Shown here piece after piece: positions 1 through 64,000 of a stretch of DNA of 64,000 nt. This stretch comes from an uncultured Nitrospira sp. Lineage in GTDB: Bacteria > Nitrospirota > Nitrospiria > Nitrospirales > Nitrospiraceae. The translations under genes and the position numbers were made by a program. The DNA lies in assembly GCA_902500995.1 (NCBI GenBank), contig CABVSR010000005.1, positions 1-64,000 of the forward strand, in the 5' to 3' direction. The notes beneath the pieces are model-generated. The model worked only from the letters and a program-made list of their open reading frames with translations, was not told the origin of the DNA and searched no databases. Numbering within the stretch: position 1 is the stretch's first letter; each line of letters opens with the position of its first letter.

Positions 1-1
1 T

Positions 2-1654
2 CCCAATTGGCTGGGCGATGCGGTCATGTGCGAACCGGCCTTGAGCCAGGTGCGCGCGCTGTTTCCGCAAGCCGACATCACCCTCCTGGTAAAGCCGGCC
101 ATTGCGGATTTGCTGGCCCAGCATCCGGCGGTGAATCGCACGTTGGTCTACGATGACCGTGGACGCCATGCAGGATTGACCGGCAAGTGGACGCTGGCCG
201 GTGTGTTGCGTCGCCACCGGTTCCAGCTTGCCATTTTGTTCCAGAATGCGTTTGAGGCGGCGCTGATCAGCTTTCTGGCCGGCATTCCCCGGCGGTTCGG
301 TTATGCCACGGATGGGCGGAGTCTGCTGTTGACCGATCCGGTCGGCGTGCCCCCGCGCAGCGCGCAGAAGCACCAGGTCGAGTACTATTGGGATTTGCTG
401 AAACCCTTGGGAGGGCAGGGCCAGCCGCCGGCGCCGCGTCTCTTTGTCACGCCGGAAGAGTCCGCGCTGATCGCGCGCCGGCTGGCTGACGCCGGAATCG
501 GCCCGTCGGATCTGGTCATCGGCGTCAATCCCGGCTCGACCTACGGCCTGGCCAAACGGTGGTTGCCGGATCGGTATGCCGAGGTGGTCAATCGTGTGGT
601 CAAGGGGGCACAGACGCAAACAGGCGCCAGGGTCGGGGTGGCCATCGTGGGAGCCAAGGGAGAGGAAGCGCTCGGGAAAGCCATTGCCGCTCAGATTCAC
701 ACCCGCACGGTCGTCTGTTCCGGGCAGACCACCGTGCGCGAATTGCTGGCGCTGGTCAAACGCTGCCAGTTGTTTCTGACGAACGACACGGGGCCTATGC
801 ATGTGGCGGCCGCATTCAACGTTCCCTTGGTGGCGGTCTTCGGTCCGACTGATTGGCAGACGACGTCGCCGTTCGGCGTCGAGGCCCAGCTGGTCCGGCA
901 GCCGGTCTCTTGCGCGCCTTGTCTCTTGCGGGAATGTCCGATCGATCACCGGTGCATGACCGGCGTGACGGTGGAGCAGGTGCACAGCGCGGCCGTGCGG
1001 CATTTGCCGCTCGCGGCGCCCCTTCCGGTCCATGAGCCTGATGCGGCGGAACCGGCCCTGTCACCGGCGGCGCTCGCGGGAGTCACCGTGTTTCTGGATC
1101 GCGACGGGACGTTGAACGCGGATACGGGGTATGTGAAGAGCCCGGAAGCATTCACGCTGTTGCCGGGCGTTGGCGCGGCGCTCGCCGCACTGAAACAGGG
1201 CGGCGCACGGCTCGTTGTGGTGACGAATCAGTCCGGGGTGGGGCGAGGATATTTCAGTGTCAAGGATCTGGAAGCCATCCATCACAAGTTGCGGCTGTTG
1301 CTCGCCGAAGCCGGGGTGACGCTCGACGGATTGTATTTCTGCCCGCATCATCCGGACGATCGCTGCCACTGCCGGAAGCCGGCGCGAGGCATGGTGGATC
1401 GAGCCCTGGCCGAATTGCAGGTGGACCTGAGCCGTGCTTATGTCGTCGGGGACAGTGCGCGTGATGTCGAATTGGCCAAGCAGGTGGGCGCGCGCGCCGT
1501 GCTGGTCATGACGGGCCCGTCCGGGGCGGACGCGTTGGCCGATCTGGCGGCGCGCGAACTCTCCCCGGACCATGTGGCCTCTGACCTGGGGCATGCCGTG
1601 GACTGGATCGTCGCCCACGCGACACGCAAGCCCGTTGCCGATGTCACGCGCTGA
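2..1654 (+). CDS. waaF-gmhB: Heptosyltransferase II fused to D,D-heptose-1,7-bisphosphate 7-phosphatase (5' partial)
   Basis: A two-domain protein cut by the window start. The frame is open from base 2 and its first visible residues, PNWLGDAVM, match the N-terminal motif of WaaF, so the ATG at 26 is internal. The first ~345 residues are a GT9 ADP-heptose:LPS heptosyltransferase, with the family signature TNDTGPMH near residue 250 and a GPTD turn. From about residue 355 a HAD phosphatase begins: DRDGT nucleophile motif, TNQSG, a CHCRKP zinc-binding segment and GDSARDVE, as in GmhB. The two halves act at different steps of the same pathway: GmhB removes the 7-phosphate during ADP-heptose synthesis, and WaaF transfers the second heptose to the LPS inner core. 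These are separate proteins in enterobacteria. The next gene starts 25 bp downstream. Confidence 0.9.
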   Translation, partial: PNWLGDAVMCEPALSQVRALFPQADITLLVKPAIADLLAQHPAVNRTLVYDDRGRHAGLTGKWTLAGVLRRHRFQLAILFQNAFEAALISFLAGIPRRFGYATDGRSLLLTDPVGVPPRSAQKHQVEYYWDLLKPLGGQGQPPAPRLFVTPEESALIARRLADAGIGPSDLVIGVNPGSTYGLAKRWLPDRYAEVVNRVVKGAQTQTGARVGVAIVGAKGEEALGKAIAAQIHTRTVVCSGQTTVRELLALVKRCQLFLTNDTGPMHVAAAFNVPLVAVFGPTDWQTTSPFGVEAQLVRQPVSCAPCLLRECPIDHRCMTGVTVEQVHSAAVRHLPLAAPLPVHEPDAAEPALSPAALAGVTVFLDRDGTLNADTGYVKSPEAFTLLPGVGAALAALKQGGARLVVVTNQSGVGRGYFSVKDLEAIHHKLRLLLAEAGVTLDGLYFCPHHPDDRCHCRKPARGMVDRALAELQVDLSRAYVVGDSARDVELAKQVGARAVLVMTGPSGADALADLAARELSPDHVASDLGHAVDWIVAHATRKPVADVTR

Positions 1655-1679
1655 GCGAGCCTCATCTCCTGGTGGCCGA

Positions 1680-2723
1680 ATGACCGAGCCAGTCCGCCGA
1701 ATTCTACTCATCAAACCCAGTTCCCTGGGCGACATCGTGCATGCGATGCCCACTTTGGCGGCGTTGCGAGAGCGGTTTCCGCAGGCCGAGGTGACGTGGC
1801 TGGTCAAGCGGCAATGGGCAGCGCTCGTGGACGTGATCCAAGGTGTCGATCATGTCTGTGCGGTGGAGCCGGGGCTGGCTGGCTGGTTGGGACGGGTACC
1901 GGACCTCCGTGCAGCGCGCTTTGATCTGGTCGTCGATCTTCAAGGATTGTTCAGAAGCGGGGCCATGGCCTGGCTGACCGGCTGTGGCAGGCGTGTGGGG
2001 TTTGCGAATGCGCGCGAAGGCAGTCCTTACTGTTACACCCGGCCTGTCGCCGTCCCCGGTGGGGCGATGCATGCCGTGGACCGCTATCTGCTCGTGGCGG
2101 AGGCCCTGGGGGCTGCGCGTCCGGCAGCGCCGCGATTCGACTTCACCGATCGGCCAATAGACCGCGAGGCTCTGGAGTCCCTGCTCGCAGCGGCGGGTCT
2201 GGCCGGTTCGTCGCGATGGATTGCGATGAACGTGTCGGCTCGCTGGGAAACGAAGCGCTGGCCTCCGCAGCAGTTTGCCGAAGCGGCGGATCGGCTCGCC
2301 GAGGCCGAGGGTGTACCGGTTGTGTTGATCGGAGGTCCGGCCGAACGACCGGAGACGCAGGCCGTCATAGCGCTCATGCGCACGAAAGCGGTTGATCTGA
2401 CGGGACAGACCCCTGTAGGCTTGCTGCCCGGTCTGTTGCGTCGCGCCGCCGTGCTGGTGACGAATGATTCTGGCCCCATGCACATCGCCGCGGCGGTAGG
2501 CACTCCGGTCGTGGCACTGTTCGGGCCGACCGATCCGGTAAAGACAGGCCCCTATGGCTCCGGACATGTCGTCCTGTCCAATCCGGTTGACTGCAGGCCC
2601 TGCTTTCGTCGCGACTGCTCCCGCGCCGTCACGCTCGAATGTTTGACCGGCGTGACTGCGGAGCAGGTCGTGCGCGCAGTGCAGCATCAGCTCGGACGAT
2701 CGCGTACGTCAGGATCATCGTGA
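1680..2723 (+). CDS. waaC: LPS heptosyltransferase I (GT9)
   Basis: A 347-residue GT9 protein. The N-terminus IKPSSLGDIVHAMPTL is closer to WaaC than to WaaF, and TNDSGPMHIAAAVG near residue 260 followed by FGPTDP is the ADP-heptose binding region. WaaC adds the first L,D-heptose to Kdo on lipid A at the cytoplasmic face of the inner membrane. An in-frame ATG at 1641 would overlap the upstream gene. I prefer the ATG at 1680 because the conserved domain starts right after it and a GGTGG-like site lies just upstream. The stop overlaps the GTG of the next gene by 4 bp (GTGA), implying translational coupling. Confidence 0.86.
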   Translation: MTEPVRRILLIKPSSLGDIVHAMPTLAALRERFPQAEVTWLVKRQWAALVDVIQGVDHVCAVEPGLAGWLGRVPDLRAARFDLVVDLQGLFRSGAMAWLTGCGRRVGFANAREGSPYCYTRPVAVPGGAMHAVDRYLLVAEALGAARPAAPRFDFTDRPIDREALESLLAAAGLAGSSRWIAMNVSARWETKRWPPQQFAEAADRLAEAEGVPVVLIGGPAERPETQAVIALMRTKAVDLTGQTPVGLLPGLLRRAAVLVTNDSGPMHIAAAVGTPVVALFGPTDPVKTGPYGSGHVVLSNPVDCRPCFRRDCSRAVTLECLTGVTAEQVVRAVQHQLGRSRTSGSS

Positions 2724-3823
2724 AAATTCTTATTGCGGAATCCAGCATGGCGGTCGGCGGGCAAGAACTCGCCGTCCTGCTGCATGCCGAACGGCTGGTG
2801 GCGCGCGGCCATCACATCCGTCTGGTCTTGGAACCGCGCAGTCCCATCATGGCCATGGCCCGGGAGCGAGGACTGCCGGTGGAGCCCTTCGTCATGCGGC
2901 AATGGCGCCTGCCTCTGTCCATTCTGGCGTTCCGGCGGTTGATCACACGGGAACAGCCCGACATCGTCCATGTGAATAGTTCGCGGGACAGTTGGATCGC
3001 GGCCCTCTCCGCGCGTCTGCTGTCTCCACGCCCGAAGGTCATTCGCACGCGCCATATTTCGGCGCCGCTGAACAACAATGCCACCACGCACCTGTTATAC
3101 CGGCGCCTGTTGGACATGGTGATCGTGACCGGCGGAGAGCGCAACCGGCAGGATCTGATCCATCGAGACGGCCTCTCGCCGGATCGTGTCGCGTCGTTTC
3201 CGATCGGCTTGGATGTCGGGCAATTTTCACCGGGCCCTCCCAAGGAGGATATCCGCGCCGAGCTCGGCATTCCGCCTGGACATCTGCTGGTCGGCATGAT
3301 TTCCTACCTGCGCGATTACAAAGGCCATCGCTATCTGGTTGAAGCGGCGGCCAAGGTGTTGAAGCAGCATCCGGCGGCTGCCTTTCTCATCGTGGGGGAA
3401 GGGCCGGAAGAGCAGAACATTCGCGCGCAGATCGAGCGGCTCGGGCTGGCGACTGATGTCCGCATGCTGGGTTTCCGCGACGATCTCTTGGACGTGTTCC
3501 GGTCGTTGAACCTGTTCGTGATTCCCACGGTGGAGGGCGATACGATTCCTCAGGTGCTGATGCAAGCCTTGGCGATCGGCTTGCCAGTCGTGTCGACCAC
3601 CACCGGTTCGATTCCCGATGTGATCGCCGACGGCGACTCCGGATTTCTCGTTCCGCCGCGCGATCCCGACGCGCTGGCCGACCGGATCGTCAGCCTCTTG
3701 AAGGATCCCGAGCTTCGCGCGGCGATGGGGCGGCAAGGGCGTCGTACCGTAGTGCAGTCCTATTCCATCGATCGGATGGTGGATGAATTGGAGCGGGTCT
3801 ATCGCAAGGTCATCGCGGCATGA
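2720..3823 (+). CDS. Glycosyltransferase family 4, LPS core
   Basis: A 367-residue GT-B glycosyltransferase of the GT4 (RfaB/WaaG-like) type. It starts at GTG 2720, inside the stop of waaC, giving VKILIAESS with a glycine-rich GGQE loop typical of the GT4 N-terminus. The C-terminal half has GMISYLRDYKGH, a VGEGPE motif and the nucleotide-sugar binding segment TVEGDTIPQVLMQALA, followed by GLPVVST. Between waaC and a core-modifying enzyme, it probably adds a hexose to the inner core. The donor and linkage cannot be read from sequence. Its stop overlaps the next start by 4 bp. Confidence 0.82.
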   Translation: MKILIAESSMAVGGQELAVLLHAERLVARGHHIRLVLEPRSPIMAMARERGLPVEPFVMRQWRLPLSILAFRRLITREQPDIVHVNSSRDSWIAALSARLLSPRPKVIRTRHISAPLNNNATTHLLYRRLLDMVIVTGGERNRQDLIHRDGLSPDRVASFPIGLDVGQFSPGPPKEDIRAELGIPPGHLLVGMISYLRDYKGHRYLVEAAAKVLKQHPAAAFLIVGEGPEEQNIRAQIERLGLATDVRMLGFRDDLLDVFRSLNLFVIPTVEGDTIPQVLMQALAIGLPVVSTTTGSIPDVIADGDSGFLVPPRDPDALADRIVSLLKDPELRAAMGRQGRRTVVQSYSIDRMVDELERVYRKVIAA

Positions 3824-5961
3824 GGCGGCGATGGGCTGAGGCGCGGGGGTCGTTCCGCAAGACCCTGCTGTTCTGGTGGATCCTGTTCGTCGTCATCCAG
3901 ACGGCGGAGCGGATGTTTCTCTTGCCGGACGCGTTCGAGCAGGAGATCCCCACCTGGCCCTTGTTGCTCAAGGCGCTCCTGGTCGGTGTGCGGGGAGATT
4001 TCATCACCGCGACCTTCGCCCTCGCGCTGGGCGGAGTCGGAGCCGCTGTCTACGCCTTGCTCAGGCATGGATGGACGGGGCTGAGGCAATCTCCGCAGCT
4101 CGTGGCCCGATCGTTTCACCCTGCCTTCCATCTAGGCTGCGGGCTCTCAGGCGGACTGCTGTTTGTGCTCCTCTGTGTGGACATGGGGTACTACGCGTTT
4201 AATCACCAGCATATGGACTTCGTGTTCCTCGAGTATGTGGGCGATCTCCTCGCTCCGGCGACGTCGACGGGCGGAACGAATGTCCAGGCGATGCGGCAGA
4301 CCGGCGCGGAGTTGGAGGCGGCCGGAAAATGGGCGTCGCGCCTGGCGCTGTTTGTGGCGGTTCAAGCGGCGGCCATCGGTTTGTGGTGGTGGACCTTCTC
4401 CGGCGCCGTCGTGCCGGCGCTGGACCGCTGGCGGCCCGGCTCGGGATTTCAGGCGAATACGTTGCTGGTTCTTGCGCTGGTCGCCGGAGGCGCCGGCTTT
4501 CACCATTCCGGCGCCTATGGGATTCGTATCACGCCGATCGGCAGCATGGTCTATTACACGCTCGCGCAGAATCCGGTGCTGTTTGCCGCCGAGGCTTTGC
4601 GCATGGCGCTGGTCTCGCGCAATCCGATCGAACGGCGGGCGGATACCGATGCCCTGCCGTATGACGAGGCGCTGCGCACCACTCAGCGGTTGCTGGGACC
4701 GGCCGGGACGTTTGTGGATCCCCGCTACCCGTTCGTCCGGACGATGGCGCCCGCTGCCGACGGTGTCCGATTGCCGAAGCCTGCCAACATCCTGCTCGTG
4801 TTTCTCGAAGGATTGGACCGCCGCTATCTCGGTCAGACCTATGGCGAGGTGAAGGGCACCCCGTTTCTGGATCGTTTGAAAGACGAGAGTGTATATTTCC
4901 AGAACTTTTTTTCGAACGGCGTGCAAACCTCTAGGGGACTGTTCGCGACGCTTTGCAGCACCTTCCCCAGGCAGGGCGCGGCCGCGATGAAGACGCGCTA
5001 CGCCCATGATTACCTCTGCCTGCCCTCCCTCCTGCAGCGTCAAGGCTACAGTACGGAAATGGTGATCGGGCAGCATCGAGACCTGAACCGGCTCCAGTCG
5101 TTCGTGGCTCGCAACGGCTTGCAGCAATTGCTGGACGAAGGGGACTTCCCTGCCGATGCGGAACGGGCGGGACTGGGCATTGTCGATGGGGCGCTGTTCG
5201 ACTTGTGTTACGAACGGATCAAGCAGCGGCAAGCCGAAGACAAGCCGTTTTTTCTCACTACGCTCACGTTGTCGACGCATCATCCCTTCGCGACGCCCGT
5301 GACCCATCCGGAGGTGCGGCTGCTCCGGCAGCAGGTGCAGGATAAATATGTCGCCGCGTTGCGATACACGGACCTTGAGCTGGAGCGCGTCTTCACCAGG
5401 CTGGTCCGCGAGGGATTGCTGCGCAATACGGTCGTCGTCATTCTGGGTGATCACGGCCGGCATGAACCGGTGGGAAAGTCCGATCTCGAGCGAAAAATCG
5501 GGCATTTTGCTTCTCCCTTGTTCGTCTGGATGGACGAATCCTTGCGGAGCCCTGCCACGTATCGGCCTGGGACCGTCGGCACCATCGCCAGTCAAGTGGA
5601 TCTTGCTCCGACCCTGTTGTCGTTGATCGGGAGATTGCCGGCGATGGGCCCGTTTGCTGGCCATGATGTGAGCTGCGCGTTGGTGCGGGACTGTCTGCCG
5701 GATCAGGTGGCCTATCTGACGAGCGTCTATGACAACATGGTCGGGCTTGCGAGCGCAGAGGGATTGCTGGTGTATTCCTTCACCACCGACAGCTTTCAGG
5801 GCGCGACCTTGACCTTCGAGACGATCCCCGATGAGCAGGCGGGCGGCGGGCGGCTCTCGCCTGCTCGCGAACAGGAATTACTGGCGCTGTACGAGGTCGC
5901 CAATCTGACGTTGGATTCCGATCGGCTCTGGTCCTGGCGTGAATTCGGGAGCCGATTGTGA
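3820..5961 (+). CDS. Membrane sulfatase/alkaline-phosphatase superfamily transferase (LtaS/EptA-like)
   Basis: A 713-residue integral membrane enzyme. The first ~235 residues hold about five hydrophobic segments (near 12-33, 47-80, 105-128, 170-192 and 212-230). From about residue 320 a periplasmic sulfatase fold follows: ILLVFLEGLDRR (first metal site), a candidate Thr/Ser nucleophile in GVQTSRGLF, STHHPF, and the metal ligand motif LGDHGRHE. Relatives transfer phosphoglycerol (LtaS, MdoB/OpgB) or phosphoethanolamine (EptA/EptB/CptA) from phospholipids. Lying inside the core operon with 4-bp overlaps on both sides, it most likely adds such a phospho group to the LPS core; this is inference. 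The exact substrate, or a true sulfatase role, cannot be decided. Confidence 0.8.
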   Translation: MRRRWAEARGSFRKTLLFWWILFVVIQTAERMFLLPDAFEQEIPTWPLLLKALLVGVRGDFITATFALALGGVGAAVYALLRHGWTGLRQSPQLVARSFHPAFHLGCGLSGGLLFVLLCVDMGYYAFNHQHMDFVFLEYVGDLLAPATSTGGTNVQAMRQTGAELEAAGKWASRLALFVAVQAAAIGLWWWTFSGAVVPALDRWRPGSGFQANTLLVLALVAGGAGFHHSGAYGIRITPIGSMVYYTLAQNPVLFAAEALRMALVSRNPIERRADTDALPYDEALRTTQRLLGPAGTFVDPRYPFVRTMAPAADGVRLPKPANILLVFLEGLDRRYLGQTYGEVKGTPFLDRLKDESVYFQNFFSNGVQTSRGLFATLCSTFPRQGAAAMKTRYAHDYLCLPSLLQRQGYSTEMVIGQHRDLNRLQSFVARNGLQQLLDEGDFPADAERAGLGIVDGALFDLCYERIKQRQAEDKPFFLTTLTLSTHHPFATPVTHPEVRLLRQQVQDKYVAALRYTDLELERVFTRLVREGLLRNTVVVILGDHGRHEPVGKSDLERKIGHFASPLFVWMDESLRSPATYRPGTVGTIASQVDLAPTLLSLIGRLPAMGPFAGHDVSCALVRDCLPDQVAYLTSVYDNMVGLASAEGLLVYSFTTDSFQGATLTFETIPDEQAGGGRLSPAREQELLALYEVANLTLDSDRLWSWREFGSRL

Positions 5962-6812
5962 GCGGTCAGCAGCCGGAGCCCATTGCCGACCTGATGTCCA
6001 AAGGATCACTGCCTGTGCATCGCGTACCGGTATCGGCCGTCGTCATTGCCTACAACGATGAGCCCAACATGCGGGCATGCCTGGAGTCCCTGACCTGGGC
6101 GGATGAAATCATCGTGGTGGATTCTCACAGCACCGACGGCACCGAACGTATCAGCCGCGAGTTTACCGAGAAGGTCTACCAGCATGACTTCCACGGATTC
6201 GGCAGACTCAGAAACGAGGCGCTGGCGCATGCGACGCACGATTGGGTGTTCAGCCTGGACACGGATGAACGCGCGACCCCCGAGCTGCGCGAGGAGATCC
6301 GGCAGGTATTGGCCGGGAAGCCGGAGGCCGACGCCTATTTCGTGCCGCGGAAGAATTATTTTCTCGGGCGCTGGATCAAACATTGCGGCTGGTATCCTGA
6401 CTACCGGCAACCGCAATTGTTCCGCAAAAGCAAGCTGCGTTACCGGGATGAGCTCGTCCATGAGAGTTTTGATCTGGATGGAACGTTGGGGTATCTCACG
6501 GCGACGGCGCTCCAGTATCCCTTCCGCGACATCGACCATTATCTGGCTAAGCAGGAACGGTATTCCGACCTGATGGCCAGGCGGATGGTCGAACAGGGTC
6601 GATCCTTTTCGTGGCATCAGCTGGTGTCGCATCCTTGTTTTACGTTTGTGAAGATGTATCTCGGCCGCAAGGGATGCCTGGATGGAGTGCCGGGGCTGAT
6701 TTTGTCGGGCCTCTACGCCTATTACACGTTCATCAAATATGCGCGGTTTTGGGAGCTCCAGGCGCAGGCCATCCCGCAGCCGAGTCAGGCTGCGCCGGTG
6801 AAGCAAGGCTAA
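5958..6812 (+). CDS. Glycosyltransferase family 2, WaaE/KdtX-like (copy 1)
   Basis: A 284-residue GT-A glycosyltransferase. The domain starts after ~25 residues with SAVVIAYNDEPNM, then EIIVVDSHSTDGT, the DxD-type motif SLDTDERATP, and the family hallmark CGWYPDYRQPQLFRKS followed by LVHESFD. This pattern matches the WaaE/KdtX group that adds beta-glucose to heptose I in Klebsiella and Serratia cores. The GTG at 5958 overlaps the upstream stop; an in-frame ATG at 5994 is an alternative that would drop a non-conserved leader. It is followed 15 bp later by a clear paralogue. Confidence 0.83.
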   Translation: MSGQQPEPIADLMSKGSLPVHRVPVSAVVIAYNDEPNMRACLESLTWADEIIVVDSHSTDGTERISREFTEKVYQHDFHGFGRLRNEALAHATHDWVFSLDTDERATPELREEIRQVLAGKPEADAYFVPRKNYFLGRWIKHCGWYPDYRQPQLFRKSKLRYRDELVHESFDLDGTLGYLTATALQYPFRDIDHYLAKQERYSDLMARRMVEQGRSFSWHQLVSHPCFTFVKMYLGRKGCLDGVPGLILSGLYAYYTFIKYARFWELQAQAIPQPSQAAPVKQG

Positions 6813-6827
6813 GGATCGAGACCATCA

Positions 6828-7613
6828 ATGGGTGAGGTCGGGCAGAACGGTATGGCGATTGCGGCGGTGGTCATCACCAAAGACGAGGAACAGAATATCG
6901 CGGACTGTCTCGAATCCCTGCGGTGGGTCGATGAGCTTATCGTGGTCGATGCGGAGAGCCGGGACCGAACCGTCGAGCTGGCCAGTCGGTATACCTCGCG
7001 GGTGTTTGTCCGGCCATGGCCCGGCTACGGACCGCAAAAAAATTTCGGCATCGACCAAGCCGAAGCGGACTGGATCCTGGTGGTGGATGCCGACGAGCGA
7101 GTGCCGGAGGCTCTGCGGCGGGAGATTCACACTGTTGTGAGCGGTCAGCCTGCTGCCGACATCGGAGGCTACGAAATCCCCCGGCGAAATTTTTTTTACG
7201 GGAAATGGATTCAAGGCGGCGGGTTGTATCCGGACTATCAACTGCGGTTGTTCCGCAAGGCGGCCGGTCGCTATGACTATGTGCGGCTCCATGAAAACCT
7301 CGCGCTGAGCGGCCGGCGGGAACGTCTTCACGAGCCCTTCATCCATTACAGTATGCCCACCGTCCATCATCACCTCCGCAAGATGATGCGATACACCACG
7401 TTGGGCGCGGATGAAAAACTGAAAAGGGTGCGCCATGTCAGCGGCTGGACCATTGCCACCCATCACCTCGGCACCATTCTGAAAACCCTGTTTACGCGCG
7501 GCGGGTATCGCGACGGCGTGCATGGGCTGGTGGTGGCGATGTTCGCCGGACTCCACACCTTCGTGAAATACGCCAAGGCCTGGGAGCGGCTGAACACCAG
7601 GCGCGGCGCATGA
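6828..7613 (+). CDS. Glycosyltransferase family 2, WaaE/KdtX-like (copy 2)
   Basis: A 261-residue paralogue of the preceding gene, sharing the same order of motifs: AAVVITKDEEQN, ELIVVDAESRDRT, the DxD-type VVDADERVPEA, GLYPDYQLRLFRK and a conserved LHENL. The family adds hexoses to the heptose region of the core. Two adjacent, diverged copies suggest two different linkages or acceptors. ATG 6828 is preceded by AAGGATCGAG at suitable spacing. The next gene follows after a short gap without an obvious terminator. Confidence 0.83.
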   Translation: MGEVGQNGMAIAAVVITKDEEQNIADCLESLRWVDELIVVDAESRDRTVELASRYTSRVFVRPWPGYGPQKNFGIDQAEADWILVVDADERVPEALRREIHTVVSGQPAADIGGYEIPRRNFFYGKWIQGGGLYPDYQLRLFRKAAGRYDYVRLHENLALSGRRERLHEPFIHYSMPTVHHHLRKMMRYTTLGADEKLKRVRHVSGWTIATHHLGTILKTLFTRGGYRDGVHGLVVAMFAGLHTFVKYAKAWERLNTRRGA

Positions 7614-7662
7614 TCGCAACGGCCGCTTCTTGCCGGCATTCGACCGGGAGCGCGTTCGTGTG

Positions 7663-8766
7663 ATGCGTATCGGGATCGACGCGGCGTCACTGGTTGGAGA
7701 CAAGGGCGGCGTCGGCTGGCATACACATCATTTGCTGAACGCCTTGCTGGCCCTGGGAGGAGACGCGGATTATGTTGGGTATCTCCGGCCCGGATCTCTC
7801 CACGGGGGTGGTCTCAGCGGCTGGCCGCCGAGCCCCCGCATGCGCTGGATCGAGACGCCGCGCTGGCTGATGCCCTGGCGAGGGCGATGGGACCGGCTGG
7901 ATCTCTACCACGGTCCTAACTTTAAGATGCACACGACGGGCCGGCACGGCGGGATCGTGACCATCCATGATCTGTGGCTGGCCCGGCATCCGGAGTATTC
8001 CCGCAAACTGTTGGGGCAGGCCGGTTCTTCCCGGCGGGCCATCGCGACGGCCAGGCGGGCGCGGAAGGTCGTGACGGTGTCTGAATTCTCTGCCCGGGAG
8101 ATTGAAGTCCTGTATGGCATTCCGCGGGATCACGTGCGGGTGATTCATAACGGCGTGTCGGAGGACTTCACGCCCCTGTGCACGGACGAGATCCGGGCGG
8201 AGGTGCGGGCGCGCTGGTCTCTTCCACCCGCCGGCTTCCTCCTCTTTGTCGGCGGAGCAGACCCGAGAAAAAACCACGTGGGATTCTTGCAGGCCGTGGC
8301 CCGGTGCCGTGCGCAACTGGGCGGACGGGCGATCGTGCTGGTCGGGGACGCGGAGCATCCGCAGGGAAGTTATCAGACGACCGCGCAGTCGCTTGGCCTG
8401 GAGCGGGAGGTCCGCTGCACGGGGCGTCTCGACCGTGAAGATCTGCGCCGGTTATACTCCTGCGCCGATGTGTTCGTCTTCCCTTCCCGGTACGAAGGGT
8501 TCGGCATGCCGGTTCTGGAGGCGATGGCCTGCGGGGCGCCCACCATTACGTCTTCGAATTCATCATTGCCCGAGGTCGCGGGCGACGCGGCGTTGATGGT
8601 TGATCCCGACGATATCGAAGGCTTGGCGCGGGCGATCGTGAACATCCTGTCCGATGTGGAGCTTCAAGGGAGCCTGCGGCGCCGCGGATTCGAACGGGCC
8701 CGGCTGTTTACGTGGCAACGGGCGGCCGTGGCTACCCAGGCGCTCTATCGCGAGCTCTGTGCGTAG
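7663..8766 (+). CDS. Glycosyltransferase family 4 (mannosyl/glucosyl type)
   Basis: A 367-residue GT4 protein. The N-terminus MRIGIDAASLVGDKGGVGWH carries the GG.G loop; the C-terminal domain has LFVGGADPRKNH, the E-x7-E region [18 protein letters not shown] and [15 protein letters not shown] three bases upstream (7660) is equally possible and has a better-spaced GGAG; a TTG at 7630 is less likely. The protein resembles WbaZ/MtfB-type mannosyltransferases and also the GT4 at 11959, suggesting an old duplication inside the cluster. It is probably the last gene of the run beginning before the window start. Confidence 0.82.
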   Translation: MRIGIDAASLVGDKGGVGWHTHHLLNALLALGGDADYVGYLRPGSLHGGGLSGWPPSPRMRWIETPRWLMPWRGRWDRLDLYHGPNFKMHTTGRHGGIVTIHDLWLARHPEYSRKLLGQAGSSRRAIATARRARKVVTVSEFSAREIEVLYGIPRDHVRVIHNGVSEDFTPLCTDEIRAEVRARWSLPPAGFLLFVGGADPRKNHVGFLQAVARCRAQLGGRAIVLVGDAEHPQGSYQTTAQSLGLEREVRCTGRLDREDLRRLYSCADVFVFPSRYEGFGMPVLEAMACGAPTITSSNSSLPEVAGDAALMVDPDDIEGLARAIVNILSDVELQGSLRRRGFERARLFTWQRAAVATQALYRELCA

Positions 8767-8781
8767 CAGCTGCTGAAGATG

Positions 8782-8805
8782 CGTGAAGCGTCAATCGTGA
8801 AGCGT
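8782..8805 (+). repeat. Short tandem direct repeat, 10 bp twice
   Basis: CGTGAAGCGT occurs at 8782-8791 and again at 8796-8805, separated by CAAT. It sits just after the GT4 stop codon. The spacing suggests a 14-bp repeat unit with a degenerate linker. It is too short to call a mobile element. It may be a remnant of a dispersed intergenic repeat, but that cannot be tested inside this window. Confidence 0.5.
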
Positions 8806-8840
8806 ATCTCGTCGAAGTCAGAGGGCATGGCCGATGGCGT

Positions 8841-8861
8841 ACAGCTGGCAGCTCTTTTTTT
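8841..8861 (+). terminator. Weak candidate rho-independent terminator
   Basis: A small self-complementary element (AGCTGGCAGCT, 8843-8853, only four good pairs) is followed by seven T residues at 8855-8861. It lies in the ~160-bp gap between the GT4 and the GT9 at 8926, where a transcript could end. The stem is short, so the call is tentative. Confidence 0.3.
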
Positions 8862-8925
8862 CGGACTCTAGGCTCATTCATTCGGGCGAGGGTTTCCATT
8901 CCCGGTAGAGTCCGTGCACGACGGC

Positions 8926-9966
8926 ATGATGAATCTTCGAAACATCCTCATCATCAAGTTGCGGCATATCGGGGATGTGTTGCTGTCGACGCCGGTGCTG
9001 CGCGCGTTGCGAGACGCCTATCCCGACGCGCAGCTCACCATGCTGGTCAATCGCGGGACGGAAGGGGTGCTCGCGCACAATTCGGATGTGAACGAGATCC
9101 TCTGTCTCGACAAGGGGACTTGGCGCGAGCAGTGCCGGTTTGTGTATCGGCTTCGAGAGCGAGGATTCGACTGCGTGATCGACCTGACCGACGGGGATCG
9201 TTCCGCCGTCATCAGTTTCGCGACCGGGGCGGCGATCCGTGTCGGATTTAATGCCGAGCATCGTTGGCGAGGACTGTTGTACAGCGCGGTCGCGAAGCCG
9301 CGCCCGGTGGATCGGCATCGCGTGGAGTATGACCTTTGCGCACTCAGGGCGCTGGGCCTCGATCCCAAACCCGGTATGCCGGCGGTCTTTGTGTCGCCGT
9401 CGGAAGAGCAACGGGCGGAGCAATGGCTGACTGAGCAGGGGTTGGCCGGTGAGACGCCGCCGCTGGTGATGCTGCAACCGGGCGCCCGTTATTCGTTGAA
9501 GGTCTGGCCGCCGGAACGGTTTGCGCAGCTGAGCGATCGTCTCGCTGAACGGTTCCAGTGCCGGATTCTGCTGGGCGGAGATCAGCGGGAGCGCGAGGTT
9601 GCCGAACAGGTCGCCCGCAAATCGCATTGCGCGCCGATTGTGGTGGCGGGAAAGTTTTCTCTGCTGCAGTATGCCTCGCTGGTGAAACGGTGCGTGTTGT
9701 TTGTGGGAAACGACGGGGGCGCCATGCACATTGCCGCCACGGTGGGCACGCCGGTGCTCGCGCTATTCGGCCCCACCTATCCGGAACGCTGGGGACCGCG
9801 CGGGGGGCAGACCCAGGTGATCTATAAAGGGCTGGACTGCCGGGCCTGTTACCATCCGACCTGCCTTCGGGGAGACGACAGCTGCATGCGGCAGATCACG
9901 GTCGACGAGGTGTTCGAGGCGGCCGAACGAATGCTGGATCGAACGGCTGCGAAGGCGGCGACATGA
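8926..9966 (+). CDS. ADP-heptose:LPS heptosyltransferase family (GT9), third copy
   Basis: A 346-residue GT9 protein, the third of the window. It shows ILIIKLRHIGDVLLSTPVL at the N-terminus, a conserved PGARYSLKVWPPERF segment and VGNDGGAMHIAATVGTP with FGPTYPERWGPRG. The GNDGG variant and the LRHIGD start resemble WaaQ/RfaQ (heptosyltransferase III) more than WaaC or WaaF, so it may add a branch heptose. ATG 8926 and ATG 8929 are adjacent; an in-frame GTG at 8914 would add four residues. It lies downstream of a ~160-bp gap, so it could have its own promoter. The stop overlaps the next ATG by 4 bp. Confidence 0.8.
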   Translation: MMNLRNILIIKLRHIGDVLLSTPVLRALRDAYPDAQLTMLVNRGTEGVLAHNSDVNEILCLDKGTWREQCRFVYRLRERGFDCVIDLTDGDRSAVISFATGAAIRVGFNAEHRWRGLLYSAVAKPRPVDRHRVEYDLCALRALGLDPKPGMPAVFVSPSEEQRAEQWLTEQGLAGETPPLVMLQPGARYSLKVWPPERFAQLSDRLAERFQCRILLGGDQREREVAEQVARKSHCAPIVVAGKFSLLQYASLVKRCVLFVGNDGGAMHIAATVGTPVLALFGPTYPERWGPRGGQTQVIYKGLDCRACYHPTCLRGDDSCMRQITVDEVFEAAERMLDRTAAKAAT

Positions 9967-10862
9967 ACGATGAGTCGGTCAGCGTCGTGATCCCGGTTTT
10001 CAACGGCGCGCCGTTCGTGGCCAAGGCTGTGGCCAGCGTGCGCGCACAGGGGCATGGCAATCTGGAAATTCTCGTCGTGGACGACGGATCGACGGATGGC
10101 ACGCAGGAGGTGCTGAAAGGGCTGGAGCAGAGCGAAGGGATCCGCTGGTTTCAGCGCAGCCACGGCGGGCCGGCCCGTTCCCGCAATTACGGCATTGAAG
10201 CGGCGCGCGGGCACTATATCGCGCTGCTGGATTGCGATGATGTCTGGCTGCCGGGCAAACTGGCCGCGCAGTTGGCGATCATGCGCGCCCGGCCGGAGGT
10301 GGGGTTGGTCCATACGGATTTCGACGTGCGTTTTGAAGACGGAACGTTGGAAGAGCGTGTCTCGGCCCGTGCGAGCCGCGAGCCGATGGTGCAGGCGTTT
10401 GTCGGAGGCCATGTGGCCTTGCCCTCGACCCTGTTGATCCGGAAGCGTGTGCTGGATGAGGCCGGGAGGCTGGATCCTGAACTGTACGGATCCGAAGATT
10501 CCGACCTGACGATCAGGTTATTCCGGATGACCGGCTTCGAGTGTCTTGATCAGGTGTTGGTGACCAAGCTGCAGCGGGGACACGGGTACCGGGACATGGC
10601 CTTCGATGAACAGACTCACCGGGAGCGGGTGTTGGCCAGCCGGGATCGTTTTCTGATGCGCCTCGAAGGGTTTGCGCCGCTGACCACAGCCCAACGCGCT
10701 GCGCTGGACCGAGAATGGGCGAACTATTATCTCTTGAAAGGCGCGGCCGCCGAACGGGCCGGCCGCGCGGATGAGGCGCGGACCCATTATCGAAAGGCCA
10801 TCGGCAAGGCTCCGGGGCGGATTCGCTGTTACACGCGCTGGTTGCGGACCTGGACTGCCTGA
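9963..10862 (+). CDS. Glycosyltransferase family 2 with helical C-terminal tail
   Basis: A 299-residue protein. Residues ~4-220 are a GT2 GT-A domain: VSVVIPVFNGAPF, ILVVDDGSTDGT, the DxD-type LLDCDDVWLPGK and GSEDSDLTIR. The last ~60 residues read like a tetratricopeptide-type helical pair (EWANYYLLKGAAAERAGRAD, then EARTHYRKAI). The same tail occurs in the convergent GT2 at 10907, which ends 45 bp away on the other strand. Acceptor and donor are unknown; position favours the outer core or a related glycan. Confidence 0.8.
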   Translation: MNDESVSVVIPVFNGAPFVAKAVASVRAQGHGNLEILVVDDGSTDGTQEVLKGLEQSEGIRWFQRSHGGPARSRNYGIEAARGHYIALLDCDDVWLPGKLAAQLAIMRARPEVGLVHTDFDVRFEDGTLEERVSARASREPMVQAFVGGHVALPSTLLIRKRVLDEAGRLDPELYGSEDSDLTIRLFRMTGFECLDQVLVTKLQRGHGYRDMAFDEQTHRERVLASRDRFLMRLEGFAPLTTAQRAALDREWANYYLLKGAAAERAGRADEARTHYRKAIGKAPGRIRCYTRWLRTWTA

Positions 10863-10906
10863 CCACCGTCTCGTTCCCTATCAAAAAGGTTCGCCTGCCC
10901 CAGTGG

Positions 10907-11782
10907 CTAGACAAAGTAGGATCTCACGAGCCGGGACCAGGTTTTGACGTTCAGCGGTTGGTGCTGCAAGGCGCATCGAAAGGCCTGCCGCGCCTCTTGC
11001 CGGGCCTGCGCCCGCAGATGATGCTTGCCAAGGTCCGCATAATAGATGGCCCAGTCGTTAGACAGTGCTTCGCCTTCAGGCGTACCGGGCCGGCAGGCAG
11101 CGGCATGTTTATCAAGAAATCGCCGGCGGCCTTCCAGCGCGCGCAAAGAGGGAATCTCTCTCGACGCATTGTGGCCGTACAATCGATGCCGGTACATCGG
11201 TTGGGCGAGATGAATCAAACGCCCCGGTGCATAGAGCCGTATCACCAGATCGATGTCTTCCCAGATCGAAAGATTCGCGTCGTAGCCTCCCACCGCATCG
11301 AATGAGCTTTTTCGGAACAATGAGCCGGATGTGGCCGCATCGTGCCCGCCGCGAAGCAGTTGCGTGATGCTCCGCTGATGTTTCATCGCGGCGTCGTACT
11401 CGAGAATGTCGTTCCGTTCATTGACCTGATAGCCGTCACAGTGCACGAGCGCCGCTTCTGTTGCCGGTTCGAGAAGCGCGAGTGTCTGCTCGAGAAACCC
11501 CGGTTCCCAGAGATCATCCTGATCGAGAAACGCCAGAAACGGACTCTGCGCCAACTGCGCGCCGGTATTGCGCGCGGCGGCTTGTCCGGCATTGCTGGCG
11601 TGGCGCACGTATCGAACCCGTGGAATAGACTGCACGAGCGCATCGGTTCGATCGGTTGACGCATCGTCCACGACGATGATCTCGTGGTCCGTAACACTCT
11701 GTGCCAGCACGGAGCGGATGGCCTGTTCCAGGTATCGGGACGTGCCGTTGTAAGCGGGTATGACGACGCTGACCTTGGTCAC
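10907..11782 (-). CDS. Glycosyltransferase family 2 with helical C-terminal tail (convergent paralogue)
   Basis: A 291-residue minus-strand GT2 protein, the only reverse gene before 62.7 kb. Motifs are VSVVIPAYNGTSRY, IIVVDDASTDRT, the DxD-type AFLDQDDLWEPG and IWEDIDLVIRLY. As in the gene at 9963, a helical tail follows (DWAIYYADLGKHHLRAQ, then EARQAFRCAL). The pair points tail to tail, so an inverted duplication with divergence is likely. It faces the GT4 at 11959 across a 176-bp region that must contain two start regions. Confidence 0.8.
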   Translation of the reverse strand: MTKVSVVIPAYNGTSRYLEQAIRSVLAQSVTDHEIIVVDDASTDRTDALVQSIPRVRYVRHASNAGQAAARNTGAQLAQSPFLAFLDQDDLWEPGFLEQTLALLEPATEAALVHCDGYQVNERNDILEYDAAMKHQRSITQLLRGGHDAATSGSLFRKSSFDAVGGYDANLSIWEDIDLVIRLYAPGRLIHLAQPMYRHRLYGHNASREIPSLRALEGRRRFLDKHAAACRPGTPEGEALSNDWAIYYADLGKHHLRAQARQEARQAFRCALQHQPLNVKTWSRLVRSYFV

Positions 11783-11958
11783 AATGCGAGGATCCTCCTG
11801 CGGTCAACCGGTAACATAGGCGATACGACCAGTTCAACCACGCAGCCCTTCCCAGGCCCGCCGTGATAGGCAGCACCTGTCTTGACTTGCCGGATGGGCT
11901 ATGATTCCATCCCTGCGCATCACCGTCTCCTCACCATGGATCAATCCCGCGCAATCTT

Positions 11959-13038
11959 GTGAAGATCGTCATCGCCGGCTGGCACCTCAGGAATTTTAAT
12001 GTCGGGATCGGGCGTTATGCCCGGGAATTGATCGAGGCCCTGGGGCGAGTCGATCAGACGAATCACTACGACATCCTGCTCCCTCAAGCTGACCATCCCT
12101 TCACCGCGCGCCCGAATATGCGCTTTCGCGTGGTGCGGTTTCCACTGTTTCGCCGGCGATTCTGGGAACAGGTGGCGCCGCTCCTGGTCGGCCCCTATGA
12201 TGTGCTGCACTTTCCCTATGACTCCTGTGTCGCCTGGAAACGAGGCGCATTTGTCACGACGATCCACGACGTCAAACCGCTGTTGTTTCCGGAACTCCGG
12301 CCCCGCGCCAACCTCAACAGCCGCATCGAAGGCTGGCTGGTCGGCGATCGCTGGAAGCAGATCGACCATGTCGTCACGATCTCGGAGCATTCGAAGCGCG
12401 ATCTGCTCGCCCATGTGCCGCTTCGATCCGACCAGGTGAGCGTCACGCCGCTGGGCCTCGACGCAGAGCGATTCCGGCCTGCTGACAAACGGCATGAGGG
12501 CAGGCCCTATGTCTTCTGCCTCGCCGGATCGGATCCGACCAAGAATGTCGGCCTGCTCGTGGAAGCGTTCGCCCGACTTCCGGATGAGCTGCGCACCCGG
12601 TTTGATCTGATCCTGGCCGGGGATGTCTGCAAGCGCGAGGATATCCGCGCCGCAGTGGCTCGCCGGGGGCTCAGCGGGCAGGCCAAGCTGGTCGGCCTCG
12701 TGTCCGATGCAGAGCTCGTCACCTACTATCAGCAGGCCACGGTTTTCGTGTTTCCCTCGCGCTATGAAGGATTCGGCCTGCCGGTCTTGGAGGCGATGGG
12801 CTGTGGCTGCCCGGTAATCTGCTCGAACGCCTCATCGCTGCCTGAGGTGGCCGGAGACGCCGCGGTGTTGGTCGATCCGCAGGACAGCGATCGATTGTCC
12901 AGTGAACTCGCGCGACTGTTGGCCTCCCCCGCGCTGCAGCAGCAACTGAGCACCCAAGGATTGGCGCGGGCGCGAACATTCTCCTGGGATCGCACCGCCG
13001 CCGACACGTTGGCCGTGTACCGGCGTGTGGCCGGATGA
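11959..13038 (+). CDS. Glycosyltransferase family 4
   Basis: A 359-residue GT4 protein starting at GTG 11959 ([20 protein letters not shown]). The C-terminal domain has [32 protein letters not shown] and [16 protein letters not shown]. The latter stretch is nearly the same as in the GT4 at 7663, marking them as paralogues. A TATGAT box lies at 11900-11905 in the upstream gap, but the nearest TTGACT is only 12 bp from it, so I do not call a promoter. Donor likely a GDP- or UDP-hexose. Confidence 0.82.
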
Positions 13039-13160
13039 GGTGACAGTTTTTCATGAGCGTGCCGGACGCGTAGTTGCACGAAGCTGCTCGACAGGGTGCC
13101 GGTCCTGTGTTGTCATGGGCTCAGAGTGGGTCTTGTTCGAGGTCGAGGGGCTGAGCGGAG

Positions 13161-14363
13161 ATGGCCAAAGAAACCTGTGATGTGTTGATCGCCGGCGCCG
13201 GCATCATCGGCGTGGCCATTGCGAGGGAACTGCGGCGGCGATATGGCGCCAAGGTCATCGTGCTGGAGAAGGAACCCACGGCCGGCCGGCACGCAAGCGG
13301 TCGCAACAGCGGCGTGCTGCACGCCGGCGTCTATTACAAGGCCGGCACGTTGAAAGCCCGATTGTGCGTGGAGGGAAACCGCCGGCTGCGGGCCTATTGT
13401 CGGGAGCAAGCCATTCCGCTCAATGAGCATGGCAAGGTGATCGTGGCGCGTACGGAAGCGGAGTTGCCGGCGCTGCGTGAGTTGTACGCACGATCCCAGG
13501 CGAACGGCGTCCGCGCGAGCCTGCTGGATGAACAGGCCTTGAAAGAGGTGGAACCCTGCGCGAAAACGGTTCAACAGGCCTTGTACGTACAGGATACGGC
13601 GGTGGTCAACCCGCAACGGGTGATGGCGGCCATGGCGGCGGATGCCGAGCGTGAAGGCGTGGTGTTTCGCTGTGGTTGCGCGTGGCAAGGGCGGGATGGC
13701 GATGCGGTCGCGCGCACCGGCGCCGGTTCCGTGGCCTACGGGCATTTCGTCAATTGCGGCGGGCTGTTTGCCGATCGCATCGCGCAGGCCTATGAAGCCG
13801 GGTTGCACTATAAGATTCTGCCGTTTCGCGGGCAGTTCTATCAGCTCCGCCGCGAGTCGGCCTTCCAGGTACGCGGCAACATCTATCCGGTTCCCGACCT
13901 GCGAAATCCCTTCCTGGGCGTGCACTTTACACGACGGCCGGAAGGCGATGTGACGATCGGCCCTTCAGCCCTCCCGCTGTTGGGCCGGGAGCAGTATCGA
14001 GGCCTGACCGGAGCCACACTCGGCGGCGCGGTCAGCATGCTGGCCTACTTGATGCGGCTCTTCGGTCGCAACCGGGATCATTTTCGATCCATCGCATGGA
14101 CCGAAATGATCAAGCTGACGCGCACGGGATTTTTCCGCGAAGCGGAAGCTCTCGGCCGGGGGTTCGCAAAAACGGATTTGCTGCCGGGTCAGGCGCCGGG
14201 GATTCGGGCGCAGCTGGTCGATACCAGAACGGCCGAACTCGTGAGCGATTTCGTGATCGAGCCGGGGGTGCGCTCTACGCATGTGTTGAATGCCGTGTCG
14301 CCCGCATTCACGTCCTCGCTGCCCTTCGCCGAGCATGTTGTCGATACGATGAAGCTCGCGTAA
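13161..14363 (+). CDS. lhgO: L-2-hydroxyglutarate oxidase (FAD)
   Basis: A 400-residue FAD-dependent oxidoreductase of the DAO fold. The N-terminus has the dinucleotide-binding motif GAGIIGVAIA and the family signature GRNSGVLHAGVYYKAGTLKA, which is typical of LhgO/YgaF. A late segment with TEMIKLTRTGF also fits. The enzyme oxidises L-2-hydroxyglutarate to 2-oxoglutarate and passes electrons to the quinone pool in E. coli. It has no evident role in polysaccharide synthesis; the 122-bp gap before it and 145-bp gap after it suggest an independent unit lodged between two sugar operons. Substrate assignment rests on motif resemblance. Confidence 0.85.
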   Translation: MAKETCDVLIAGAGIIGVAIARELRRRYGAKVIVLEKEPTAGRHASGRNSGVLHAGVYYKAGTLKARLCVEGNRRLRAYCREQAIPLNEHGKVIVARTEAELPALRELYARSQANGVRASLLDEQALKEVEPCAKTVQQALYVQDTAVVNPQRVMAAMAADAEREGVVFRCGCAWQGRDGDAVARTGAGSVAYGHFVNCGGLFADRIAQAYEAGLHYKILPFRGQFYQLRRESAFQVRGNIYPVPDLRNPFLGVHFTRRPEGDVTIGPSALPLLGREQYRGLTGATLGGAVSMLAYLMRLFGRNRDHFRSIAWTEMIKLTRTGFFREAEALGRGFAKTDLLPGQAPGIRAQLVDTRTAELVSDFVIEPGVRSTHVLNAVSPAFTSSLPFAEHVVDTMKLA

Positions 14364-14508
14364 TGCGCGACGCGGTATGATCGAATTTTCTAGTGTGAAG
14401 CAGGGGAGAAACGTTAGAATCCCAACCGTGCATGAGCTGTTTCGTGATTCCGAATACGTGCTCGCCGGCTGCTTTGAACAGCTTGTCTTCTTGTGAAGGG
14501 GGTGAAGG

Positions 14509-15243
14509 ATGAAAGGTGTCGTACTCGCCGGAGGGCTTGGATCACGCCTGCTCCCGCTCACGAAGGTGACGAACAAGCATCTGCTTCCCGTCTACAACAA
14601 GCCGATGATCTACTATCCCATCCAAACGCTTGTGAATGCCGGGATTTCGGAAATCATGTTGGTCACCGGCGGCAACAGCGCCGGTGATTTCCTGAAACTG
14701 CTGGGGAACGGTCGGGACTTCGGCCTCAAGCACCTCAGCTACACCTACCAGCAAGGTGAGGGCGGGATCGCCGATGCCTTGCGCCTCGCGGAACATTTTG
14801 CCGACGACGGTCCGCTCTGCGTCGTGCTGGGTGACAATTTGATCCAAGGCAACATCGCGAAGGCCGCCTCGGCGTTTCGGGCACAGAAAACAGGCGCCAA
14901 AATTTTGCTGAAGGAAGTGAAGGATCCGCAGCGTTTCGGGGTCCCCCACCTGGAAGGAAACAAGGTGCTGAGTATCGAGGAGAAGCCGGCGCAACCCCGA
15001 TCGTCTTATGCAGTGACGGGCATTTATTTTTACGATGCCCGGGTGTTCGAGATTACCCGGACGCTGAAGCCGTCAGGGCGCGGCGAGCTGGAAATTACGG
15101 ATGTTAATAACGCCTACATTGCTGCCGGAGAGTTGACCTGGGATGTGCTCGACGGCTGGTGGACGGATGCCGGCACGATTGAATCGCTCCTCGCCGCCAA
15201 CCAGCTGGTGGCGCAGACCGGGGCGAACAGGATGGAGTTGTAA
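14509..15243 (+). CDS. rmlA: Glucose-1-phosphate thymidylyltransferase (short form)
   Basis: A 244-residue nucleotidyltransferase: GVVLAGGLGSRLLPLT signature, KHLLPVYNKPMIYYPI, VVLGDNLIQG and GWWTDAGTIESLL. It makes dTDP-glucose from glucose-1-P and dTTP. At 244 residues it is shorter than E. coli RmlA (~290), lacking the C-terminal helical extension, as in the short RmlA-like sugar nucleotidyltransferases. The ATG follows AAGGGGGTGAAGG, a strong ribosome site. rmlB begins immediately after the stop codon. Confidence 0.88.
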   Translation: MKGVVLAGGLGSRLLPLTKVTNKHLLPVYNKPMIYYPIQTLVNAGISEIMLVTGGNSAGDFLKLLGNGRDFGLKHLSYTYQQGEGGIADALRLAEHFADDGPLCVVLGDNLIQGNIAKAASAFRAQKTGAKILLKEVKDPQRFGVPHLEGNKVLSIEEKPAQPRSSYAVTGIYFYDARVFEITRTLKPSGRGELEITDVNNAYIAAGELTWDVLDGWWTDAGTIESLLAANQLVAQTGANRMEL

Positions 15244-16272
15244 ATGCGTATTCTCGTCACGGGAGGCGCCGGGTTCATCGGATCCCATCTGGTGCGCCGC
15301 TTGGTCCAGAGCGGCCGCCACTCGGTCGTGAACCTCGATGCGCTGAAGTATTCCGGCAATCTGGAGAATCTGGCGGACCTCGCCAGCCATCCTGAGTATC
15401 GTTTTGTCCATGCCGACATCGGCGATCAGAAGGCTGTACAGGCCACGCTCCGCGAACAGCGGATCGAGGGCATCATCAACTGTGCGGCCGAGACCCACGT
15501 CGATCGGTCGATTCTTGATCCCGGAGCGTTTGCCCGCACGGATGTGGTCGGGACGGGCATTCTGCTGGAAGAGGCGCGGCAGATCGGGGTGCAGCGGTTC
15601 CTGCAAGTCAGCACCGACGAAGTCTACGGCAGTGTCGAGCAGGGGAGTTCCACGGAAGGTGACCGGCTGGAACCGCGCAGCCCCTATTCTGCCAGCAAGG
15701 CCGGCGGGGATCTGCTGGTGCTGAGTTATTGGACGACCTACCGCTTTCCGGTCCTGGTGACCCGTGGCAGTAATACGTACGGGCCGAATCAGTACCCGGA
15801 GAAATTCATTCCCCTGTTTGCCACCAATGCGATCGACGGAGAGCCGCTGCCGCTGTACGGCGACGGGAAGCAATGCCGCGATTGGCTCTCGGTCTACGAT
15901 CACGCCGCCGGAATCCAGCATGTGTTCGAGCAGGGCGAGCCGGGAACCGTCTACAATGTCGGCGGCGGAAACGAACGCGAAAATATTGCGGTGGCCGAAC
16001 AGATCGTGGCAGCGCTCGGGAAGTCTCGCTCTCTGATCCGGTTCGTGCAGGACCGCCCGGGTCACGATCGCCGCTATTCGATCGATTGCAGCCGACTGCG
16101 CAGACTGGGCTGGTCGCCGCAAGTGCCGTTCGAAGAGGGGCTGAAGCAGACGGTCGAATGGTACCGGACCCATGAAGCCTGGTGGCGAAAGATCAAGAGC
16201 GGAGAGTTCAAGGACTATTACCGGCAGCAGTATGGCCAGCGCTTGGCGAAGGGCACGGCGTGCGGATCGTAG
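15244..16272 (+). CDS. rmlB: dTDP-glucose 4,6-dehydratase
   Basis: A 342-residue extended short-chain dehydrogenase. The N-terminal NAD site is VTGGAGFIGSHL; catalytic motifs are the STDEVYGSVE segment and the YSASKAGGD tyrosine/lysine pair. RmlB converts dTDP-glucose to dTDP-4-keto-6-deoxyglucose, the branch point for dTDP-rhamnose and for dTDP-amino sugars. The start directly follows the rmlA stop. The 3' end overlaps the GTG start of rmlD by 13 bp. Confidence 0.92.
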   Translation: MRILVTGGAGFIGSHLVRRLVQSGRHSVVNLDALKYSGNLENLADLASHPEYRFVHADIGDQKAVQATLREQRIEGIINCAAETHVDRSILDPGAFARTDVVGTGILLEEARQIGVQRFLQVSTDEVYGSVEQGSSTEGDRLEPRSPYSASKAGGDLLVLSYWTTYRFPVLVTRGSNTYGPNQYPEKFIPLFATNAIDGEPLPLYGDGKQCRDWLSVYDHAAGIQHVFEQGEPGTVYNVGGGNERENIAVAEQIVAALGKSRSLIRFVQDRPGHDRRYSIDCSRLRRLGWSPQVPFEEGLKQTVEWYRTHEAWWRKIKSGEFKDYYRQQYGQRLAKGTACGS

Positions 16273-17117
16273 TGACCGGGGCACAGGGCCAGTTAGGCCG
16301 GGATCTCCAGCAGATCTTGCAAGGGCAGCAGCTGACGTTACTCGATCTCCCGGCGTTTGATCTGACGCATCGGGACTGCGGCCGTCAGATCGCCGAGGCT
16401 GCGCCTGACGTGGTGATCCATGCCGGGGCGCATACGGATGTGGATGGAGCCGAGCGTGACCCGGGGCTGGCGATGGCGATCAATGCCGACGGGACGGAGC
16501 GCGTCGCGCGCGCGGCCGCGCAAGTCGGTGCCAGGCTCATCTGTATCTCGACCGACTATGTGTTTGATGGTCGTGGCACCAGACCCTATGTCGAAACCGA
16601 TCAGACCAATCCTGTCAGCGCCTATGGCGCATCGAAATGCGCCGGCGAGGAGCGGGCCTTGGCCTGCTGCGAGAATTCGCTGGTGGTGCGAACCGCCTGG
16701 CTCTATGGCGTGCAGGGAAAAAACTTCGTCAAGACCATGCTGCAACTGGCAGCGGACCGCCCGTCCCTGCGGGTCGTGGCCGATCAACAGGGCTGCCCGA
16801 CCTTTGCCGAGGATCTTGCCCGCATGATCGGGCAGCTTGCGACACATCCGGTACGGGGCATCCTGCATGTGACGAACGAAGGCCACTGCTCCTGGCATGA
16901 ATTCGCGACGGAGATCATGAGGCAGTCGGGGCTTGACGTTTCGGTCGAACCCATTACGACGGCCGATATGCCTCGTCCCGCCAGGCGCCCTGCCTATTCG
17001 GTCCTCTCCGTTGAGCGGCTGCACCATCTCGGTTTCCGCATGCCGTCCTGGCAAGACGCACTGCAGCGGTTCCTGCTGGCTCTGCCGGCCCGTTCGTCCG
17101 TGGCTTCCCGCGGCTAG
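16260..17117 (+). CDS. rmlD: dTDP-4-dehydrorhamnose reductase
   Basis: A 285-residue reductase: VTGAQGQLGRDL nucleotide site, STDYVFDG, and the YGASKCAGE catalytic pair. RmlD makes dTDP-L-rhamnose from the 4-keto sugar produced by RmlC. The start is GTG 16260 within the end of rmlB; an ATG at 16182 would add 26 non-homologous residues encoded in the rmlB overlap. No rmlC is found anywhere in the window, so the 3,5-epimerase must be elsewhere if rhamnose is made. Confidence 0.9.
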   Translation: MRIVVTGAQGQLGRDLQQILQGQQLTLLDLPAFDLTHRDCGRQIAEAAPDVVIHAGAHTDVDGAERDPGLAMAINADGTERVARAAAQVGARLICISTDYVFDGRGTRPYVETDQTNPVSAYGASKCAGEERALACCENSLVVRTAWLYGVQGKNFVKTMLQLAADRPSLRVVADQQGCPTFAEDLARMIGQLATHPVRGILHVTNEGHCSWHEFATEIMRQSGLDVSVEPITTADMPRPARRPAYSVLSVERLHHLGFRMPSWQDALQRFLLALPARSSVASRG

Positions 17118-17214
17118 ATCCCTTCCGTCTACCTTTCAGCCACATTCCGGCCCGTTTGGCTCATGGTTACGTCGGCCATGCCGGACAAGAAGCTGTATCG
17201 GGCCGACACATTTC

Positions 17215-17243
17215 TTGTGCAAGGAGCGGGATTTCTCTATACT
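17215..17243 (+). promoter_or_regulatory. Candidate sigma70 promoter
   Basis: TTGTGC (17215-17220) and TATACT (17238-17243) are separated by exactly 17 bp. The -10 matches the consensus at five of six positions, the -35 at its TTG core. Transcription would start near 17250 and run into the WaaL/Wzy-type gene at 17521. Confidence 0.5.
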
Positions 17244-17251
17244 GCGGTCCC

Positions 17252-17321
17252 GCAGAGCCCGTCCTGTAGTCCTTGCCCGGCGGTGGTCGGGGAATGCTAC
17301 GTGATGTCCGCGCGGCTCTGC
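17252..17321 (+). promoter_or_regulatory. Long-range inverted repeat in leader RNA
   Basis: GCAGAGCC at 17252-17259 is perfectly complementary to GGCTCTGC at 17314-17321, with a 54-nt interior. The left arm begins about where the predicted transcript starts. It could close a structured leader domain. An 8-bp stem with a long loop can also arise by chance. Confidence 0.35.
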
Positions 17322-17520
17322 TCCATGAGTCGATACACGGTGACCTCCCGGTACTCCTACACGTCCGGTTTGTGTCGTTTCCTCGGTCTCACACAGCAGC
17401 TGCCTGTGGCCCTGCCTCTGCGTTCCGGACCGGCGGCTGTGTTTGTCGCGAGCAGGCCGGAGACGGATCGTGCCGCGGGCGCGGGAGGCAAGCAGTTCGA
17501 GACCGGCAGTTACTGAGGGC

Positions 17521-18840
17521 ATGAATAGCACCACATCATCATCCCCGCATTCCCTCGTCCGGCCGGTTCAGGCAGAAGGCAGATATGGCTCAGCCCGGGC
17601 CCTCTTCTGGGGCCTGCAGGGGTATGTCATGATGGCCCTCGCCTGTTCCAGTTTTTTCCCCCTGCTGTTCCGTTATCAAGAACATACGGTCATCATTCTC
17701 ATCGTCCTCTGCTTGGGCGTCTGCGCCGTAGAAAGGACGAGCCCCTGGGTCCGAACCCCGCTGGACCTTCCGCTCTGGGTCTTCATGGTCTGGGTGCTCT
17801 GCACGATTCCCTTCGCGACCGATCCCGCCTATAGTTTTGCCGAATGGAAAAAGTTCGTGGCGCAAGCCGGTGTGTATTACTGGGCGTTGCTGGTTCTGAC
17901 CCGCTGCCGCAATGCGCGTCTGCCCCGGCAGGTGCTCCAGGCTCTCGTCACGGGGGCGGCGCTCGTGGCCTGCTACGCGCTGGTCGAGTTTCTTCAACAA
18001 GGGGGCACATGGCGGGACCGCTTTGTGCGAGCCCGCGCCTACGGGTCCGACTATAACTGGCTCAGCACCTATATGGTGGCGGCGATCCCTGTGGCGGGCA
18101 GTTTGCTGGCCATGGGGCGCGTGGCCTGGACGCGTGTGGCGCAGGGATTGGCTCTTGTCCTGGCGGGGGCCGCGCAGCTGTTTTCCTATACCCGCGGCGG
18201 CTGGGTGGGGCATGCGGCGCAAGGCGTGACGCTGGCATTGATGATCGGCGGCCGCCGTCTGGCCTTCGGTGCGCTGGGGTTGCTTGCCATGATCGGCGCG
18301 GTCTTGATGGTGGTGTCTCACTCGGGCATTCAGACGGACACGGTGGATGCCACGACTGTCGATACGAGGCTGGTGGTCTGGACTATCGGGTTGAAGGAAG
18401 TCGCGCAGCATCCATTCGTCGGCATCGGCTTCGGGAATAATTCATTCATCAAGAAATTTCCGGAGTATGCCGTCGGCAAGCAGGATCACCTGCCTGCGCG
18501 GGATCGGATCATTCCGGCCATGCACAATACCTTCTTGATGGTGACGCTCGGAAGCGGCATTCCTGCCCTGCTGAGTTTTGTGTGGATCTTTGTCGCCCTC
18601 CTGCGGCGGCTGATTCCGATTCACCAGCCGGAGCGGCATGATCAGACGGGAAGGCTGATGGCAATCGGGATCGGCCTGGCCGTCATCGGCCTCGCGGTAC
18701 GCAATCTCTTTGACTACATGTTTATGGGCAGTCTTGCGCACATATTCTGGCTGCTGGCGGCGGTGGGAATGACCATCACTGCGCCAAGTTATTCGGCGCC
18801 TTTCGGCGGAAACACAGAAGACGAGAAGAGCCCGTGCTGA
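17521..18840 (+). CDS. waaL: O-antigen ligase / polymerase family membrane protein (Wzy_C type)
   Basis: A 439-residue polytopic membrane protein with roughly ten to twelve hydrophobic stretches and a periplasmic loop between about residues 275 and 335, containing VVWTIGLKEVAQHPFVGIGFG, the hallmark of the WaaL/Wzy_C family. WaaL joins undecaprenyl-linked O-antigen to lipid A-core in the periplasm; Wzy polymerises repeats. The two cannot be told apart reliably by sequence. The ATG at 17521 follows TGAGGGC; upstream in-frame starts lie in the noncoding leader. It stands alone between rmlD and gmd. Confidence 0.75.
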   Translation: MNSTTSSSPHSLVRPVQAEGRYGSARALFWGLQGYVMMALACSSFFPLLFRYQEHTVIILIVLCLGVCAVERTSPWVRTPLDLPLWVFMVWVLCTIPFATDPAYSFAEWKKFVAQAGVYYWALLVLTRCRNARLPRQVLQALVTGAALVACYALVEFLQQGGTWRDRFVRARAYGSDYNWLSTYMVAAIPVAGSLLAMGRVAWTRVAQGLALVLAGAAQLFSYTRGGWVGHAAQGVTLALMIGGRRLAFGALGLLAMIGAVLMVVSHSGIQTDTVDATTVDTRLVVWTIGLKEVAQHPFVGIGFGNNSFIKKFPEYAVGKQDHLPARDRIIPAMHNTFLMVTLGSGIPALLSFVWIFVALLRRLIPIHQPERHDQTGRLMAIGIGLAVIGLAVRNLFDYMFMGSLAHIFWLLAAVGMTITAPSYSAPFGGNTEDEKSPC

Positions 18841-18908
18841 CGGGGCGGACCTGTGCCTCTCTCATGGCGCGGCGCTGCCTCGTGCCGGCCGCCTCCGGTT
18901 CACACACC

Positions 18909-18937
18909 TTGACAGAACGCCGGCGATCTTGCACAAG
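18909..18937 (+). promoter_or_regulatory. Candidate promoter upstream of gmd
   Basis: A perfect TTGACA (18909-18914) is followed 17 bp later by CACAAG (18932-18937), a poor -10 with only three matches. It lies in the 173-bp gap between the WaaL/Wzy-type gene and gmd, about 75 bp before the gmd start. Confidence 0.33.
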
Positions 18938-19013
18938 GTAAGAGTCACGGGCGAACAACGCGTGCCGGCACAGGCCGTACGACGAGCGGCAATCCGATAG
19001 GAGCGTACCTTCA

Positions 19014-20021
19014 GTGAAGGCATTGATCACAGGCATCACCGGGCAGGACGGATCCTATCTGGCAGAATTTCTGCTCGCCAAGGGTTATGAGGTCTACGGG
19101 ATCATTCGCCGGTCCAGCTCATTCAATACGGCGCGCATCGACGGGATCTATCAGGATCCGCATACGTCCGGAGCCAGGCTGCATCTCGTCTACGGGGATC
19201 TCAATGATGCCAGCTCGCTGAACAAAATCCTCCGCACGGTTCAACCGGATGAAATTTACAACCTCGGGGCGCAGAGTCATGTCCGGGTCAGTTTTGACAT
19301 TCCCGAATACACGGCGGAGATCACGGCCTTGGGCGCGGTCAGATTGCTGGAGGCGATTCGCGAGTCGGGGCTCCGTCCAAAATTTTATCAGGCCTCGTCG
19401 AGTGAAATGTACGGGAAGGTGCAGGAGGTCCCCCAGCGGGAAAGCACGCCGTTTTATCCCCGCAGTCCCTACGGCGCGGCGAAGGTCTATGCCCATTGGA
19501 TCACGATCAATTACCGTGAAGCCTATGGCTTGTTCGCCTGCAACGGGATTCTCTTCAATCATGAATCGCCGCGCCGTGGTGAAACCTTCGTGACGCGCAA
19601 AATCACCAAGGCTGCGGCCCGGATCAAACTGGGGCTGCAGCAGGAATTGTTTCTCGGCAACCTGGACGCACAACGGGATTGGGGATATGCCGGCGATTAC
19701 GTCGAAGCCATGTGGTTGATGCTCCAGCAGGATCATCCCGATGATTACGTTGTGGCGACGGGGGAAACCCATACCGTCCGGGAGTTCCTCGATGTGGCGT
19801 TCGGCCATCTGGGCCTCGACTGGCACCGTTACGTGCAGATCGATCCGCGCTATTACCGCCCGACGGAAGTCGATCTCCTGATCGGCGATGCGGCCAAAGC
19901 GCGGCGGCAGCTCGGATGGAAACCGACGGTGGATTTTCACCAGTTGGGGATCATGATGGTCGAGGCGGATATCGAGGCTGAACGGGTGAAGCTACAGGGG
20001 ACCGCGTCGAAGGGGGCCTAG
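19014..20021 (+). CDS. gmd: GDP-mannose 4,6-dehydratase
   Basis: A 335-residue dehydratase: [17 protein letters not shown] at the N-terminus is the Gmd signature; [11 protein letters not shown] and [10 protein letters not shown] give the catalytic region, and [17 protein letters not shown] is near-invariant in the family. It converts GDP-mannose to GDP-4-keto-6-deoxymannose. Starts at GTG 19014 with TAGGAG about eight bases upstream. Its partner gene begins 2 bp after the stop. The GDP-mannose supply genes are ~32 kb downstream at 52.2-55.0 kb. Confidence 0.94.
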
Positions 20022-20022
20022 A

Positions 20023-20973
20023 GTGATCGACAAACACGCGCGTGTGTATGTGGCCGGGCATCGGGGGATGGTGGGATCGGCGATCCTGCGAGCCCTCACG
20101 GCCCGCGGATACGACCATCTGATTGTCCGTACCAGCGCCGAATTGGATTTGCGGGACAACCGGCAGGTGGCGGAGTTCTTTTCGGAGACCAAGCCGGACT
20201 ATGTGTATCTGGCCGCGGCCAAAGTGGGCGGCATTCTGGCTAACAGCACAATGCCGGCCGAGTTCATTTACGACAACCTGGCGATTCAAACGAACGTCGT
20301 CCATCAGGCCTATCTTCATGGCGTGAACAAGCTCTTGCTGTTGGGGTCGTCCTGCATCTACCCGAGGGATGCGCCGCAGCCGATGAAGGAGGAGTATCTG
20401 TTGACCGGCCCCCTCGAACCGACCAATGAGTGGTACGCGGTGGCCAAGATCGCAGGCATCAAGATGTGCCAGGCCTATCGGCAACAGTACGGCTGCAACT
20501 TTATTGCGGCGATGCCCACCAACCTCTACGGGCCGAACGACAATTTTGATCTGCAGACCGCGCATGTGCTGGCGGCCCTGTTGCGACGGTTCCACGAAGC
20601 GCGCGAGCAGGGCACCACGCCCACCCTCTGGGGCAGCGGGGCTCCGCGGCGCGAGTTTTTGCATGTGGACGACTGCGCCGATGCCTGCCTGTTTCTGATG
20701 GATCGATATTCCGACGCGACGATCATGAATGTCGGCGCAGGGCAGGAGATTGCGATCGCAGAACTGGCCGCGCTGGTCGCCGGGGTGGTGGGATATCGAG
20801 GCGGCCTGCAGTGGGACCGCACCAAGCCGGACGGCATGCCGCGGAAATTGATGGATTCCAGCCGCATTGCCGCGCTGGGATGGAAACCGTCGATTTCGTT
20901 ACGAGCAGGATTGGCCGAAACGTATGCGTGGTACCAGCGGTTTGCCGGTCCGCAGTCGACCGCAATTCTATGA
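20023..20973 (+). CDS. fcl: GDP-L-fucose synthase
   Basis: A 316-residue epimerase-reductase (WcaG family). VAGHRGMVGSAILRAL is the NADP site; LGSSCIYPRDAPQPMKE and the NEWYAVAKIAG segment give the catalytic Ser/Tyr/Lys, and GAPRREFLHVDD is conserved. It makes GDP-L-fucose from the Gmd product. GTG start. The protein marks the end of the GC-rich left flank; the next genes are visibly more AT-rich. Confidence 0.93.
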   Translation: MIDKHARVYVAGHRGMVGSAILRALTARGYDHLIVRTSAELDLRDNRQVAEFFSETKPDYVYLAAAKVGGILANSTMPAEFIYDNLAIQTNVVHQAYLHGVNKLLLLGSSCIYPRDAPQPMKEEYLLTGPLEPTNEWYAVAKIAGIKMCQAYRQQYGCNFIAAMPTNLYGPNDNFDLQTAHVLAALLRRFHEAREQGTTPTLWGSGAPRREFLHVDDCADACLFLMDRYSDATIMNVGAGQEIAIAELAALVAGVVGYRGGLQWDRTKPDGMPRKLMDSSRIAALGWKPSISLRAGLAETYAWYQRFAGPQSTAIL

Positions 20974-21025
20974 GTCACTCCAGCTCTTCTCCTCAGACCA
21001 CCTTCTTCGATGCCAGGTTGTTGAG

Positions 21026-21706
21026 ATGAACACACGTGTCAGAGCATTCGTTCAGGCGCGAATGTCCTCTCGGCGGTACCCGGGCAAGATGCTTGCTCCA
21101 TTTCGCGGTGAAGCGATGATCCGTCATGTGCTGCGTGCCGTCGAGCAGACGCTTTCCCCTGAGGACATTGTTGTGGTGACGAGTGCGGAGGCTTCGGACG
21201 ATCCGCTCGTCCGTTACATCGAATCGATAGGCAGGCAAGTCCACCGAGGTTCCTTGGACAATGTCCTGGCCCGGTTCATATCCGGCTCGCGAGAGTATCC
21301 ATGCGATTGGATCCTGCGTGTGAACGGTGACAGTCCGTTATTGCTTCCAGAGGTGCTGCGTCTTGTCATCCCTTACGTTGAAAGCGACGCTCCTGACCTG
21401 GTGAGCACTGTTTTCCCACGGTCGTTTCCAAAGGGCCAAAATGTTGAACTCATCAGGGTCAGCACTCTTCATGGGATTCGCATGGAGGAGACCACGCTGA
21501 ATGATCAGGAGCACGTCACGCCATTTTTCTACAGGCAGCCTGAGCGATTTCAGATTGTAAATGTCGAGTCTGGAGACCGAAGGCTCGCCGAAATCGGGTT
21601 AGCCGTCGATACGATCGAGGATTTTCATCGTCTCGAACAGCTCTCGCTCGAAGATCTTCGCCGGTTCCGTCCACCTGTCTTGGCAGCCAGGGTTGCGTCG
21701 AGGTGA
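21026..21706 (+). CDS. SpsF-like cytidylyltransferase
   Basis: A 226-residue nucleotidyltransferase of the SpsF/NeuA superfamily (COG1861). The signature FVQARMSSRRYPGKML is at the N-terminus, followed by VVTSAEASDDPL and RVNGDSPLL, the metal-binding D. Relatives activate acidic sugars as CMP derivatives; SpsF itself acts in spore coat sugar synthesis. With a NeuB-type synthase three genes later, CMP-activation of a nonulosonic acid is the likely role. ATG 21026 is preferred over upstream in-frame starts inside fcl. The stop overlaps a GTG of the next frame, but that start is not favoured there. Confidence 0.75.
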   Translation: MNTRVRAFVQARMSSRRYPGKMLAPFRGEAMIRHVLRAVEQTLSPEDIVVVTSAEASDDPLVRYIESIGRQVHRGSLDNVLARFISGSREYPCDWILRVNGDSPLLLPEVLRLVIPYVESDAPDLVSTVFPRSFPKGQNVELIRVSTLHGIRMEETTLNDQEHVTPFFYRQPERFQIVNVESGDRRLAEIGLAVDTIEDFHRLEQLSLEDLRRFRPPVLAARVASR

Positions 21707-21744
21707 CGCTCCATCAGAACTTCAACCAGAAGGACATGCTACAC

Positions 21745-22920
21745 ATGACTGACACTCAGCCTATCCCATTTGCAAGACCTTGGATCACAGACGAGGATCG
21801 ACAAGCCGTTCTGGATGTGCTCAACGGGTATATCTTGACTCATGGTCCTCAGTGCAAGTCGTTTGAACAGGAGTTTGCTGAGTTTATGGGTGGGGGGCAC
21901 TGCGTATCGGTCAGCTCGTGCATGGCGGCATTGCACCTCTCGTACCTACATTTTGGGATTGGCCCTGGCGATGAGGTGATCGTGCCGGCGCAAACTCATG
22001 TGGCGACGGTTCATGCCGTGGAGTGGGTCGGGGCGACGCCGGTATTTGTTGACTGTGATGCCCGCACAGGAAATCTGACTGCGTCGGCGATCGAAACGGC
22101 GTTGACTCCCAAGACAAAAGCGATTTCTGTCGTACACTTTGCGGGCATTCCATGTGATATGCCTCCCATTGTCGATCTCGCACAACGGTACAATCTCAGG
22201 ATCATTGAGGACTGTGCGATTGCCTTGGGAGCTCGCCATCAGGAGCGTCATGTCGGCCTGTTCGGGGATGCCGGCTGTTTTTCCTTCTATCCGGTGAAGC
22301 ATATGACCACAGGGGAAGGTGGCATGTTCGTCAGTCGCCACCCAGACGTTTCTCAGGCGGTCGCGAAGCTGCGCGCCTTTGGCGTAGACCGGACTCACAG
22401 CGAGCGGACCGTGCCGGGCATGTATGATGTCCCGAGTCTCGGACTGAACTACCGGATGAGCGAAATTCAAGCGGCTCTCGGTCGCTCCCAGCTTCGGCGC
22501 ATGAGTGTCGTGCTGGCTCAACGTGCCTTGCAGTTCGATCGCTATCGGACGCTGATAGGCCATCTCCCGAATCTTCGGCTCGTCGACACGGGTGATGCTG
22601 AGTCCCGATCAAGCCACTATTGCGCGAGTGTCGTATTCGAGGGAGAATATGCGAATATGCGAAACCAGATGGTGGAACGACTGAACGCAGCCGGAATCGG
22701 AACGAGCATCTATTATCCGCAACCGGTTCCGCGGATGAACTATTATCGAAACAAATATGGGTTTGTGGCTGGTAGGTATCCACGAGCGGAACACATCAGC
22801 GATCATTCGGTTGCGCTCCCGCTGGGAATGCATGTGGCGGAAGGCGATGTCGACAGAATCGTGGCCACACTGGAGCGGAGCTTGGCGGAGAGTACCCGCG
22901 GGAAAGGACTCACACGGTGA
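21745..22920 (+). CDS. DegT/DnrJ/EryC1/StrS sugar aminotransferase (1)
   Basis: A 391-residue PLP enzyme. PFARPWITDEDRQAVLDVL opens the fold, SSCMAALHLSYL binds the cofactor phosphate, IIEDCAIALGA holds the Asp that contacts the pyridine, and FSFYPVKHMTTGEGG contains the Schiff-base lysine. Such enzymes transaminate keto sugars on nucleotide carriers (PseC, LegC, ArnB). ATG 21745 has AGAAGGA at good spacing; ATG 21736 is too close to it, and GTG 21703 overlaps the previous gene. The stop overlaps the next GTG by 4 bp. Confidence 0.85.
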   Translation: MTDTQPIPFARPWITDEDRQAVLDVLNGYILTHGPQCKSFEQEFAEFMGGGHCVSVSSCMAALHLSYLHFGIGPGDEVIVPAQTHVATVHAVEWVGATPVFVDCDARTGNLTASAIETALTPKTKAISVVHFAGIPCDMPPIVDLAQRYNLRIIEDCAIALGARHQERHVGLFGDAGCFSFYPVKHMTTGEGGMFVSRHPDVSQAVAKLRAFGVDRTHSERTVPGMYDVPSLGLNYRMSEIQAALGRSQLRRMSVVLAQRALQFDRYRTLIGHLPNLRLVDTGDAESRSSHYCASVVFEGEYANMRNQMVERLNAAGIGTSIYYPQPVPRMNYYRNKYGFVAGRYPRAEHISDHSVALPLGMHVAEGDVDRIVATLERSLAESTRGKGLTR

Positions 22921-23981
22921 TCGAACTCCAAGGACGGAAGATCGCGCTCATCGGAGGCGCTGGTTTTATTGGCCACAATCTTGCCTTGAGGCTGGCGGAA
23001 ATGGGTGCCGATGTTCATGCCGTCGACAGTCTGCAAGTCAACAATCTGGGTGCGTTCTCGAATTCGCATGAGGACACAAACAAAGCCCTGTACCTTCATT
23101 TCATACACGACCGCCTGCGGTTGCTCCAGGAGGCGCAGATTCCCCTGCATGTCGTCGATGCGCGGGACTACCATGTCCTGTCTCGATGCCTGAACGACAT
23201 ACAGCCTGATACGATTGTGCAGTTGGCTGCCATCGCCCATGCGAACCGTGCCAACAAGGATCCCTACAGCACGTTCGATCACAGTTTAAGAACCCTTGAA
23301 AATGCACTGGATTGCGCGCGGGGATTGAAGGCCCGATTCATCTATTTCTCATCCTCGATGGTCTACGGAAATTTTGACGGTGAGGCTGTGACGGAGACGC
23401 GCCATTGTGAACCGCTGGGTATCTATGGCGCGTTGAAGTATGGCGGAGAGAAACTCGTCATCGCCTATAGCCAAGTCTTTGGTCTTTCCTACACGATTGT
23501 CAGACCCTCGGCATTGTATGGTCAACGCTGCGTCAGTCGGCGAGTTGGGCAGGCGTTTATCGAAGGCGTCCTTCGCGGGGCGCCTCTCAGCGTGAACGGC
23601 GATGGGAGCGACGCGCTGGATTTTACATATATTAAAGACCTGGTGCAGGGCCTGGTGCTGTGTATCGGTAAAGACGAAGCCCGGAACCAAGTGTTTAATT
23701 TGACGTATGGAGGGGCGCGTTCACTAGCACAAATGATCGACATCGTGCGGCAACAATTCCCCAACGTGGAGGTGACCTTCCAACCGCGTGATGTCTTGAT
23801 GCCTGAACGCGGGACTCTTTCGATTGAGAAGGCCCAACGCTTGCTCGGGTACTGCCCTGAGTATCCGCTTGAGAAAGGCTTTGTCGAGTATATTCAATGG
23901 TACAAAGAGCTGGCCATCCAGCATGAGAGATTCTTCCACTCTCTTCGGGAGCCATCAGTGCGTGGGGGCACCCAGCGGTGA
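22917..23981 (+). CDS. NAD-dependent sugar epimerase/dehydratase (1)
   Basis: A 354-residue extended SDR protein. IALIGGAGFIGHNLAL binds NAD(P); YFSSSMVYGNFDG and IYGALKYGGEKL provide Ser, Tyr and Lys. Likely acts on a nucleotide sugar as a 4-epimerase or 4,6-dehydratase. It lies between the aminotransferase and the NeuB-type synthase with GTGA overlaps on both sides, so it probably supplies or alters the amino sugar precursor. The precise reaction cannot be read from the sequence. Confidence 0.8.
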   Translation: MIELQGRKIALIGGAGFIGHNLALRLAEMGADVHAVDSLQVNNLGAFSNSHEDTNKALYLHFIHDRLRLLQEAQIPLHVVDARDYHVLSRCLNDIQPDTIVQLAAIAHANRANKDPYSTFDHSLRTLENALDCARGLKARFIYFSSSMVYGNFDGEAVTETRHCEPLGIYGALKYGGEKLVIAYSQVFGLSYTIVRPSALYGQRCVSRRVGQAFIEGVLRGAPLSVNGDGSDALDFTYIKDLVQGLVLCIGKDEARNQVFNLTYGGARSLAQMIDIVRQQFPNVEVTFQPRDVLMPERGTLSIEKAQRLLGYCPEYPLEKGFVEYIQWYKELAIQHERFFHSLREPSVRGGTQR

Positions 23982-24988
23982 AACTCTTCGGTAAGAATCT
24001 CGATGAAACGGTCGCGGTTGTCGCAGAAATCGGCGTCAATCACGAAGGCGATGTTGCCGTTGCCGAGCGCCTGATCACGCTTGCCGCACAAGCCGGCGCC
24101 GATGCCGTGAAGCTTCAAACCTACACGCCTGAACGATATGCCTCCGCATCAGATCCACATCGACTGGCTAGGGTGACGCAATTCAATCTGTCGGAAGAGG
24201 CGCATCTTCGACTGGCCACCCATGCTGCGGCTCTGGGCATTCCGCTGTTTTCAACCGCGCTGACGGAAGATGTGGTGGACTTCCTGAGTCGATGGTGTCC
24301 GGCTATCAAGATCGCCAGCGGAGACGTGACCTTTGAACCGGTCATACGAGCAGCGGTTCGCACGGGAAAGCCCGTCATTCTGTCCACCGGAAACTCCACC
24401 ATCGATGAGATCGACCAGGCATTGGCATGGTGCAGTATGGAGTTGGCAGGGATTGCGCTGAAGGATCGAGTGGTCGTGATGCATTGTGTCTCAGCCTATC
24501 CGGTTCCTATTGAGCAAGCGAATGTGTCGAGTGTGCAGTTTCTCCGGCAGCGATATGGACTGACGACCGGGTATTCCAATCACGTGATCGGCGCGGAAGC
24601 AGTACTGGCGGCGGTTGCAGTGGGGGCGCAACTTATTGAAGTGCATTTCACCGACCGGCGAGAGGGGCGGGAGTTTCGCGATCATGCGCTCTCATTTGAG
24701 CCGCGCGAACTGAAGGACATGATGCGAAGTGTCGAAAGAGTGAAGGCCAGTTTGGGACGTTTTGGAAAGGAGATACAGCCCTGCGAGCTGCCGTTACGGG
24801 AGGTCATACGAAAAGGGGTCGTTGCGGCCAGAGCGCTGTCCGCAGAGACGGTTCTTTCGGAAGGCGATTTGATGTGGGCGCGTCCCGCGACAGGAATCAA
24901 AGCTGCTGAATGGCCGGCCCTTATCGGCAAACGCCTTGCGCGGCCGCTCCGCCGTGGAGAGCAGATCACGTGGAATGAGGTCCGTTGA
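23978..24988 (+). CDS. N-acetylneuraminate synthase family protein (nonulosonate synthase)
   Basis: A 336-residue NeuB-family synthase. VVAEIGVNHEGDVAVAERL and ADAVKLQTYTPE are diagnostic, with IKIASGDVT, ILSTGNSTIDEI and GYSNHVIGAEA in the barrel, and a C-terminal SAF (antifreeze-like) domain from about residue 280 (RKGVVAARAL). The enzymes condense PEP with a hexosamine to give sialic, legionaminic or pseudaminic acid type products. No hydrolysing C2-epimerase (NeuC/LegG) or PseG-like hydrolase is seen near it, so the exact nonulosonate is open. GTG start inside the previous stop. Confidence 0.87.
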   Translation: MKLFGKNLDETVAVVAEIGVNHEGDVAVAERLITLAAQAGADAVKLQTYTPERYASASDPHRLARVTQFNLSEEAHLRLATHAAALGIPLFSTALTEDVVDFLSRWCPAIKIASGDVTFEPVIRAAVRTGKPVILSTGNSTIDEIDQALAWCSMELAGIALKDRVVVMHCVSAYPVPIEQANVSSVQFLRQRYGLTTGYSNHVIGAEAVLAAVAVGAQLIEVHFTDRREGREFRDHALSFEPRELKDMMRSVERVKASLGRFGKEIQPCELPLREVIRKGVVAARALSAETVLSEGDLMWARPATGIKAAEWPALIGKRLARPLRRGEQITWNEVR

Positions 24989-24990
24989 CG

Positions 24991-25704
24991 ATGCGAGTGC
25001 TGATTCTGACAACGGACACCTTGCACCATGCGTATTTCGTGCGGGAACTTGTTTCACAGGTACCCAAGGTGTACGTCATTCTTGAAACTACCGGCGTCCG
25101 GCCGCCGTTTGAGGTGGTCCACCCATTTGAGGCGATACGTGATCAGTACGAACGTGAGATGTGGTTTGACGGCAAGGACCGGTCGGTGTCGGATTTCGCG
25201 GAGGCCATGTCATGCACGAACGTAAACGACTCGGCGGCAGTAGAAACCGCCAAGCAGTTTTCTCCCGATATCACGGTTGCCTTCGGGATCCGCAAGGCTG
25301 AACCGGCACTGATCAAGGCCGCCGGGCCTCGAGTCGTCAATCTGCACGGGGGAGATCCTGAATTTTATCGCGGCCTGGATAGCCATCTCTGGGCGATCTA
25401 TCACAATGATTTTAGGAATGTGGTCACAACGTTACACGTGCTGAATGAAGCGCTTGACGACGGAGCACTCATCGGCATACGCCCGGTCGCGCTCCATCGA
25501 GACATGCGTCTGCATCAATTGCGTCACCGCAATACCGAAGCGGCACTGAATCTTACGCGCGTGGCTTTGGATGAGCTGCAGGCCACAGGCCATATCGCCA
25601 CTCGTTCACAGCGGCAAGTCGGACGATATTATTCTTTTATGCCGACCGTGCTGAAGGATGTGTGCGTGAAACGATTTGAAAAATATTGCGCTAGATTAGA
25701 ATGA
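24991..25704 (+). CDS. Sugar N-formyltransferase-like protein
   Basis: A 237-residue formyltransferase-fold protein (Met-tRNA formyltransferase/ArnA/WlaRD superfamily). The segment VVNLHGGDPEFYRGLDSHLW contains the conserved Asn and His, and LNEALDDGALIG holds the Asp, matching the N-H-D catalytic set. It lacks the C-terminal tRNA-binding domain of Fmt, so a nucleotide amino sugar is a likelier acceptor, with formyl-tetrahydrofolate as donor. ATG 24991 is favoured; TTG 24985 overlaps the synthase stop. The next gene begins at ATGA within the stop of this one. Confidence 0.78.
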   Translation: MRVLILTTDTLHHAYFVRELVSQVPKVYVILETTGVRPPFEVVHPFEAIRDQYEREMWFDGKDRSVSDFAEAMSCTNVNDSAAVETAKQFSPDITVAFGIRKAEPALIKAAGPRVVNLHGGDPEFYRGLDSHLWAIYHNDFRNVVTTLHVLNEALDDGALIGIRPVALHRDMRLHQLRHRNTEAALNLTRVALDELQATGHIATRSQRQVGRYYSFMPTVLKDVCVKRFEKYCARLE

Positions 25705-26600
25705 ACTATTCGTCGAGGATTTCCGGCAACCATATTGCCATTTTTCTATTTCACGGTGTGACCCTGCCTGTCGATTGTGCAGTCCGCAACTATACCAGGA
25801 AGCATATTGAGCGTGATTACTTTGCGACGGTGCTTCGGGCGCTGAAGCAGGCGGGCACTCCCGTGAGTATGAACGACATACTCAACCACCGCGAGCTGGG
25901 GACCCCTCTTCCTCCGCGGCCCTTCGCCGTGACGTTCGATGATGGATTTCGGAACAACCTCACGGTGGCGGCTCCCGTGCTCGTGGATGAACAGGTGCCC
26001 GCAACGTTTTACATCACGACGGATTTTGTCGAACGGAACAGGATGTCCTGGATTGATCGCATTGAGTTTGCCGTGGAGCAGCGTCTTCAGGCTGAGCTTC
26101 AGCTTCCGTGGGGGCCGCGACGGTTTCATGGGGATGAAGAACGCCGGGCATTTCTCAGCGAGATCCGGCAGGTCGTGAAAAACGACTTGATGATTGATGC
26201 AGAGAAGCTCGCGACGGATATACAGACTCAACTGGGGGTAGCCATCACCCATTCAAGTTCGCACCCTCTTGACCAGAAACTGAGCTGGAGCGAGGTCCGA
26301 GCACTTGCGGCTGAGCCGTTGTTTACTGTGGGGGGCCACGGGCACTCTCACGCGATCCTCGATTCTCTCGGCCATCAGGATTTGGAATGTGAGCTCGATA
26401 CGGGCATGCGATTGTTGAAAGAGAAGGCTGCGGTTCAGGGTCCGCATTATTCGTACCCAGAAGGCATGCCCAATTGTTATTCGGCACGAGTCATCGAGGC
26501 GTTGAAGCAGAGAGGTGTTCGCTGCTGTCCCAGTGCGATTGATGGCGTGAATGACTCCACCGCGGACTTGTTTCATCTGAAGCGGGTGATGGTTGTCTGA
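25701..26600 (+). CDS. NodB-homology polysaccharide deacetylase family protein
   Basis: A 299-residue carbohydrate esterase 4 type protein. VTFDDGFRNN is the catalytic/metal motif, GGHGHSHAILDSL the second metal motif (HSH), and SYPEGMP the third. There is no signal peptide or membrane segment, so it should act in the cytoplasm on a soluble or lipid-linked sugar rather than on peptidoglycan. ArnD, a deformylase of the same superfamily, works with the formyltransferase ArnA; the overlap here with a formyltransferase gene suggests a similar pairing. Confidence 0.8.
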   Translation: MNYSSRISGNHIAIFLFHGVTLPVDCAVRNYTRKHIERDYFATVLRALKQAGTPVSMNDILNHRELGTPLPPRPFAVTFDDGFRNNLTVAAPVLVDEQVPATFYITTDFVERNRMSWIDRIEFAVEQRLQAELQLPWGPRRFHGDEERRAFLSEIRQVVKNDLMIDAEKLATDIQTQLGVAITHSSSHPLDQKLSWSEVRALAAEPLFTVGGHGHSHAILDSLGHQDLECELDTGMRLLKEKAAVQGPHYSYPEGMPNCYSARVIEALKQRGVRCCPSAIDGVNDSTADLFHLKRVMVV

Positions 26601-26648
26601 TTCCCTGCGCGAGTTTGAGACCTGCGTTTCATCGATCGCGATGTCTTC

Positions 26649-27653
26649 ATGCCTAAGGTGAGAGTCGGAGTCATCGGTCTTGGAGTCGGGGCGAAGCATG
26701 CGGAGGCCATCGCCCGGATTCCAGAGTGCGAGCTGGCCGCCGTGTGCGACACCAACCCGGCGACACTTGCCGTGGTAGCCGGTAAGTTTCCGGGTGTCGT
26801 GGCCTGTGAGCGCGATACGGATATTCTCGATGATCCCTCCATCGACCTGGTGTGCATTGCGAGCTACGATGACTGCCATTTCTCTCAGACCCTCCTGGCT
26901 CTGGAACGAGGTAAACACGTGTTTGTGGAGAAGCCTTTTGTGCTCCATGAGGCAGAAGCGCGCCGCGTCAGAGAACAATTGCGCCGTCGCCCCGACCTTC
27001 GCTTGTCGTCGAATTTGATTTTGCGCCGTTCGCCGCGCTTCCTGGATCTGCGGCAGCGGATCCTCGCGGGTCAATTCGGCACGCTCTACCACCTGGACGC
27101 AGAATATAACTACGGGCGGCTTGAAAAAATTACCGAGGGATGGCGGGGGAAGTTGCCTTTTTACTCCGCCGTCCACGGCGGTGGCGTGCATGTTGCTGAC
27201 CTCCTCATGTGGCTTGCGGGCGACCGGATTCTTGAGGTGTCGGCGGTAGGAAATGCACTCGCGAGCCAAGGCTCCGGATTTGGGAATTTTGACAATGTGG
27301 TTGCGATCTTGCGCTTCGCCAGCGGCGCGGTGGGAAAGCTCGGCGTCAACTTCGGTTGTCGATTGCCGCACTTCCACGCAGTGGCCTTGTACGGGACGAA
27401 GGCCACGTTTCTGAACGGTAGGGACTGTGCATGGTTATATACGTCTGCGGATCCCCATGTTCCGCCGCTGATCTTAAATAGCGCGTACCCCGGGGTGCAT
27501 AAGGGTGCGTTGATCGAGGGTTTTGTGGCGGCGATTCAAGGACGCGGGGAGGCGGAGGTGAGCGAGGATGACGTGTTTGCCTCTCTTTCTGTGTGCTTTG
27601 CGATCGAACAGAGCGCCCATTCGGGCCTCCCGGTTCAAGTGAATTATGTCTGA
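26649..27653 (+). CDS. Gfo/Idh/MocA family oxidoreductase
   Basis: A 334-residue NAD(P)-dependent dehydrogenase. VGVIGLGVGAKHAEAIARI is the Rossmann motif, and GKHVFVEKPFVLHEAEA contains the conserved EKP lysine; HGGGVHVADLLMWL provides the downstream histidine/aspartate region. Family members oxidise or reduce sugar hydroxyls/ketones, for example WlbA/WbpB (3-oxidation of UDP-uronates). In this cluster it may make the keto sugar used by one of the aminotransferases. The end overlaps the next gene by 8 bp. Confidence 0.83.
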   Translation: MPKVRVGVIGLGVGAKHAEAIARIPECELAAVCDTNPATLAVVAGKFPGVVACERDTDILDDPSIDLVCIASYDDCHFSQTLLALERGKHVFVEKPFVLHEAEARRVREQLRRRPDLRLSSNLILRRSPRFLDLRQRILAGQFGTLYHLDAEYNYGRLEKITEGWRGKLPFYSAVHGGGVHVADLLMWLAGDRILEVSAVGNALASQGSGFGNFDNVVAILRFASGAVGKLGVNFGCRLPHFHAVALYGTKATFLNGRDCAWLYTSADPHVPPLILNSAYPGVHKGALIEGFVAAIQGRGEAEVSEDDVFASLSVCFAIEQSAHSGLPVQVNYV

Positions 27654-28410
27654 CCATCAGTCGGAGCAGTCTCCCATACGGGCTATGCGCGGTGTGTCGA
27701 TTGTTCCGGATGCCTGGCTTGCTGCGATCATGAAGCGCGAGGTGCACCGGGTAACCGGGGTGTGGGAAGAATCCGAGGAAGGCACCGCTCGGCAAGAACT
27801 TCACCAGTTGACCCTGCAGTCAGGTTTTGCTTTTGCCAAGGTTGCCACACAAGACGTGCGCACGAGTCATCAATTGGAAGCGTGCGGGTTTCGTATCGTG
27901 GATACGGCGCTGACTCTGGAGACGCGAGCCTTATCGGCAGCCGGCAGAGTCAGCTCCAGGGTGCGGCTGGCGACGCCGGAAGATGCGCCCACGGTCATGC
28001 ATATCGCGAGGCAGAGTTTTCGTTATTCTCGGTTTCATTTGGATCCTGCGATCCCTCCGGGCTTGGCAAACGAAATCAAGGCCCAGTGGGCCGGCAATTT
28101 CTTCAGCCGGCAGAGGGGCGACCACATGGTCGTGGCAGAACACGATGGTCGCGTCGTGGGATTTCTTCAATTGATCGCGACAGCTGATTCTGTTCTGGTC
28201 ATCGACCTCATTGCGGTCCAGCCAGATGCCCGTGGTAGGGGATTGGCAGCCGCGATGATTGAGTTTGCGAACAGGGCCTGTGGTCATCCAAGAACGGTTC
28301 GCGCCGGCACCCAGAGCGCGAACCTTCCTTCCCTTGCCCTCTATCATAAGCTTGGGTTTCAGATTGTTTCGAGCAGTCATATTTTTCATCTGCACGGGCC
28401 GTCGCGGTAG
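27646..28410 (+). CDS. GNAT-family N-acyltransferase
   Basis: A 254-residue protein whose C-terminal half is a GNAT domain: VRLATPEDAPTVMHIARQSF, then VIDLIAVQPDARGRGLAAAM, which carries the acetyl-CoA pyrophosphate loop (RGRGLA), and LGFQIVSSSH near the end. The N-terminal ~105 residues look like a second, degenerate GNAT half, as in WecD/FdtC-type and two-domain GNAT proteins. Likely N-acetylates an amino sugar made by a neighbouring aminotransferase. Confidence 0.78.
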   Translation: MSDHQSEQSPIRAMRGVSIVPDAWLAAIMKREVHRVTGVWEESEEGTARQELHQLTLQSGFAFAKVATQDVRTSHQLEACGFRIVDTALTLETRALSAAGRVSSRVRLATPEDAPTVMHIARQSFRYSRFHLDPAIPPGLANEIKAQWAGNFFSRQRGDHMVVAEHDGRVVGFLQLIATADSVLVIDLIAVQPDARGRGLAAAMIEFANRACGHPRTVRAGTQSANLPSLALYHKLGFQIVSSSHIFHLHGPSR

Positions 28411-28471
28411 GGTGCCATCAATTCAGTAGGCACAGACTACGGCGTCTTGCCTTTAAGAGGGGATCGTTACC

Positions 28472-30301
28472 ATGTGCGGGATAGCCGGCTTCATTGGGAC
28501 CCGGCGTGTGTCTGAGGAGACGGCTCGAGACTGTCTCGCTCTCATGCGGCGCCGAGGACCTGACGCTTTCGGGTTGCGCCGTTTTACGACCTCTTCCGGG
28601 CGGCATGTGTTGTTGCTTCACAGTCGGCTTTCGATCATTGATCTGGATTCCAGATCCGACCAACCCTTCAACATTCAACAATCCTGGATGGTGCTCAACG
28701 GGGAATTGTACAACTATCTGGAGATCAAACGGCGTCTCGCTGAAGCCGGCATTTCGTTTCACACCCGGTCCGATACGGAGGTATTTCTAGCCGCTATTTG
28801 TCGTGACGGCTGGCGTGTATTGGATGAAGCGGAAGGCATGTGGGCACTGGCGGTCTACGACGAATTGCAGGAACAGTTAACGCTCTCACGTGATCGATTC
28901 GGGGAAAAGCCGCTGTATGTCGTGCGGTCGCCGGAAGGATTGTATTTCGGATCCGAAGTCAAGTTCCTGTTTGCCCTCATGGGAAAAGTGTTGCCGGTCA
29001 ACCGGCAGCATGTGCGCCGTTACCTGGTGAATGGATACAAGGCGCTGTATAAGTCGGAGGAGAGATTTTTCGAGGGGCTCGAGGAAGTGCCCCCTGCGGC
29101 GGTACTGCGAATAGAGGCCGATGGTCAGGAAACGCAGAGCTTGTATTGGGTGCCCTCCTTTCGCCCGGACGACAGTTTGACTTATGAGGAGGCGGTGGCG
29201 GGGGTACGCGCGAGGATTATTCGCTCGATGGACCTGCGTTTGCGGGGCGATGTGCCGGCTGCATTTCTGATGAGCGGAGGGGTCGACTCCAACGTGCTCA
29301 TCGGCATCGCGAAGCGAGTGTTCGGCTACGACGTGCACGGATTCACGATTCTGACGGATGATGAACGATATGACGAGGGCCAGATCCTCGATCGGTCAGT
29401 CGCGGAATTGGGAGTCCGGCATACAGGGCTGAAAGCCGACCCTACCGACTACGTAAACAATATGAAGCTCCTCGTGAAATACCATGATGCGCCGGTTTCA
29501 ACCATCAGCCATTATGTTCAGTGGCTTCTCATGCGTGCGGTGCATGCGAACGGATACAAGATCTGTCTGAGTGGTGTGGGCGCGGATGAGTTGGTGAGCG
29601 GTTATTATGATCATTACTTGATGCATCTGGCGGAGATTCGGAACCTGCCTGAATATGCCTCCACGCGAGAGGCGTGGCAACAGTACGTCCGACCGCTGGT
29701 GAGAAATCCTTACTTAAGGGACGCGGATCTGTTTGTCCATGCGCCTGAATTCCGAGAGCATATTTTCTTGAATCGCGAGGAATTTTCCGAGTATCTCACT
29801 CAACCGTTTTCCGAGCCGTTCCAAGAGCATCACTATGCTGATTCCTTGCTTCGAAACCGCATGATGAATGAAATGTTTGTGGAGGCGACGAGGGTCATCC
29901 TGCATGAAACCGACCTCAACGCCATGTATTTTTCCATTGAGAATCGATCGCCGTATTTGGATCGCCATCTATTCGAGTTTTGCTATTCGATTCCGAATCG
30001 GTATTTGAGTCGAAACGGATACAACAAGGTCGTGTTGCGTGATGCGGCACGAGGGCTTGCGCCGGATTGTGTGTTGGATGAACGGCGAAAAGTCGGCTTC
30101 AACGCCCCCATCCATGCGTTTCTGGATGTACACAATCCGGCGGTGATGGAGTGGCTGATGGAAGATAGCCCGGTGTTTGATCTGCTGAAGCGAAAGAAGA
30201 TGTTGGAATTGCTCTGTACCCCTCAGTTAGCCAATAGCGCGAGCAAATTCTTGTTCTACTTTGTCAATGCAAAGGTGTTCCTCGAAGAATTTGCCGGTTA
30301 A
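28472..30301 (+). CDS. asnB: Asparagine synthase (glutamine-hydrolysing) family amidotransferase
   Basis: A 609-residue AsnB-type protein. It starts with MCGIAGFIG, giving the N-terminal Cys2 glutaminase nucleophile, followed by RRRGPDA and GELYNYLEI. The synthetase half has the PP-loop FLMSGGVDSN near residue 270. ATG 28472 is preceded by GAGGGGATC. Such enzymes amidate aspartate, but copies in O-antigen clusters (WbpS-like) are thought to form uronamides or supply ammonia. The next gene codes for another PP-loop amidotransferase, so a sugar substrate or ammonia-donor role is plausible. Confidence 0.87.
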   Translation: MCGIAGFIGTRRVSEETARDCLALMRRRGPDAFGLRRFTTSSGRHVLLLHSRLSIIDLDSRSDQPFNIQQSWMVLNGELYNYLEIKRRLAEAGISFHTRSDTEVFLAAICRDGWRVLDEAEGMWALAVYDELQEQLTLSRDRFGEKPLYVVRSPEGLYFGSEVKFLFALMGKVLPVNRQHVRRYLVNGYKALYKSEERFFEGLEEVPPAAVLRIEADGQETQSLYWVPSFRPDDSLTYEEAVAGVRARIIRSMDLRLRGDVPAAFLMSGGVDSNVLIGIAKRVFGYDVHGFTILTDDERYDEGQILDRSVAELGVRHTGLKADPTDYVNNMKLLVKYHDAPVSTISHYVQWLLMRAVHANGYKICLSGVGADELVSGYYDHYLMHLAEIRNLPEYASTREAWQQYVRPLVRNPYLRDADLFVHAPEFREHIFLNREEFSEYLTQPFSEPFQEHHYADSLLRNRMMNEMFVEATRVILHETDLNAMYFSIENRSPYLDRHLFEFCYSIPNRYLSRNGYNKVVLRDAARGLAPDCVLDERRKVGFNAPIHAFLDVHNPAVMEWLMEDSPVFDLLKRKKMLELLCTPQLANSASKFLFYFVNAKVFLEEFAG

Positions 30302-30350
30302 AGGTGGGTGATGTCTGAAATCGGTGACCGGCGCGAAGGGTGTTGGTGAT

Positions 30351-31472
30351 ATGCGTTATTGTGTAGCCTGCGTGCTGCCTGATACTCGCCCCAATCTTCT
30401 TCTGGGGCCCGATGGGGTGTGTAATGCCTGTCGCGTTCATCGCAGCAAGACAGACATTGATTGGACAAGCCGGTCTCAGGCGTTCGAGCGGCTGGTTGCA
30501 GAGGTCAAATCTCGGAGTCGCGGATATGATTGTGTGATCCCTGTCAGCGGGGGGAAGGATAGTACTTGGCAGGTGATTCAGTGTTTGAATGCCGGGCTGA
30601 CGCCCCTTGCCGTGACGTGGAAAACGCCGTCTCGCACCGCTGTCGGGCAACGGAATCTCGATAATCTTGTCTCTCTTGGCGTCGACCACATCGATTATCA
30701 GATCAATCCGAAGGTTGAAAGCCGGTTCATGTTGCGCGCGCTCGAACGATACGGAAGCACCGCGATTCCGATGCATTTGGCACTCTTCAATATTCCGCTT
30801 CGTATTGCCGTGAAGTTTGGGATTCAGTTGGTGGTGTGGGGGGAAAACTCAGCCTTCGAGTATGGGAGTGCGAACCAAGCCCATACGGGGTTCAAATTGG
30901 ATGAAACGTGGTATCGAACCTATGGGGTCACGCACGGAACCACAGCCTCCGACTGGGTAGGAGAAGACTTCACGGAACAGGAGTTGGCGGGATACGTGGG
31001 ACCTCTCTCGGATGAGTTGGAGCGAAGCGGCACACACGCAATTTTTCTCGGATGGTATTTTCCCTGGGACCCCCAAACAAGTCTTGCCGTGGCTTGCGAG
31101 CATGGGTTTCAGTGTGAGCCCACAGGGGCTCGAACCGGGTACTATGACTTTGCCGATATCGACGACGACTTCATCTCGATCCACCACTGGTTAAAGTGGT
31201 ATAAATTCGGGTTCACTCGCCTGTTCGACAATCTTTCGCTGGAGATTCGAAACGGGCGTCTTACACGTGAGCAAGCCGTAGCGATGATCCGAGCGCGCGG
31301 AGATCAGACGCCCTATGCAGATATTGAAAAGTTTTGTCGTTTCGTGGGGATAGAAGAGCCGCACTTCTGGAAGATATGCGAGGCATTTCGCAACCGTACG
31401 ATCTGGAAGCAACGAGAATCCGGAGCCTGGTACATGCCGGATTTTCTGATTGAGGATTGGCCCTGGACATGA
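30351..31472 (+). CDS. N-acetyl sugar amidotransferase (WbpG/PseA/LegN-like)
   Basis: A 373-residue PP-loop ATPase. MRYCVACVLPDTRPN and GVCNACRVH form a CxxC zinc-type pair, then VIPVSGGKDSTWQVIQ is the ATP pyrophosphatase loop and WGENSAFEYG a conserved family segment. This matches the N-acetyl sugar amidotransferases that turn an acetamido group into acetamidino (WbpG, PseA). Family members usually draw ammonia from a HisH-like glutaminase; none is seen, but AsnB lies immediately upstream. ATG 30351 begins at the conserved domain; GTG 30324 would add nine residues. Confidence 0.85.
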   Translation: MRYCVACVLPDTRPNLLLGPDGVCNACRVHRSKTDIDWTSRSQAFERLVAEVKSRSRGYDCVIPVSGGKDSTWQVIQCLNAGLTPLAVTWKTPSRTAVGQRNLDNLVSLGVDHIDYQINPKVESRFMLRALERYGSTAIPMHLALFNIPLRIAVKFGIQLVVWGENSAFEYGSANQAHTGFKLDETWYRTYGVTHGTTASDWVGEDFTEQELAGYVGPLSDELERSGTHAIFLGWYFPWDPQTSLAVACEHGFQCEPTGARTGYYDFADIDDDFISIHHWLKWYKFGFTRLFDNLSLEIRNGRLTREQAVAMIRARGDQTPYADIEKFCRFVGIEEPHFWKICEAFRNRTIWKQRESGAWYMPDFLIEDWPWT

Positions 31473-31855
31473 AATTTTCTCCCAAGAATCCGCCTCGCCG
31501 TTTTGAGGTTGGGCATGATGTTCGATTCGAACTTCAGGATTGTGGTACGGCATACATGCAGCCGGACGAACAGATCACATTCGCCACCGAATCAGGATCG
31601 CAATATGATGTCGTCCGAAAAGATTGGGGCTTTTATGCGACACCGTCCCTGAACGCACGACTTCCGCAGTGTGGCTTACGCGGAGCCCTCGTCGTGAATC
31701 GCGCTTCCAGGCGGTATTACGTGTTGCTGGTCGAGAAGGGGAAAGAGGAGCAATTTGCCGATTATTGCTCGCGAGAACGACTGCGAGTGGTGGCATGGTT
31801 GGATCATGCCGACACGCTGGAGACCATGTTCGGCAACTCTGTGGATCGTCAATGA
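31469..31855 (+). CDS. Hypothetical protein, 128 aa
   Basis: A small protein of 128 residues starting at ATG 31469 in an ATGA overlap with the amidotransferase, and ending in an overlap with the next ATG. The first ~50 residues are polar (VGHDVRFELQDCGTAYMQPD); the middle has alternating beta-like stretches (GALVVNRASRRYYVLLVEKG), and no signal peptide or membrane segment is seen. I do not recognise a family. The tight coupling on both sides implies a role linked to the amidotransferase or the methyltransferase, perhaps a small partner or chaperone; this is inference. Confidence 0.6.
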   Translation: MKFSPKNPPRRFEVGHDVRFELQDCGTAYMQPDEQITFATESGSQYDVVRKDWGFYATPSLNARLPQCGLRGALVVNRASRRYYVLLVEKGKEEQFADYCSRERLRVVAWLDHADTLETMFGNSVDRQ

Positions 31856-32691
31856 TGCGTCCCACCCTACAGTGCCCCTGCGATTGGAATTACTGCGAGA
31901 CCGTGTTTCGCTATGATGCCCCCCCACCAGGAGAAATGAGCCTCGATAGAGGGGCGCAGGCGTATCAACGTGCCTTCCTGCGTTGTGCACTCTGCCGGCA
32001 CTGGTACTCACAGAATCCGCTGAATCTCTCGCGCCTCTATGACAGCGCGTATGTTAGTGCGACCTATGGAGAAGGATTGCGGGAGACGTTTCAGCGAATT
32101 CTCGCTCTTCCTCCAGAAGGCTCTGATAATGCCGCGCGAGTCGCTCGCGTGCTCCAATTTGCTCGCTCGCGCTTGGCATCCGGCAGGCCCCCCACGCTTC
32201 TCGACATCGGTTCGGGGCTCGGGGTGTTTCCTTACCGCATGAAGGAGGCCGGATGGGACTGTACCGTGATCGATCCTGACGCCCGTGCCGTTGAGCATGC
32301 TGCGACTATGGTCGGCGTGAGAGCGATCAGGGGCGACTTTCTCACGATATCTCCTGAACAGGTTGGAACCTTTGATCTGGTCACATTGAACAAGGTCCTG
32401 GAGCATGTGGTCGATCCGGTTCGGATGCTTGAGCGAGCAACAGGGTATCTCAAGACCGATGGATGGGTCTATATTGAGCTTCCTGATGGGGAAGTGGCGT
32501 CACATCACGGTTCGCACCGCGAAGAATTTTTCATCGAACATCACCATGCCTTCAGCGTCGGGTCGCTCAACATGTTGGCCGACCGGGCCGGATTTCTCGC
32601 CTTGTCCGTCGAGCGGCTGCATGAGCCCAGTGGGAAATTTACGTTGTGTGCATTCCTTGCGCCGAAGTCTCTCTTGCCGGCGGCGCCGTGA
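31852..32691 (+). CDS. Class I SAM methyltransferase with N-terminal cysteine motif
   Basis: A 279-residue protein. The first ~50 residues hold paired cysteines (CPCDWNYC, then CALCRHWYSQ), a putative zinc module. From about residue 110 a Rossmann-type methyltransferase follows: TLLDIGSGLGVFPYRMKEAG is the SAM motif I, FDLVTLNKVLEHVVDPVRML motif IV. It fits the Methyltransf_23 group with an N-terminal zinc ribbon, frequent in sugar clusters. The double ATG at 31852/31855 overlaps the previous stop. Target is unknown, probably a sugar hydroxyl or amine. Confidence 0.8.
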   Translation: MMRPTLQCPCDWNYCETVFRYDAPPPGEMSLDRGAQAYQRAFLRCALCRHWYSQNPLNLSRLYDSAYVSATYGEGLRETFQRILALPPEGSDNAARVARVLQFARSRLASGRPPTLLDIGSGLGVFPYRMKEAGWDCTVIDPDARAVEHAATMVGVRAIRGDFLTISPEQVGTFDLVTLNKVLEHVVDPVRMLERATGYLKTDGWVYIELPDGEVASHHGSHREEFFIEHHHAFSVGSLNMLADRAGFLALSVERLHEPSGKFTLCAFLAPKSLLPAAP

Positions 32692-34439
32692 AGATTCTGT
32701 TTTTCGCTCCCCACGCGGCGATCTGGGTGCACGCGTTTCCCGAGGCGCTTATTGCTGAAACCTTGGCTCAGTCAGGACATACTATCGTGTATGTGAGTTG
32801 CGGCGAGGCGCTACAGAAGGTCTGCATTCCCATGAACGCTTTCGGCCTCGACCACCTGAGCCCGCTCAAGGCCCGACAAGAGATGTGTCGCCGTTGCGGA
32901 GAGCACACACAGTTGATACGAACGGAATTCGGCCTTGAAGGTTGTGATCTTGCGGGATTGTTGGAGCCTGCCGATTGGGAGACGGTTGAGCAGCTTCTAG
33001 CTGGACTTTCGCCAGATACGATCAATGCTTGTACGATCCAGGGTGTCCCCGTAGGACGGCTTGCCCTGTACGAGCCGATTCTCAATCGTAAGAAAACCGA
33101 GACCGAGTTCGCTGGCGATGAGTGGGACGAATATCTGGCCTGGTTGCGGGGGGCGGTCGTCGCAACGATCGCAGGAAGTCGGATTATCGAACGAGAGCGT
33201 CCAGATTGTGTTGTCGTTTACAATTCGTTTTATTCGGTCAACCATGTCATGTGTTGGTTGGCAAAGGATCGCGGCATTCCACATTATTTCCTTCATGCCG
33301 GCGGTAACTTGTCGTGCCGTCTGCAAAAGCTGATGGTGGGTCGTGACGAAGCCTATCAATATTTGCGTCGGCTGGTGGATCGGTGGCCGCAGTTTTCTCA
33401 TAGGCCTTGCGCGCCAGATATTTTGCGGGAGATTACCAACCACTTTCTGGTGTTATTTGGGGGCCAAAGCGTCTTCAGCTATTCTGCAAGAGCATCGCAG
33501 GAGCCATTTAATGTTCGCGAGCGATATGGAATTGGAATAGACCAGAAAATCGTGGTTGCGACTATGAGTAGCAACGACGAGCGTGTCGCAGCCAAGGTAA
33601 TCGGCGTGCTTCCTGATACTCCCCGGCTGTTGTTCCCTCAGCAGGTCGACTGGATCAAGTGGTTGATCGAGTTTGCTGCCGAGCGTCCGGACATATTCTT
33701 GCTGATTCGCGTCCATCCGCGGGATTTCCCGAACAAGCGCGAAGGTGTCAAGTCAGAGCAGGCGAGGAATCTCGAAGCACTTTTTCGGCAACTGCCCAAT
33801 AACGTGTGCGTCAATTGGCCGAGTGAGCATGTTTCCCTGTATGATCTTGCCAACGAGGCCGCAGTATTTTTGAATGCGTGGTCGAGCGCCGGAAAGGAGA
33901 TGAGCTTGTTGGGGCTGCCGGTCGTGATCTATGCTCCGGAGTTGATCTATTATCCTTCCGAGTTGAATTATGTCGGCACGACGAAAGAGGAGTTGATCAA
34001 GCGAATTGATCAAGCGCTTCAAGATGGATGGAGCTTCGACAAGACTCGCGCCACCTATCGATGGCTTGCGCTCGAATACCATTACGGTCTCATCGATATT
34101 GCCGACAGCTACCCGCTGAAGGAAGATGGTTCTTCCTCCGTTGTTCAGCGACTCGTGAAGCGTGTGCGGCGGTGGGGCGCGCCGTTTTACCAGCAAAAAC
34201 ACGACTGCCAGAACAGAAGTGCTCGCCTCAGGTCATCGGAGGTAGTGGATTCGGTCTTTCGTCTTTTAGCGGAAACCCCTGTAGACCCGAAGGTGGGGAG
34301 TGCTATCCCAGACATCTCTGCCAAGGAAGAGGAGACGGCACTTCGGCTTGAATTAGTTCGTGTTGGGAAGGCGCTGTTCGGCACCGGCACTCCTCATCAC
34401 TCCCATACGTTAGCCGCACGGCTCCTAGGGCTGGGTTGA
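32688..34439 (+). CDS. Unknown protein, possible GT-B glycosyltransferase
   Basis: A 583-residue protein starting at GTG 32688 (VKILFFAPHAAIWVHAFPEA), an opening like that of GT-B glycosyltransferases. A CRRC pair lies near residue 67. The centre contains FLHAGGNLSCRLQKLMVGRD, and the C-terminal half has VATMSSNDERVAAK, LLIRVHPRDFPNKREG and SSAGKEMSLLGLPVVIYAPE, the last resembling the donor-site region of capsule-type GT-B enzymes. I do not recognise a named family. The last ~90 residues look helical and lack motifs. Best guess is a glycosyltransferase of the capsule/CDP-glycerol-transferase type. Confidence 0.55.
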   Translation: MKILFFAPHAAIWVHAFPEALIAETLAQSGHTIVYVSCGEALQKVCIPMNAFGLDHLSPLKARQEMCRRCGEHTQLIRTEFGLEGCDLAGLLEPADWETVEQLLAGLSPDTINACTIQGVPVGRLALYEPILNRKKTETEFAGDEWDEYLAWLRGAVVATIAGSRIIERERPDCVVVYNSFYSVNHVMCWLAKDRGIPHYFLHAGGNLSCRLQKLMVGRDEAYQYLRRLVDRWPQFSHRPCAPDILREITNHFLVLFGGQSVFSYSARASQEPFNVRERYGIGIDQKIVVATMSSNDERVAAKVIGVLPDTPRLLFPQQVDWIKWLIEFAAERPDIFLLIRVHPRDFPNKREGVKSEQARNLEALFRQLPNNVCVNWPSEHVSLYDLANEAAVFLNAWSSAGKEMSLLGLPVVIYAPELIYYPSELNYVGTTKEELIKRIDQALQDGWSFDKTRATYRWLALEYHYGLIDIADSYPLKEDGSSSVVQRLVKRVRRWGAPFYQQKHDCQNRSARLRSSEVVDSVFRLLAETPVDPKVGSAIPDISAKEEETALRLELVRVGKALFGTGTPHHSHTLAARLLGLG

Positions 34440-34531
34440 ATGGCCGATCGACTTGTCTGGGGCACCAGTGGTGAGCCGTCGCTCCGCAGCATGCAGACGA
34501 AAAGTGATCATCCTTGTCCACAGAGGGCTCT

Positions 34532-35287
34532 ATGAAAATTGAAAATTCTCCCTTGTCGAGCGAGAATCAAAAGTCTGCGCAAGAAAGACGATCCGACTAT
34601 TTCGATTCCGGAGTCGGAACGACCCTGCAAAAACTGCATTCGTTTATGCGGTTTGTGAGCCGGCAAGATGTCGCCAAGCATCGTGCCTATGTGGCGTTGT
34701 TTGAGATGACCCGTGGCATTGTTGGTTCCATAGCCGAGTGCGGCGTCTACTTCGGGCAGGGACTTATGACCTATGCTAATCTTGCCGCAGCATTCGAACC
34801 GTACAACTACCAATGTCGAATTATTGGGTTCGACACGTTTGAAGGTGATCGATCACATTCTGAACCGGATGTGAACGGGAACATGGTCGATCGGAGTGTC
34901 TGGAACTACGAAGCCAAAGCACTTGATGACCTTCAACGTGCAATCACGATCTATGATCTCGACCGTCCCCTTAACCATCTGCAGAAAGTCCAACTGGTCA
35001 AGGGAGATCTCTGTGAGACTGCGGCTGCGTTCATGACGGCCCATCCGGAGACATTGTTTCGCATCATTCATTTGTCGGTGAATTTGTACTTGCCCACCCG
35101 ATCAGTATTGCAGCATTTTTATCCGAAGTTGTCACGAGGGGGCATATTGGCGATTCATGGTCTGAACTATAGTGCGCCGGGCGCGCAACGAGCCTTGAGT
35201 GAAGTGGTTGAGCAACAATTTGGGGAAAAGGTAGATCTGCGCACGTTCGAGTATTATCCCAACCTTGTGTACAGCGTGAGACAATAG
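34532..35287 (+). CDS. TylF/MycF-like O-methyltransferase
   Basis: A 251-residue protein of the TylF/MycF type. After a polar N-terminus, the segment GIVGSIAECGVYFGQGLMTY matches the SAM-binding opening of this family, and CRIIGFDTFEGD supplies the acidic residue of motif II. The segment LSRGGILAIHGL parallels the metal-binding part, where TylF-type enzymes usually have DDY. The lack of a DD pair here is worth noting and could mean an altered metal site. ATG 34532 has AGAGGGCTCT in front. Confidence 0.62.
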   Translation: MKIENSPLSSENQKSAQERRSDYFDSGVGTTLQKLHSFMRFVSRQDVAKHRAYVALFEMTRGIVGSIAECGVYFGQGLMTYANLAAAFEPYNYQCRIIGFDTFEGDRSHSEPDVNGNMVDRSVWNYEAKALDDLQRAITIYDLDRPLNHLQKVQLVKGDLCETAAAFMTAHPETLFRIIHLSVNLYLPTRSVLQHFYPKLSRGGILAIHGLNYSAPGAQRALSEVVEQQFGEKVDLRTFEYYPNLVYSVRQ

Positions 35288-35343
35288 AGGCCTGCGGCAA
35301 AAAGAAATCCGCGATCTGAAGTTAAAAGAGGCCACACCAGCAC

Positions 35344-36660
35344 ATGGTCACTACGCCTAAGACAGAGATACCCGGATTCCCCCGCGTCGACTATTCCGCA
35401 CACCCTGCCTACGCACTAAAAGGGTACGGTAGCGCGCTCGATGATGATCGAATAGATCAAGAGGTCGGGGGGATCGATACGGCATTTCAGGGTCTACTGG
35501 TGGAGGCCGACGGCAACACAGCAGGCGAGGACGTCCGATTCGACGAGGTAGTCGGGTATCGAATTGACGCGCTGTTAGCCTATGCGCTTGGCCCAGGGGG
35601 CCTGACCGGCCGGATCGCGGATTATACGACACGAGCAATGAGAGTTGCGAAACAGTCGTTGTTAGATGAGTGGAAATTCAAGATCCGAAGTCATGCCGTG
35701 CGGTATCAGCCGGTCCTTACTGTGGCAGAACAGGAAAAGCTGAAGGTTTTCAAAACGGATGGTGTGGTATGTCTGGATTCCAGGGAAGATGCGGTGGCCG
35801 GCCTGTGGGATAAAATCTGGTGGGAGCGTAAGTTGTTGAAGCAGCAAGCCGCAAGATTGCCATGGGGGCGTTGCGCGATGGCGCTGGATCCGCACTCGCC
35901 GGCCGCACAGCTGCTGCAGTCGGCCTTGCAGCGCTCACGAGTGCTCGAGCTTGCTGGCGCGTATTCGGGGTGTCGCATGGAGCTTCTGTACGCGGCCTTG
36001 GATCACGCCCATGCACGTCAAGCGTGGTACAAGGGGTGTTACGCCGATGTCGGCATGGACACCACCACCACGGCCTATATGCATCTGGATGCGGATTTCG
36101 ATATTGTGAAGGCCATGCTGTATCTCACCGATGTGGAACCTGAAAACGGAGCATTTCGATTCGTCCGGGGGAGTCATCAGTGGCAGCGGTCGCCGTTTCT
36201 GATTGCCTTGTATAAGGGATTTGATTGCGAGCAGGACGCCTATTTTACACGCGCCCAGAATGGACTCGACTATGAAGGTGGGTATTATCGGCCTCGTTTT
36301 CACGTGCCATCCCACCGCCAGGAGTTGATGTCTCTCCCCAGCAGTTTTCGGGGCTCGACCCATTTCGGTGACGATGTGATCGATGGTTCTCCGATGTCCA
36401 CGCGGCTGCTCGCCGGCGAGCAGGTGTTCACGGGACCTGCAGGAACTTTCGTGCTGTTCCATGGTGCCGCCGGAATCCATCGTGGCTCACAGGTATCTCG
36501 GGGGGAGCGCTGGGCGATACAGATTGCGCTTCGTGCATCGAGAGAGACATCGCCACGTCCGCGTCGGGATGTGAGCGAAACGCTCGCGACGCTTCGCTAT
36601 CATCTCAGACGACTCAAACACACCGTACTATCAATTCCTGGACAATCCGATTCGCTGTGA
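35344..36660 (+). CDS. Phytanoyl-CoA dioxygenase (PhyH) family protein
   Basis: A 438-residue protein. The C-terminal half is a double-stranded beta-helix oxygenase: YMHLDADFDIVKAMLYLTDV gives the HxD iron ligands, ENGAFRFVRGSHQW is the PhyH hallmark, and GIHRGSQVSRGERWA gives the distal His and a 2-oxoglutarate-binding Arg. The N-terminal ~190 residues do not match anything I know. PhyH enzymes hydroxylate at unactivated carbons, and copies in glycan clusters are presumed to hydroxylate sugars or lipid carriers. It ends in GTGA overlap with the FkbM gene. Confidence 0.78.
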   Translation: MVTTPKTEIPGFPRVDYSAHPAYALKGYGSALDDDRIDQEVGGIDTAFQGLLVEADGNTAGEDVRFDEVVGYRIDALLAYALGPGGLTGRIADYTTRAMRVAKQSLLDEWKFKIRSHAVRYQPVLTVAEQEKLKVFKTDGVVCLDSREDAVAGLWDKIWWERKLLKQQAARLPWGRCAMALDPHSPAAQLLQSALQRSRVLELAGAYSGCRMELLYAALDHAHARQAWYKGCYADVGMDTTTTAYMHLDADFDIVKAMLYLTDVEPENGAFRFVRGSHQWQRSPFLIALYKGFDCEQDAYFTRAQNGLDYEGGYYRPRFHVPSHRQELMSLPSSFRGSTHFGDDVIDGSPMSTRLLAGEQVFTGPAGTFVLFHGAAGIHRGSQVSRGERWAIQIALRASRETSPRPRRDVSETLATLRYHLRRLKHTVLSIPGQSDSL

Positions 36661-37682
36661 CTCAATCTAAGGGCCAGACGGCGCTTCAGCCGGTCCTTGA
36701 AAGACTGCTGGGTCAGCAGCGCTTGATCATTGCGGATGCGGGCGCTGCGTACGGATTGCCTTCTCATCTGCAGATGCTTGCCTCTGTTTCCCGCCTGTGT
36801 TTGTTTGAGCCGCATGCCCAACGAGCAGAGGAACTTCGTCAGCTTTTAGGCGCCGAAGTGCGCGTGTTTCAGACGGCGCTCTCAGGGCAAGGTGGTGAAC
36901 GGACCTTGTATGTGACGAATGTTCCAACGGGAGCATCCCTGTTGCGGCCAGGGTCTGATGCGGTGGCATTGACGGACCGCGCCTATTTCTTTCCCCTGCA
37001 AGAAGAACGGATTCACACGCGTCGGCTTGAGGATGTGCTCCTCGAAGATGGCATCACCAGGCTGGACTTTCTGAAGGCCGATGTTCAGGGCGCAGAGCTG
37101 GAACTTCTCCAAGGGCTCGGCACAGCGCTGAGTCAAACACTTCTGGGGGTTGAATTAGAGGTCGGGTTTCCCGGCGGATATATCGGGCAGCCGGGATTTG
37201 GGGACATCGATCGACACCTCCGTGACCTCGGTTTGGAATTGCTGGATTTGCGGTTGGCGCGAATCCATAGATTCGTTTCCGGAAGCTATCGTTATCTGCC
37301 AGAGCAGGTGTTTGGTGTGCATGCCGATAGTTCTTCACTCAGTAAGCGCATCTGGGAGGCAGATGTGCTGTACTTTGTGAAACCGGCGACATTGATGCGA
37401 CGCGGCGACGTGCCGAGCATTCGCCGTCTAGCCTTGTTGTACTGTGCGTACGGGTTCTATACCGAAGCGCATCAGCTGTTCGACCAAGCGAATCAAACAG
37501 GCCTGCTTTCGTCGGAAGAGGCGATTCAACTTAAAGATGATGTCGTCCGTCTGCACCGTATGGCTCGGTTTTGCGCCTTTGATTCGACGATGTGGCATTG
37601 GCTTGCGAGTCCATTGCGCCGCTTGGGGATTCGCTTGCGAAACGCGCTATGCGGGTTTCAAGGTGGAAAATGGCAGGAATGA
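36657..37682 (+). CDS. FkbM family methyltransferase (1)
   Basis: A 341-residue protein starting at GTG 36657. IIADAGAAYGLPSHLQML and CLFEPHAQRAEELRQL resemble the SAM-binding start, and LDFLKADVQGAELELLQGL is the strong FkbM signature (K-x-DVQGAE). FkbM-type enzymes methylate hydroxyls on sugars and polyketides. The last ~100 residues extend beyond the domain and look helical. Its stop overlaps the start of the ABC transporter gene by 4 bp. Confidence 0.82.
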   Translation: MTQSKGQTALQPVLERLLGQQRLIIADAGAAYGLPSHLQMLASVSRLCLFEPHAQRAEELRQLLGAEVRVFQTALSGQGGERTLYVTNVPTGASLLRPGSDAVALTDRAYFFPLQEERIHTRRLEDVLLEDGITRLDFLKADVQGAELELLQGLGTALSQTLLGVELEVGFPGGYIGQPGFGDIDRHLRDLGLELLDLRLARIHRFVSGSYRYLPEQVFGVHADSSSLSKRIWEADVLYFVKPATLMRRGDVPSIRRLALLYCAYGFYTEAHQLFDQANQTGLLSSEEAIQLKDDVVRLHRMARFCAFDSTMWHWLASPLRRLGIRLRNALCGFQGGKWQE

Positions 37683-39436
37683 CGCCCTTGTTCGGCATGG
37701 ACCGGACTGCGATCCTGTCATGGCTGACGACCATCTACTCACTTCTCACGTATGCTGCTCGGACGTTCCCGTTGCTTGCTGCGTGTGTTCTCTTGTCGTT
37801 GATGTCAGTGGCGATGGAACTGCTAGCCATGATGAGCTTGGTTCCGTTGACCGAATTGGCAGTGGGACATGTCATTCCTTCCACGAGTACATGGGCCCGT
37901 ATTCCGGAGTGGTTTGGGTCTGCTCCCGACATGGCATTTTATGCGGTGGTATTTTTGCTGTTGATTAGTTTGCGGTTGATCACCTCGTTCTCATCCGGCG
38001 TACTGGTGTCGTATCTCTCTCGGAACATGATCGCGCATTTCTCATCCGAAGCATTCACCGCGTTTGTGAATGCACTCGCCTTTGAAGAGATTCAGCAGCG
38101 TAGCGTGGGATATTTCATCAATCTCGCCGGAGATGAGGCCAATCGAGCGAGTCAAGTCGTGACGGCGGTGTTGCGTCTGATTCCAGTGGCTGCGCTCGGG
38201 CTCCTGTACTTTTCAGCCCTTGCGTATCAGTCCTGGTGGCTGGCCATCGGCGTGGTGGCGTTTCTGGCGTTGTCGTTGGTGTGCTTAGGCCAGACGTTTC
38301 GGAAAGTGCATGAGTTGGGGGCACGTCAGCAACAAGAGTCTCGAGATCTCAATTCGCACTTTCTGGACTCGCTCAATTCCTTGCGAACCGTTCGCAGTTA
38401 CACGGCAGAAGCTGTTGTGAGCCGAGAGTATCAGCGGATGATCTTCGGGTACGCCAACACCTGTTTTCGTGTGGATGCGCTGTCTCTGCTCGCGAGCTTC
38501 GTGCCGGCGATCGTTCTTGTTCTGGCCAGCGGTGTGGCGGTGCTGTGGATCATCGATATGTCGGCGGTCGCCGCATATGTATCCGTCATTATGGTGGCCG
38601 TCGTGCTCTTATTGCGTTTCTTCCCGGTCGCGGGGCAAGCTATCGACATTTTTCTGCGCTTGGTGGCGGATCTTCGCGCAGGAGATGATTTGAGACGCGT
38701 GCTTCGTGACGTGTCCTCTCGGCAGGTGATGAGGCCTGCTCCCAATGAATGCGTGATCGCTCCACCCATCCATGAGATCCGGTTTGAAGCGGTGTCATTT
38801 GCCTATTCGCAGCGCGAACCGGTATTGCAGGCCTTCACGGTTTCATTCCACGCCGGACACAGCTATGCAGTCCTCGGTGAATCGGGTATCGGCAAATCAA
38901 CGTTCGTTGATCTGCTCCTCAAGTTTTACGCGTCGCAGAGCGGGCGCATCACGGTGAATGATGTCGATCTCTGTCGAGTCAATACACAGTGGTTGCGGGA
39001 TCGTGTTCGGGTCGTTGAGCAGCATGCCAAACTGTTTAACGACACGATATATCAGAATGTCGCCTTCGGCGCGCAGGTCACGTTGGATGAGGTTCGACAC
39101 GCTTGTCGAATCGCGTGTATCGACGCCGACATTGAACGCCTTTCGAACGGGTACAACACGCTGGTGACGTATCAAGGGAGCAATCTTTCTGGCGGGCAAC
39201 GACAGCGGCTGGCGATCGCCCGGGCACTGGTACGGAATCCGGACGTACTGATGTTGGATGAAAGCGTCAACGCATTGGATACGGAGTTACGCCGTCAGGT
39301 CGTGACGAGTATTCTGGAGGCCTATCGGCAGCGAATCGTGATTTGTATTACGCATGATCCTGCGGTGTCGGAGCAGTTCGAGCGAGTGCTGGAGTTTGCG
39401 CGGCTCAAGGCGGAGCCGCAGCCTCTCCGTTCCTAG
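37679..39436 (+). CDS. ABC transporter with fused permease and ATPase (PglK/MsbA-type flippase)
   Basis: A 585-residue half-transporter. The N-terminal ~330 residues have about six membrane helices. The ATPase follows: GESGIGKST (Walker A), the Q-loop region VVEQHAKLFN, LSGGQRQRLAIARALV signature and VLMLDESVNALD (Walker B). Single-polypeptide exporters of this shape flip lipid-linked oligosaccharides (PglK, Wzk) or lipid A (MsbA). No Wzx-type flippase or Wzm/Wzt pair is seen in the window, so this is the best candidate to move the glycan across the inner membrane. ATG 37679 matches the domain start better than in-frame sites upstream. Confidence 0.83.
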   Translation: MTPLFGMDRTAILSWLTTIYSLLTYAARTFPLLAACVLLSLMSVAMELLAMMSLVPLTELAVGHVIPSTSTWARIPEWFGSAPDMAFYAVVFLLLISLRLITSFSSGVLVSYLSRNMIAHFSSEAFTAFVNALAFEEIQQRSVGYFINLAGDEANRASQVVTAVLRLIPVAALGLLYFSALAYQSWWLAIGVVAFLALSLVCLGQTFRKVHELGARQQQESRDLNSHFLDSLNSLRTVRSYTAEAVVSREYQRMIFGYANTCFRVDALSLLASFVPAIVLVLASGVAVLWIIDMSAVAAYVSVIMVAVVLLLRFFPVAGQAIDIFLRLVADLRAGDDLRRVLRDVSSRQVMRPAPNECVIAPPIHEIRFEAVSFAYSQREPVLQAFTVSFHAGHSYAVLGESGIGKSTFVDLLLKFYASQSGRITVNDVDLCRVNTQWLRDRVRVVEQHAKLFNDTIYQNVAFGAQVTLDEVRHACRIACIDADIERLSNGYNTLVTYQGSNLSGGQRQRLAIARALVRNPDVLMLDESVNALDTELRRQVVTSILEAYRQRIVICITHDPAVSEQFERVLEFARLKAEPQPLRS

Positions 39437-39463
39437 CGAAATCGATCCGTTGATTGGGATGCC

Positions 39464-40177
39464 ATGGATGGTTTCTTCTCAAGTCGTCTGACCTCCTGCC
39501 TGTATTCCATGCTGAGGGCAATCCGTCCTGAAGTCCGTTGGTCCTATTCCCAAGAGGGTGAAGATCTTGTCCTGAATCGTCTCTTCGAGAATCAGCCTCA
39601 TGGGTTTTATGTGGATGTCGGCGCGCATCACCCGTTTCGATTTTCAAATACGTATTTGCTCTCTCGGCGCGGCTGGTGGGGGATCAATGTTGACCCCAAT
39701 CCCCAGGCGATGCAGTTATTCCAACGACTGCGCCGGCGGGATGTCAATCTGGCTGTAGGGATTGCTGAGCAGGCCGGAAGCCGTTGCTATTTCCAGTTTA
39801 ATGAGCCTGCCCTGAACACGTTCGATGAACAGTTGGCACGTCAGCGGGAAGTTCGAGATGGTTATCAATTGATCGCGTCGACGCCTGTTCCCGTCTTACC
39901 GCTCCGCCAGGTATTTGAACAGCACTTGCCTCCGGGGCAGGTTATAGATGTGTTGTCGGTGGATGCGGAGGGATATGATCTGAGTGTCATCCGGTCGAAT
40001 GACTGGGACCGGTTTCGTCCGTATTGCGTGCTGGTGGAGACGTTGCAGTCGTCGTTGGCTGCGCTTGAGAAGAACGAGACGCATCACTACCTGTCGGCCC
40101 GTGGCTATGAGTTATTTGCCAAAACGGTGAATACGTTTATTTATCTGGACCACAAAAGCCCGAGGGACCCGTGCTAG
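39464..40177 (+). CDS. FkbM family methyltransferase (2)
   Basis: A 237-residue protein: YSQEGEDLVLNRLF and GFYVDVGAHHPFRFSNTYLL form the N-terminal SAM motif (with the DVGAHHP hallmark of FkbM methyltransferases), NVDPNPQAMQLF gives the acidic residue, and DVLSVDAEGYDLSVI is the FkbM core motif. Together with the gene at 36657 it brackets the ABC transporter. Presumed to O-methylate a sugar of the repeat unit. The final 7 bases overlap the GTG start of the next gene. Confidence 0.86.
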   Translation: MDGFFSSRLTSCLYSMLRAIRPEVRWSYSQEGEDLVLNRLFENQPHGFYVDVGAHHPFRFSNTYLLSRRGWWGINVDPNPQAMQLFQRLRRRDVNLAVGIAEQAGSRCYFQFNEPALNTFDEQLARQREVRDGYQLIASTPVPVLPLRQVFEQHLPPGQVIDVLSVDAEGYDLSVIRSNDWDRFRPYCVLVETLQSSLAALEKNETHHYLSARGYELFAKTVNTFIYLDHKSPRDPC

Positions 40178-41088
40178 CGCCGATCGGCTTGTTTGTCTAT
40201 AAGCGCCCTGAGCATACTGCGCAAGTTTTGGAAGGCCTGCGAAATAACCGAGAGGCTCGGGAGTCGGATCTCTTTGTGTTTGCAGATGGAGCGAAAGATC
40301 CACGCGCGAGCGACATGGTTTCCGCCGTCAGGGCGTTGGTCAGGCAGCTGACGGGATTCCGTTCCGTAACCGTCGTGGAACAGTCCGTGAACCTTGGGCT
40401 GGCTCGTTCAATCGTGACCGGAGTAGCGGATTTGACGAAACGATTCGGGCGAGTGATCGTCTTGGAAGACGACGTGGTCCCAGCCCCGTATTTTCTGCAG
40501 TATATGAATGCCGCGTTAGACAAGTATGAGCACGTTCGGCAAGTGGTCAGCATTCATGGCTACTCCTATCCTGTAGATCGTTCACTGCCGGAAACGTTTT
40601 TCCTTCGCGGCGCGGATTGTTGGGGATGGGCCACATGGGAGCGAGGCTGGCGTGTTTTTGAACCGGATGGAGCCAAGCTGTTGGCAAGGCTTTCCGAAAG
40701 CGGGCTGTCGCATGCGTTTGACCTGGACGGAGGGTATCCGTATACAAAAATGCTCGAGGACCAGGTGGCGGGGCGCAATGACTCCTGGGCCATCCGATGG
40801 CATGCGGCGGCATTCCTGGAAGGGTTACTCACGTTGTATCCAGGTTCTTCCCAAGTTCAGAACATCGGTACTGACGGCAGCGGAACTCACGGGGGGCGTG
40901 CCGCAAACTTTTTGCATGCCTCATGGGGAAGACCGGTCAGGCTGGAGGATATCCCGATACAGGAATGCCGGAGGGCGCGCAAAGCATTCGTCCACATGTT
41001 GAAATCATTGCGGCCGTCACTGGCTCAGAGGATATGGGGGCGCCTGCGGAGAATGACTGACCGGATTCCAACGGGAGTGGAGGGATGA
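40171..41088 (+). CDS. GT-A type glycosyltransferase
   Basis: A 305-residue protein starting at GTG 40171. PIGLFVYKRPEHTAQVLEGL opens a GT-A fold, RVIVLEDDVVPAPYFLQYMN carries the acidic DxD-type motif, and GADCWGWATWERGW is a conserved aromatic segment of this group. Related sequences are annotated as GT2-like or sugar transferases in O-antigen clusters. Donor and acceptor are unknown. An ATGA overlap joins it to the next gene. Confidence 0.75.
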   Translation: MLAPIGLFVYKRPEHTAQVLEGLRNNREARESDLFVFADGAKDPRASDMVSAVRALVRQLTGFRSVTVVEQSVNLGLARSIVTGVADLTKRFGRVIVLEDDVVPAPYFLQYMNAALDKYEHVRQVVSIHGYSYPVDRSLPETFFLRGADCWGWATWERGWRVFEPDGAKLLARLSESGLSHAFDLDGGYPYTKMLEDQVAGRNDSWAIRWHAAAFLEGLLTLYPGSSQVQNIGTDGSGTHGGRAANFLHASWGRPVRLEDIPIQECRRARKAFVHMLKSLRPSLAQRIWGRLRRMTDRIPTGVEG

Positions 41089-41906
41089 AGCGATTGATCA
41101 AGTCTTGGATCCCTCCCGCCGTTCTGAATGCCGTCCGCGGGATGTGCTCCGATGACATTCATTTTCAAGGCCGGTTTTCTACCTGGGAGTCCGCGCGAGC
41201 CGCTTCTTCCGGGTATGACGATGAAGCGATCTTCAGAAAATCCAGAGCCGCGGCGCTCAAGGTCAAGAGCGGAGAGGCCGCGTATGAGCGCGACTCGGTT
41301 CTATTCGATCATGTGCAGTTTTCGTATCCTGTTCTGTCGGGTCTCTTGCGCGGCGCATGCGGACGAGGCGGGAATGTGCGTGTGTTGGATTTCGGTGGAT
41401 CATTTGGCACAACCTACAGGCAGTTCAAGGCGTTCGTGAGACCGTCGGTTTCCGTACGATGGCATATCGTCGAACAGCCTCGAGTCGTCGAAGCAGGGCA
41501 GGCGGAATTTGCAGATGAAGCACTGAAGTTTTTTCATACGTTGGAGGAGGCTGCCGCTGCGGAAGGGCCCGACGTGGTATTACTCTCGAGCGTCCTTCAA
41601 TATGTCCCCAAGCCCTACGATCTCATCCGGCACATTTGCTCGATTGGGGCGGAGAGTATTGTCGTGGCGCGAACGCCGTGCGCGCTTGCCGAGCAGGATG
41701 TGCTGACCGTTCAAGTGGTTCCGCCTTCCATTTACAAGGCCAGTTATCCCTGTTGGATATTCGCTGAAGCCAAGTTGCTCCAGGCGTTCTCGGCCGAGTA
41801 TCGACTGGTGGCTTCATTTCAAGAACCTGGTGGACCGTTACAGAGCAATCAGGGCCCCTTTGAACTTCGCGGTTTCATCCTGGAACGAAAGTCGTCATCC
41901 AGATGA
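41085..41906 (+). CDS. Putative methyltransferase, TIGR04325 family
   Basis: A 273-residue protein. FQGRFSTWESARAASSGYDD is the recurring N-terminal signature of the family; VRVLDFGGSFGTTYRQF resembles a SAM motif I, WHIVEQPRVVEAGQ gives motif II, and VVLLSSVLQYVPKPYDLI a late motif. The C-terminal QSNQGPFELRGFILER matches the expected tail. Family members occur in O-antigen clusters; the reaction has not been shown to my knowledge. Coupled by ATGA on both sides. Confidence 0.75.
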   Translation: MKRLIKSWIPPAVLNAVRGMCSDDIHFQGRFSTWESARAASSGYDDEAIFRKSRAAALKVKSGEAAYERDSVLFDHVQFSYPVLSGLLRGACGRGGNVRVLDFGGSFGTTYRQFKAFVRPSVSVRWHIVEQPRVVEAGQAEFADEALKFFHTLEEAAAAEGPDVVLLSSVLQYVPKPYDLIRHICSIGAESIVVARTPCALAEQDVLTVQVVPPSIYKASYPCWIFAEAKLLQAFSAEYRLVASFQEPGGPLQSNQGPFELRGFILERKSSSR

Positions 41907-42631
41907 TGACGAGGCTGAAGCAGTTTTACGCGGCCCAGATGATGTGCCCAGATTTCCCTGGGTTGTTCATCAACCCATTCTACTTTGCACGCAAGGGACT
42001 CTATGATAGCATCCGTGGCCTTTCGCCCGGCATCACGGGGCGTGTCCTGGATGTTGGCTGCGGAAGCCAACCCTATCGCCGGTTGTTTGCCACCGCTGAC
42101 TATACGGGGATGGAGCTGGATACGCAGGAAAACCGCGCTCACAAACGAGCCGATGTGTTTTACGACGGCCAGACCTTTCCATTCGAGCCGGAGAGTTTCG
42201 ACTCTCTCCTCTGTAGTCAGGTGTTGGAGCATGTCTTCACTCCGTTGCAATTTGTTCGGGAGCTTAATCGAGTGCTCAGGCCAGGGGGGGCCTTGCTCCT
42301 GACGGTCCCGTTTGTGTGGGACGAGCATGAACAGCCGTATGATAGTGCGCGATACACGTCATTCGGCCTACAGGCTTTGATGGAGGAGGCCGGCTTCGAG
42401 GTGGTCGAACAGATCAAGACAATGGGCGATGTTCGAGTGCTCTGCCAACTGATGAATGCGTATCTGTATAAAGTGACAGTGAGCAAGAACCCATACCTGA
42501 ATCTTTTCAGTACCCTGTTATTGATGGCGCCCATTAACCTCTTTGGAACCGCGGCACGATTCATTACTCCTGCGAATCCGGACTTATATCTCGATAACGT
42601 CATTCTGGCGAGAAAAGCAGGGCGGGAATGA
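41903..42631 (+). CDS. Class I SAM-dependent methyltransferase
   Basis: A 242-residue methyltransferase: GRVLDVGCGSQPYRRLF is motif I, YTGMELDTQENRAHK motif II, and FDSLLCSQVLEHVFTPLQFV motif IV, followed by RPGGALLLTVPFVWDEHEQP. The C-terminal ~60 residues are hydrophobic (LNLFSTLLLMAPINLFGTAA), suggesting membrane association. That would suit a lipid-linked sugar as substrate. Start codons at 41903 and 41906 overlap the previous stop. Confidence 0.82.
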   Translation: MMTRLKQFYAAQMMCPDFPGLFINPFYFARKGLYDSIRGLSPGITGRVLDVGCGSQPYRRLFATADYTGMELDTQENRAHKRADVFYDGQTFPFEPESFDSLLCSQVLEHVFTPLQFVRELNRVLRPGGALLLTVPFVWDEHEQPYDSARYTSFGLQALMEEAGFEVVEQIKTMGDVRVLCQLMNAYLYKVTVSKNPYLNLFSTLLLMAPINLFGTAARFITPANPDLYLDNVILARKAGRE

Positions 42632-43617
42632 ACGCATCCGAAAGCTTTTCAGGCTCGAATGTCCTGATTACCGGAGGGCTGGGATTCATCGGCTCCAATT
42701 TGGCTCGAGAGTTAGTTGCGAGAGGGGCTCATGTGACGCTGGTGGATAGCCTGATCCCGGAGTATGGGGGAAATCTCTTCAATATTGATGATATTGAAGG
42801 ACATATTCGCGTGAATATTTCCGATGTGCGTGACGAATACAGTTTCAGGCATCTCATTCAGGGGCAGGACTATTTGTTCAATTTGGCGGGGCAAACAAGT
42901 CACCTCGATTCCATGGAAAATCCTTATTCGGATCTCGAGATCAATTGCCGCGCGCAGCTGTCGATACTGGAGGTTTGCCGCCGTTATCAACCGAATATCA
43001 AGATCGTCTTTGCGAGTACGAGACAGATCTATGGAAAGCCAGACTATTTGCCGGTGGATGAGAAGCACCTGCTGAGGCCGGTGGACGTGAATGGGATCAA
43101 TAAGATGGCGGGTGAGTGGTATCACATACTCTACAACAATGTGTACGACATTCGCTCCTGTGCCTTGCGCTTGACCAATACCTACGGGCCTCGGATGCGA
43201 ATCAAGGATGCCAGGCAAACGTTTTTAGGCGTCTGGATTCGTCTGCTTGCTGAAGGTAAGCCGTTCGATGTGTGGGAAGGGCACCAACTTCGGGACTTCT
43301 CATTTGTCAGTGACGTCGTTGATGCCATGCTCCTGGCAGCGGTTCGTGAGGAAGCGAATGGTCAGGTCTTTAATCTGGGGGGCGAACCGGCAATCAGTCT
43401 CAAGGATCTTGCGGAGTTGCTTGTGAAGGTCGCCGCCGGAGGAAGTTATGTTCTTCGGTCGTTTCCAGGCGAGCGGAAGCGGATCGACATCGGTGACTAT
43501 TATGCGAATTTCGAGAAGATTCGAACCACACTGGGATGGGAACCTCGCGTGACATTAGAGCAAGGGCTTCATCGAACGGTCGAGTTTTATCGGCATCATC
43601 TCCATCACTACCTGTAA
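42628..43617 (+). CDS. NAD-dependent sugar epimerase/dehydratase (2)
   Basis: A 329-residue extended SDR enzyme: VLITGGLGFIGSNLARELV nucleotide motif, FASTRQIYGKPDY and NGINKMAGEWYH supplying catalytic residues. The usual Tyr of YxxxK is replaced by Asn-Gly-Ile-Asn-Lys here, since the sequence reads DVNGINKMAGE; the neighbourhood should be checked for an alternative tyrosine. Likely a nucleotide-sugar 4-epimerase or dehydratase feeding the aminotransferase that follows. It begins in ATGA overlap. Confidence 0.75.
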   Translation: MNASESFSGSNVLITGGLGFIGSNLARELVARGAHVTLVDSLIPEYGGNLFNIDDIEGHIRVNISDVRDEYSFRHLIQGQDYLFNLAGQTSHLDSMENPYSDLEINCRAQLSILEVCRRYQPNIKIVFASTRQIYGKPDYLPVDEKHLLRPVDVNGINKMAGEWYHILYNNVYDIRSCALRLTNTYGPRMRIKDARQTFLGVWIRLLAEGKPFDVWEGHQLRDFSFVSDVVDAMLLAAVREEANGQVFNLGGEPAISLKDLAELLVKVAAGGSYVLRSFPGERKRIDIGDYYANFEKIRTTLGWEPRVTLEQGLHRTVEFYRHHLHHYL

Positions 43618-43628
43618 GCAGAGGCGTC

Positions 43629-44771
43629 GTGTCGCAGTTCCCTATGATTCCAGCCGCTAATCCCCTAGCAGACTATCTTGCTCGGAAGCCGGAGATTGAC
43701 GAGGCGATTCAGCGTGTTCTTTCAGGAGGGCGGTATATTCTTGGGCCAGAAGTTGCTGCCTTCGAGCAAGAGTTCGCCGCCTTTCTAGGTGCGGATTTTG
43801 CCGTGGGTGTGGGCAGCGGCACAGAAGCGTTACATGCGGCTCTGCGCGTGTGCGGTATAGGCCAAGGTGACACGGTGATCACGGTGTCGCATACCGCCGT
43901 GGCCACAGTGGCCGCAATCGAGTTAGCCGGCGCGATTCCGTTGCTGGTCGATATTGATCCTCAGACCTACACCCTCGATGCCAATCAGCTCGAAGATACT
44001 CTCCTGGCGGGCCGGTCGTCGCGCATCAAAGCGGTGATTCCTGTCCATCTCTATGGTCATCCTGCGGATATGCCCACGATCATGAGCATCGCGGAGCGGT
44101 TCGATGTGAGGGTGATTGAAGACTGTGCCCAATCCCACGGAGCCTCGATCGGTGGCCGGAGAGTCGGGACGTGGGGGCATCTGGCGGCATTCAGCTTTTA
44201 TCCCACGAAGAATCTGGGTGCGTTGGGGGATGGCGGAGCGGTGGTCACCAATGATCCGACATTAGCGGCACGCACGGCATTGTTCCGTGAATATGGCTGG
44301 ATGGAGCGCTACATTAGCGATATACCGGGTGCCAACACCAGGCTTGATGAACTCCAGGGCGCCATATTGCGAGTCAAGCTTCGGTTTCTTGAGCAGGACA
44401 ATGTAAAGCGGCAGGAAGTGGCACGTCGGTACGATTCGATGTTGTCTGGATCGTCACTCGTTCTACCGCGAACGCATCCTGGGCATACGCATGTCTACCA
44501 CCAGTATGTCATCCGCACTCCTCGCCGTGACGCCTTGAAGCAATCGTTGGCCAAATCCTCTGTGGGATCCCTCATCCATTATCCTGTTCCAATACATCTC
44601 CAGCCTGCCTATCGCGATGGCCTCTTGGCACCGGGAGGGCTTTCCCAGACGGAGCGGATCTGTGAGGAGATCCTCAGTCTTCCCATCCATCCACACCTGA
44701 CTCAAGATGAGGTGAATCGCGTTGGCGATGCGATTCGGTCGTGGCTTCAGCAGGATTCGCAGCCTAAGTGA
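43629..44771 (+). CDS. DegT/DnrJ/EryC1/StrS sugar aminotransferase (2)
   Basis: A 380-residue PLP-dependent transaminase: FAVGVGSGTEALHAALRV for phosphate binding, VIEDCAQSHGASI for the pyridine-facing Asp, FSFYPTKNLGALGDGGAVVT with the Schiff-base Lys. This matches the QdtB/FdtB/TylB group acting on dTDP-3-keto-6-deoxyhexoses. RmlB in this window makes a dTDP-4-keto precursor; a 3,4-ketoisomerase (FdtA/QdtA) is not seen, so the route is incomplete. GTG 43629 follows AGCAGAGG at correct spacing; ATG 43644 is the alternative. Confidence 0.87.
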   Translation: MSQFPMIPAANPLADYLARKPEIDEAIQRVLSGGRYILGPEVAAFEQEFAAFLGADFAVGVGSGTEALHAALRVCGIGQGDTVITVSHTAVATVAAIELAGAIPLLVDIDPQTYTLDANQLEDTLLAGRSSRIKAVIPVHLYGHPADMPTIMSIAERFDVRVIEDCAQSHGASIGGRRVGTWGHLAAFSFYPTKNLGALGDGGAVVTNDPTLAARTALFREYGWMERYISDIPGANTRLDELQGAILRVKLRFLEQDNVKRQEVARRYDSMLSGSSLVLPRTHPGHTHVYHQYVIRTPRRDALKQSLAKSSVGSLIHYPVPIHLQPAYRDGLLAPGGLSQTERICEEILSLPIHPHLTQDEVNRVGDAIRSWLQQDSQPK

Positions 44772-45787
44772 TGCGCTATTTTTGCACATATTTTGACCGC
44801 AACTATCTCTCTCGCGGGTTGGCGTTGTATCGTTCTCTTGTTCGGACCTGCTCTTCGTTTCAACTGTGGATTTTGTGCATGGATAGTGAATGTTATGAGT
44901 GCCTGACTCGATTCCAACTCCCGCATGTTCGGCTAATCTCAATCGAAGAACTCGAAGCCGCCGATCCTGAGTTGCAGGCGACGAAAGCAACGCGCTCGAG
45001 GATTGAGTACTATTTTACCTGTTCTCCGTCTCTTCCATTGTACCTACTCAAGTCCGGTGCTGGGATTGATGTCATTACCTATGTTGATGCGGACTTGTAT
45101 TTCTTTTCGGACGCGGAGCCGATTTTTACCGCGTTCACGGGGCATTCGATTGGTATCACCGGTCATCGGTTCTCCACGCCGTTGCTCCACTTGGAGGAGT
45201 ATGGACGGTACAACGTTGGGTGGCTCATGTTTCGGAACAATCAAGCGGGCCTGGCCTGCTTAGCGTGGTGGCGTCAACAATGTCTTGAATGGTGCTATGA
45301 CAGGTCCGAGGCTGGACGTTTCGCGGATCAAAAATATCTGGATGAATGGCCGCGCCGTTTTCCTGGAGTGCTGGTGCTCGAACATCCTGGGTTGAATGCC
45401 GCTCCATGGAATCTTGGCGGAACGGTGGTCACTCAAACCGAGGCGGGGATTCAGGTTGATGGCCAGCCTCTTGTCGGGTTTCATTTTCACGGATTCAAGC
45501 GAATCTGGCGCTGGCTGTATGATCCAAATTTAAGCGATTACCAGGTTCAAGGGTCGATGGTCATACGGCGTGGAATATATGCCCCCTACCTCCGCGAACT
45601 CGCCGCGATCGAGGAGGAATTGAAGCCGCTGCATACCCGCACGGCACCAGTGACCGCGCTTAAGCGCGGGACAGGTGACCGCCTCACGGTCGGTCGGCGC
45701 GAGAACGGCCTGTCGCGATGGTTGAAGGTGGGTCGCAGGCTTGTGATGGGGCAGTATCTCGTTCAAGTGAATGGACATGTGCTGTAA
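44771..45787 (+). CDS. Glycosyltransferase, GT-A type with DxD
   Basis: A 338-residue protein. MRYFCTYFDRNYLSRGLALY begins a fold like the sugar-transferase GT8/GT-A group; VITYVDADLYFFSDAEPIF contains a DxD metal motif, YNVGWLMFRNNQAG and HPGLNAAPWNLGG are characteristic of a family frequent in O-antigen clusters. ATG 44771 shares one base with the previous stop; GTG 44768 is possible. Donor unknown. Confidence 0.72.
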   Translation: MRYFCTYFDRNYLSRGLALYRSLVRTCSSFQLWILCMDSECYECLTRFQLPHVRLISIEELEAADPELQATKATRSRIEYYFTCSPSLPLYLLKSGAGIDVITYVDADLYFFSDAEPIFTAFTGHSIGITGHRFSTPLLHLEEYGRYNVGWLMFRNNQAGLACLAWWRQQCLEWCYDRSEAGRFADQKYLDEWPRRFPGVLVLEHPGLNAAPWNLGGTVVTQTEAGIQVDGQPLVGFHFHGFKRIWRWLYDPNLSDYQVQGSMVIRRGIYAPYLRELAAIEEELKPLHTRTAPVTALKRGTGDRLTVGRRENGLSRWLKVGRRLVMGQYLVQVNGHVL

Positions 45788-45878
45788 TAGGGAATCTCAC
45801 AGCACTGAAGCTCATCAGATGACGGGTCGTGGCTTCGCGTAAGTCGCTACTCTGTGCCCTTGAGAGGTGAAAGCTCGA

Positions 45879-46796
45879 ATGTCCGCTCCGATTCCCCGCA
45901 TCTCGATCGTCACTCCCTGTCTCAACGGAAGCTCGTTTATTGAAGAGGCGATTCAGAGTGTGCTCGATCAAGGCTATCCCAATGTCGAACATATTATCGT
46001 TGACGGGGGATCGACGGATGGGACCCTCGAACTGATCAAGAAATATTCCCATTTGCGAATCATCAGTGAGCCGGACCAGGGACTGTACGACGCACTCAAC
46101 AAGGGTGTGCGAGTCAGTACCGGCGACATCATCGGCCATCTGAATTGCGATGATCTCTACGAAAAGGGGACATTCGAGAAGGTCAGTAGAGCATTTCTGG
46201 AGTCTCCTGCCATAGAGGCAGTGTGTGGAGGCGTGGAGGTATTTGAGCATGGTGAAAAAGGCACCATGCGCGTCACAGCTCAATATGTGCGGCCGGCGGA
46301 TATGGAGCTGTCATTTGAAAATGCGACCACAGGTCCGGCTTTGACGAACGCGCGCTTTTTCAGGAAAGGCGTGTATGACAAAATCGGACTGTACGAGCCT
46401 CGCTTCCGTATCGCTGCTGATCGAGAGTTCCTTATCCGTGCTGCGTTGGCAGGAATCCAGAGCCGTGGAATACCGGCGGTGTTGTATCACTATCGCGCTC
46501 ACGCCGGCTCATTGACGTTTAGCCGTCGGAGCCCTCATCGTTTAAAGACTCTCAATGAGTTCTTGGAGATAGCTGAAGCGCATTTACGTTCAGATGGCAG
46601 ACTCGATGTGATAGAGCCATTCTGCCGAGAGTGGCATGCCAGGACGGCGGCTGAAGCTACGATGAGAGCGCTCCGCGAGAGAAACTATCCCTTAGCTCTG
46701 AGTTATGCCAAACGCGGACGCGCGTACACACCATCGTGGCCGGTGGTCTTCCTGAGGATATTGTTTCGCAGGGTGATCACAGGAACGAGTCACTGA
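45879..46796 (+). CDS. Glycosyltransferase family 2
   Basis: A 305-residue GT2 enzyme: PRISIVTPCLNGSSFIEEAI, VEHIIVDGGSTDGTLELIKK and the acceptor-side GLYDALNKGV with LNCDDLYEKG as the DxD. This is the WcaA/rhamnosyltransferase-like GT2 subgroup. ATG 45879 sits after GAGAGG; GTG 45867 would add four residues. A 91-bp gap precedes it, and a 12-bp motif just upstream recurs before the GT4 at 48909. Confidence 0.82.
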   Translation: MSAPIPRISIVTPCLNGSSFIEEAIQSVLDQGYPNVEHIIVDGGSTDGTLELIKKYSHLRIISEPDQGLYDALNKGVRVSTGDIIGHLNCDDLYEKGTFEKVSRAFLESPAIEAVCGGVEVFEHGEKGTMRVTAQYVRPADMELSFENATTGPALTNARFFRKGVYDKIGLYEPRFRIAADREFLIRAALAGIQSRGIPAVLYHYRAHAGSLTFSRRSPHRLKTLNEFLEIAEAHLRSDGRLDVIEPFCREWHARTAAEATMRALRERNYPLALSYAKRGRAYTPSWPVVFLRILFRRVITGTSH

Positions 46797-46812
46797 CTCA
46801 CGCCTACCGTCT

Positions 46813-47652
46813 ATGAAAGTCTCCTTGATCGTCGCGACGGTTGGACGCACCGCCGAACTGCATCGGCTGTTCATGTCGCTCGCGGCCCAAACCTATACGT
46901 GTCTTGAGGTGATCGTGGTGGATCAGAATCGAGACGACCGTCTCGATGAAGTGATCGCTCCGTTTCGAGACCGCATGACAATCATCCATACCACGTCGCC
47001 GTTGGGGGTTTCGCGAGCTCGCAACGAAGGGATGAAGCGTATGACGGGAGACATCGTAGGATTTCCCGATGACGATTGTTGGTATCCACCCAATCTCCTG
47101 CACAACGTGATTCGATTGCTGGAGCAGCATCACTGCGATGGAGTGACAGGCCGCGTCATAGTCCAAGGTGAGGCCAATGTCTATGCACAGTTTGATGATG
47201 CGGCGGGGGTTGTGTGTTTGGCGAATGTCTGGAGAAGAACGTGCGCCGTGACGATTTTTTTCAAACGACACATCATAGAATCAATCGGTGGCTTTGATGA
47301 GACGATGGGGCCTGGCGCTGGGACTCCTTGGATCGGAGCAGAGGACATTGATTATCCTGTCAGGGCGATGAAGGCTGGATTCAAGATCTTCTATCTTCCG
47401 GAGATCCAAGTCTTTCACCCTAATCCAGCGGATCAGGGATGGGATAAAATGGCTCATCGTGCGTACGCGTATGGTGCGGGAATCGGGAGGGTATGGAAGA
47501 AACACAGATTTCCGCTATGGCTGGTTGCATACTATTTGATTCGTCCGCTCGGAGGGACTGTCACGTGTTTGATCAGGGGTCAGTGGGCAAGAGCCAGATA
47601 TCACTGGAATGCCTTGTGTGGCCGTTTCAAAGGTTGGAGCTCTACATTGTGA
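46813..47652 (+). CDS. Glycosyltransferase family 2
   Basis: A 279-residue GT2 protein: SLIVATVGRTAELHRLF, VIVVDQNRDDR, FPDDDCWYPPNLLHNV with the acidic motif, and WIGAEDIDYPVRAMKAG. It ends with a short hydrophobic C-terminus (LVAYYLIRPLGGTVTCLI) that could bring it to the membrane. Lies 16 bp after the previous GT2. Likely one of the sugar-adding steps of the repeat unit. Confidence 0.82.
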   Translation: MKVSLIVATVGRTAELHRLFMSLAAQTYTCLEVIVVDQNRDDRLDEVIAPFRDRMTIIHTTSPLGVSRARNEGMKRMTGDIVGFPDDDCWYPPNLLHNVIRLLEQHHCDGVTGRVIVQGEANVYAQFDDAAGVVCLANVWRRTCAVTIFFKRHIIESIGGFDETMGPGAGTPWIGAEDIDYPVRAMKAGFKIFYLPEIQVFHPNPADQGWDKMAHRAYAYGAGIGRVWKKHRFPLWLVAYYLIRPLGGTVTCLIRGQWARARYHWNALCGRFKGWSSTL

Positions 47653-47759
47653 GGCGCCAGACGATCCAGAGGAAGCAGAGCTTGTGAAGACGAAGATGAC
47701 TGTGCAGCCTGCATTCGGTCATCAGCCTGTCCCATGTTGTGCTGGTGTATGGCCACGTT

Positions 47760-48851
47760 ATGCTCGCCATTGATGTTCGAATGATCCGGTGCGCAGGGAT
47801 CGGGACCTACCTTCGCCAATTGGTTCCACGAGTGGCAGCGGCATTAACGCCTTATCCGATCTCCTTGATCGGAGATACCACGCACTTGAAAACCCTGCAT
47901 TGGGTGGCGGATAGAAATTATGATCTGGTCCAGTGCCGTGCGCCGATCTATTCCCTTCGCGAACAAGTCGAACTGCCGTGCAAGGTACCCAGGCAGACGA
48001 AACTCTTATGGTCGCCTCACTACAATATCCCCTTGTGTTATTCGGGCCGGATGGTCGTCACGATTCACGACACCTTTCACTTGGCCATGCCGCAATTTGT
48101 GGCAGGGTGGCACCGACGTGCCTATGCTCGGTTAATGTTTCGTGCCGTTCGCCGCAAGGCCTGCGAGATTTTCTGCGTGTCTCAATTTGGAAAGGGACAA
48201 CTGCTGTCATTTTGCCCTCAAGGCACGCAGCCAATAACCGTGACGCTCAATGGTGTGGACGAGTCATGGACCGATTTTCCCAAGGAACCGCGTCCGCACG
48301 ACAGACCATATATTCTCTTCGTAGGGAATCTGAAGCCGCACAAGAACCTCGTGCGATTGCTGGAGGCTGTCGAGTTAATGGGGCATCGTATGCCGCATGA
48401 TGTCGTCATTGTGGGGCGCAGTGAAGGATTCATTACGGGCGATCCCGAGGTGAGGACAAGGGCCTCAGCGTTAGGCGATCGCGTTCGGTTTGTCGGTGAA
48501 CTCGACCATGATGATGTGCTGCTTCGGCGCTATTATACGTGGGCTGATCTATTGGTGCTGCCGTCGCTCTATGAGAGTTTCGGCCTTCCTGCCTTGGAAG
48601 CGATGGCCTGCGGGTGTCCTGTCGTTCTGTCTCAAGTCGGAGGCATGCCGGAGGTCTATGGCGACGCAGCAGCCTATTGCAATCCTTTAGATCCTCAGGA
48701 TATGGCGGATCGGATTCTTAGAGTACTGACAAACGGAGCAGTTCGTGCGGACCTCATCGAACGGGGGTTGGAGCGTGCGCGCCAGCTAAATTGGCAGGGA
48801 ACGGCGACACACATTGCCACGAGTATCAAGCGCCTGGTCGCCCAGCCCTGA
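47760..48851 (+). CDS. Glycosyltransferase family 4
   Basis: A 363-residue GT4 protein: MLAIDVRMIRCAGIGTYLRQ at the N-terminus, LFVGNLKPHKNLVRLLEAVE, and PSLYESFGLPALEAMACGCP with the catalytic-region glutamate, then GGMPEVYGDAAAY. The family uses GDP- or UDP-sugars. ATG 47760 is chosen because the fold starts there; GTG 47739 would add seven residues. A small hairpin (ATGCG/CGCAT, 48862-48876) follows the stop but has no T run. Confidence 0.84.
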   Translation: MLAIDVRMIRCAGIGTYLRQLVPRVAAALTPYPISLIGDTTHLKTLHWVADRNYDLVQCRAPIYSLREQVELPCKVPRQTKLLWSPHYNIPLCYSGRMVVTIHDTFHLAMPQFVAGWHRRAYARLMFRAVRRKACEIFCVSQFGKGQLLSFCPQGTQPITVTLNGVDESWTDFPKEPRPHDRPYILFVGNLKPHKNLVRLLEAVELMGHRMPHDVVIVGRSEGFITGDPEVRTRASALGDRVRFVGELDHDDVLLRRYYTWADLLVLPSLYESFGLPALEAMACGCPVVLSQVGGMPEVYGDAAAYCNPLDPQDMADRILRVLTNGAVRADLIERGLERARQLNWQGTATHIATSIKRLVAQP

Positions 48852-48908
48852 TGAAGGCTGAATGCGTTTGGCGCATCACCTATCTTCGCTCGGTGCCATG
48901 TCTGAGAG

Positions 48909-50054
48909 GTGAAAATCAAGATCGCGATCGTTCATGATTGGTTGACGGGCATGCGTGGGGGCGAGCGCTGCCTGGAGGCCTTTTGCGAGCTGTTTCCGGA
49001 TGCCGATCTATACACCTTGCTGCACATCAAGGGTTCTGTCTCGCCGACGATTGAGCGCCACCGGATCATGACGAGTGCCGTCCAGTCCTTTCCCTTGGCC
49101 GCGCGGTACTACCGGTACTATTTGCCTCTTTTCCCTTGGGCGATCGAGCGGTTCCGGCTGCCGTCCTATGACCTCGTGCTCAGTTCGAGTCATTGTGTCG
49201 CGAAGGGCATTCGCCCGCCGTCGGGAGCCAAGCACCTCTGCTACATCCATGCGCCGATGCGATATGTGTGGGACCAGTTCGAGAACTATGCCGGCGGCGG
49301 GCGGTCGGGGATCCTGGCGCGGTTGGGCATGACGTTCTTCAGAAAACGGTTGCAGGCCTGGGACATTGCCTCCGCCGCGCGAGTGGACCAATTCGTAGCC
49401 AATTCGCACAACATCGCCCGCAAGGTGGAGAAGTACTACCACCGTCCGGCGGCAGTGCTGCATCCACCGGTCGATTGGCAGAGCTTTCACGTGGCGGAGC
49501 AATCGGAAGACTTCTATCTGATGGTCACGGCCTTTGCTCCGTATAAACGGGTTGATCTGGCCATCCAGGCATGCAATGTTATGAAACGGCGATTGAAGAT
49601 CATCGGCAAGGGGCAGGAGGAGGCGCGCTTGCGCAAGCTTGCCGGTCCGACGGTCGAGTTCATCGGCTGGCAGCCGGATAGCGTCGTGCGCGACCATTAT
49701 GCGCGCTGCCGGGCGCTGCTCTTTCCCGGGGAGGAGGATTTTGGTATCGTCCCCTTGGAAACGATGGCGTGCGGCAAGCCGGTGGTGGCTTTCGGGCGCG
49801 GGGGTGCGTTGGAGACCGTGGTGCCCTTAGCGGCGCCCGGTACTACGTCCCCGTCAGGACAGGCCCCCACGGGACTGTTCTTTTTCACGCAATCGGTGGA
49901 ATCGCTCATGGAGGCGATGGAAACCGGCGAGCGTCGCCGGACCGAATTCGACCCCCACGCCATTCGCAACCATGTGGCGGCATTCGACCGCCGGCTGTTC
50001 AAGGAGCGCATGCAGGCCCTCGCCATGGGGGCGCTGACCGGGACGACTTCTTAG
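48909..50054 (+). CDS. Glycosyltransferase family 4
   Basis: A 381-residue GT4 protein: KIAIVHDWLTGMRGGERCLE has the GG loop, LCYIHAPMRYVWDQFENYA is a marker of the WbaZ-like mannosyltransferase subgroup, VTAFAPYKRVDLAIQA, and FPGEEDFGIVPLETMACGKP give the donor site. GTG 48909 is the only start in frame near the domain, though GAGAG touches it too closely for an ideal ribosome site. Base usage returns to GC-rich here, so this is the first gene of the right flank. It is followed 7 bp later by the phosphotransferase. Confidence 0.84.
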   Translation: MKIKIAIVHDWLTGMRGGERCLEAFCELFPDADLYTLLHIKGSVSPTIERHRIMTSAVQSFPLAARYYRYYLPLFPWAIERFRLPSYDLVLSSSHCVAKGIRPPSGAKHLCYIHAPMRYVWDQFENYAGGGRSGILARLGMTFFRKRLQAWDIASAARVDQFVANSHNIARKVEKYYHRPAAVLHPPVDWQSFHVAEQSEDFYLMVTAFAPYKRVDLAIQACNVMKRRLKIIGKGQEEARLRKLAGPTVEFIGWQPDSVVRDHYARCRALLFPGEEDFGIVPLETMACGKPVVAFGRGGALETVVPLAAPGTTSPSGQAPTGLFFFTQSVESLMEAMETGERRRTEFDPHAIRNHVAAFDRRLFKERMQALAMGALTGTTS

Positions 50055-50061
50055 AGGGAGC

Positions 50062-51462
50062 ATGCTCAAACGCCACTCCCAATTTCTCAAGAGTCTCTTA
50101 TTCTGCATCGATCTGGGCCTGATCTGCGCCTGCTGGGTCGGCGCCTACTACCTGCGTTTTTCAGAAATCGTCGAGCCGGCCACCAAGGGCATTCCTCCGC
50201 TCAGGATCTATCTGCTGCTGCTCGTGCCGATCATCGCCGTCTGGGGCATGTCCTTTCAGGCGTTTGATCTCTACCGGCCGCGGCGAATGGGCACGCGATT
50301 GTCGGAATTTCTCGATGTCGCCAAGGCCAATACGCTCTCCGTGCTGATCCTGGTGGCGCTGACGTTTTTCTTCCGGCAGTACGAGTATTCCCGGTTGGTG
50401 CTGCTCTATTTCTGGCTGTTGAACCTCATCACCCTGGGCTTTTCGCGGGTGCTGTTCCGGGAAGCGCTCCGGTTTCTCCGTCGCCATGGATACAACCAGC
50501 GCCATGCACTGGTCATCGGCACCAGCCGGTTGGGACGCCGGGTCGTGGACGCGCTCGCACAGCATCCGGAACTGGGAGTGAGGGTGCATGGATTTTTGAG
50601 CGCGGATTCCCGCAAGGTGGGCGAACGGATCAACGGCGTGCCGGTCGTCGGGCGCTATGACGATCTGCAGGACCGTGTGCAATCCGGGATCGATATCGTG
50701 TTCGTCTGCCTGCCTCCCGAAGATGAACAGTGGGCGGAAAAGATGTTCGGATTCCTGGCCACCACCATGGTCGAGGTGAAGGCCCTGCCGGCGATGTGCG
50801 AGTTCGTGAGCCTGCGGGCGGAAGCGGAGATGTTCGAGGGGCTTCCGTTGATCACGTTGCAAGGGTCGCCGCTCCATGGCTGGAATCTCGTCATCAAGAG
50901 GATTTTGGATATGGTCGGAGCCTTTGGCGCTCTGATCGTCTTTTCGCCGGTCTTATGCCTGGTCGCCGCGCTGGTGAAGCTGACATCCCCCGGGCCGGTG
51001 TTTTTCCGTCAGCTTCGCATGGGGTTGGATGGGCAGGCGTTTGAAATGTTGAAGTTCCGTTCGATGAAGGTGGACGCGGAGTCCGAAACGGGGCCGGTCT
51101 GGACGCAACCCAACGACGATCGTCGGACACCCATCGGGGCGTTCCTGCGGCGAACCAGCCTGGACGAGCTGCCTCAATTCTGGAACGTGCTGCGCGGGGA
51201 AATGAGCATCGTCGGTCCGCGTCCCGAACGGCCCGAGTTCATCGCGCGATTCCGCGAAACGCTGCCGCAGTATATGCTGCGTCATAAGATGAAGGCCGGC
51301 ATCACCGGCTGGGCGCAAATCAACGGCTGGCGCGGAAATACGTCGCTCGAACGGCGCATCGAGCACGATCTCTATTACATCGAACATTGGTCGATCTGGT
51401 TCGACATCAAAATCATGCTGCTCACCGCCTGGAGAGGTTTCGTGCACCGGCACGCGTATTGA
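50062..51462 (+). CDS. Polyprenyl-phosphate sugar-1-phosphate transferase (WcaJ/WbaP type)
   Basis: A 466-residue PHPT enzyme: four or five N-terminal membrane helices, a central Rossmann-like domain (LVIGTSRLGRRVVDALAQHP), and a C-terminal bacterial sugar transferase domain with VKRILDMVGAFGALIVFSPV, FKSM-type motif LKFRSMKVDAE, RTSLDELPQFWNVLRG and GPRPERPEF. It transfers a sugar-1-P, often glucose-1-P or galactose-1-P, to undecaprenyl phosphate and so starts repeat-unit synthesis at the inner membrane. ATG 50062 follows AGAGGGAGC. It is the only initiating enzyme in the window. Confidence 0.9.
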   Translation: MLKRHSQFLKSLLFCIDLGLICACWVGAYYLRFSEIVEPATKGIPPLRIYLLLLVPIIAVWGMSFQAFDLYRPRRMGTRLSEFLDVAKANTLSVLILVALTFFFRQYEYSRLVLLYFWLLNLITLGFSRVLFREALRFLRRHGYNQRHALVIGTSRLGRRVVDALAQHPELGVRVHGFLSADSRKVGERINGVPVVGRYDDLQDRVQSGIDIVFVCLPPEDEQWAEKMFGFLATTMVEVKALPAMCEFVSLRAEAEMFEGLPLITLQGSPLHGWNLVIKRILDMVGAFGALIVFSPVLCLVAALVKLTSPGPVFFRQLRMGLDGQAFEMLKFRSMKVDAESETGPVWTQPNDDRRTPIGAFLRRTSLDELPQFWNVLRGEMSIVGPRPERPEFIARFRETLPQYMLRHKMKAGITGWAQINGWRGNTSLERRIEHDLYYIEHWSIWFDIKIMLLTAWRGFVHRHAY

Positions 51463-51574
51463 GACGCGGCCCTCGTTCACGCTCCTGCCGCCGGCATTGC
51501 CCTCCCACAGGTTTGAGTTTTCTTGAGTTTCAGGCGATGGCTTGTTACCATCGGCGCTGGTAGAAAGCCGTTGC

Positions 51575-52114
51575 ATGCCGAGCACGAAACGTCGAACCAG
51601 CGCAGGAACGAAGCCGTCGGTTTCCCTTCAAGGAATCCTCCGTGGAATCCGTGTATTCGCCACGGACGTCGATGGCGTCCTGACGGACGCCGGCATGTAC
51701 TATTCCGAAACTGGAGATGAATGGAAAAAGTTCAACACGCGCGACGGGATGGGCATCAAGCTGTTGCAGAAGGCGGGCATCGTGACGGCCATCATTACCC
51801 AGGAATCGACAAAAATCGTCATGCGCCGGGCGCAAAAACTCACGATCCCCGAGGTGCATCAGGGAGCATACGACAAGCTCGCCGTGCTGAAAGACCTCAT
51901 CGCGCGGCACGGCCTGACCATGAAGCAGGTCGCCTATATCGGTGATGATGTCAATGACCTCCAGGCGCTGGGCGCGGTCGGGTTGTCGGCCTCTCCAGCC
52001 GACGGCATGCCCCCGGTGTTGAAGGTCGTACGGTACGTCTGCAAAAAAAAGGGCGGAGAGGGGGCGGTGCGGGAATTGGCGGATCTCATCCTGGCAGCCC
52101 AGTCATCCCGGTGA
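51575..52114 (+). CDS. kdsC: 3-deoxy-D-manno-octulosonate 8-phosphate phosphatase
   Basis: A 179-residue HAD phosphatase of the small, cap-less type C0: FATDVDGVLTDAGMYYSETG with the Asp nucleophile, ITQESTKIVMRRA, and YIGDDVNDLQALGAVG with the metal-binding Asp. Kds8P phosphatase releases Kdo for LPS inner core synthesis. The other Kdo genes (kdsA, kdsB, kdsD) are not in the window. ATG 51575 starts ~27 residues before the domain; ATG 51542 would add more non-conserved residues. Confidence 0.87.
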   Translation: MPSTKRRTSAGTKPSVSLQGILRGIRVFATDVDGVLTDAGMYYSETGDEWKKFNTRDGMGIKLLQKAGIVTAIITQESTKIVMRRAQKLTIPEVHQGAYDKLAVLKDLIARHGLTMKQVAYIGDDVNDLQALGAVGLSASPADGMPPVLKVVRYVCKKKGGEGAVRELADLILAAQSSR

Positions 52115-52161
52115 GGCGATGGCATCTATGGTCGTGCTAATCGAACTGGAGCCTTAGTGAT

Positions 52162-53610
52162 ATGACAGACCATCTGTATCCGGTTATTTTAGCGGGCGGC
52201 AGCGGGACTCGATTTTGGCCCCTCAGCCGGCACCTCTATCCCAAGCAGCTCCTACGCATCATCGGCGACGAGACGCTCATTCAGCAGACGATGCGGCGCG
52301 TGCTCTCCTGCGCCAGTCCCGACCGGGTGCTCATCTCCACCAATCCAGGGCAGGCGGATTCCATCCGCGTCCAGCTGGGGGAGTGGAAGTCCGAGCTCAA
52401 GGACAACTACGTGATTGAACCGGTGGGACGCAACACCGCCCCGGCCATTGCCCTGGTGGCGGCGGAACTCCTTCGGCGCGATCCCGACGCCATGATGTTG
52501 GTCCTGCCGGCGGATCATGTCGTGACTGGAGAGAAGGCCTTTCAGGCCGCGGTGGCCTTGGGGGTGCAGCTTGCCCGTAACGGGCATCTGGTCACGTTCG
52601 GGATTGAGCCGATCAGACCGGAGACCGGATATGGCTACATCCAGCCGAATCGCCGAACCACCTTGGCCAAGAAAGGCCGATTGACCGGGCACCCGGTCGC
52701 CCGATTTGTCGAGAAACCGAATCGGACGAAGGCCGAACAGTATCTGAAACACGGAAACTACTTTTGGAACAGCGGCATGTTCCTTTGGAAGGCGGCTACC
52801 ATTCAAGACGAAATCCGGCGGCACCAACCGCAACTGGCCAAGGCCGTGCAGCGGGTGCATACACTGATGACGTCCGGCGCCGATCCGCAGCAGATTGAAG
52901 CCGCTTACAAAAAAGTTCCCTCGGTCTCGATCGACAACGGCGTGATGGAGTTGTCGGCTCATGCGGCCATGATTCCCGTTGGGTTCGGCTGGTCGGATGT
53001 GGGCAATTGGAGCAGCCTGGAAGAAGTCGCGCCTCGGGACAAGGCCGGCAATGTGGTCAGCGGCCGGGTGATCGACATGGACAGCAGCAATTCCGTCTTG
53101 TACGCCGATCGCCGGGTCGTCGCCACCATCGGACTCACGGATATGGTGGTCGTGGATACGCCCGATGCGACATTGATTTGTCCCAAATCCCGCTCGCAGG
53201 ACGTCAAGCAGATGGTAGAGATTCTCAAGCAGCAGGGCGCGCCGGAACATCTCGAACACCTGACGGTGTTTCGCCCCTGGGGGTCCTACACCGTGCTGGA
53301 AGAAGGGCCGGGATATAAAGTGAAACGGGTGACCGTGAATCCGGGCGGGCGATTGTCCTTACAACTTCACCATAAACGCAGCGAGCACTGGGTGGTGATC
53401 GCGGGGACGGCGCGCGTGACCTGCGGCGACGAGGTTCTGCAACTGCAGGTGGGGCAGAGTACGGCGATTCCTGTGGAAACGGCCCATCGCCTGGAAAATC
53501 CCGGCACGGACACCTTGCACATCATCGAAGTACAGAATGGGCCCTATCTCGGCGAGGACGATATCGTGCGGCTCCAGGACGATTACGGGCGGCTCGGCCG
53601 GACACGGTAG
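52162..53610 (+). CDS. manC: Mannose-1-phosphate guanylyltransferase / mannose-6-phosphate isomerase
   Basis: A 482-residue bifunctional enzyme of the AlgA/ManC type. The N-terminal nucleotidyltransferase has VILAGGSGTRFWPLSRHLYP and FVEKPNRTKAEQYL; the C-terminal ~120 residues are a cupin, RPWGSYTVLEEGPGYKVKR and LQLHHKRSEHWVVIAG, which acts as phosphomannose isomerase. Together the two halves take fructose-6-P to GDP-mannose, with the phosphomannomutase encoded 9 bp downstream. ATG 52162 has GGAG eight bases upstream. Confidence 0.93.
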   Translation: MTDHLYPVILAGGSGTRFWPLSRHLYPKQLLRIIGDETLIQQTMRRVLSCASPDRVLISTNPGQADSIRVQLGEWKSELKDNYVIEPVGRNTAPAIALVAAELLRRDPDAMMLVLPADHVVTGEKAFQAAVALGVQLARNGHLVTFGIEPIRPETGYGYIQPNRRTTLAKKGRLTGHPVARFVEKPNRTKAEQYLKHGNYFWNSGMFLWKAATIQDEIRRHQPQLAKAVQRVHTLMTSGADPQQIEAAYKKVPSVSIDNGVMELSAHAAMIPVGFGWSDVGNWSSLEEVAPRDKAGNVVSGRVIDMDSSNSVLYADRRVVATIGLTDMVVVDTPDATLICPKSRSQDVKQMVEILKQQGAPEHLEHLTVFRPWGSYTVLEEGPGYKVKRVTVNPGGRLSLQLHHKRSEHWVVIAGTARVTCGDEVLQLQVGQSTAIPVETAHRLENPGTDTLHIIEVQNGPYLGEDDIVRLQDDYGRLGRTR

Positions 53611-53619
53611 GAGAACGGC

Positions 53620-55020
53620 ATGGCACTGTTTCGCGAATATGACCTCAGAGGCATCGTCGGAGAAGAGCTCACGGAATCCGTTGCCGAACAGGTGGGGCGC
53701 GCGTATGCCACCTTGGCTAGGGAGCAGGGAGCCTCGCGAATCAGTCTCGGGCGGGACGGCCGCTTGAGCTCGCCGGCGTTACAGCAGGCCTTGCTGCGGG
53801 GGCTGCTCGCCGGCGGGCTCGATGTGGTGGATCTGGGCCTCTGCGCCTCGCCGCTCCTCTATTTTTCGCTATTCACCCTGCCGGTCCACGGCGGAATCAT
53901 GATCACCGGCAGCCACAACGCCGCCGAATACAACGGCTTCAAGATCTGCATCGGGAAAGAAGCCATCCATGGCGAAGAGATCCAGCATCTGCGGCGGGTC
54001 ATGGAAGCCGGACGATTCAGCTCCGGGTCCGGGAAATTGTCCGCTCATCCCATCATTCCGGACTACCTGCAGCATCTGAAGACGACATTCGCGGGCGTCC
54101 GGGCGGACCATCTCCATGTCGTCATAGACTGCGGCAACGGCGCGGCGTCGTTGGTCGCCAAGCAGGCGCTGGAACAGATGGGATGCCGCGTCACCGGGCT
54201 CTACGATGAGTTGGACGGGCGGTTCCCGAACCATCATCCCGATCCCACCGTGGTGGAAAATCTCCAGGATTTGATCGCCACGGTCCGGGAGCAAAAGGCG
54301 GATGCCGGCATCGGGTACGACGGAGATGCCGATCGCATCGGCGCCATCGATGAGCGCGGAGAGATCCTCTGGGGCGACCGCCTCATGATCGTCTACGCGC
54401 GGGATATTCTGGCCCAGAGACCGGGCACCACCTTTATCTCCGAGGTCAAGGCCTCGCAATGTTTGTACGACGATATCGCGGCCAAAGGCGGGCGACCGAT
54501 CATGTGGAAGACCGGCCATTCGTTGATGAAGGCCAAGTTGAAAGCCGAATCAGCCGTCTTGGCCGGCGAAATGTCCGGCCATATGTTTTTTGCCGATCGA
54601 TACTTTGGGTTTGACGACGCGATCTATGCCTCCTGCCGGCTGGTGGAGATTCTGGCCAAGACCAAACAGTCGCTCTCCAGCCTGGTCGCCGATCTGCCCC
54701 AGACAACGGTGACGCCGGAAATTCGGGTGGATTGCTCCGACAGCGTGAAGTTTCAGTTGGTGGAGCAGGTGCATCGGCAGTTAGCGTCCTATCTCGATGC
54801 GGGCCGGCCGGTCGGGGCGTCGAATCTTCGCATGCGGGAATTGGTGACGATCGACGGGGTGCGCGCGATCTTCGAGGATGGATGGGGGTTGATTCGGGCG
54901 TCCAACACGCAACCCGCGCTGGTCCTCAGGTTTGAGGCGCCCTCGCCGGCCAGGTTGGATGTGATCCGCGCTACCATCGAAACCGAACTGGCGCAGGCGC
55001 GGCGTGTTCTGTCGGTCTAG
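53620..55020 (+). CDS. manB: Phosphomannomutase/phosphoglucomutase
   Basis: A 466-residue alpha-D-phosphohexomutase: EYDLRGIVGEELTESVAEQV start, GGIMITGSHNAAEYNGFKI with the phosphoserine in GSHN (usual family text is ASHNP), and IGYDGDADRIGAIDERGEIL as the Mg site. RxSNTQP-type C-terminus (IRASNTQPALVLRFEA) binds phosphate. It links mannose-6-P and mannose-1-P, and in AlgC-type enzymes also glucose phosphates. ATG 53620 is preceded by GTAGGAGAACGGC. Overlaps the next gene. Confidence 0.92.
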   Translation: MALFREYDLRGIVGEELTESVAEQVGRAYATLAREQGASRISLGRDGRLSSPALQQALLRGLLAGGLDVVDLGLCASPLLYFSLFTLPVHGGIMITGSHNAAEYNGFKICIGKEAIHGEEIQHLRRVMEAGRFSSGSGKLSAHPIIPDYLQHLKTTFAGVRADHLHVVIDCGNGAASLVAKQALEQMGCRVTGLYDELDGRFPNHHPDPTVVENLQDLIATVREQKADAGIGYDGDADRIGAIDERGEILWGDRLMIVYARDILAQRPGTTFISEVKASQCLYDDIAAKGGRPIMWKTGHSLMKAKLKAESAVLAGEMSGHMFFADRYFGFDDAIYASCRLVEILAKTKQSLSSLVADLPQTTVTPEIRVDCSDSVKFQLVEQVHRQLASYLDAGRPVGASNLRMRELVTIDGVRAIFEDGWGLIRASNTQPALVLRFEAPSPARLDVIRATIETELAQARRVLSV

Positions 55021-55825
55021 AGTTCCCGTCTTCCTCTTTCCAACTCGCCCGTTCCTCGTGGCACTGGCGGTCTGCCTGCTGGTGCCTGCGTGGCTCTGCG
55101 CGGAAACCGGCCTGACCGGCCGGCCACCGGTTTCTGCGCCGCTGCCCTTTGCCAACGGCGAGCGGCTCGCATACGATGTGACCTGGTTGGGTCTACGCGC
55201 GGGTCTCGCCACGCTGATCGTCGAAGAAGGGCAGGACGAGCGAGAACGGCAGCAACTGACCCTGCGCATGACGGCACGGTCGAGCCCGACGGTGACGAAA
55301 TTCTACCCCGTCGACAACCGCGGGCTGTCGCAGGTCGACCTCGAATCGTTCCTCCCGACCCATATGACGTTTGCCCGCCGGGAAGGGAAACGTTTTAACG
55401 ACTTCGACTATACGTTCCACCATCGCGAAGGCCTGGTCACGGCCGTCAAGGATGGAAAGACCGACGAGTTACCGATCCCGCCGGATGCGCAGGACGCCAT
55501 GTCCTGCCTCTACTATGTCCGCAAGGTCCTCCCGTTCGTGCCCGGGGCCTCCCTCACGATGACGGTCCATCACGACAAGAAAAACTACAAGATGGACGTC
55601 CGCGTCGAAGCCCTCGAAACCGTGGAGGGCCGGTGGGGAAAGAGAGAAACGGCCCGCGTGGTGGTGATCATGCCGTTTCAGGGCATTTTTCTGAACGAAG
55701 GCAATATCCGTGTCTGGTTCACCACCGATGAGCGGCGGGTGCCCGTGAGAATGAAGGCCAAGGTCATCGTGGGGTCTATCGTAGCGGAACTGACGGAAGG
55801 CTACGGTTCGGCCGCGCAGCCATAA
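55004..55825 (+). CDS. DUF3108 family exported protein
   Basis: A 273-residue protein. A typical signal peptide runs over the first ~32 residues (FLVALAVCLLVPAWLCA, with cleavage likely after Ala). The mature part has FANGERLAYDVTWLGLRAG, the signature of DUF3108 proteins, and GIFLNEGNIRVWFTTDERR near the end. Family members are periplasmic or outer-membrane-facing proteins of uncertain function, found in LPS and envelope contexts. GTG 55004 overlaps the phosphomannomutase gene by 17 bp. Confidence 0.78.
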   Translation: MFCRSRVPVFLFPTRPFLVALAVCLLVPAWLCAETGLTGRPPVSAPLPFANGERLAYDVTWLGLRAGLATLIVEEGQDERERQQLTLRMTARSSPTVTKFYPVDNRGLSQVDLESFLPTHMTFARREGKRFNDFDYTFHHREGLVTAVKDGKTDELPIPPDAQDAMSCLYYVRKVLPFVPGASLTMTVHHDKKNYKMDVRVEALETVEGRWGKRETARVVVIMPFQGIFLNEGNIRVWFTTDERRVPVRMKAKVIVGSIVAELTEGYGSAAQP

Positions 55826-55839
55826 CCGGGCGGCGCGGT

Positions 55840-55868
55840 TTGCTCGCTCGGCTGGAAACCGCTATAAT
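55840..55868 (+). promoter_or_regulatory. Candidate sigma70 promoter for fbp
   Basis: TTGCTC (55840-55845) and a perfect TATAAT (55863-55868) with a 17-bp spacer. Transcription would begin near 55875, about 80 nt before the fbp start. This is the clearest promoter-like sequence in the window. Confidence 0.6.
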
Positions 55869-55886
55869 CGCGCCAGGTTCGTGGAA

Positions 55887-55910
55887 GGGCTTCGGCTCTG
55901 TCCGAAGCCC
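55887..55910 (+). terminator. Strong hairpin between promoter and fbp
   Basis: GGGCTTCGG (55887-55895) pairs perfectly with CCGAAGCCC (55902-55910) around a CTCTGT loop. Only a weak T-containing tail (TCGTCGTTTC) follows. It could be the terminator for the transcript coming from manC-manB-DUF3108, or a stem at the 5' end of the fbp leader RNA; position does not settle which. Confidence 0.5.
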
Positions 55911-55955
55911 TCGTCGTTTCGACTGGTTGTCGTGTAATCCTTGAGGAATCCCAGC

Positions 55956-56948
55956 ATGGCGAAATTCCCCATCACGTTAAGCCGCTTTATTATCGAACAA
56001 CAGGCCGCGCATCCTGAGGCGACCGGCGAGTTTTCCGTGCTGCTCACCCAAATCGGCCTCGTCGGTAAAATGATTGCCCACGACTTGCGCCGGGCCGGGC
56101 TGAACAAGATTCTCGGCACGACCGGAGAGACCAACATCCAGGGCGAAACCGTCAAGAAACTCGACCAGATTGCCAACGACACCTTTGTACGTGTGTTTGA
56201 ACACAGCGGGCTTGTGTGCGTCCTGGCCTCTGAAGAGATGGAAAAGCCTTTGAAAATGCTCCACGAAGGCGCGAAGTACATGTTATTGGTCGATCCTCTG
56301 GACGGATCCTCCAATACCGATGTGAATATGCCCTTAGGCGCGATTTTTTCCATCCGCCGGTCGAAGAGGGGCCACTCGGTCGACGATGAGTTGTTGCAGA
56401 AAGGAACAGAACAGATCGCCGCCGGCTATGTCTTGTACGGGGCGAGCACGATGCTCGTGTTTACGGTCGGGCAGGGTGTGCATGGCTTCACGCTCGAACC
56501 GTCGATCGGTGAGTATCTGCTGTCCAACGAAAACATTCGCATTCCCGAGCGAGGGAAGGTCTATTCGGTCAACGAAGGGAACTACCATCGCTGGCCTGCC
56601 GGTACCCAGCGCTATCTTGATTTTCTGAAAGTGCAGGACAAGCCGACCGGGCGACCCTATAGCGGGCGATACAGCGGCTGTCTGGTCGCGGATGTGCATC
56701 GCATCCTCCTGGGCGGGGGCATTTATTTGTATCCCGGGGAGAAGGACAAGCCGGAAGGAAAATTGCGATTGATGTACGAGGGCAATCCGCTCGCCATGAT
56801 CGTGGAGCAGGCGGGCGGCAAAGCGACGACGGGGACGATGCGTATTCTGGATGTCGAGCCCAAGGCGCTGCATCAGCGAATTCCCCTCATCATCGGCAGT
56901 GCGGGGGATGTGAGTCTAGCGGAAGACTTTGTGCAAGGACGTGCGTAA
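55956..56948 (+). CDS. fbp: Fructose-1,6-bisphosphatase, class I
   Basis: A 330-residue class I FBPase. FPITLSRFIIEQQAAHPEAT at the start, CVLASEEMEKPL, and the Mg/Li motif VDPLDGSSNTDVNMPLGAIF are diagnostic; SGCLVADVHRILLGGGIYLY and YEGNPLAMIVEQAGGKATTG complete the fold. It hydrolyses fructose-1,6-bisphosphate to fructose-6-P in gluconeogenesis. ATG 55956 is chosen because the family N-terminus begins there; TTG 55941 would add five residues. The aldolase gene is 36 bp downstream. Confidence 0.94.
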   Translation: MAKFPITLSRFIIEQQAAHPEATGEFSVLLTQIGLVGKMIAHDLRRAGLNKILGTTGETNIQGETVKKLDQIANDTFVRVFEHSGLVCVLASEEMEKPLKMLHEGAKYMLLVDPLDGSSNTDVNMPLGAIFSIRRSKRGHSVDDELLQKGTEQIAAGYVLYGASTMLVFTVGQGVHGFTLEPSIGEYLLSNENIRIPERGKVYSVNEGNYHRWPAGTQRYLDFLKVQDKPTGRPYSGRYSGCLVADVHRILLGGGIYLYPGEKDKPEGKLRLMYEGNPLAMIVEQAGGKATTGTMRILDVEPKALHQRIPLIIGSAGDVSLAEDFVQGRA

Positions 56949-56984
56949 CGACTAATGTGATCGAGGGTTGTTGGGAGGTTGATT

Positions 56985-57908
56985 ATGAGCAATCGGGTCC
57001 AGGAAATCTTGAGCTGGTATGAGAGTGACAATGCGGGCACGAAGACGAACATCGCCAGGCTGCTGAATGCGGGGAAACTGGCGGGAACCGGCAAGTTGGT
57101 GATCCTGCCGGTCGATCAGGGGTTCGAGCACGGTCCGGCGAGAAGTTTTGCGCCCAATCCGGGCGGGTATCATCCGCATTACCACTTTCAGCTGGCCATC
57201 GACGCCGGGTGTAACGCGTACGCGGCGCCGCTCGGGTTCATCGAGGCCGGTGCCAGCCATTTTGCCGGCAGGATTCCCCTCATTCTCAAGCTGAACAATC
57301 ATGATGTGCTGCACGATGAGAAGGATCCGTTGCCGTCGGTGACGGGCAGCGTGCAGGAAGCCTTGCGGCTGGGCTGCTCGGCGGTGGGGTTCACGATCTA
57401 CCCCGGTTCATCTCACTGTAATCCCATGTATGAGCAGTTGCGCGTGATTGCCGAGGAAGCCAAAAGTTGCGGATTGGCCGTGGTGGTCTGGTCGTACCCG
57501 CGTGGGTCAGGCCTGAGCAAGGAAGGCGAGACCGCACTCGATGTGGTGGCCTACGCCGCGCAGATCGCCGCGCAACTTGGGGCGCATATCATCAAGGTCA
57601 AGTTGCCGTCCGCCCACCTGGAGCAGGCCGCGGCCAAGAAAGTGTATGAGGCCGAAAAGATCCCTGCTGCGACCTTGGCGGAGCGTGTCAAGCATATCGT
57701 GCAGAGTTCGTTCGACGGGCGCCGCATCGTCATTTTTTCCGGCGGCGCGAAGAGCGACGAAAAGACGATCTTCGACGAAGTGCGCGCGATCCGCGACGGA
57801 GGTGGATTCGGGTCGATCATCGGTCGCAATTCGTTCCAGCGGCCGAAAGCAGACGCCGTGAAGTTCTTAACCACGATCATGGGACTCTACGCGGGCGAGA
57901 AGCCGTAG
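56985..57908 (+). CDS. fbaB: Fructose-bisphosphate aldolase, class I (FbaB/DhnA type)
   Basis: A 307-residue Schiff-base aldolase of the DhnA type. LVILPVDQGFEHGPARSF, YHFQLAIDAGCNAYAAPLG, IYPGSSHCNPMYEQ, and IIKVKLPS with a likely Schiff-base lysine, then VIFSGGAKSDEKTI. It joins DHAP and glyceraldehyde-3-P. Next to fbp it gives a two-step route to fructose-6-P. ATG 56985 has GGGAGG at good spacing; TTG 56979 is less likely. Confidence 0.9.
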   Translation: MSNRVQEILSWYESDNAGTKTNIARLLNAGKLAGTGKLVILPVDQGFEHGPARSFAPNPGGYHPHYHFQLAIDAGCNAYAAPLGFIEAGASHFAGRIPLILKLNNHDVLHDEKDPLPSVTGSVQEALRLGCSAVGFTIYPGSSHCNPMYEQLRVIAEEAKSCGLAVVVWSYPRGSGLSKEGETALDVVAYAAQIAAQLGAHIIKVKLPSAHLEQAAAKKVYEAEKIPAATLAERVKHIVQSSFDGRRIVIFSGGAKSDEKTIFDEVRAIRDGGGFGSIIGRNSFQRPKADAVKFLTTIMGLYAGEKP

Positions 57909-57930
57909 TTGTCCGGCGGTCTAAACCACG

Positions 57931-59481
57931 ATGGATGAGTTTCCGATACCACCCGAACAGCGGTCATCCATGCGAGCCTGGCTTGTCCCGGTGTTGCTGT
58001 TATCGGCAGGCGTGCTGATCGGCATCGTGCTGACGTCTGATCTCGGATGGCTGCCGACCGGCCATGCCGTTCCGGAACCGCCCGCTGTGTCTGCCCCGCT
58101 TCCACGACCGGTCTCAACGGCGGTGCAGCCGACGTTGCCGGGCGCGGGAGGACAGAGTTTCGTCGATGTCGCCAAGGTCGTCAAACCCGCCGTCGTGAAC
58201 ATCTTCGCGACTCGTAGCGGCGGCGGCGAGGAAGGGAAAGGCACGCCGTTCGACGATCCGTTTTTTCGCCGCTTCTTCGGCGAGGAGTGGATGAAGCGTT
58301 TTGAAGCCCCGAAGGAACGGAAGCAGCAGGGGATGGGGTCCGGCGTGATCGTCGATGCCAACGGGTTGATCATCACCAACAACCATGTCGTCAATAAGGC
58401 CGACGAGATCAAAGTGTTCTTATCGGACAAACGGGAGTTCAAAGCGAAGCTGGTCGGCACGGATGCGAAGACCGATGTGGCCGTGTTGAAAATCGAGGCG
58501 ACCGGTCTGCCCACGGTGGCCTGGGCCGATTCCGACAAGCTGGAAGTCGGCGAGTTTGTCCTGGCGGTCGGCAATCCCTTCGGTCTGACGCAGACCGTCA
58601 CCCTGGGGATCGTCAGCGCGCTCGGCCGCGCCGCAGGCATCGCGGAATACGAAGACTTCATCCAGACCGATGCCGCCATCAATCCCGGCAATTCCGGCGG
58701 CGCCCTGGTCAACGTCCGCGGCGAGCTGGTCGGGATCAATACCGCGATCTACAGCCAAAGCGGCGGCAACATGGGTATCGGCTTCGCCGTACCCAGCAAC
58801 ATGGCCCATTCCATCATGGAGCAGCTGGTCCAGCACGGGAAAGTCGTGCGCGGCTGGCTGGGCGTCTCCATTCAGGAGCTGACTCCTGAATTGTCCTCGC
58901 AGTTCGGCGTGCCGAAAGATGTCAAAGGCGTTCTGGTCAGCGACATTATGGACGATAGCCCGGCGAAAAAGGCCGGCTTCGAGCGCGGAGACGTGATTGT
59001 CGAGTATGACGGCAAGCCGATGGATTCGCCCGCCCATTTGCGAAATGCCGTGGCGCAGACGGTGGTCGGGAAAAAAGTGACGGTCAAAATCCTCCGCGAG
59101 AAAAAGCCGAAGTCCATCGAATTGACCATTGCCGAGCAGCCGAAAAATCTGTCCCAGGCCGGGGCGGAAGACAGTGGTGAGACGGTGGCGCCGGCCGGAT
59201 TGCTCTCGGAGATCGACGTGCGGGAAGTCAATTCAGAATTGGCCGGGCGGTACGGACTCAAGTCGAGCGAGCGCGGGATTGTGGTGGTCCGGGTCAAACC
59301 GGGGAGTCAGGCGGAGGAGGCCGGTGTGCGCGAGGGAGACCTCGTGCTGGAGGTGAATCGCAAGTCGGTGAGCAGCATCAAGTCGTATGAACATGTGGCC
59401 GCCAACTTGCCGAAAGACCAGGCGGTCTTGCTCCTGTTGAAGCGGCAGGGGCGAGCCATTTATCTGACGCTGAGGCCGTGA
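57931..59481 (+). CDS. DegP/HtrA-type periplasmic serine protease
   Basis: A 516-residue Do-family protease. After a short cytoplasmic start, one hydrophobic anchor or signal (WLVPVLLLSAGVLIGIVLTS) leads to the trypsin-like domain: TNNHVVNKADEI (His), TDVAVLKIEATGLP (Asp) and NPGNSGGALVNVRGE (Ser). Two PDZ domains follow, around residues 315-400 and 420-510. It degrades or refolds misfolded envelope proteins. It lies 22 bp after the aldolase and its 3' end is about 50 bp before the PIN-TRAM gene. Confidence 0.92.
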   Translation: MDEFPIPPEQRSSMRAWLVPVLLLSAGVLIGIVLTSDLGWLPTGHAVPEPPAVSAPLPRPVSTAVQPTLPGAGGQSFVDVAKVVKPAVVNIFATRSGGGEEGKGTPFDDPFFRRFFGEEWMKRFEAPKERKQQGMGSGVIVDANGLIITNNHVVNKADEIKVFLSDKREFKAKLVGTDAKTDVAVLKIEATGLPTVAWADSDKLEVGEFVLAVGNPFGLTQTVTLGIVSALGRAAGIAEYEDFIQTDAAINPGNSGGALVNVRGELVGINTAIYSQSGGNMGIGFAVPSNMAHSIMEQLVQHGKVVRGWLGVSIQELTPELSSQFGVPKDVKGVLVSDIMDDSPAKKAGFERGDVIVEYDGKPMDSPAHLRNAVAQTVVGKKVTVKILREKKPKSIELTIAEQPKNLSQAGAEDSGETVAPAGLLSEIDVREVNSELAGRYGLKSSERGIVVVRVKPGSQAEEAGVREGDLVLEVNRKSVSSIKSYEHVAANLPKDQAVLLLLKRQGRAIYLTLRP

Positions 59482-59531
59482 TTGCTTCGACTCGTCTGTT
59501 CGGAGCCGATCACAGAGAGGAGGAAAACAGT

Positions 59532-60557
59532 ATGGTAACACGGGCCATATTTGTTCTTCTCAGCGCTCTTGCGGGGATGGCCTTGTTTCTGCGGGCCCAG
59601 GACCCGACTCAAGGGTTCTTGCTGGTAGGGTTGGGAATGGGGGCGGTTGCCGGCGGACTGATTCTGGCCGGAGAATATGCGCTCCGGCGACTCTCGTTCG
59701 GGATTATTGTCGGCGGCGCCGTCGGGCTGGCCGGTGGCCTTGTGCTGACGGGGCTGGTGGAGTGGGTGGGCAGCGCGGTATTCGATGTTGAGACGTTTCT
59801 GTTCCACATCAGCGGCTTGGTGTTTCTGCTCGGGTTTCCTTACCTCGGGTTGGCCATGGGCGCGCGCTTCGGGAATGAACAATTTCCCGGGACCCATCAA
59901 GGGCAATCGCCGTCGGGATCCTCCCATGCCTGTCTCAAAGTCCTGGATACCAGCGTCATCATCGACGGCCGGGTGGCCGATCTGTGCGAAACCGGGTTTC
60001 TCGAAGGTCCGTTCCTGGTACCTCATTTTATTTTGAATGAATTGCAACACATTGCGGACTCATCCGATTCGTTGAAGCGCGCGCGCGGGCGGCGCGGGTT
60101 GGATATCCTGAACAAGATTCAAAAAATGCCCGAAGTCGATGTGCGCATCATCGAGGAAGATTTCCCTCACGTCAAAGAGGTCGACGCCAAGCTGGTGGTG
60201 CTGGCGAAGAAAGTGGGGGGGCGAATCGTCACCAATGACTTGAACTTGAATAAGGTCGCCGAATTGCAGGGCGTGCGCGTGCTCAATATCAATGAGCTGT
60301 GCAACGCCTTGCGGCCGGTCGTCTTGCCGGGAGAAACCATTCGCGTCTTTGTGCTGAAGGAAGGCAAGGAAGCCGGCCAGGGTGTGGCGTACTTGGATGA
60401 CGGCACGATGATCGTCGTAGATAATGCGCGGCGCTGTATCGGCCGTAACGTCGATGTGACCGTGACCAGCGTGCTCCAAACGACGGCGGGACGGATGATC
60501 TTCACCCGGCTGAAAGAAGAGTCTGAGCGGGAAGAGTATCAGGTCGCCCGTGGCTGA
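59532..60557 (+). CDS. PIN/TRAM-domain membrane protein (YacL-like)
   Basis: A 341-residue protein. The first ~125 residues hold about four hydrophobic helices (AIFVLLSALAGMALFLRA and others), then a PIN nuclease-like domain (LKVLDTSVIIDGRVADLCET, with VTNDLNLNKVAELQGV later) and a C-terminal TRAM domain (LKEGKEAGQGVAYLDDGTMI). This is the YacL architecture, often beside ispD. A GAGAGGAGG site precedes ATG 59532, deciding the start. PIN domains are Mg-dependent RNases; the RNA target of YacL-type proteins is not known to me. Confidence 0.88.
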   Translation: MVTRAIFVLLSALAGMALFLRAQDPTQGFLLVGLGMGAVAGGLILAGEYALRRLSFGIIVGGAVGLAGGLVLTGLVEWVGSAVFDVETFLFHISGLVFLLGFPYLGLAMGARFGNEQFPGTHQGQSPSGSSHACLKVLDTSVIIDGRVADLCETGFLEGPFLVPHFILNELQHIADSSDSLKRARGRRGLDILNKIQKMPEVDVRIIEEDFPHVKEVDAKLVVLAKKVGGRIVTNDLNLNKVAELQGVRVLNINELCNALRPVVLPGETIRVFVLKEGKEAGQGVAYLDDGTMIVVDNARRCIGRNVDVTVTSVLQTTAGRMIFTRLKEESEREEYQVARG

Positions 60558-60658
60558 CGGGTTGAGGAACAGGCAGCCACGGCAGCCGCTTCCGCCATGG
60601 CGGTCCGCGCCGGTGCGAGAGGTGGGGCATCGTCAGGTTGCGGGGTTGTTGATGTGCC

Positions 60659-61411
60659 GTGAGTCAATCCGTGTCCGTTCCTGAGCCGCGCGCCTCACGG
60701 ACGGGATTGCGAACCGTGGCCCTCGTTCCAGCGGCCGGCCGGGGCCTTCGCATGGGCGGGCCTGTTCCCAAGCAGTTTCTCGCCCTGGGCGGACGGCCGA
60801 TTCTGGCGCAGTCGCTTCGAGTCCTCCAAGCCTCGCCGGTCATTCATGAGATCATTTTGGCCGTGCCCCAAACGGAACGCCAATATTGTCTCGACCATTT
60901 CGTGGCGACGGGAGAATTCGGGAAAGTCACCAAGGTCGTGCCGGGCGGAGCGCAACGGCAGGATTCGGTGCGCCACGCGCTGGCTGAAGCCGGTGAGGCG
61001 GACATCGTCCTCGTGCACGATGCGGTGCGCCCCTTTTTGACCGGGGAAATGATTCGCCTGGTCGTTGAGGCGGCAGCGGAGCACGGGGCAGCCATCATTG
61101 CGCTGCCCATGCGTGATACGGTGAAATTTGTGGGCGCCGGCGGCGTGATCGAGCGGACCGTCGATCGCGCTCCCTTGTGGCTGGCGCAAACCCCGCAGGC
61201 CTTTCGGCGCGCCTGCCTGGAGGAAGCGCACCGTAAGGCGTTTCTGGGAAAGATCCATGCGACAGATGATGCGCATTTGGTGGAGTTGCTGGGCAAGCCG
61301 GTCGTGGTGGTCGAAGGGAGCGGCGAGAATATCAAAGTCACAAGGCCGGAAGACCTGGTGATCGGGGAAGCCATTCTCCGATCACGGGCGGCAACGAGGA
61401 GCGCAGAATGA
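60659..61411 (+). CDS. ispD: 2-C-methyl-D-erythritol 4-phosphate cytidylyltransferase
   Basis: A 250-residue enzyme: VALVPAAGRGLRMGGPVPKQ is the CTP-binding signature, ILVHDAVRPFLTGEMI the metal region (reading VLVHDAVRPF), and TDDAHLVELLGKPVVVVEGS the late motif. It forms CDP-ME in the non-mevalonate isoprenoid pathway. GTG 60659 start; the domain begins about 20 residues in. A 12-bp palindrome (60592-60603) lies in the upstream gap. Its stop overlaps ispF by 4 bp. Confidence 0.93.
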   Translation: MSQSVSVPEPRASRTGLRTVALVPAAGRGLRMGGPVPKQFLALGGRPILAQSLRVLQASPVIHEIILAVPQTERQYCLDHFVATGEFGKVTKVVPGGAQRQDSVRHALAEAGEADIVLVHDAVRPFLTGEMIRLVVEAAAEHGAAIIALPMRDTVKFVGAGGVIERTVDRAPLWLAQTPQAFRRACLEEAHRKAFLGKIHATDDAHLVELLGKPVVVVEGSGENIKVTRPEDLVIGEAILRSRAATRSAE

Positions 61412-61890
61412 CGGCGGTACGTGTCGGGTGCGGGTGGGATATTCATCCCTTGGTCGAAGGGCGCAAGTTGATTTTAGGCGGGCTCGAGATCCCGCATCAC
61501 AAGGGACTGCAAGGGCATTCCGATTCCGATGCCCTCGTGCATGCGATCTGCGATGCGCTGCTTGGCGCCATGGGCGAAGGAGATCTGGGGCGCCACTATC
61601 CGAGTTCGGACCAGCGATTCAAGAATATCTCCAGCCTGAAGCTGCTCGAGGATGTCGTCGGCAAGCTGCGCGCGAAGGGGTACCGTCTCGCGAACGTCGA
61701 TAGCACCATCATCGCTCAGGCGCCCAGATTGAGTCCGCATTTGGCCGCCATGCAGAAGAGCATCGCAGGCGTGCTGCAGGTTGATCCGGACCTGGTGAAC
61801 GTCAAAGTCAAAAGCGGCGAAGGGCTGGATGCGGTGGGACATGAAGAGGCGATTGCCGCGCAAGCGGTCTGCCTGATCGAGCGTGACTAA
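61408..61890 (+). CDS. ispF: 2-C-methyl-D-erythritol 2,4-cyclodiphosphate synthase
   Basis: A 160-residue enzyme of usual IspF length. [19 protein letters not shown] has the DxH metal pair, [18 protein letters not shown] the second metal site, and [19 protein letters not shown] the active-site loop; [18 protein letters not shown] is the C-terminal signature. It cyclises CDP-ME2P to MEcPP. ATGA overlap with ispD couples the two steps of the same pathway. Confidence 0.95.
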
Positions 61891-61925
61891 CCCGCACGTC
61901 TGAGGCGTGTGAGCCTGTCCACGAT

Positions 61926-62576
61926 ATGTTCAAGGCGATTACTCAAGACCTCCAGGCAATCTTCGATCGGGACCCTGCCGCCACCAGCAGGCTCGAAGTC
62001 ATCCTCACCTACGCGGGATTCCACGCCTTGCTGGCGTACCGGCTCGCCCATTGGTTGAAACAACGGCAGGTACCGTTTTTGCCGCGGGCGATTTCCCAAC
62101 TGGCGCGATGGTTGACCGGCATCGAGATCCACCCCTCGGCGAAGATCGGCGCCTTTTTCTTTATCGATCACGGCATGGGTGTGGTGATCGGGGAAACCGC
62201 CGAAGTCGGAGACCATGTCACCCTGTTTCAGGGCGTGACCCTGGGCGGTACGGGCAAGGAGCGCGGCAAACGCCACCCCACGCTGGGCAATCACGTAGTC
62301 GTCGGGGCGGGAGCAAAAATTCTCGGCGGCATCACCATCGGCGACAATGTGAAAATCGGCGCCAATTCCGTCGTCGTCAAATCGGTTCCTCCCGATTCGA
62401 CCGTGATCGGTGTGCCGGCCAGGATCATCAAGTCACAAGGCGAGCGGCTTCCCGATGCCACAATGGATCACACCAATATGCCGGATCCCACGGCCGACCG
62501 GTTTGCCGCGCTGGAGATGGAACTGATCGAGTTGCGAAAAAAACTCGAAAATCCTGATTCCGGATCGGGCCGCTAG
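61926..62576 (+). CDS. cysE: Serine O-acetyltransferase
   Basis: A 216-residue acetyltransferase. An alpha-helical N-terminal ~65 residues lead to a left-handed beta-helix: [60 protein letters not shown] and [20 protein letters not shown]. This is the CysE/SAT pattern with the catalytic His/Asp in FFIDHG. The C-terminal tail ends in charged residues and not in Ile, so binding to cysteine synthase is uncertain. It gives O-acetylserine for cysteine synthesis. Confidence 0.93.
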
Positions 62577-62723
62577 CTTCCCGCCAGGTCCGATCTTCCC
62601 TGTGTTTCTGGACTCCAGATGACAGTTCGCGCCGAACACATCCGGCCAGGCTCGCTATCGTGATGATCACGGAGCCCCTGCAGGGCGTTGCACCATGCCG
62701 GGAATGCGGTAGTGAGGCGGTGG

Positions 62724-63041
62724 CTAGTTGGACAGGCACTCCTTCATGAACGTCTTGCGCTCGTCGCCGGCCAGCTTTTTTGCCTTGGCCTCCTTATTAC
62801 AGGTCGTCATCTTGTTCTGCTGAGTGGCTCCGGCCGCAGCTTTTGCCGGCTTGGCGGACAGGCACTCTTTCATGAAAGCCTTGCGCTGGTCGCCTTTGCC
62901 TTCTCCGCCGAGTCCCTTGGCATCCGCATCGGCGTTGCAGGTCTTCATCTTGTTCTGTTGTGCCGCCGCATAGCTGAGCGGCGGGCTGAGGAGCAGGGCT
63001 GCCAAGAGGATCGAGGACAAGGCTGACAAGAAAGGTTTCAT
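62724..63041 (-). CDS. PsiF-repeat exported protein
   Basis: A 105-residue minus-strand protein with a signal peptide (FLSALSSILLAALLLSPPLS then YAAAQQ). Two PsiF repeats follow: each has QQNKM, a TCN motif and a KxFMKECLS ending, the repeats being about 35-38 residues apart. PsiF is a phosphate-starvation-inducible protein of unknown activity in E. coli. The ATG at 63041 is preceded (minus strand) by AGGAG. Two conserved cysteines per repeat (in TCN and ECLS) could form disulfides after export. Confidence 0.87.
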   Translation of the reverse strand: MKPFLSALSSILLAALLLSPPLSYAAAQQNKMKTCNADADAKGLGGEGKGDQRKAFMKECLSAKPAKAAAGATQQNKMTTCNKEAKAKKLAGDERKTFMKECLSN

Positions 63042-63080
63042 GGACGTCTCCTGTGAAGGTGAAGGGCGGCTGTCGGCGGG

Positions 63081-63109
63081 ACTATAACAAAACACGCCGG
63101 TTCTGTCTC
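63081..63109 (-). promoter_or_regulatory. Candidate promoter for the psiF-like gene
   Basis: On the minus strand, GAGACA (63104-63109) and TATAGT (63081-63086) are separated by 17 bp. The -10 matches at five of six, the -35 at four. The predicted start lies about 30 nt before the ATG at 63041, leaving room for the AGGAG site. Confidence 0.5.
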
Positions 63110-63122
63110 ACGGGAAAGTCCC

Positions 63123-63884
63123 CTAAGTGACAGGGGGGATGGATGGCACGGTATAGTCGACCCGCACGAGATACAATCCATGAGCCGGCGCCGTCCTGCC
63201 CGCCGCGGGGCGGGAACGGGCCGTGAGGACAGTCTGCATATCGGAGGCGGCTCTCTTGCCCCGCCCGACCTCCACCAGCGTTCCGACGAGCGTGCGCACC
63301 ATCTGTTTGAGGAACCGGTCGGCGTAGAACGAGCACACAATCAGATCGCCCTCCCGGCGCAGTTCCGACTGCTGCAACCGGCAGCGGGGATTTTTATTGG
63401 CGGTCGGCGCGGTTTCAAACGAAGAAAAATCGTGCGAGCCGAGCAGGGCGGAGGCCGCTGCCGTCATCGCCGCCAGGTCGAGAGGGTGATAGACCGTCCA
63501 GGCCCGCTCCCGGAGCAGCGCCGCCCGCTCCGATCGGTTCAAGATCCGGTACTCGTAGAGCTTTCCTGTCGCGGAGTATCGCGCGTGAAAATCATCCGGC
63601 GCCTGCTCAACCGATAAGGCGCTGATGTCGGGGGGTAGGTGGGCATTTAAGGCGCGGAGCCACTCTCGCGGCAAAAGTCCGCGGTCGGTGCGAAAGCTCG
63701 CGACCTGCCCGAGGGCATGCACCCCGGCATCCGTGCGACCGGCCCCGACAATCGGGATGCGCGTCTGGGCGATCGCCGCCAGCGCCTCTTCCACTGCGGC
63801 CTGGACGGTGGGCGCATTCACTTGGCGTTGCCAGCCCGAGTAGCGCGTTCCGTCATACTCGAGGACAAGCTTGAATGTGGTCAT
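63123..63884 (-). CDS. truA: tRNA pseudouridine(38-40) synthase
   Basis: A 253-residue enzyme on the minus strand: MTTFKLVLEYDGTRYSGWQR at the start, GAGRTDAGVHALGQVASF with the catalytic Asp, and FKQMVRT-type segment FLKQMVRTLVGTLVEVGRG near the C-terminus. It makes pseudouridine in the anticodon arm of tRNAs. The upstream partial gene on the same strand ends 46 bp before its start. Confidence 0.95.
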   Translation of the reverse strand: MTTFKLVLEYDGTRYSGWQRQVNAPTVQAAVEEALAAIAQTRIPIVGAGRTDAGVHALGQVASFRTDRGLLPREWLRALNAHLPPDISALSVEQAPDDFHARYSATGKLYEYRILNRSERAALLRERAWTVYHPLDLAAMTAAASALLGSHDFSSFETAPTANKNPRCRLQQSELRREGDLIVCSFYADRFLKQMVRTLVGTLVEVGRGKRAASDMQTVLTARSRPAAGRTAPAHGLYLVRVDYTVPSIPPVT

Positions 63885-63930
63885 CGTGTGCAGGTGAAAA
63901 GCAGAACTCTAGCGTAACGGGAAGCGGCTG

Positions 63931-64000
63931 TCACCGGGGCGGATTGGCGCGGAGATAGGTTTTGACCCCTTCGAAAATCGACTCGGCAATATGCGCTAGA
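63931..64000 (-). CDS. C-terminal end of a probable N-acetylmuramoyl-L-alanine amidase (partial)
   Basis: Reading the minus strand from the window edge, an open frame gives LAHIAESIFEGVKTYLRANP and PR before a TGA at 63931-63933. This matches the usual C-terminal ending of AmiA/B/C type amidases (a LAE..I..GI..YL pattern). Only 22 residues are visible, so the assignment is tentative. Confidence 0.38.
   Translation of the reverse strand, partial: LAHIAESIFEGVKTYLRANPPR

Follow-up and report, generated by a model that had tools for sequence, protein, structure and literature searches.

A conserved nonulosonate-type gene cassette without a recognised PseG or NeuC hydrolase in Nitrospira

Eleven co-directional ORFs lie on the + strand at positions 21026 to 31855 of the window, i.e. 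the whole 64,000-nucleotide stretch of uncultured Nitrospira DNA analysed here. Neighbouring genes among the first six share 4 bases, and the later gaps are at most 61 bases. Pfam and NCBIfam searches confirmed every ORF and family of the ordered eleven-gene set described in an earlier note, with catalytic motifs intact. The set opens with an SpsF-type cytidylyltransferase (21026..21706, CTP_transf_3, PF02348, E = 3.3e-21), a likely CMP-nonulosonate synthetase whose QARM-S-R-PGK motif is found in the cassette copies, one in variant form. A DegT/PseC-ArnB-type PLP sugar aminotransferase follows (21703..22920, PF01041, E = 5e-112), with a PLP motif, FYPVKH, that is invariant across copies. Then come an extended, epimerase-like SDR (22917..23981, Epimerase, PF01370, E = 1.6e-41) and a NeuB-family synthase with a SAF domain (23978..24988, PF03102, E = 4.5e-63). 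Two genes form an optional module: a formyltransferase (24985..25704), which keeps the N-x-H and D motifs and whose match to Formyl_trans_N (PF00551, E = 2.8e-6) is just above the cut-off, and its partner, a NodB/polysaccharide-deacetylase-type amidase (25701..26600, Polysacc_deac_1, PF01522, E = 1.1e-14) with TFDD and HxxxH motifs. The remainder comprises a Gfo/Idh/MocA NAD-dependent oxidoreductase (26649..27653, PF01408, E = 2.7e-21), a WecD/RffC-like GNAT N-acyltransferase (27646..28410, PF00583, E = 1.9e-15; 72.5 bits to the NCBIfam WecD model, below its cut-off of 219), an AsnB-type glutamine-dependent amidotransferase retaining Cys2 and SGGVDS (28472..30301, TIGR01536, 347 bits, above the cut-off of 267) and an N-acetyl sugar amidotransferase of the NASAT/WbuX/WbpG family (30324..31472, TIGR03573, 308.7 bits against a cut-off of 203.2). 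The latter, hereafter WbuX, carries the tetracysteine zinc motif and the PP-loop SGGKDS of the NASAT family, the chemistry and motifs of which are defined in PMC10607449. Among the cassette enzymes AsnB alone passes a curated equivalog model, WbuX passing a subfamily model only. The last ORF (31457..31855, starting at 31457 or 31469) encodes a small conserved protein with no Pfam match even at E 1, and its AlphaFold2 model is poor (mean pLDDT 40).

The gene that follows, a SAM methyltransferase (31852..32691, + strand, PF13489, E = 7.7e-21) and the usual 3′ neighbour of the cassette, has a long reading frame that overlaps the small ORF. In relatives (L035-L037) this longer frame is disrupted, so the real methyltransferase start lies near 31852. 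Beyond it, a 597-aa protein (32646..34439, + strand) is possibly a GT-B-like transferase; its match to Glyco_trans_4_4 is weak (E 0.013) and its AlphaFold2 model is also poor (mean pLDDT 43). The surroundings further contain heptosyltransferase-family and GT4 glycosyltransferases, an O-antigen ligase, Rml and Gmd/Fcl proteins, a Bac_transf sugar transferase and a phosphomannomutase-type protein, and the region is therefore taken to be an LPS/O-antigen-type locus of Nitrospira. The gmd and fcl genes adjoin the cassette in the genus and in G371, yet they were not found beside it in G083, G158 and G031, and were rejected as members.

The same gene set, which the earlier note had proposed to seek in other genomes, is present in eight more Nitrospiraceae (G056, G054, G059, G062, G083, G158, G031 and G060, the last a partial copy on a short contig), with cassette genes 53-94% identical within the family. 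Divergent copies were found in two other Nitrospirota lineages, G195 and G371, and on plasmid p5 of Azospirillum brasilense. G195 is of the same family and has the order spsF-gfo-aminoT-sdr-gnat-neuB-asnB-wbuX, while G371 is from another family of the phylum; on p5 the order spsF-gfo-aminoT-sdr-gnat-neuB-asnB-wbuX is continued by the small protein and the methyltransferase. This recurrence argues that the arrangement is not due to chance. Other Nitrospiraceae and Azospirillum also have the small protein directly after WbuX (55% identity in Azospirillum), and the methyltransferase is the same neighbour gene in both. AsnB adjoins WbuX in copies that have the two; in G158, AsnB is apparently shortened and no WbuX was detected in the vicinity. 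Six copies have both the formyltransferase and the NodB gene and the others have neither, the formyltransferase being missing from the partial copy of G060 and from G158, G031, G195, G371 and Azospirillum. Since the two genes are adjacent, a single insertion or loss could explain this pattern. The SDR was detected in only 9 of 395 genomes of the phylum at the set limit, and is therefore sparse. A contig scan with the synthase brought up just three close relatives from Nitrospira and a single distant synthase, and no SDR relatives were found in phage records at the set limit.

The synthase combines a NeuB TIM barrel with the SAF domain, placing it in the NeuB/SpsE superfamily. Its catalytic residues align with those of Neisseria meningitidis SiaC and Campylobacter jejuni PseI and are conserved in the cassette copies; judged by motif, the enzyme is predicted to be catalytically competent. 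It nevertheless scores below both curated cut-offs (270 vs 399.65 bits for NeuB_NnaB, 204 vs 340.25 bits for PseI, TIGR03586). In a 46-row maximum likelihood tree, the cassette synthases form one clade (support 99/97) with three synthases, L014-L016, from genomes where the cassette was not found. PseI, SiaC and every synthase adjacent to NeuC or PseG fall outside this clade, although the rows are mostly Nitrospirota and include no characterised LegI or SpsE, so the tree is not a full placement. The earlier note had named, as the result that would overturn its reading, a synthase grouping with a known type and partners located elsewhere in the genome; neither was found. Inside the clade, the synthases of G195, G371 and Azospirillum make up a separate branch. 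These are only 37-39% identical to the Nitrospira window copy, and substrates may therefore differ between copies.

The absence of PseG and NeuC/LegG that the earlier note reported for the gene set extends to the whole genome: model searches gave no match to PseG, and the best NeuC/LegG match was 46.9 bits (range 45-47) against a cut-off of 235.9. Neither PseB nor LegB exceeded its cut-off in the genome (best LegB score 170.5 vs 475), and there is no 4,6-dehydratase within the cassette. These absences are relative to the family models, which a divergent hydrolase could escape. The top NeuC scores in G054, G056, G062, G083, G158 and G031 are 75-98 bits and no PseG match is over the cut-off; G056 and G062 are single-contig Nitrospira genomes that carry the cassette with neither NeuC nor PseG above cut-off. 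The marks of a pseudaminic pathway (a synthase passing the PseI cut-off or falling in its clade, PseB, PseG) are thus lacking, as are those of a sialic or legionaminic one (NeuC/LegG, a synthase above the NeuB_NnaB cut-off or grouping with SiaC or NeuC-adjacent synthases, LegB, LegC).

An ordinary legionaminic-, neuraminic- or pseudaminic-type pathway could still operate if the missing steps were performed by distant or unlinked enzymes, such as an SDR resembling RmlB/LegB or CapD together with either a WecB-like 2-epimerase or a hydrolase that escapes recognition, leaving the cassette SDR and Gfo/Idh only to tailor the product. These genomes do encode many SDRs as well as WecB-like proteins that score 45-98 bits against the NeuC model, those of G059, G195 and G371 carry a true NeuC elsewhere, and Gfo and GNAT genes lie within NeuC-containing Aeromonas islands (PMC7874193). 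However, the sub-threshold NeuC and PseG scores in this genome and in six others, two of them single-contig, together with the separation of the synthase from NeuC-adjacent ones, make this explanation rather unlikely.

The SDR is the best conserved cassette gene (78-94% identity among Nitrospiraceae copies). All 13 copies contain SSSMVYG and YGALK (YxxxK) and none has the Asp-Glu pair of the STDExYG motif that was used as the test for an NDP-sugar 4,6-dehydratase; the RmlB of the same window has STDEVYG. A 4,6-dehydratase function was therefore rejected, and the enzyme is more likely to act as an epimerase or oxidoreductase. The Gfo/Idh protein is likewise in all copies, with conserved VEKP and GGG-V/I-H motifs. 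In GH109-type glycosidases, members of the same superfamily, cleavage involves transient NAD-dependent oxidation and elimination. By analogy, the Gfo/Idh protein might replace the hydrolase and release the aldose from an NDP-sugar through such chemistry. Its retention, Lys and His motifs included, in genomes where neither PseG nor NeuC passes its cut-off would fit this idea, but in sugar pathways Gfo enzymes also work as simple dehydrogenases, and known clusters that have NeuC can likewise contain a Gfo-type gene (PMC7874193); we consider the proposal very unlikely.

Amination might instead follow condensation, as in 8-amino-Kdo formation: a simple ulosonic acid would be made first, a hydroxyl oxidised by Gfo/SDR, and DegT, GNAT, WbuX and SpsF would then act in turn, with no need for an NDP-diamino-sugar hydrolase. 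This would account at once for Gfo, DegT and the absent hydrolase, and the aminotransferase does match the 8-amino-Kdo transaminase structure 5k8b (147 bits). However, it scores higher with PseC and with perosamine/ArnB enzymes (312 bits to the PseC model, below the cut-off of 423.5; 219 vs 420 for LegC), and a free precursor of the N-acyl mannose type would still have to come from somewhere. Such an order of events therefore appears improbable.

The reading that we favour, and regard as on balance probable from gene content, is a cassette for a CMP-activated nonulosonate-type sugar that probably bears an acetamidino group and enters the LPS/O-antigen-type glycan of the surrounding locus. From the gene content, motifs, conservation and separate synthase clade we infer its reactions, their order and their product as follows. 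The SDR and Gfo/Idh would prepare a keto-sugar, on which the PseC/ArnB-type aminotransferase would place an amine that the GNAT enzyme acylates. The NeuB-type synthase would condense the free amino-sugar with PEP and SpsF would attach CMP. WbuX, with ammonia probably from AsnB, would turn an N-acetyl into an acetamidino group. No HisH/HisF-type partner was found beside WbuX in this cassette, and AsnB is a plausible ammonia source, though it could instead amidate a carboxylate. In some genomes the optional formyltransferase/NodB pair might alter one N-acyl group, by analogy with ArnA/ArnD. In this chemistry, C3 of the aldose becomes the ring-forming C6 after condensation, and production of a 3-amino aldose by Gfo and DegT before condensation was rejected on that account. 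Most likely, then, the locus specifies a predicted sialic-acid-like surface sugar with unusual nitrogen groups in nitrite-oxidising Nitrospira. A stronger version is that this constitutes a fourth nonulosonate route with its own synthase clade, in which the SDR and Gfo/Idh make or release the precursor in place of a PseG/NeuC-type hydrolase, the product being a sugar acid outside the known ones that is amidinated and, in some genomes, also formyl-modified. We put this forward tentatively, with more doubt than confidence.

The designation of the set as nonulosonate-type therefore holds, and dense N-modification is plausible, but the earlier note's "new acidic sugar" exceeds the evidence. So does "undescribed system", given that nonulosonate or amidinated-sugar loci already offer precedents for all of the Gfo/Idh, GNAT, PseC-type aminotransferase and NASAT genes. 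The contention that CMP-transferases of known routes are NeuA-like rather than SpsF-like was also countered. Bacillus subtilis SpsF acts in the CMP-legionaminic acid pathway (PMC7439481), an SpsF-like domain has been proposed to stand in for NeuA in a cluster of the Pse type (PMC7371886), and a related genome (L047) holds one 602-aa ORF with NeuB, SAF and CTP_transf_3 domains, a NeuB-SpsF fusion. SpsF-likeness is thus no argument for a new pathway. A second, distinct CTP_transf_3 protein at C17, presumably KdsB, is the better match for the Kdo cytidylyltransferase of the genome, and that role was rejected for the cassette enzyme. What is new is the gene combination, the conservation of the set and the missing release step. 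No publication describing the cassette was found in the literature library searched, and it is apparently a conserved, undescribed pathway variant rather than a proven new pathway. Genome-based prediction of nonulosonates normally relies on PseG/NeuC/LegG and PseI/NeuB/LegI; such rules would overlook or misassign a cassette that has none of these hydrolases and whose synthase belongs to a separate clade. It also provides a concrete enzyme set and a predicted surface sugar for a key nitrifying genus.

Comparison with known systems reveals partial likeness to several. The Shewanella sfm cluster has a different gene set and was discarded as a match. The formyltransferase and NodB-type deacylase, gained or lost together in the cassette, resemble the ArnA/ArnD formylate-deformylate pair, although sequence similarity is weak and the role is assigned by analogy only. 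The WbpB/WbpE/WbpD/WbpG amidinated uronate pathway of Pseudomonas aeruginosa O5 uses the same enzyme types (Gfo, DegT, acyltransferase and NASAT) but involves neither PEP condensation nor CMP activation. Pseudaminic clusters of Moritella and Aeromonas (PMC7371886, PMC7874193) share SpsF-like activation, PseC, GNAT and sometimes Gfo; some Aeromonas islands also have no separate pseG, a gap that may reflect fusions (PMC7874193). However, their synthase is called PseI and PseB is present. The GDP-linked legionaminic pathway of Campylobacter and Plesiomonas (PtmA-F, LegB/C/H/G/I/F) shares a synthase, aminotransferase, acyltransferase and the PtmF oxidoreductase, whereas its LegB and LegG find no counterpart scoring above the cut-off here, the cassette has no recognised PtmE-type gene, and LegF is catalogued as a homologue of NeuA rather than as SpsF-like. 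Acetamidino derivatives are known among Campylobacter nonulosonates, as predicted for the cassette product. Finally, the sps CMP-legionaminic pathway of B. subtilis (SpsM-C-D-G-E-F; PMC7439481) requires the SpsM dehydratase and PseG-like SpsG, which have no recognised counterpart in the cassette, and is devoid of the SDR, Gfo, AsnB and WbuX of Nitrospira, but shares with it an aminotransferase, an acetyltransferase, a NeuB-type synthase and an SpsF-type cytidylyltransferase.

The cassette, a conserved set of about eleven genes read as a CMP-nonulosonate-type sugar pathway, is present twice on a single plasmid, p5, of Azospirillum brasilense (L059, L074). One of these copies has a split gfo and a split aminotransferase gene, and in the other both asnB and wbuX are broken, reflecting either decay or sequencing error. 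The copy in G371, a genome from another family of the phylum, contains a WbqC-like gene (PF08889, L070:8086-8823) and also encloses a second set of Gfo, SDR and DegT genes. Downstream of the Nitrospiraceae copy in G031 (L046:15092-19899), the genes were assigned to families by eye and resemble those for a ketoacyl-ACP-synthase III, an AAC(3) acetyltransferase, a DUF4910 peptidase and a HisH glutaminase.

In the window itself, a single ORF (26-1654) combines a GT9 heptosyltransferase domain with one that resembles a HAD hydrolase. The interval 34514-44771 holds a series of methyltransferases, among them TylF, TIGR04325 and two FkbM members. Besides PhyH and an ABC transporter, it also has a second SDR-DegT pair, in which the SDR lacks YxxxK.

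Fusion of NeuB to other domains was found in genome G182, where NeuB, SAF and SpsF-type cytidylyltransferase domains share one 602-aa ORF (L047:13255-15063, minus strand). Both NeuC and a second NeuB, belonging to the cassette clade of synthases, lie a few kb away. Open frames of 794 aa containing NeuB matches (G199:C21 and G200:C1) are possibly further fusions.
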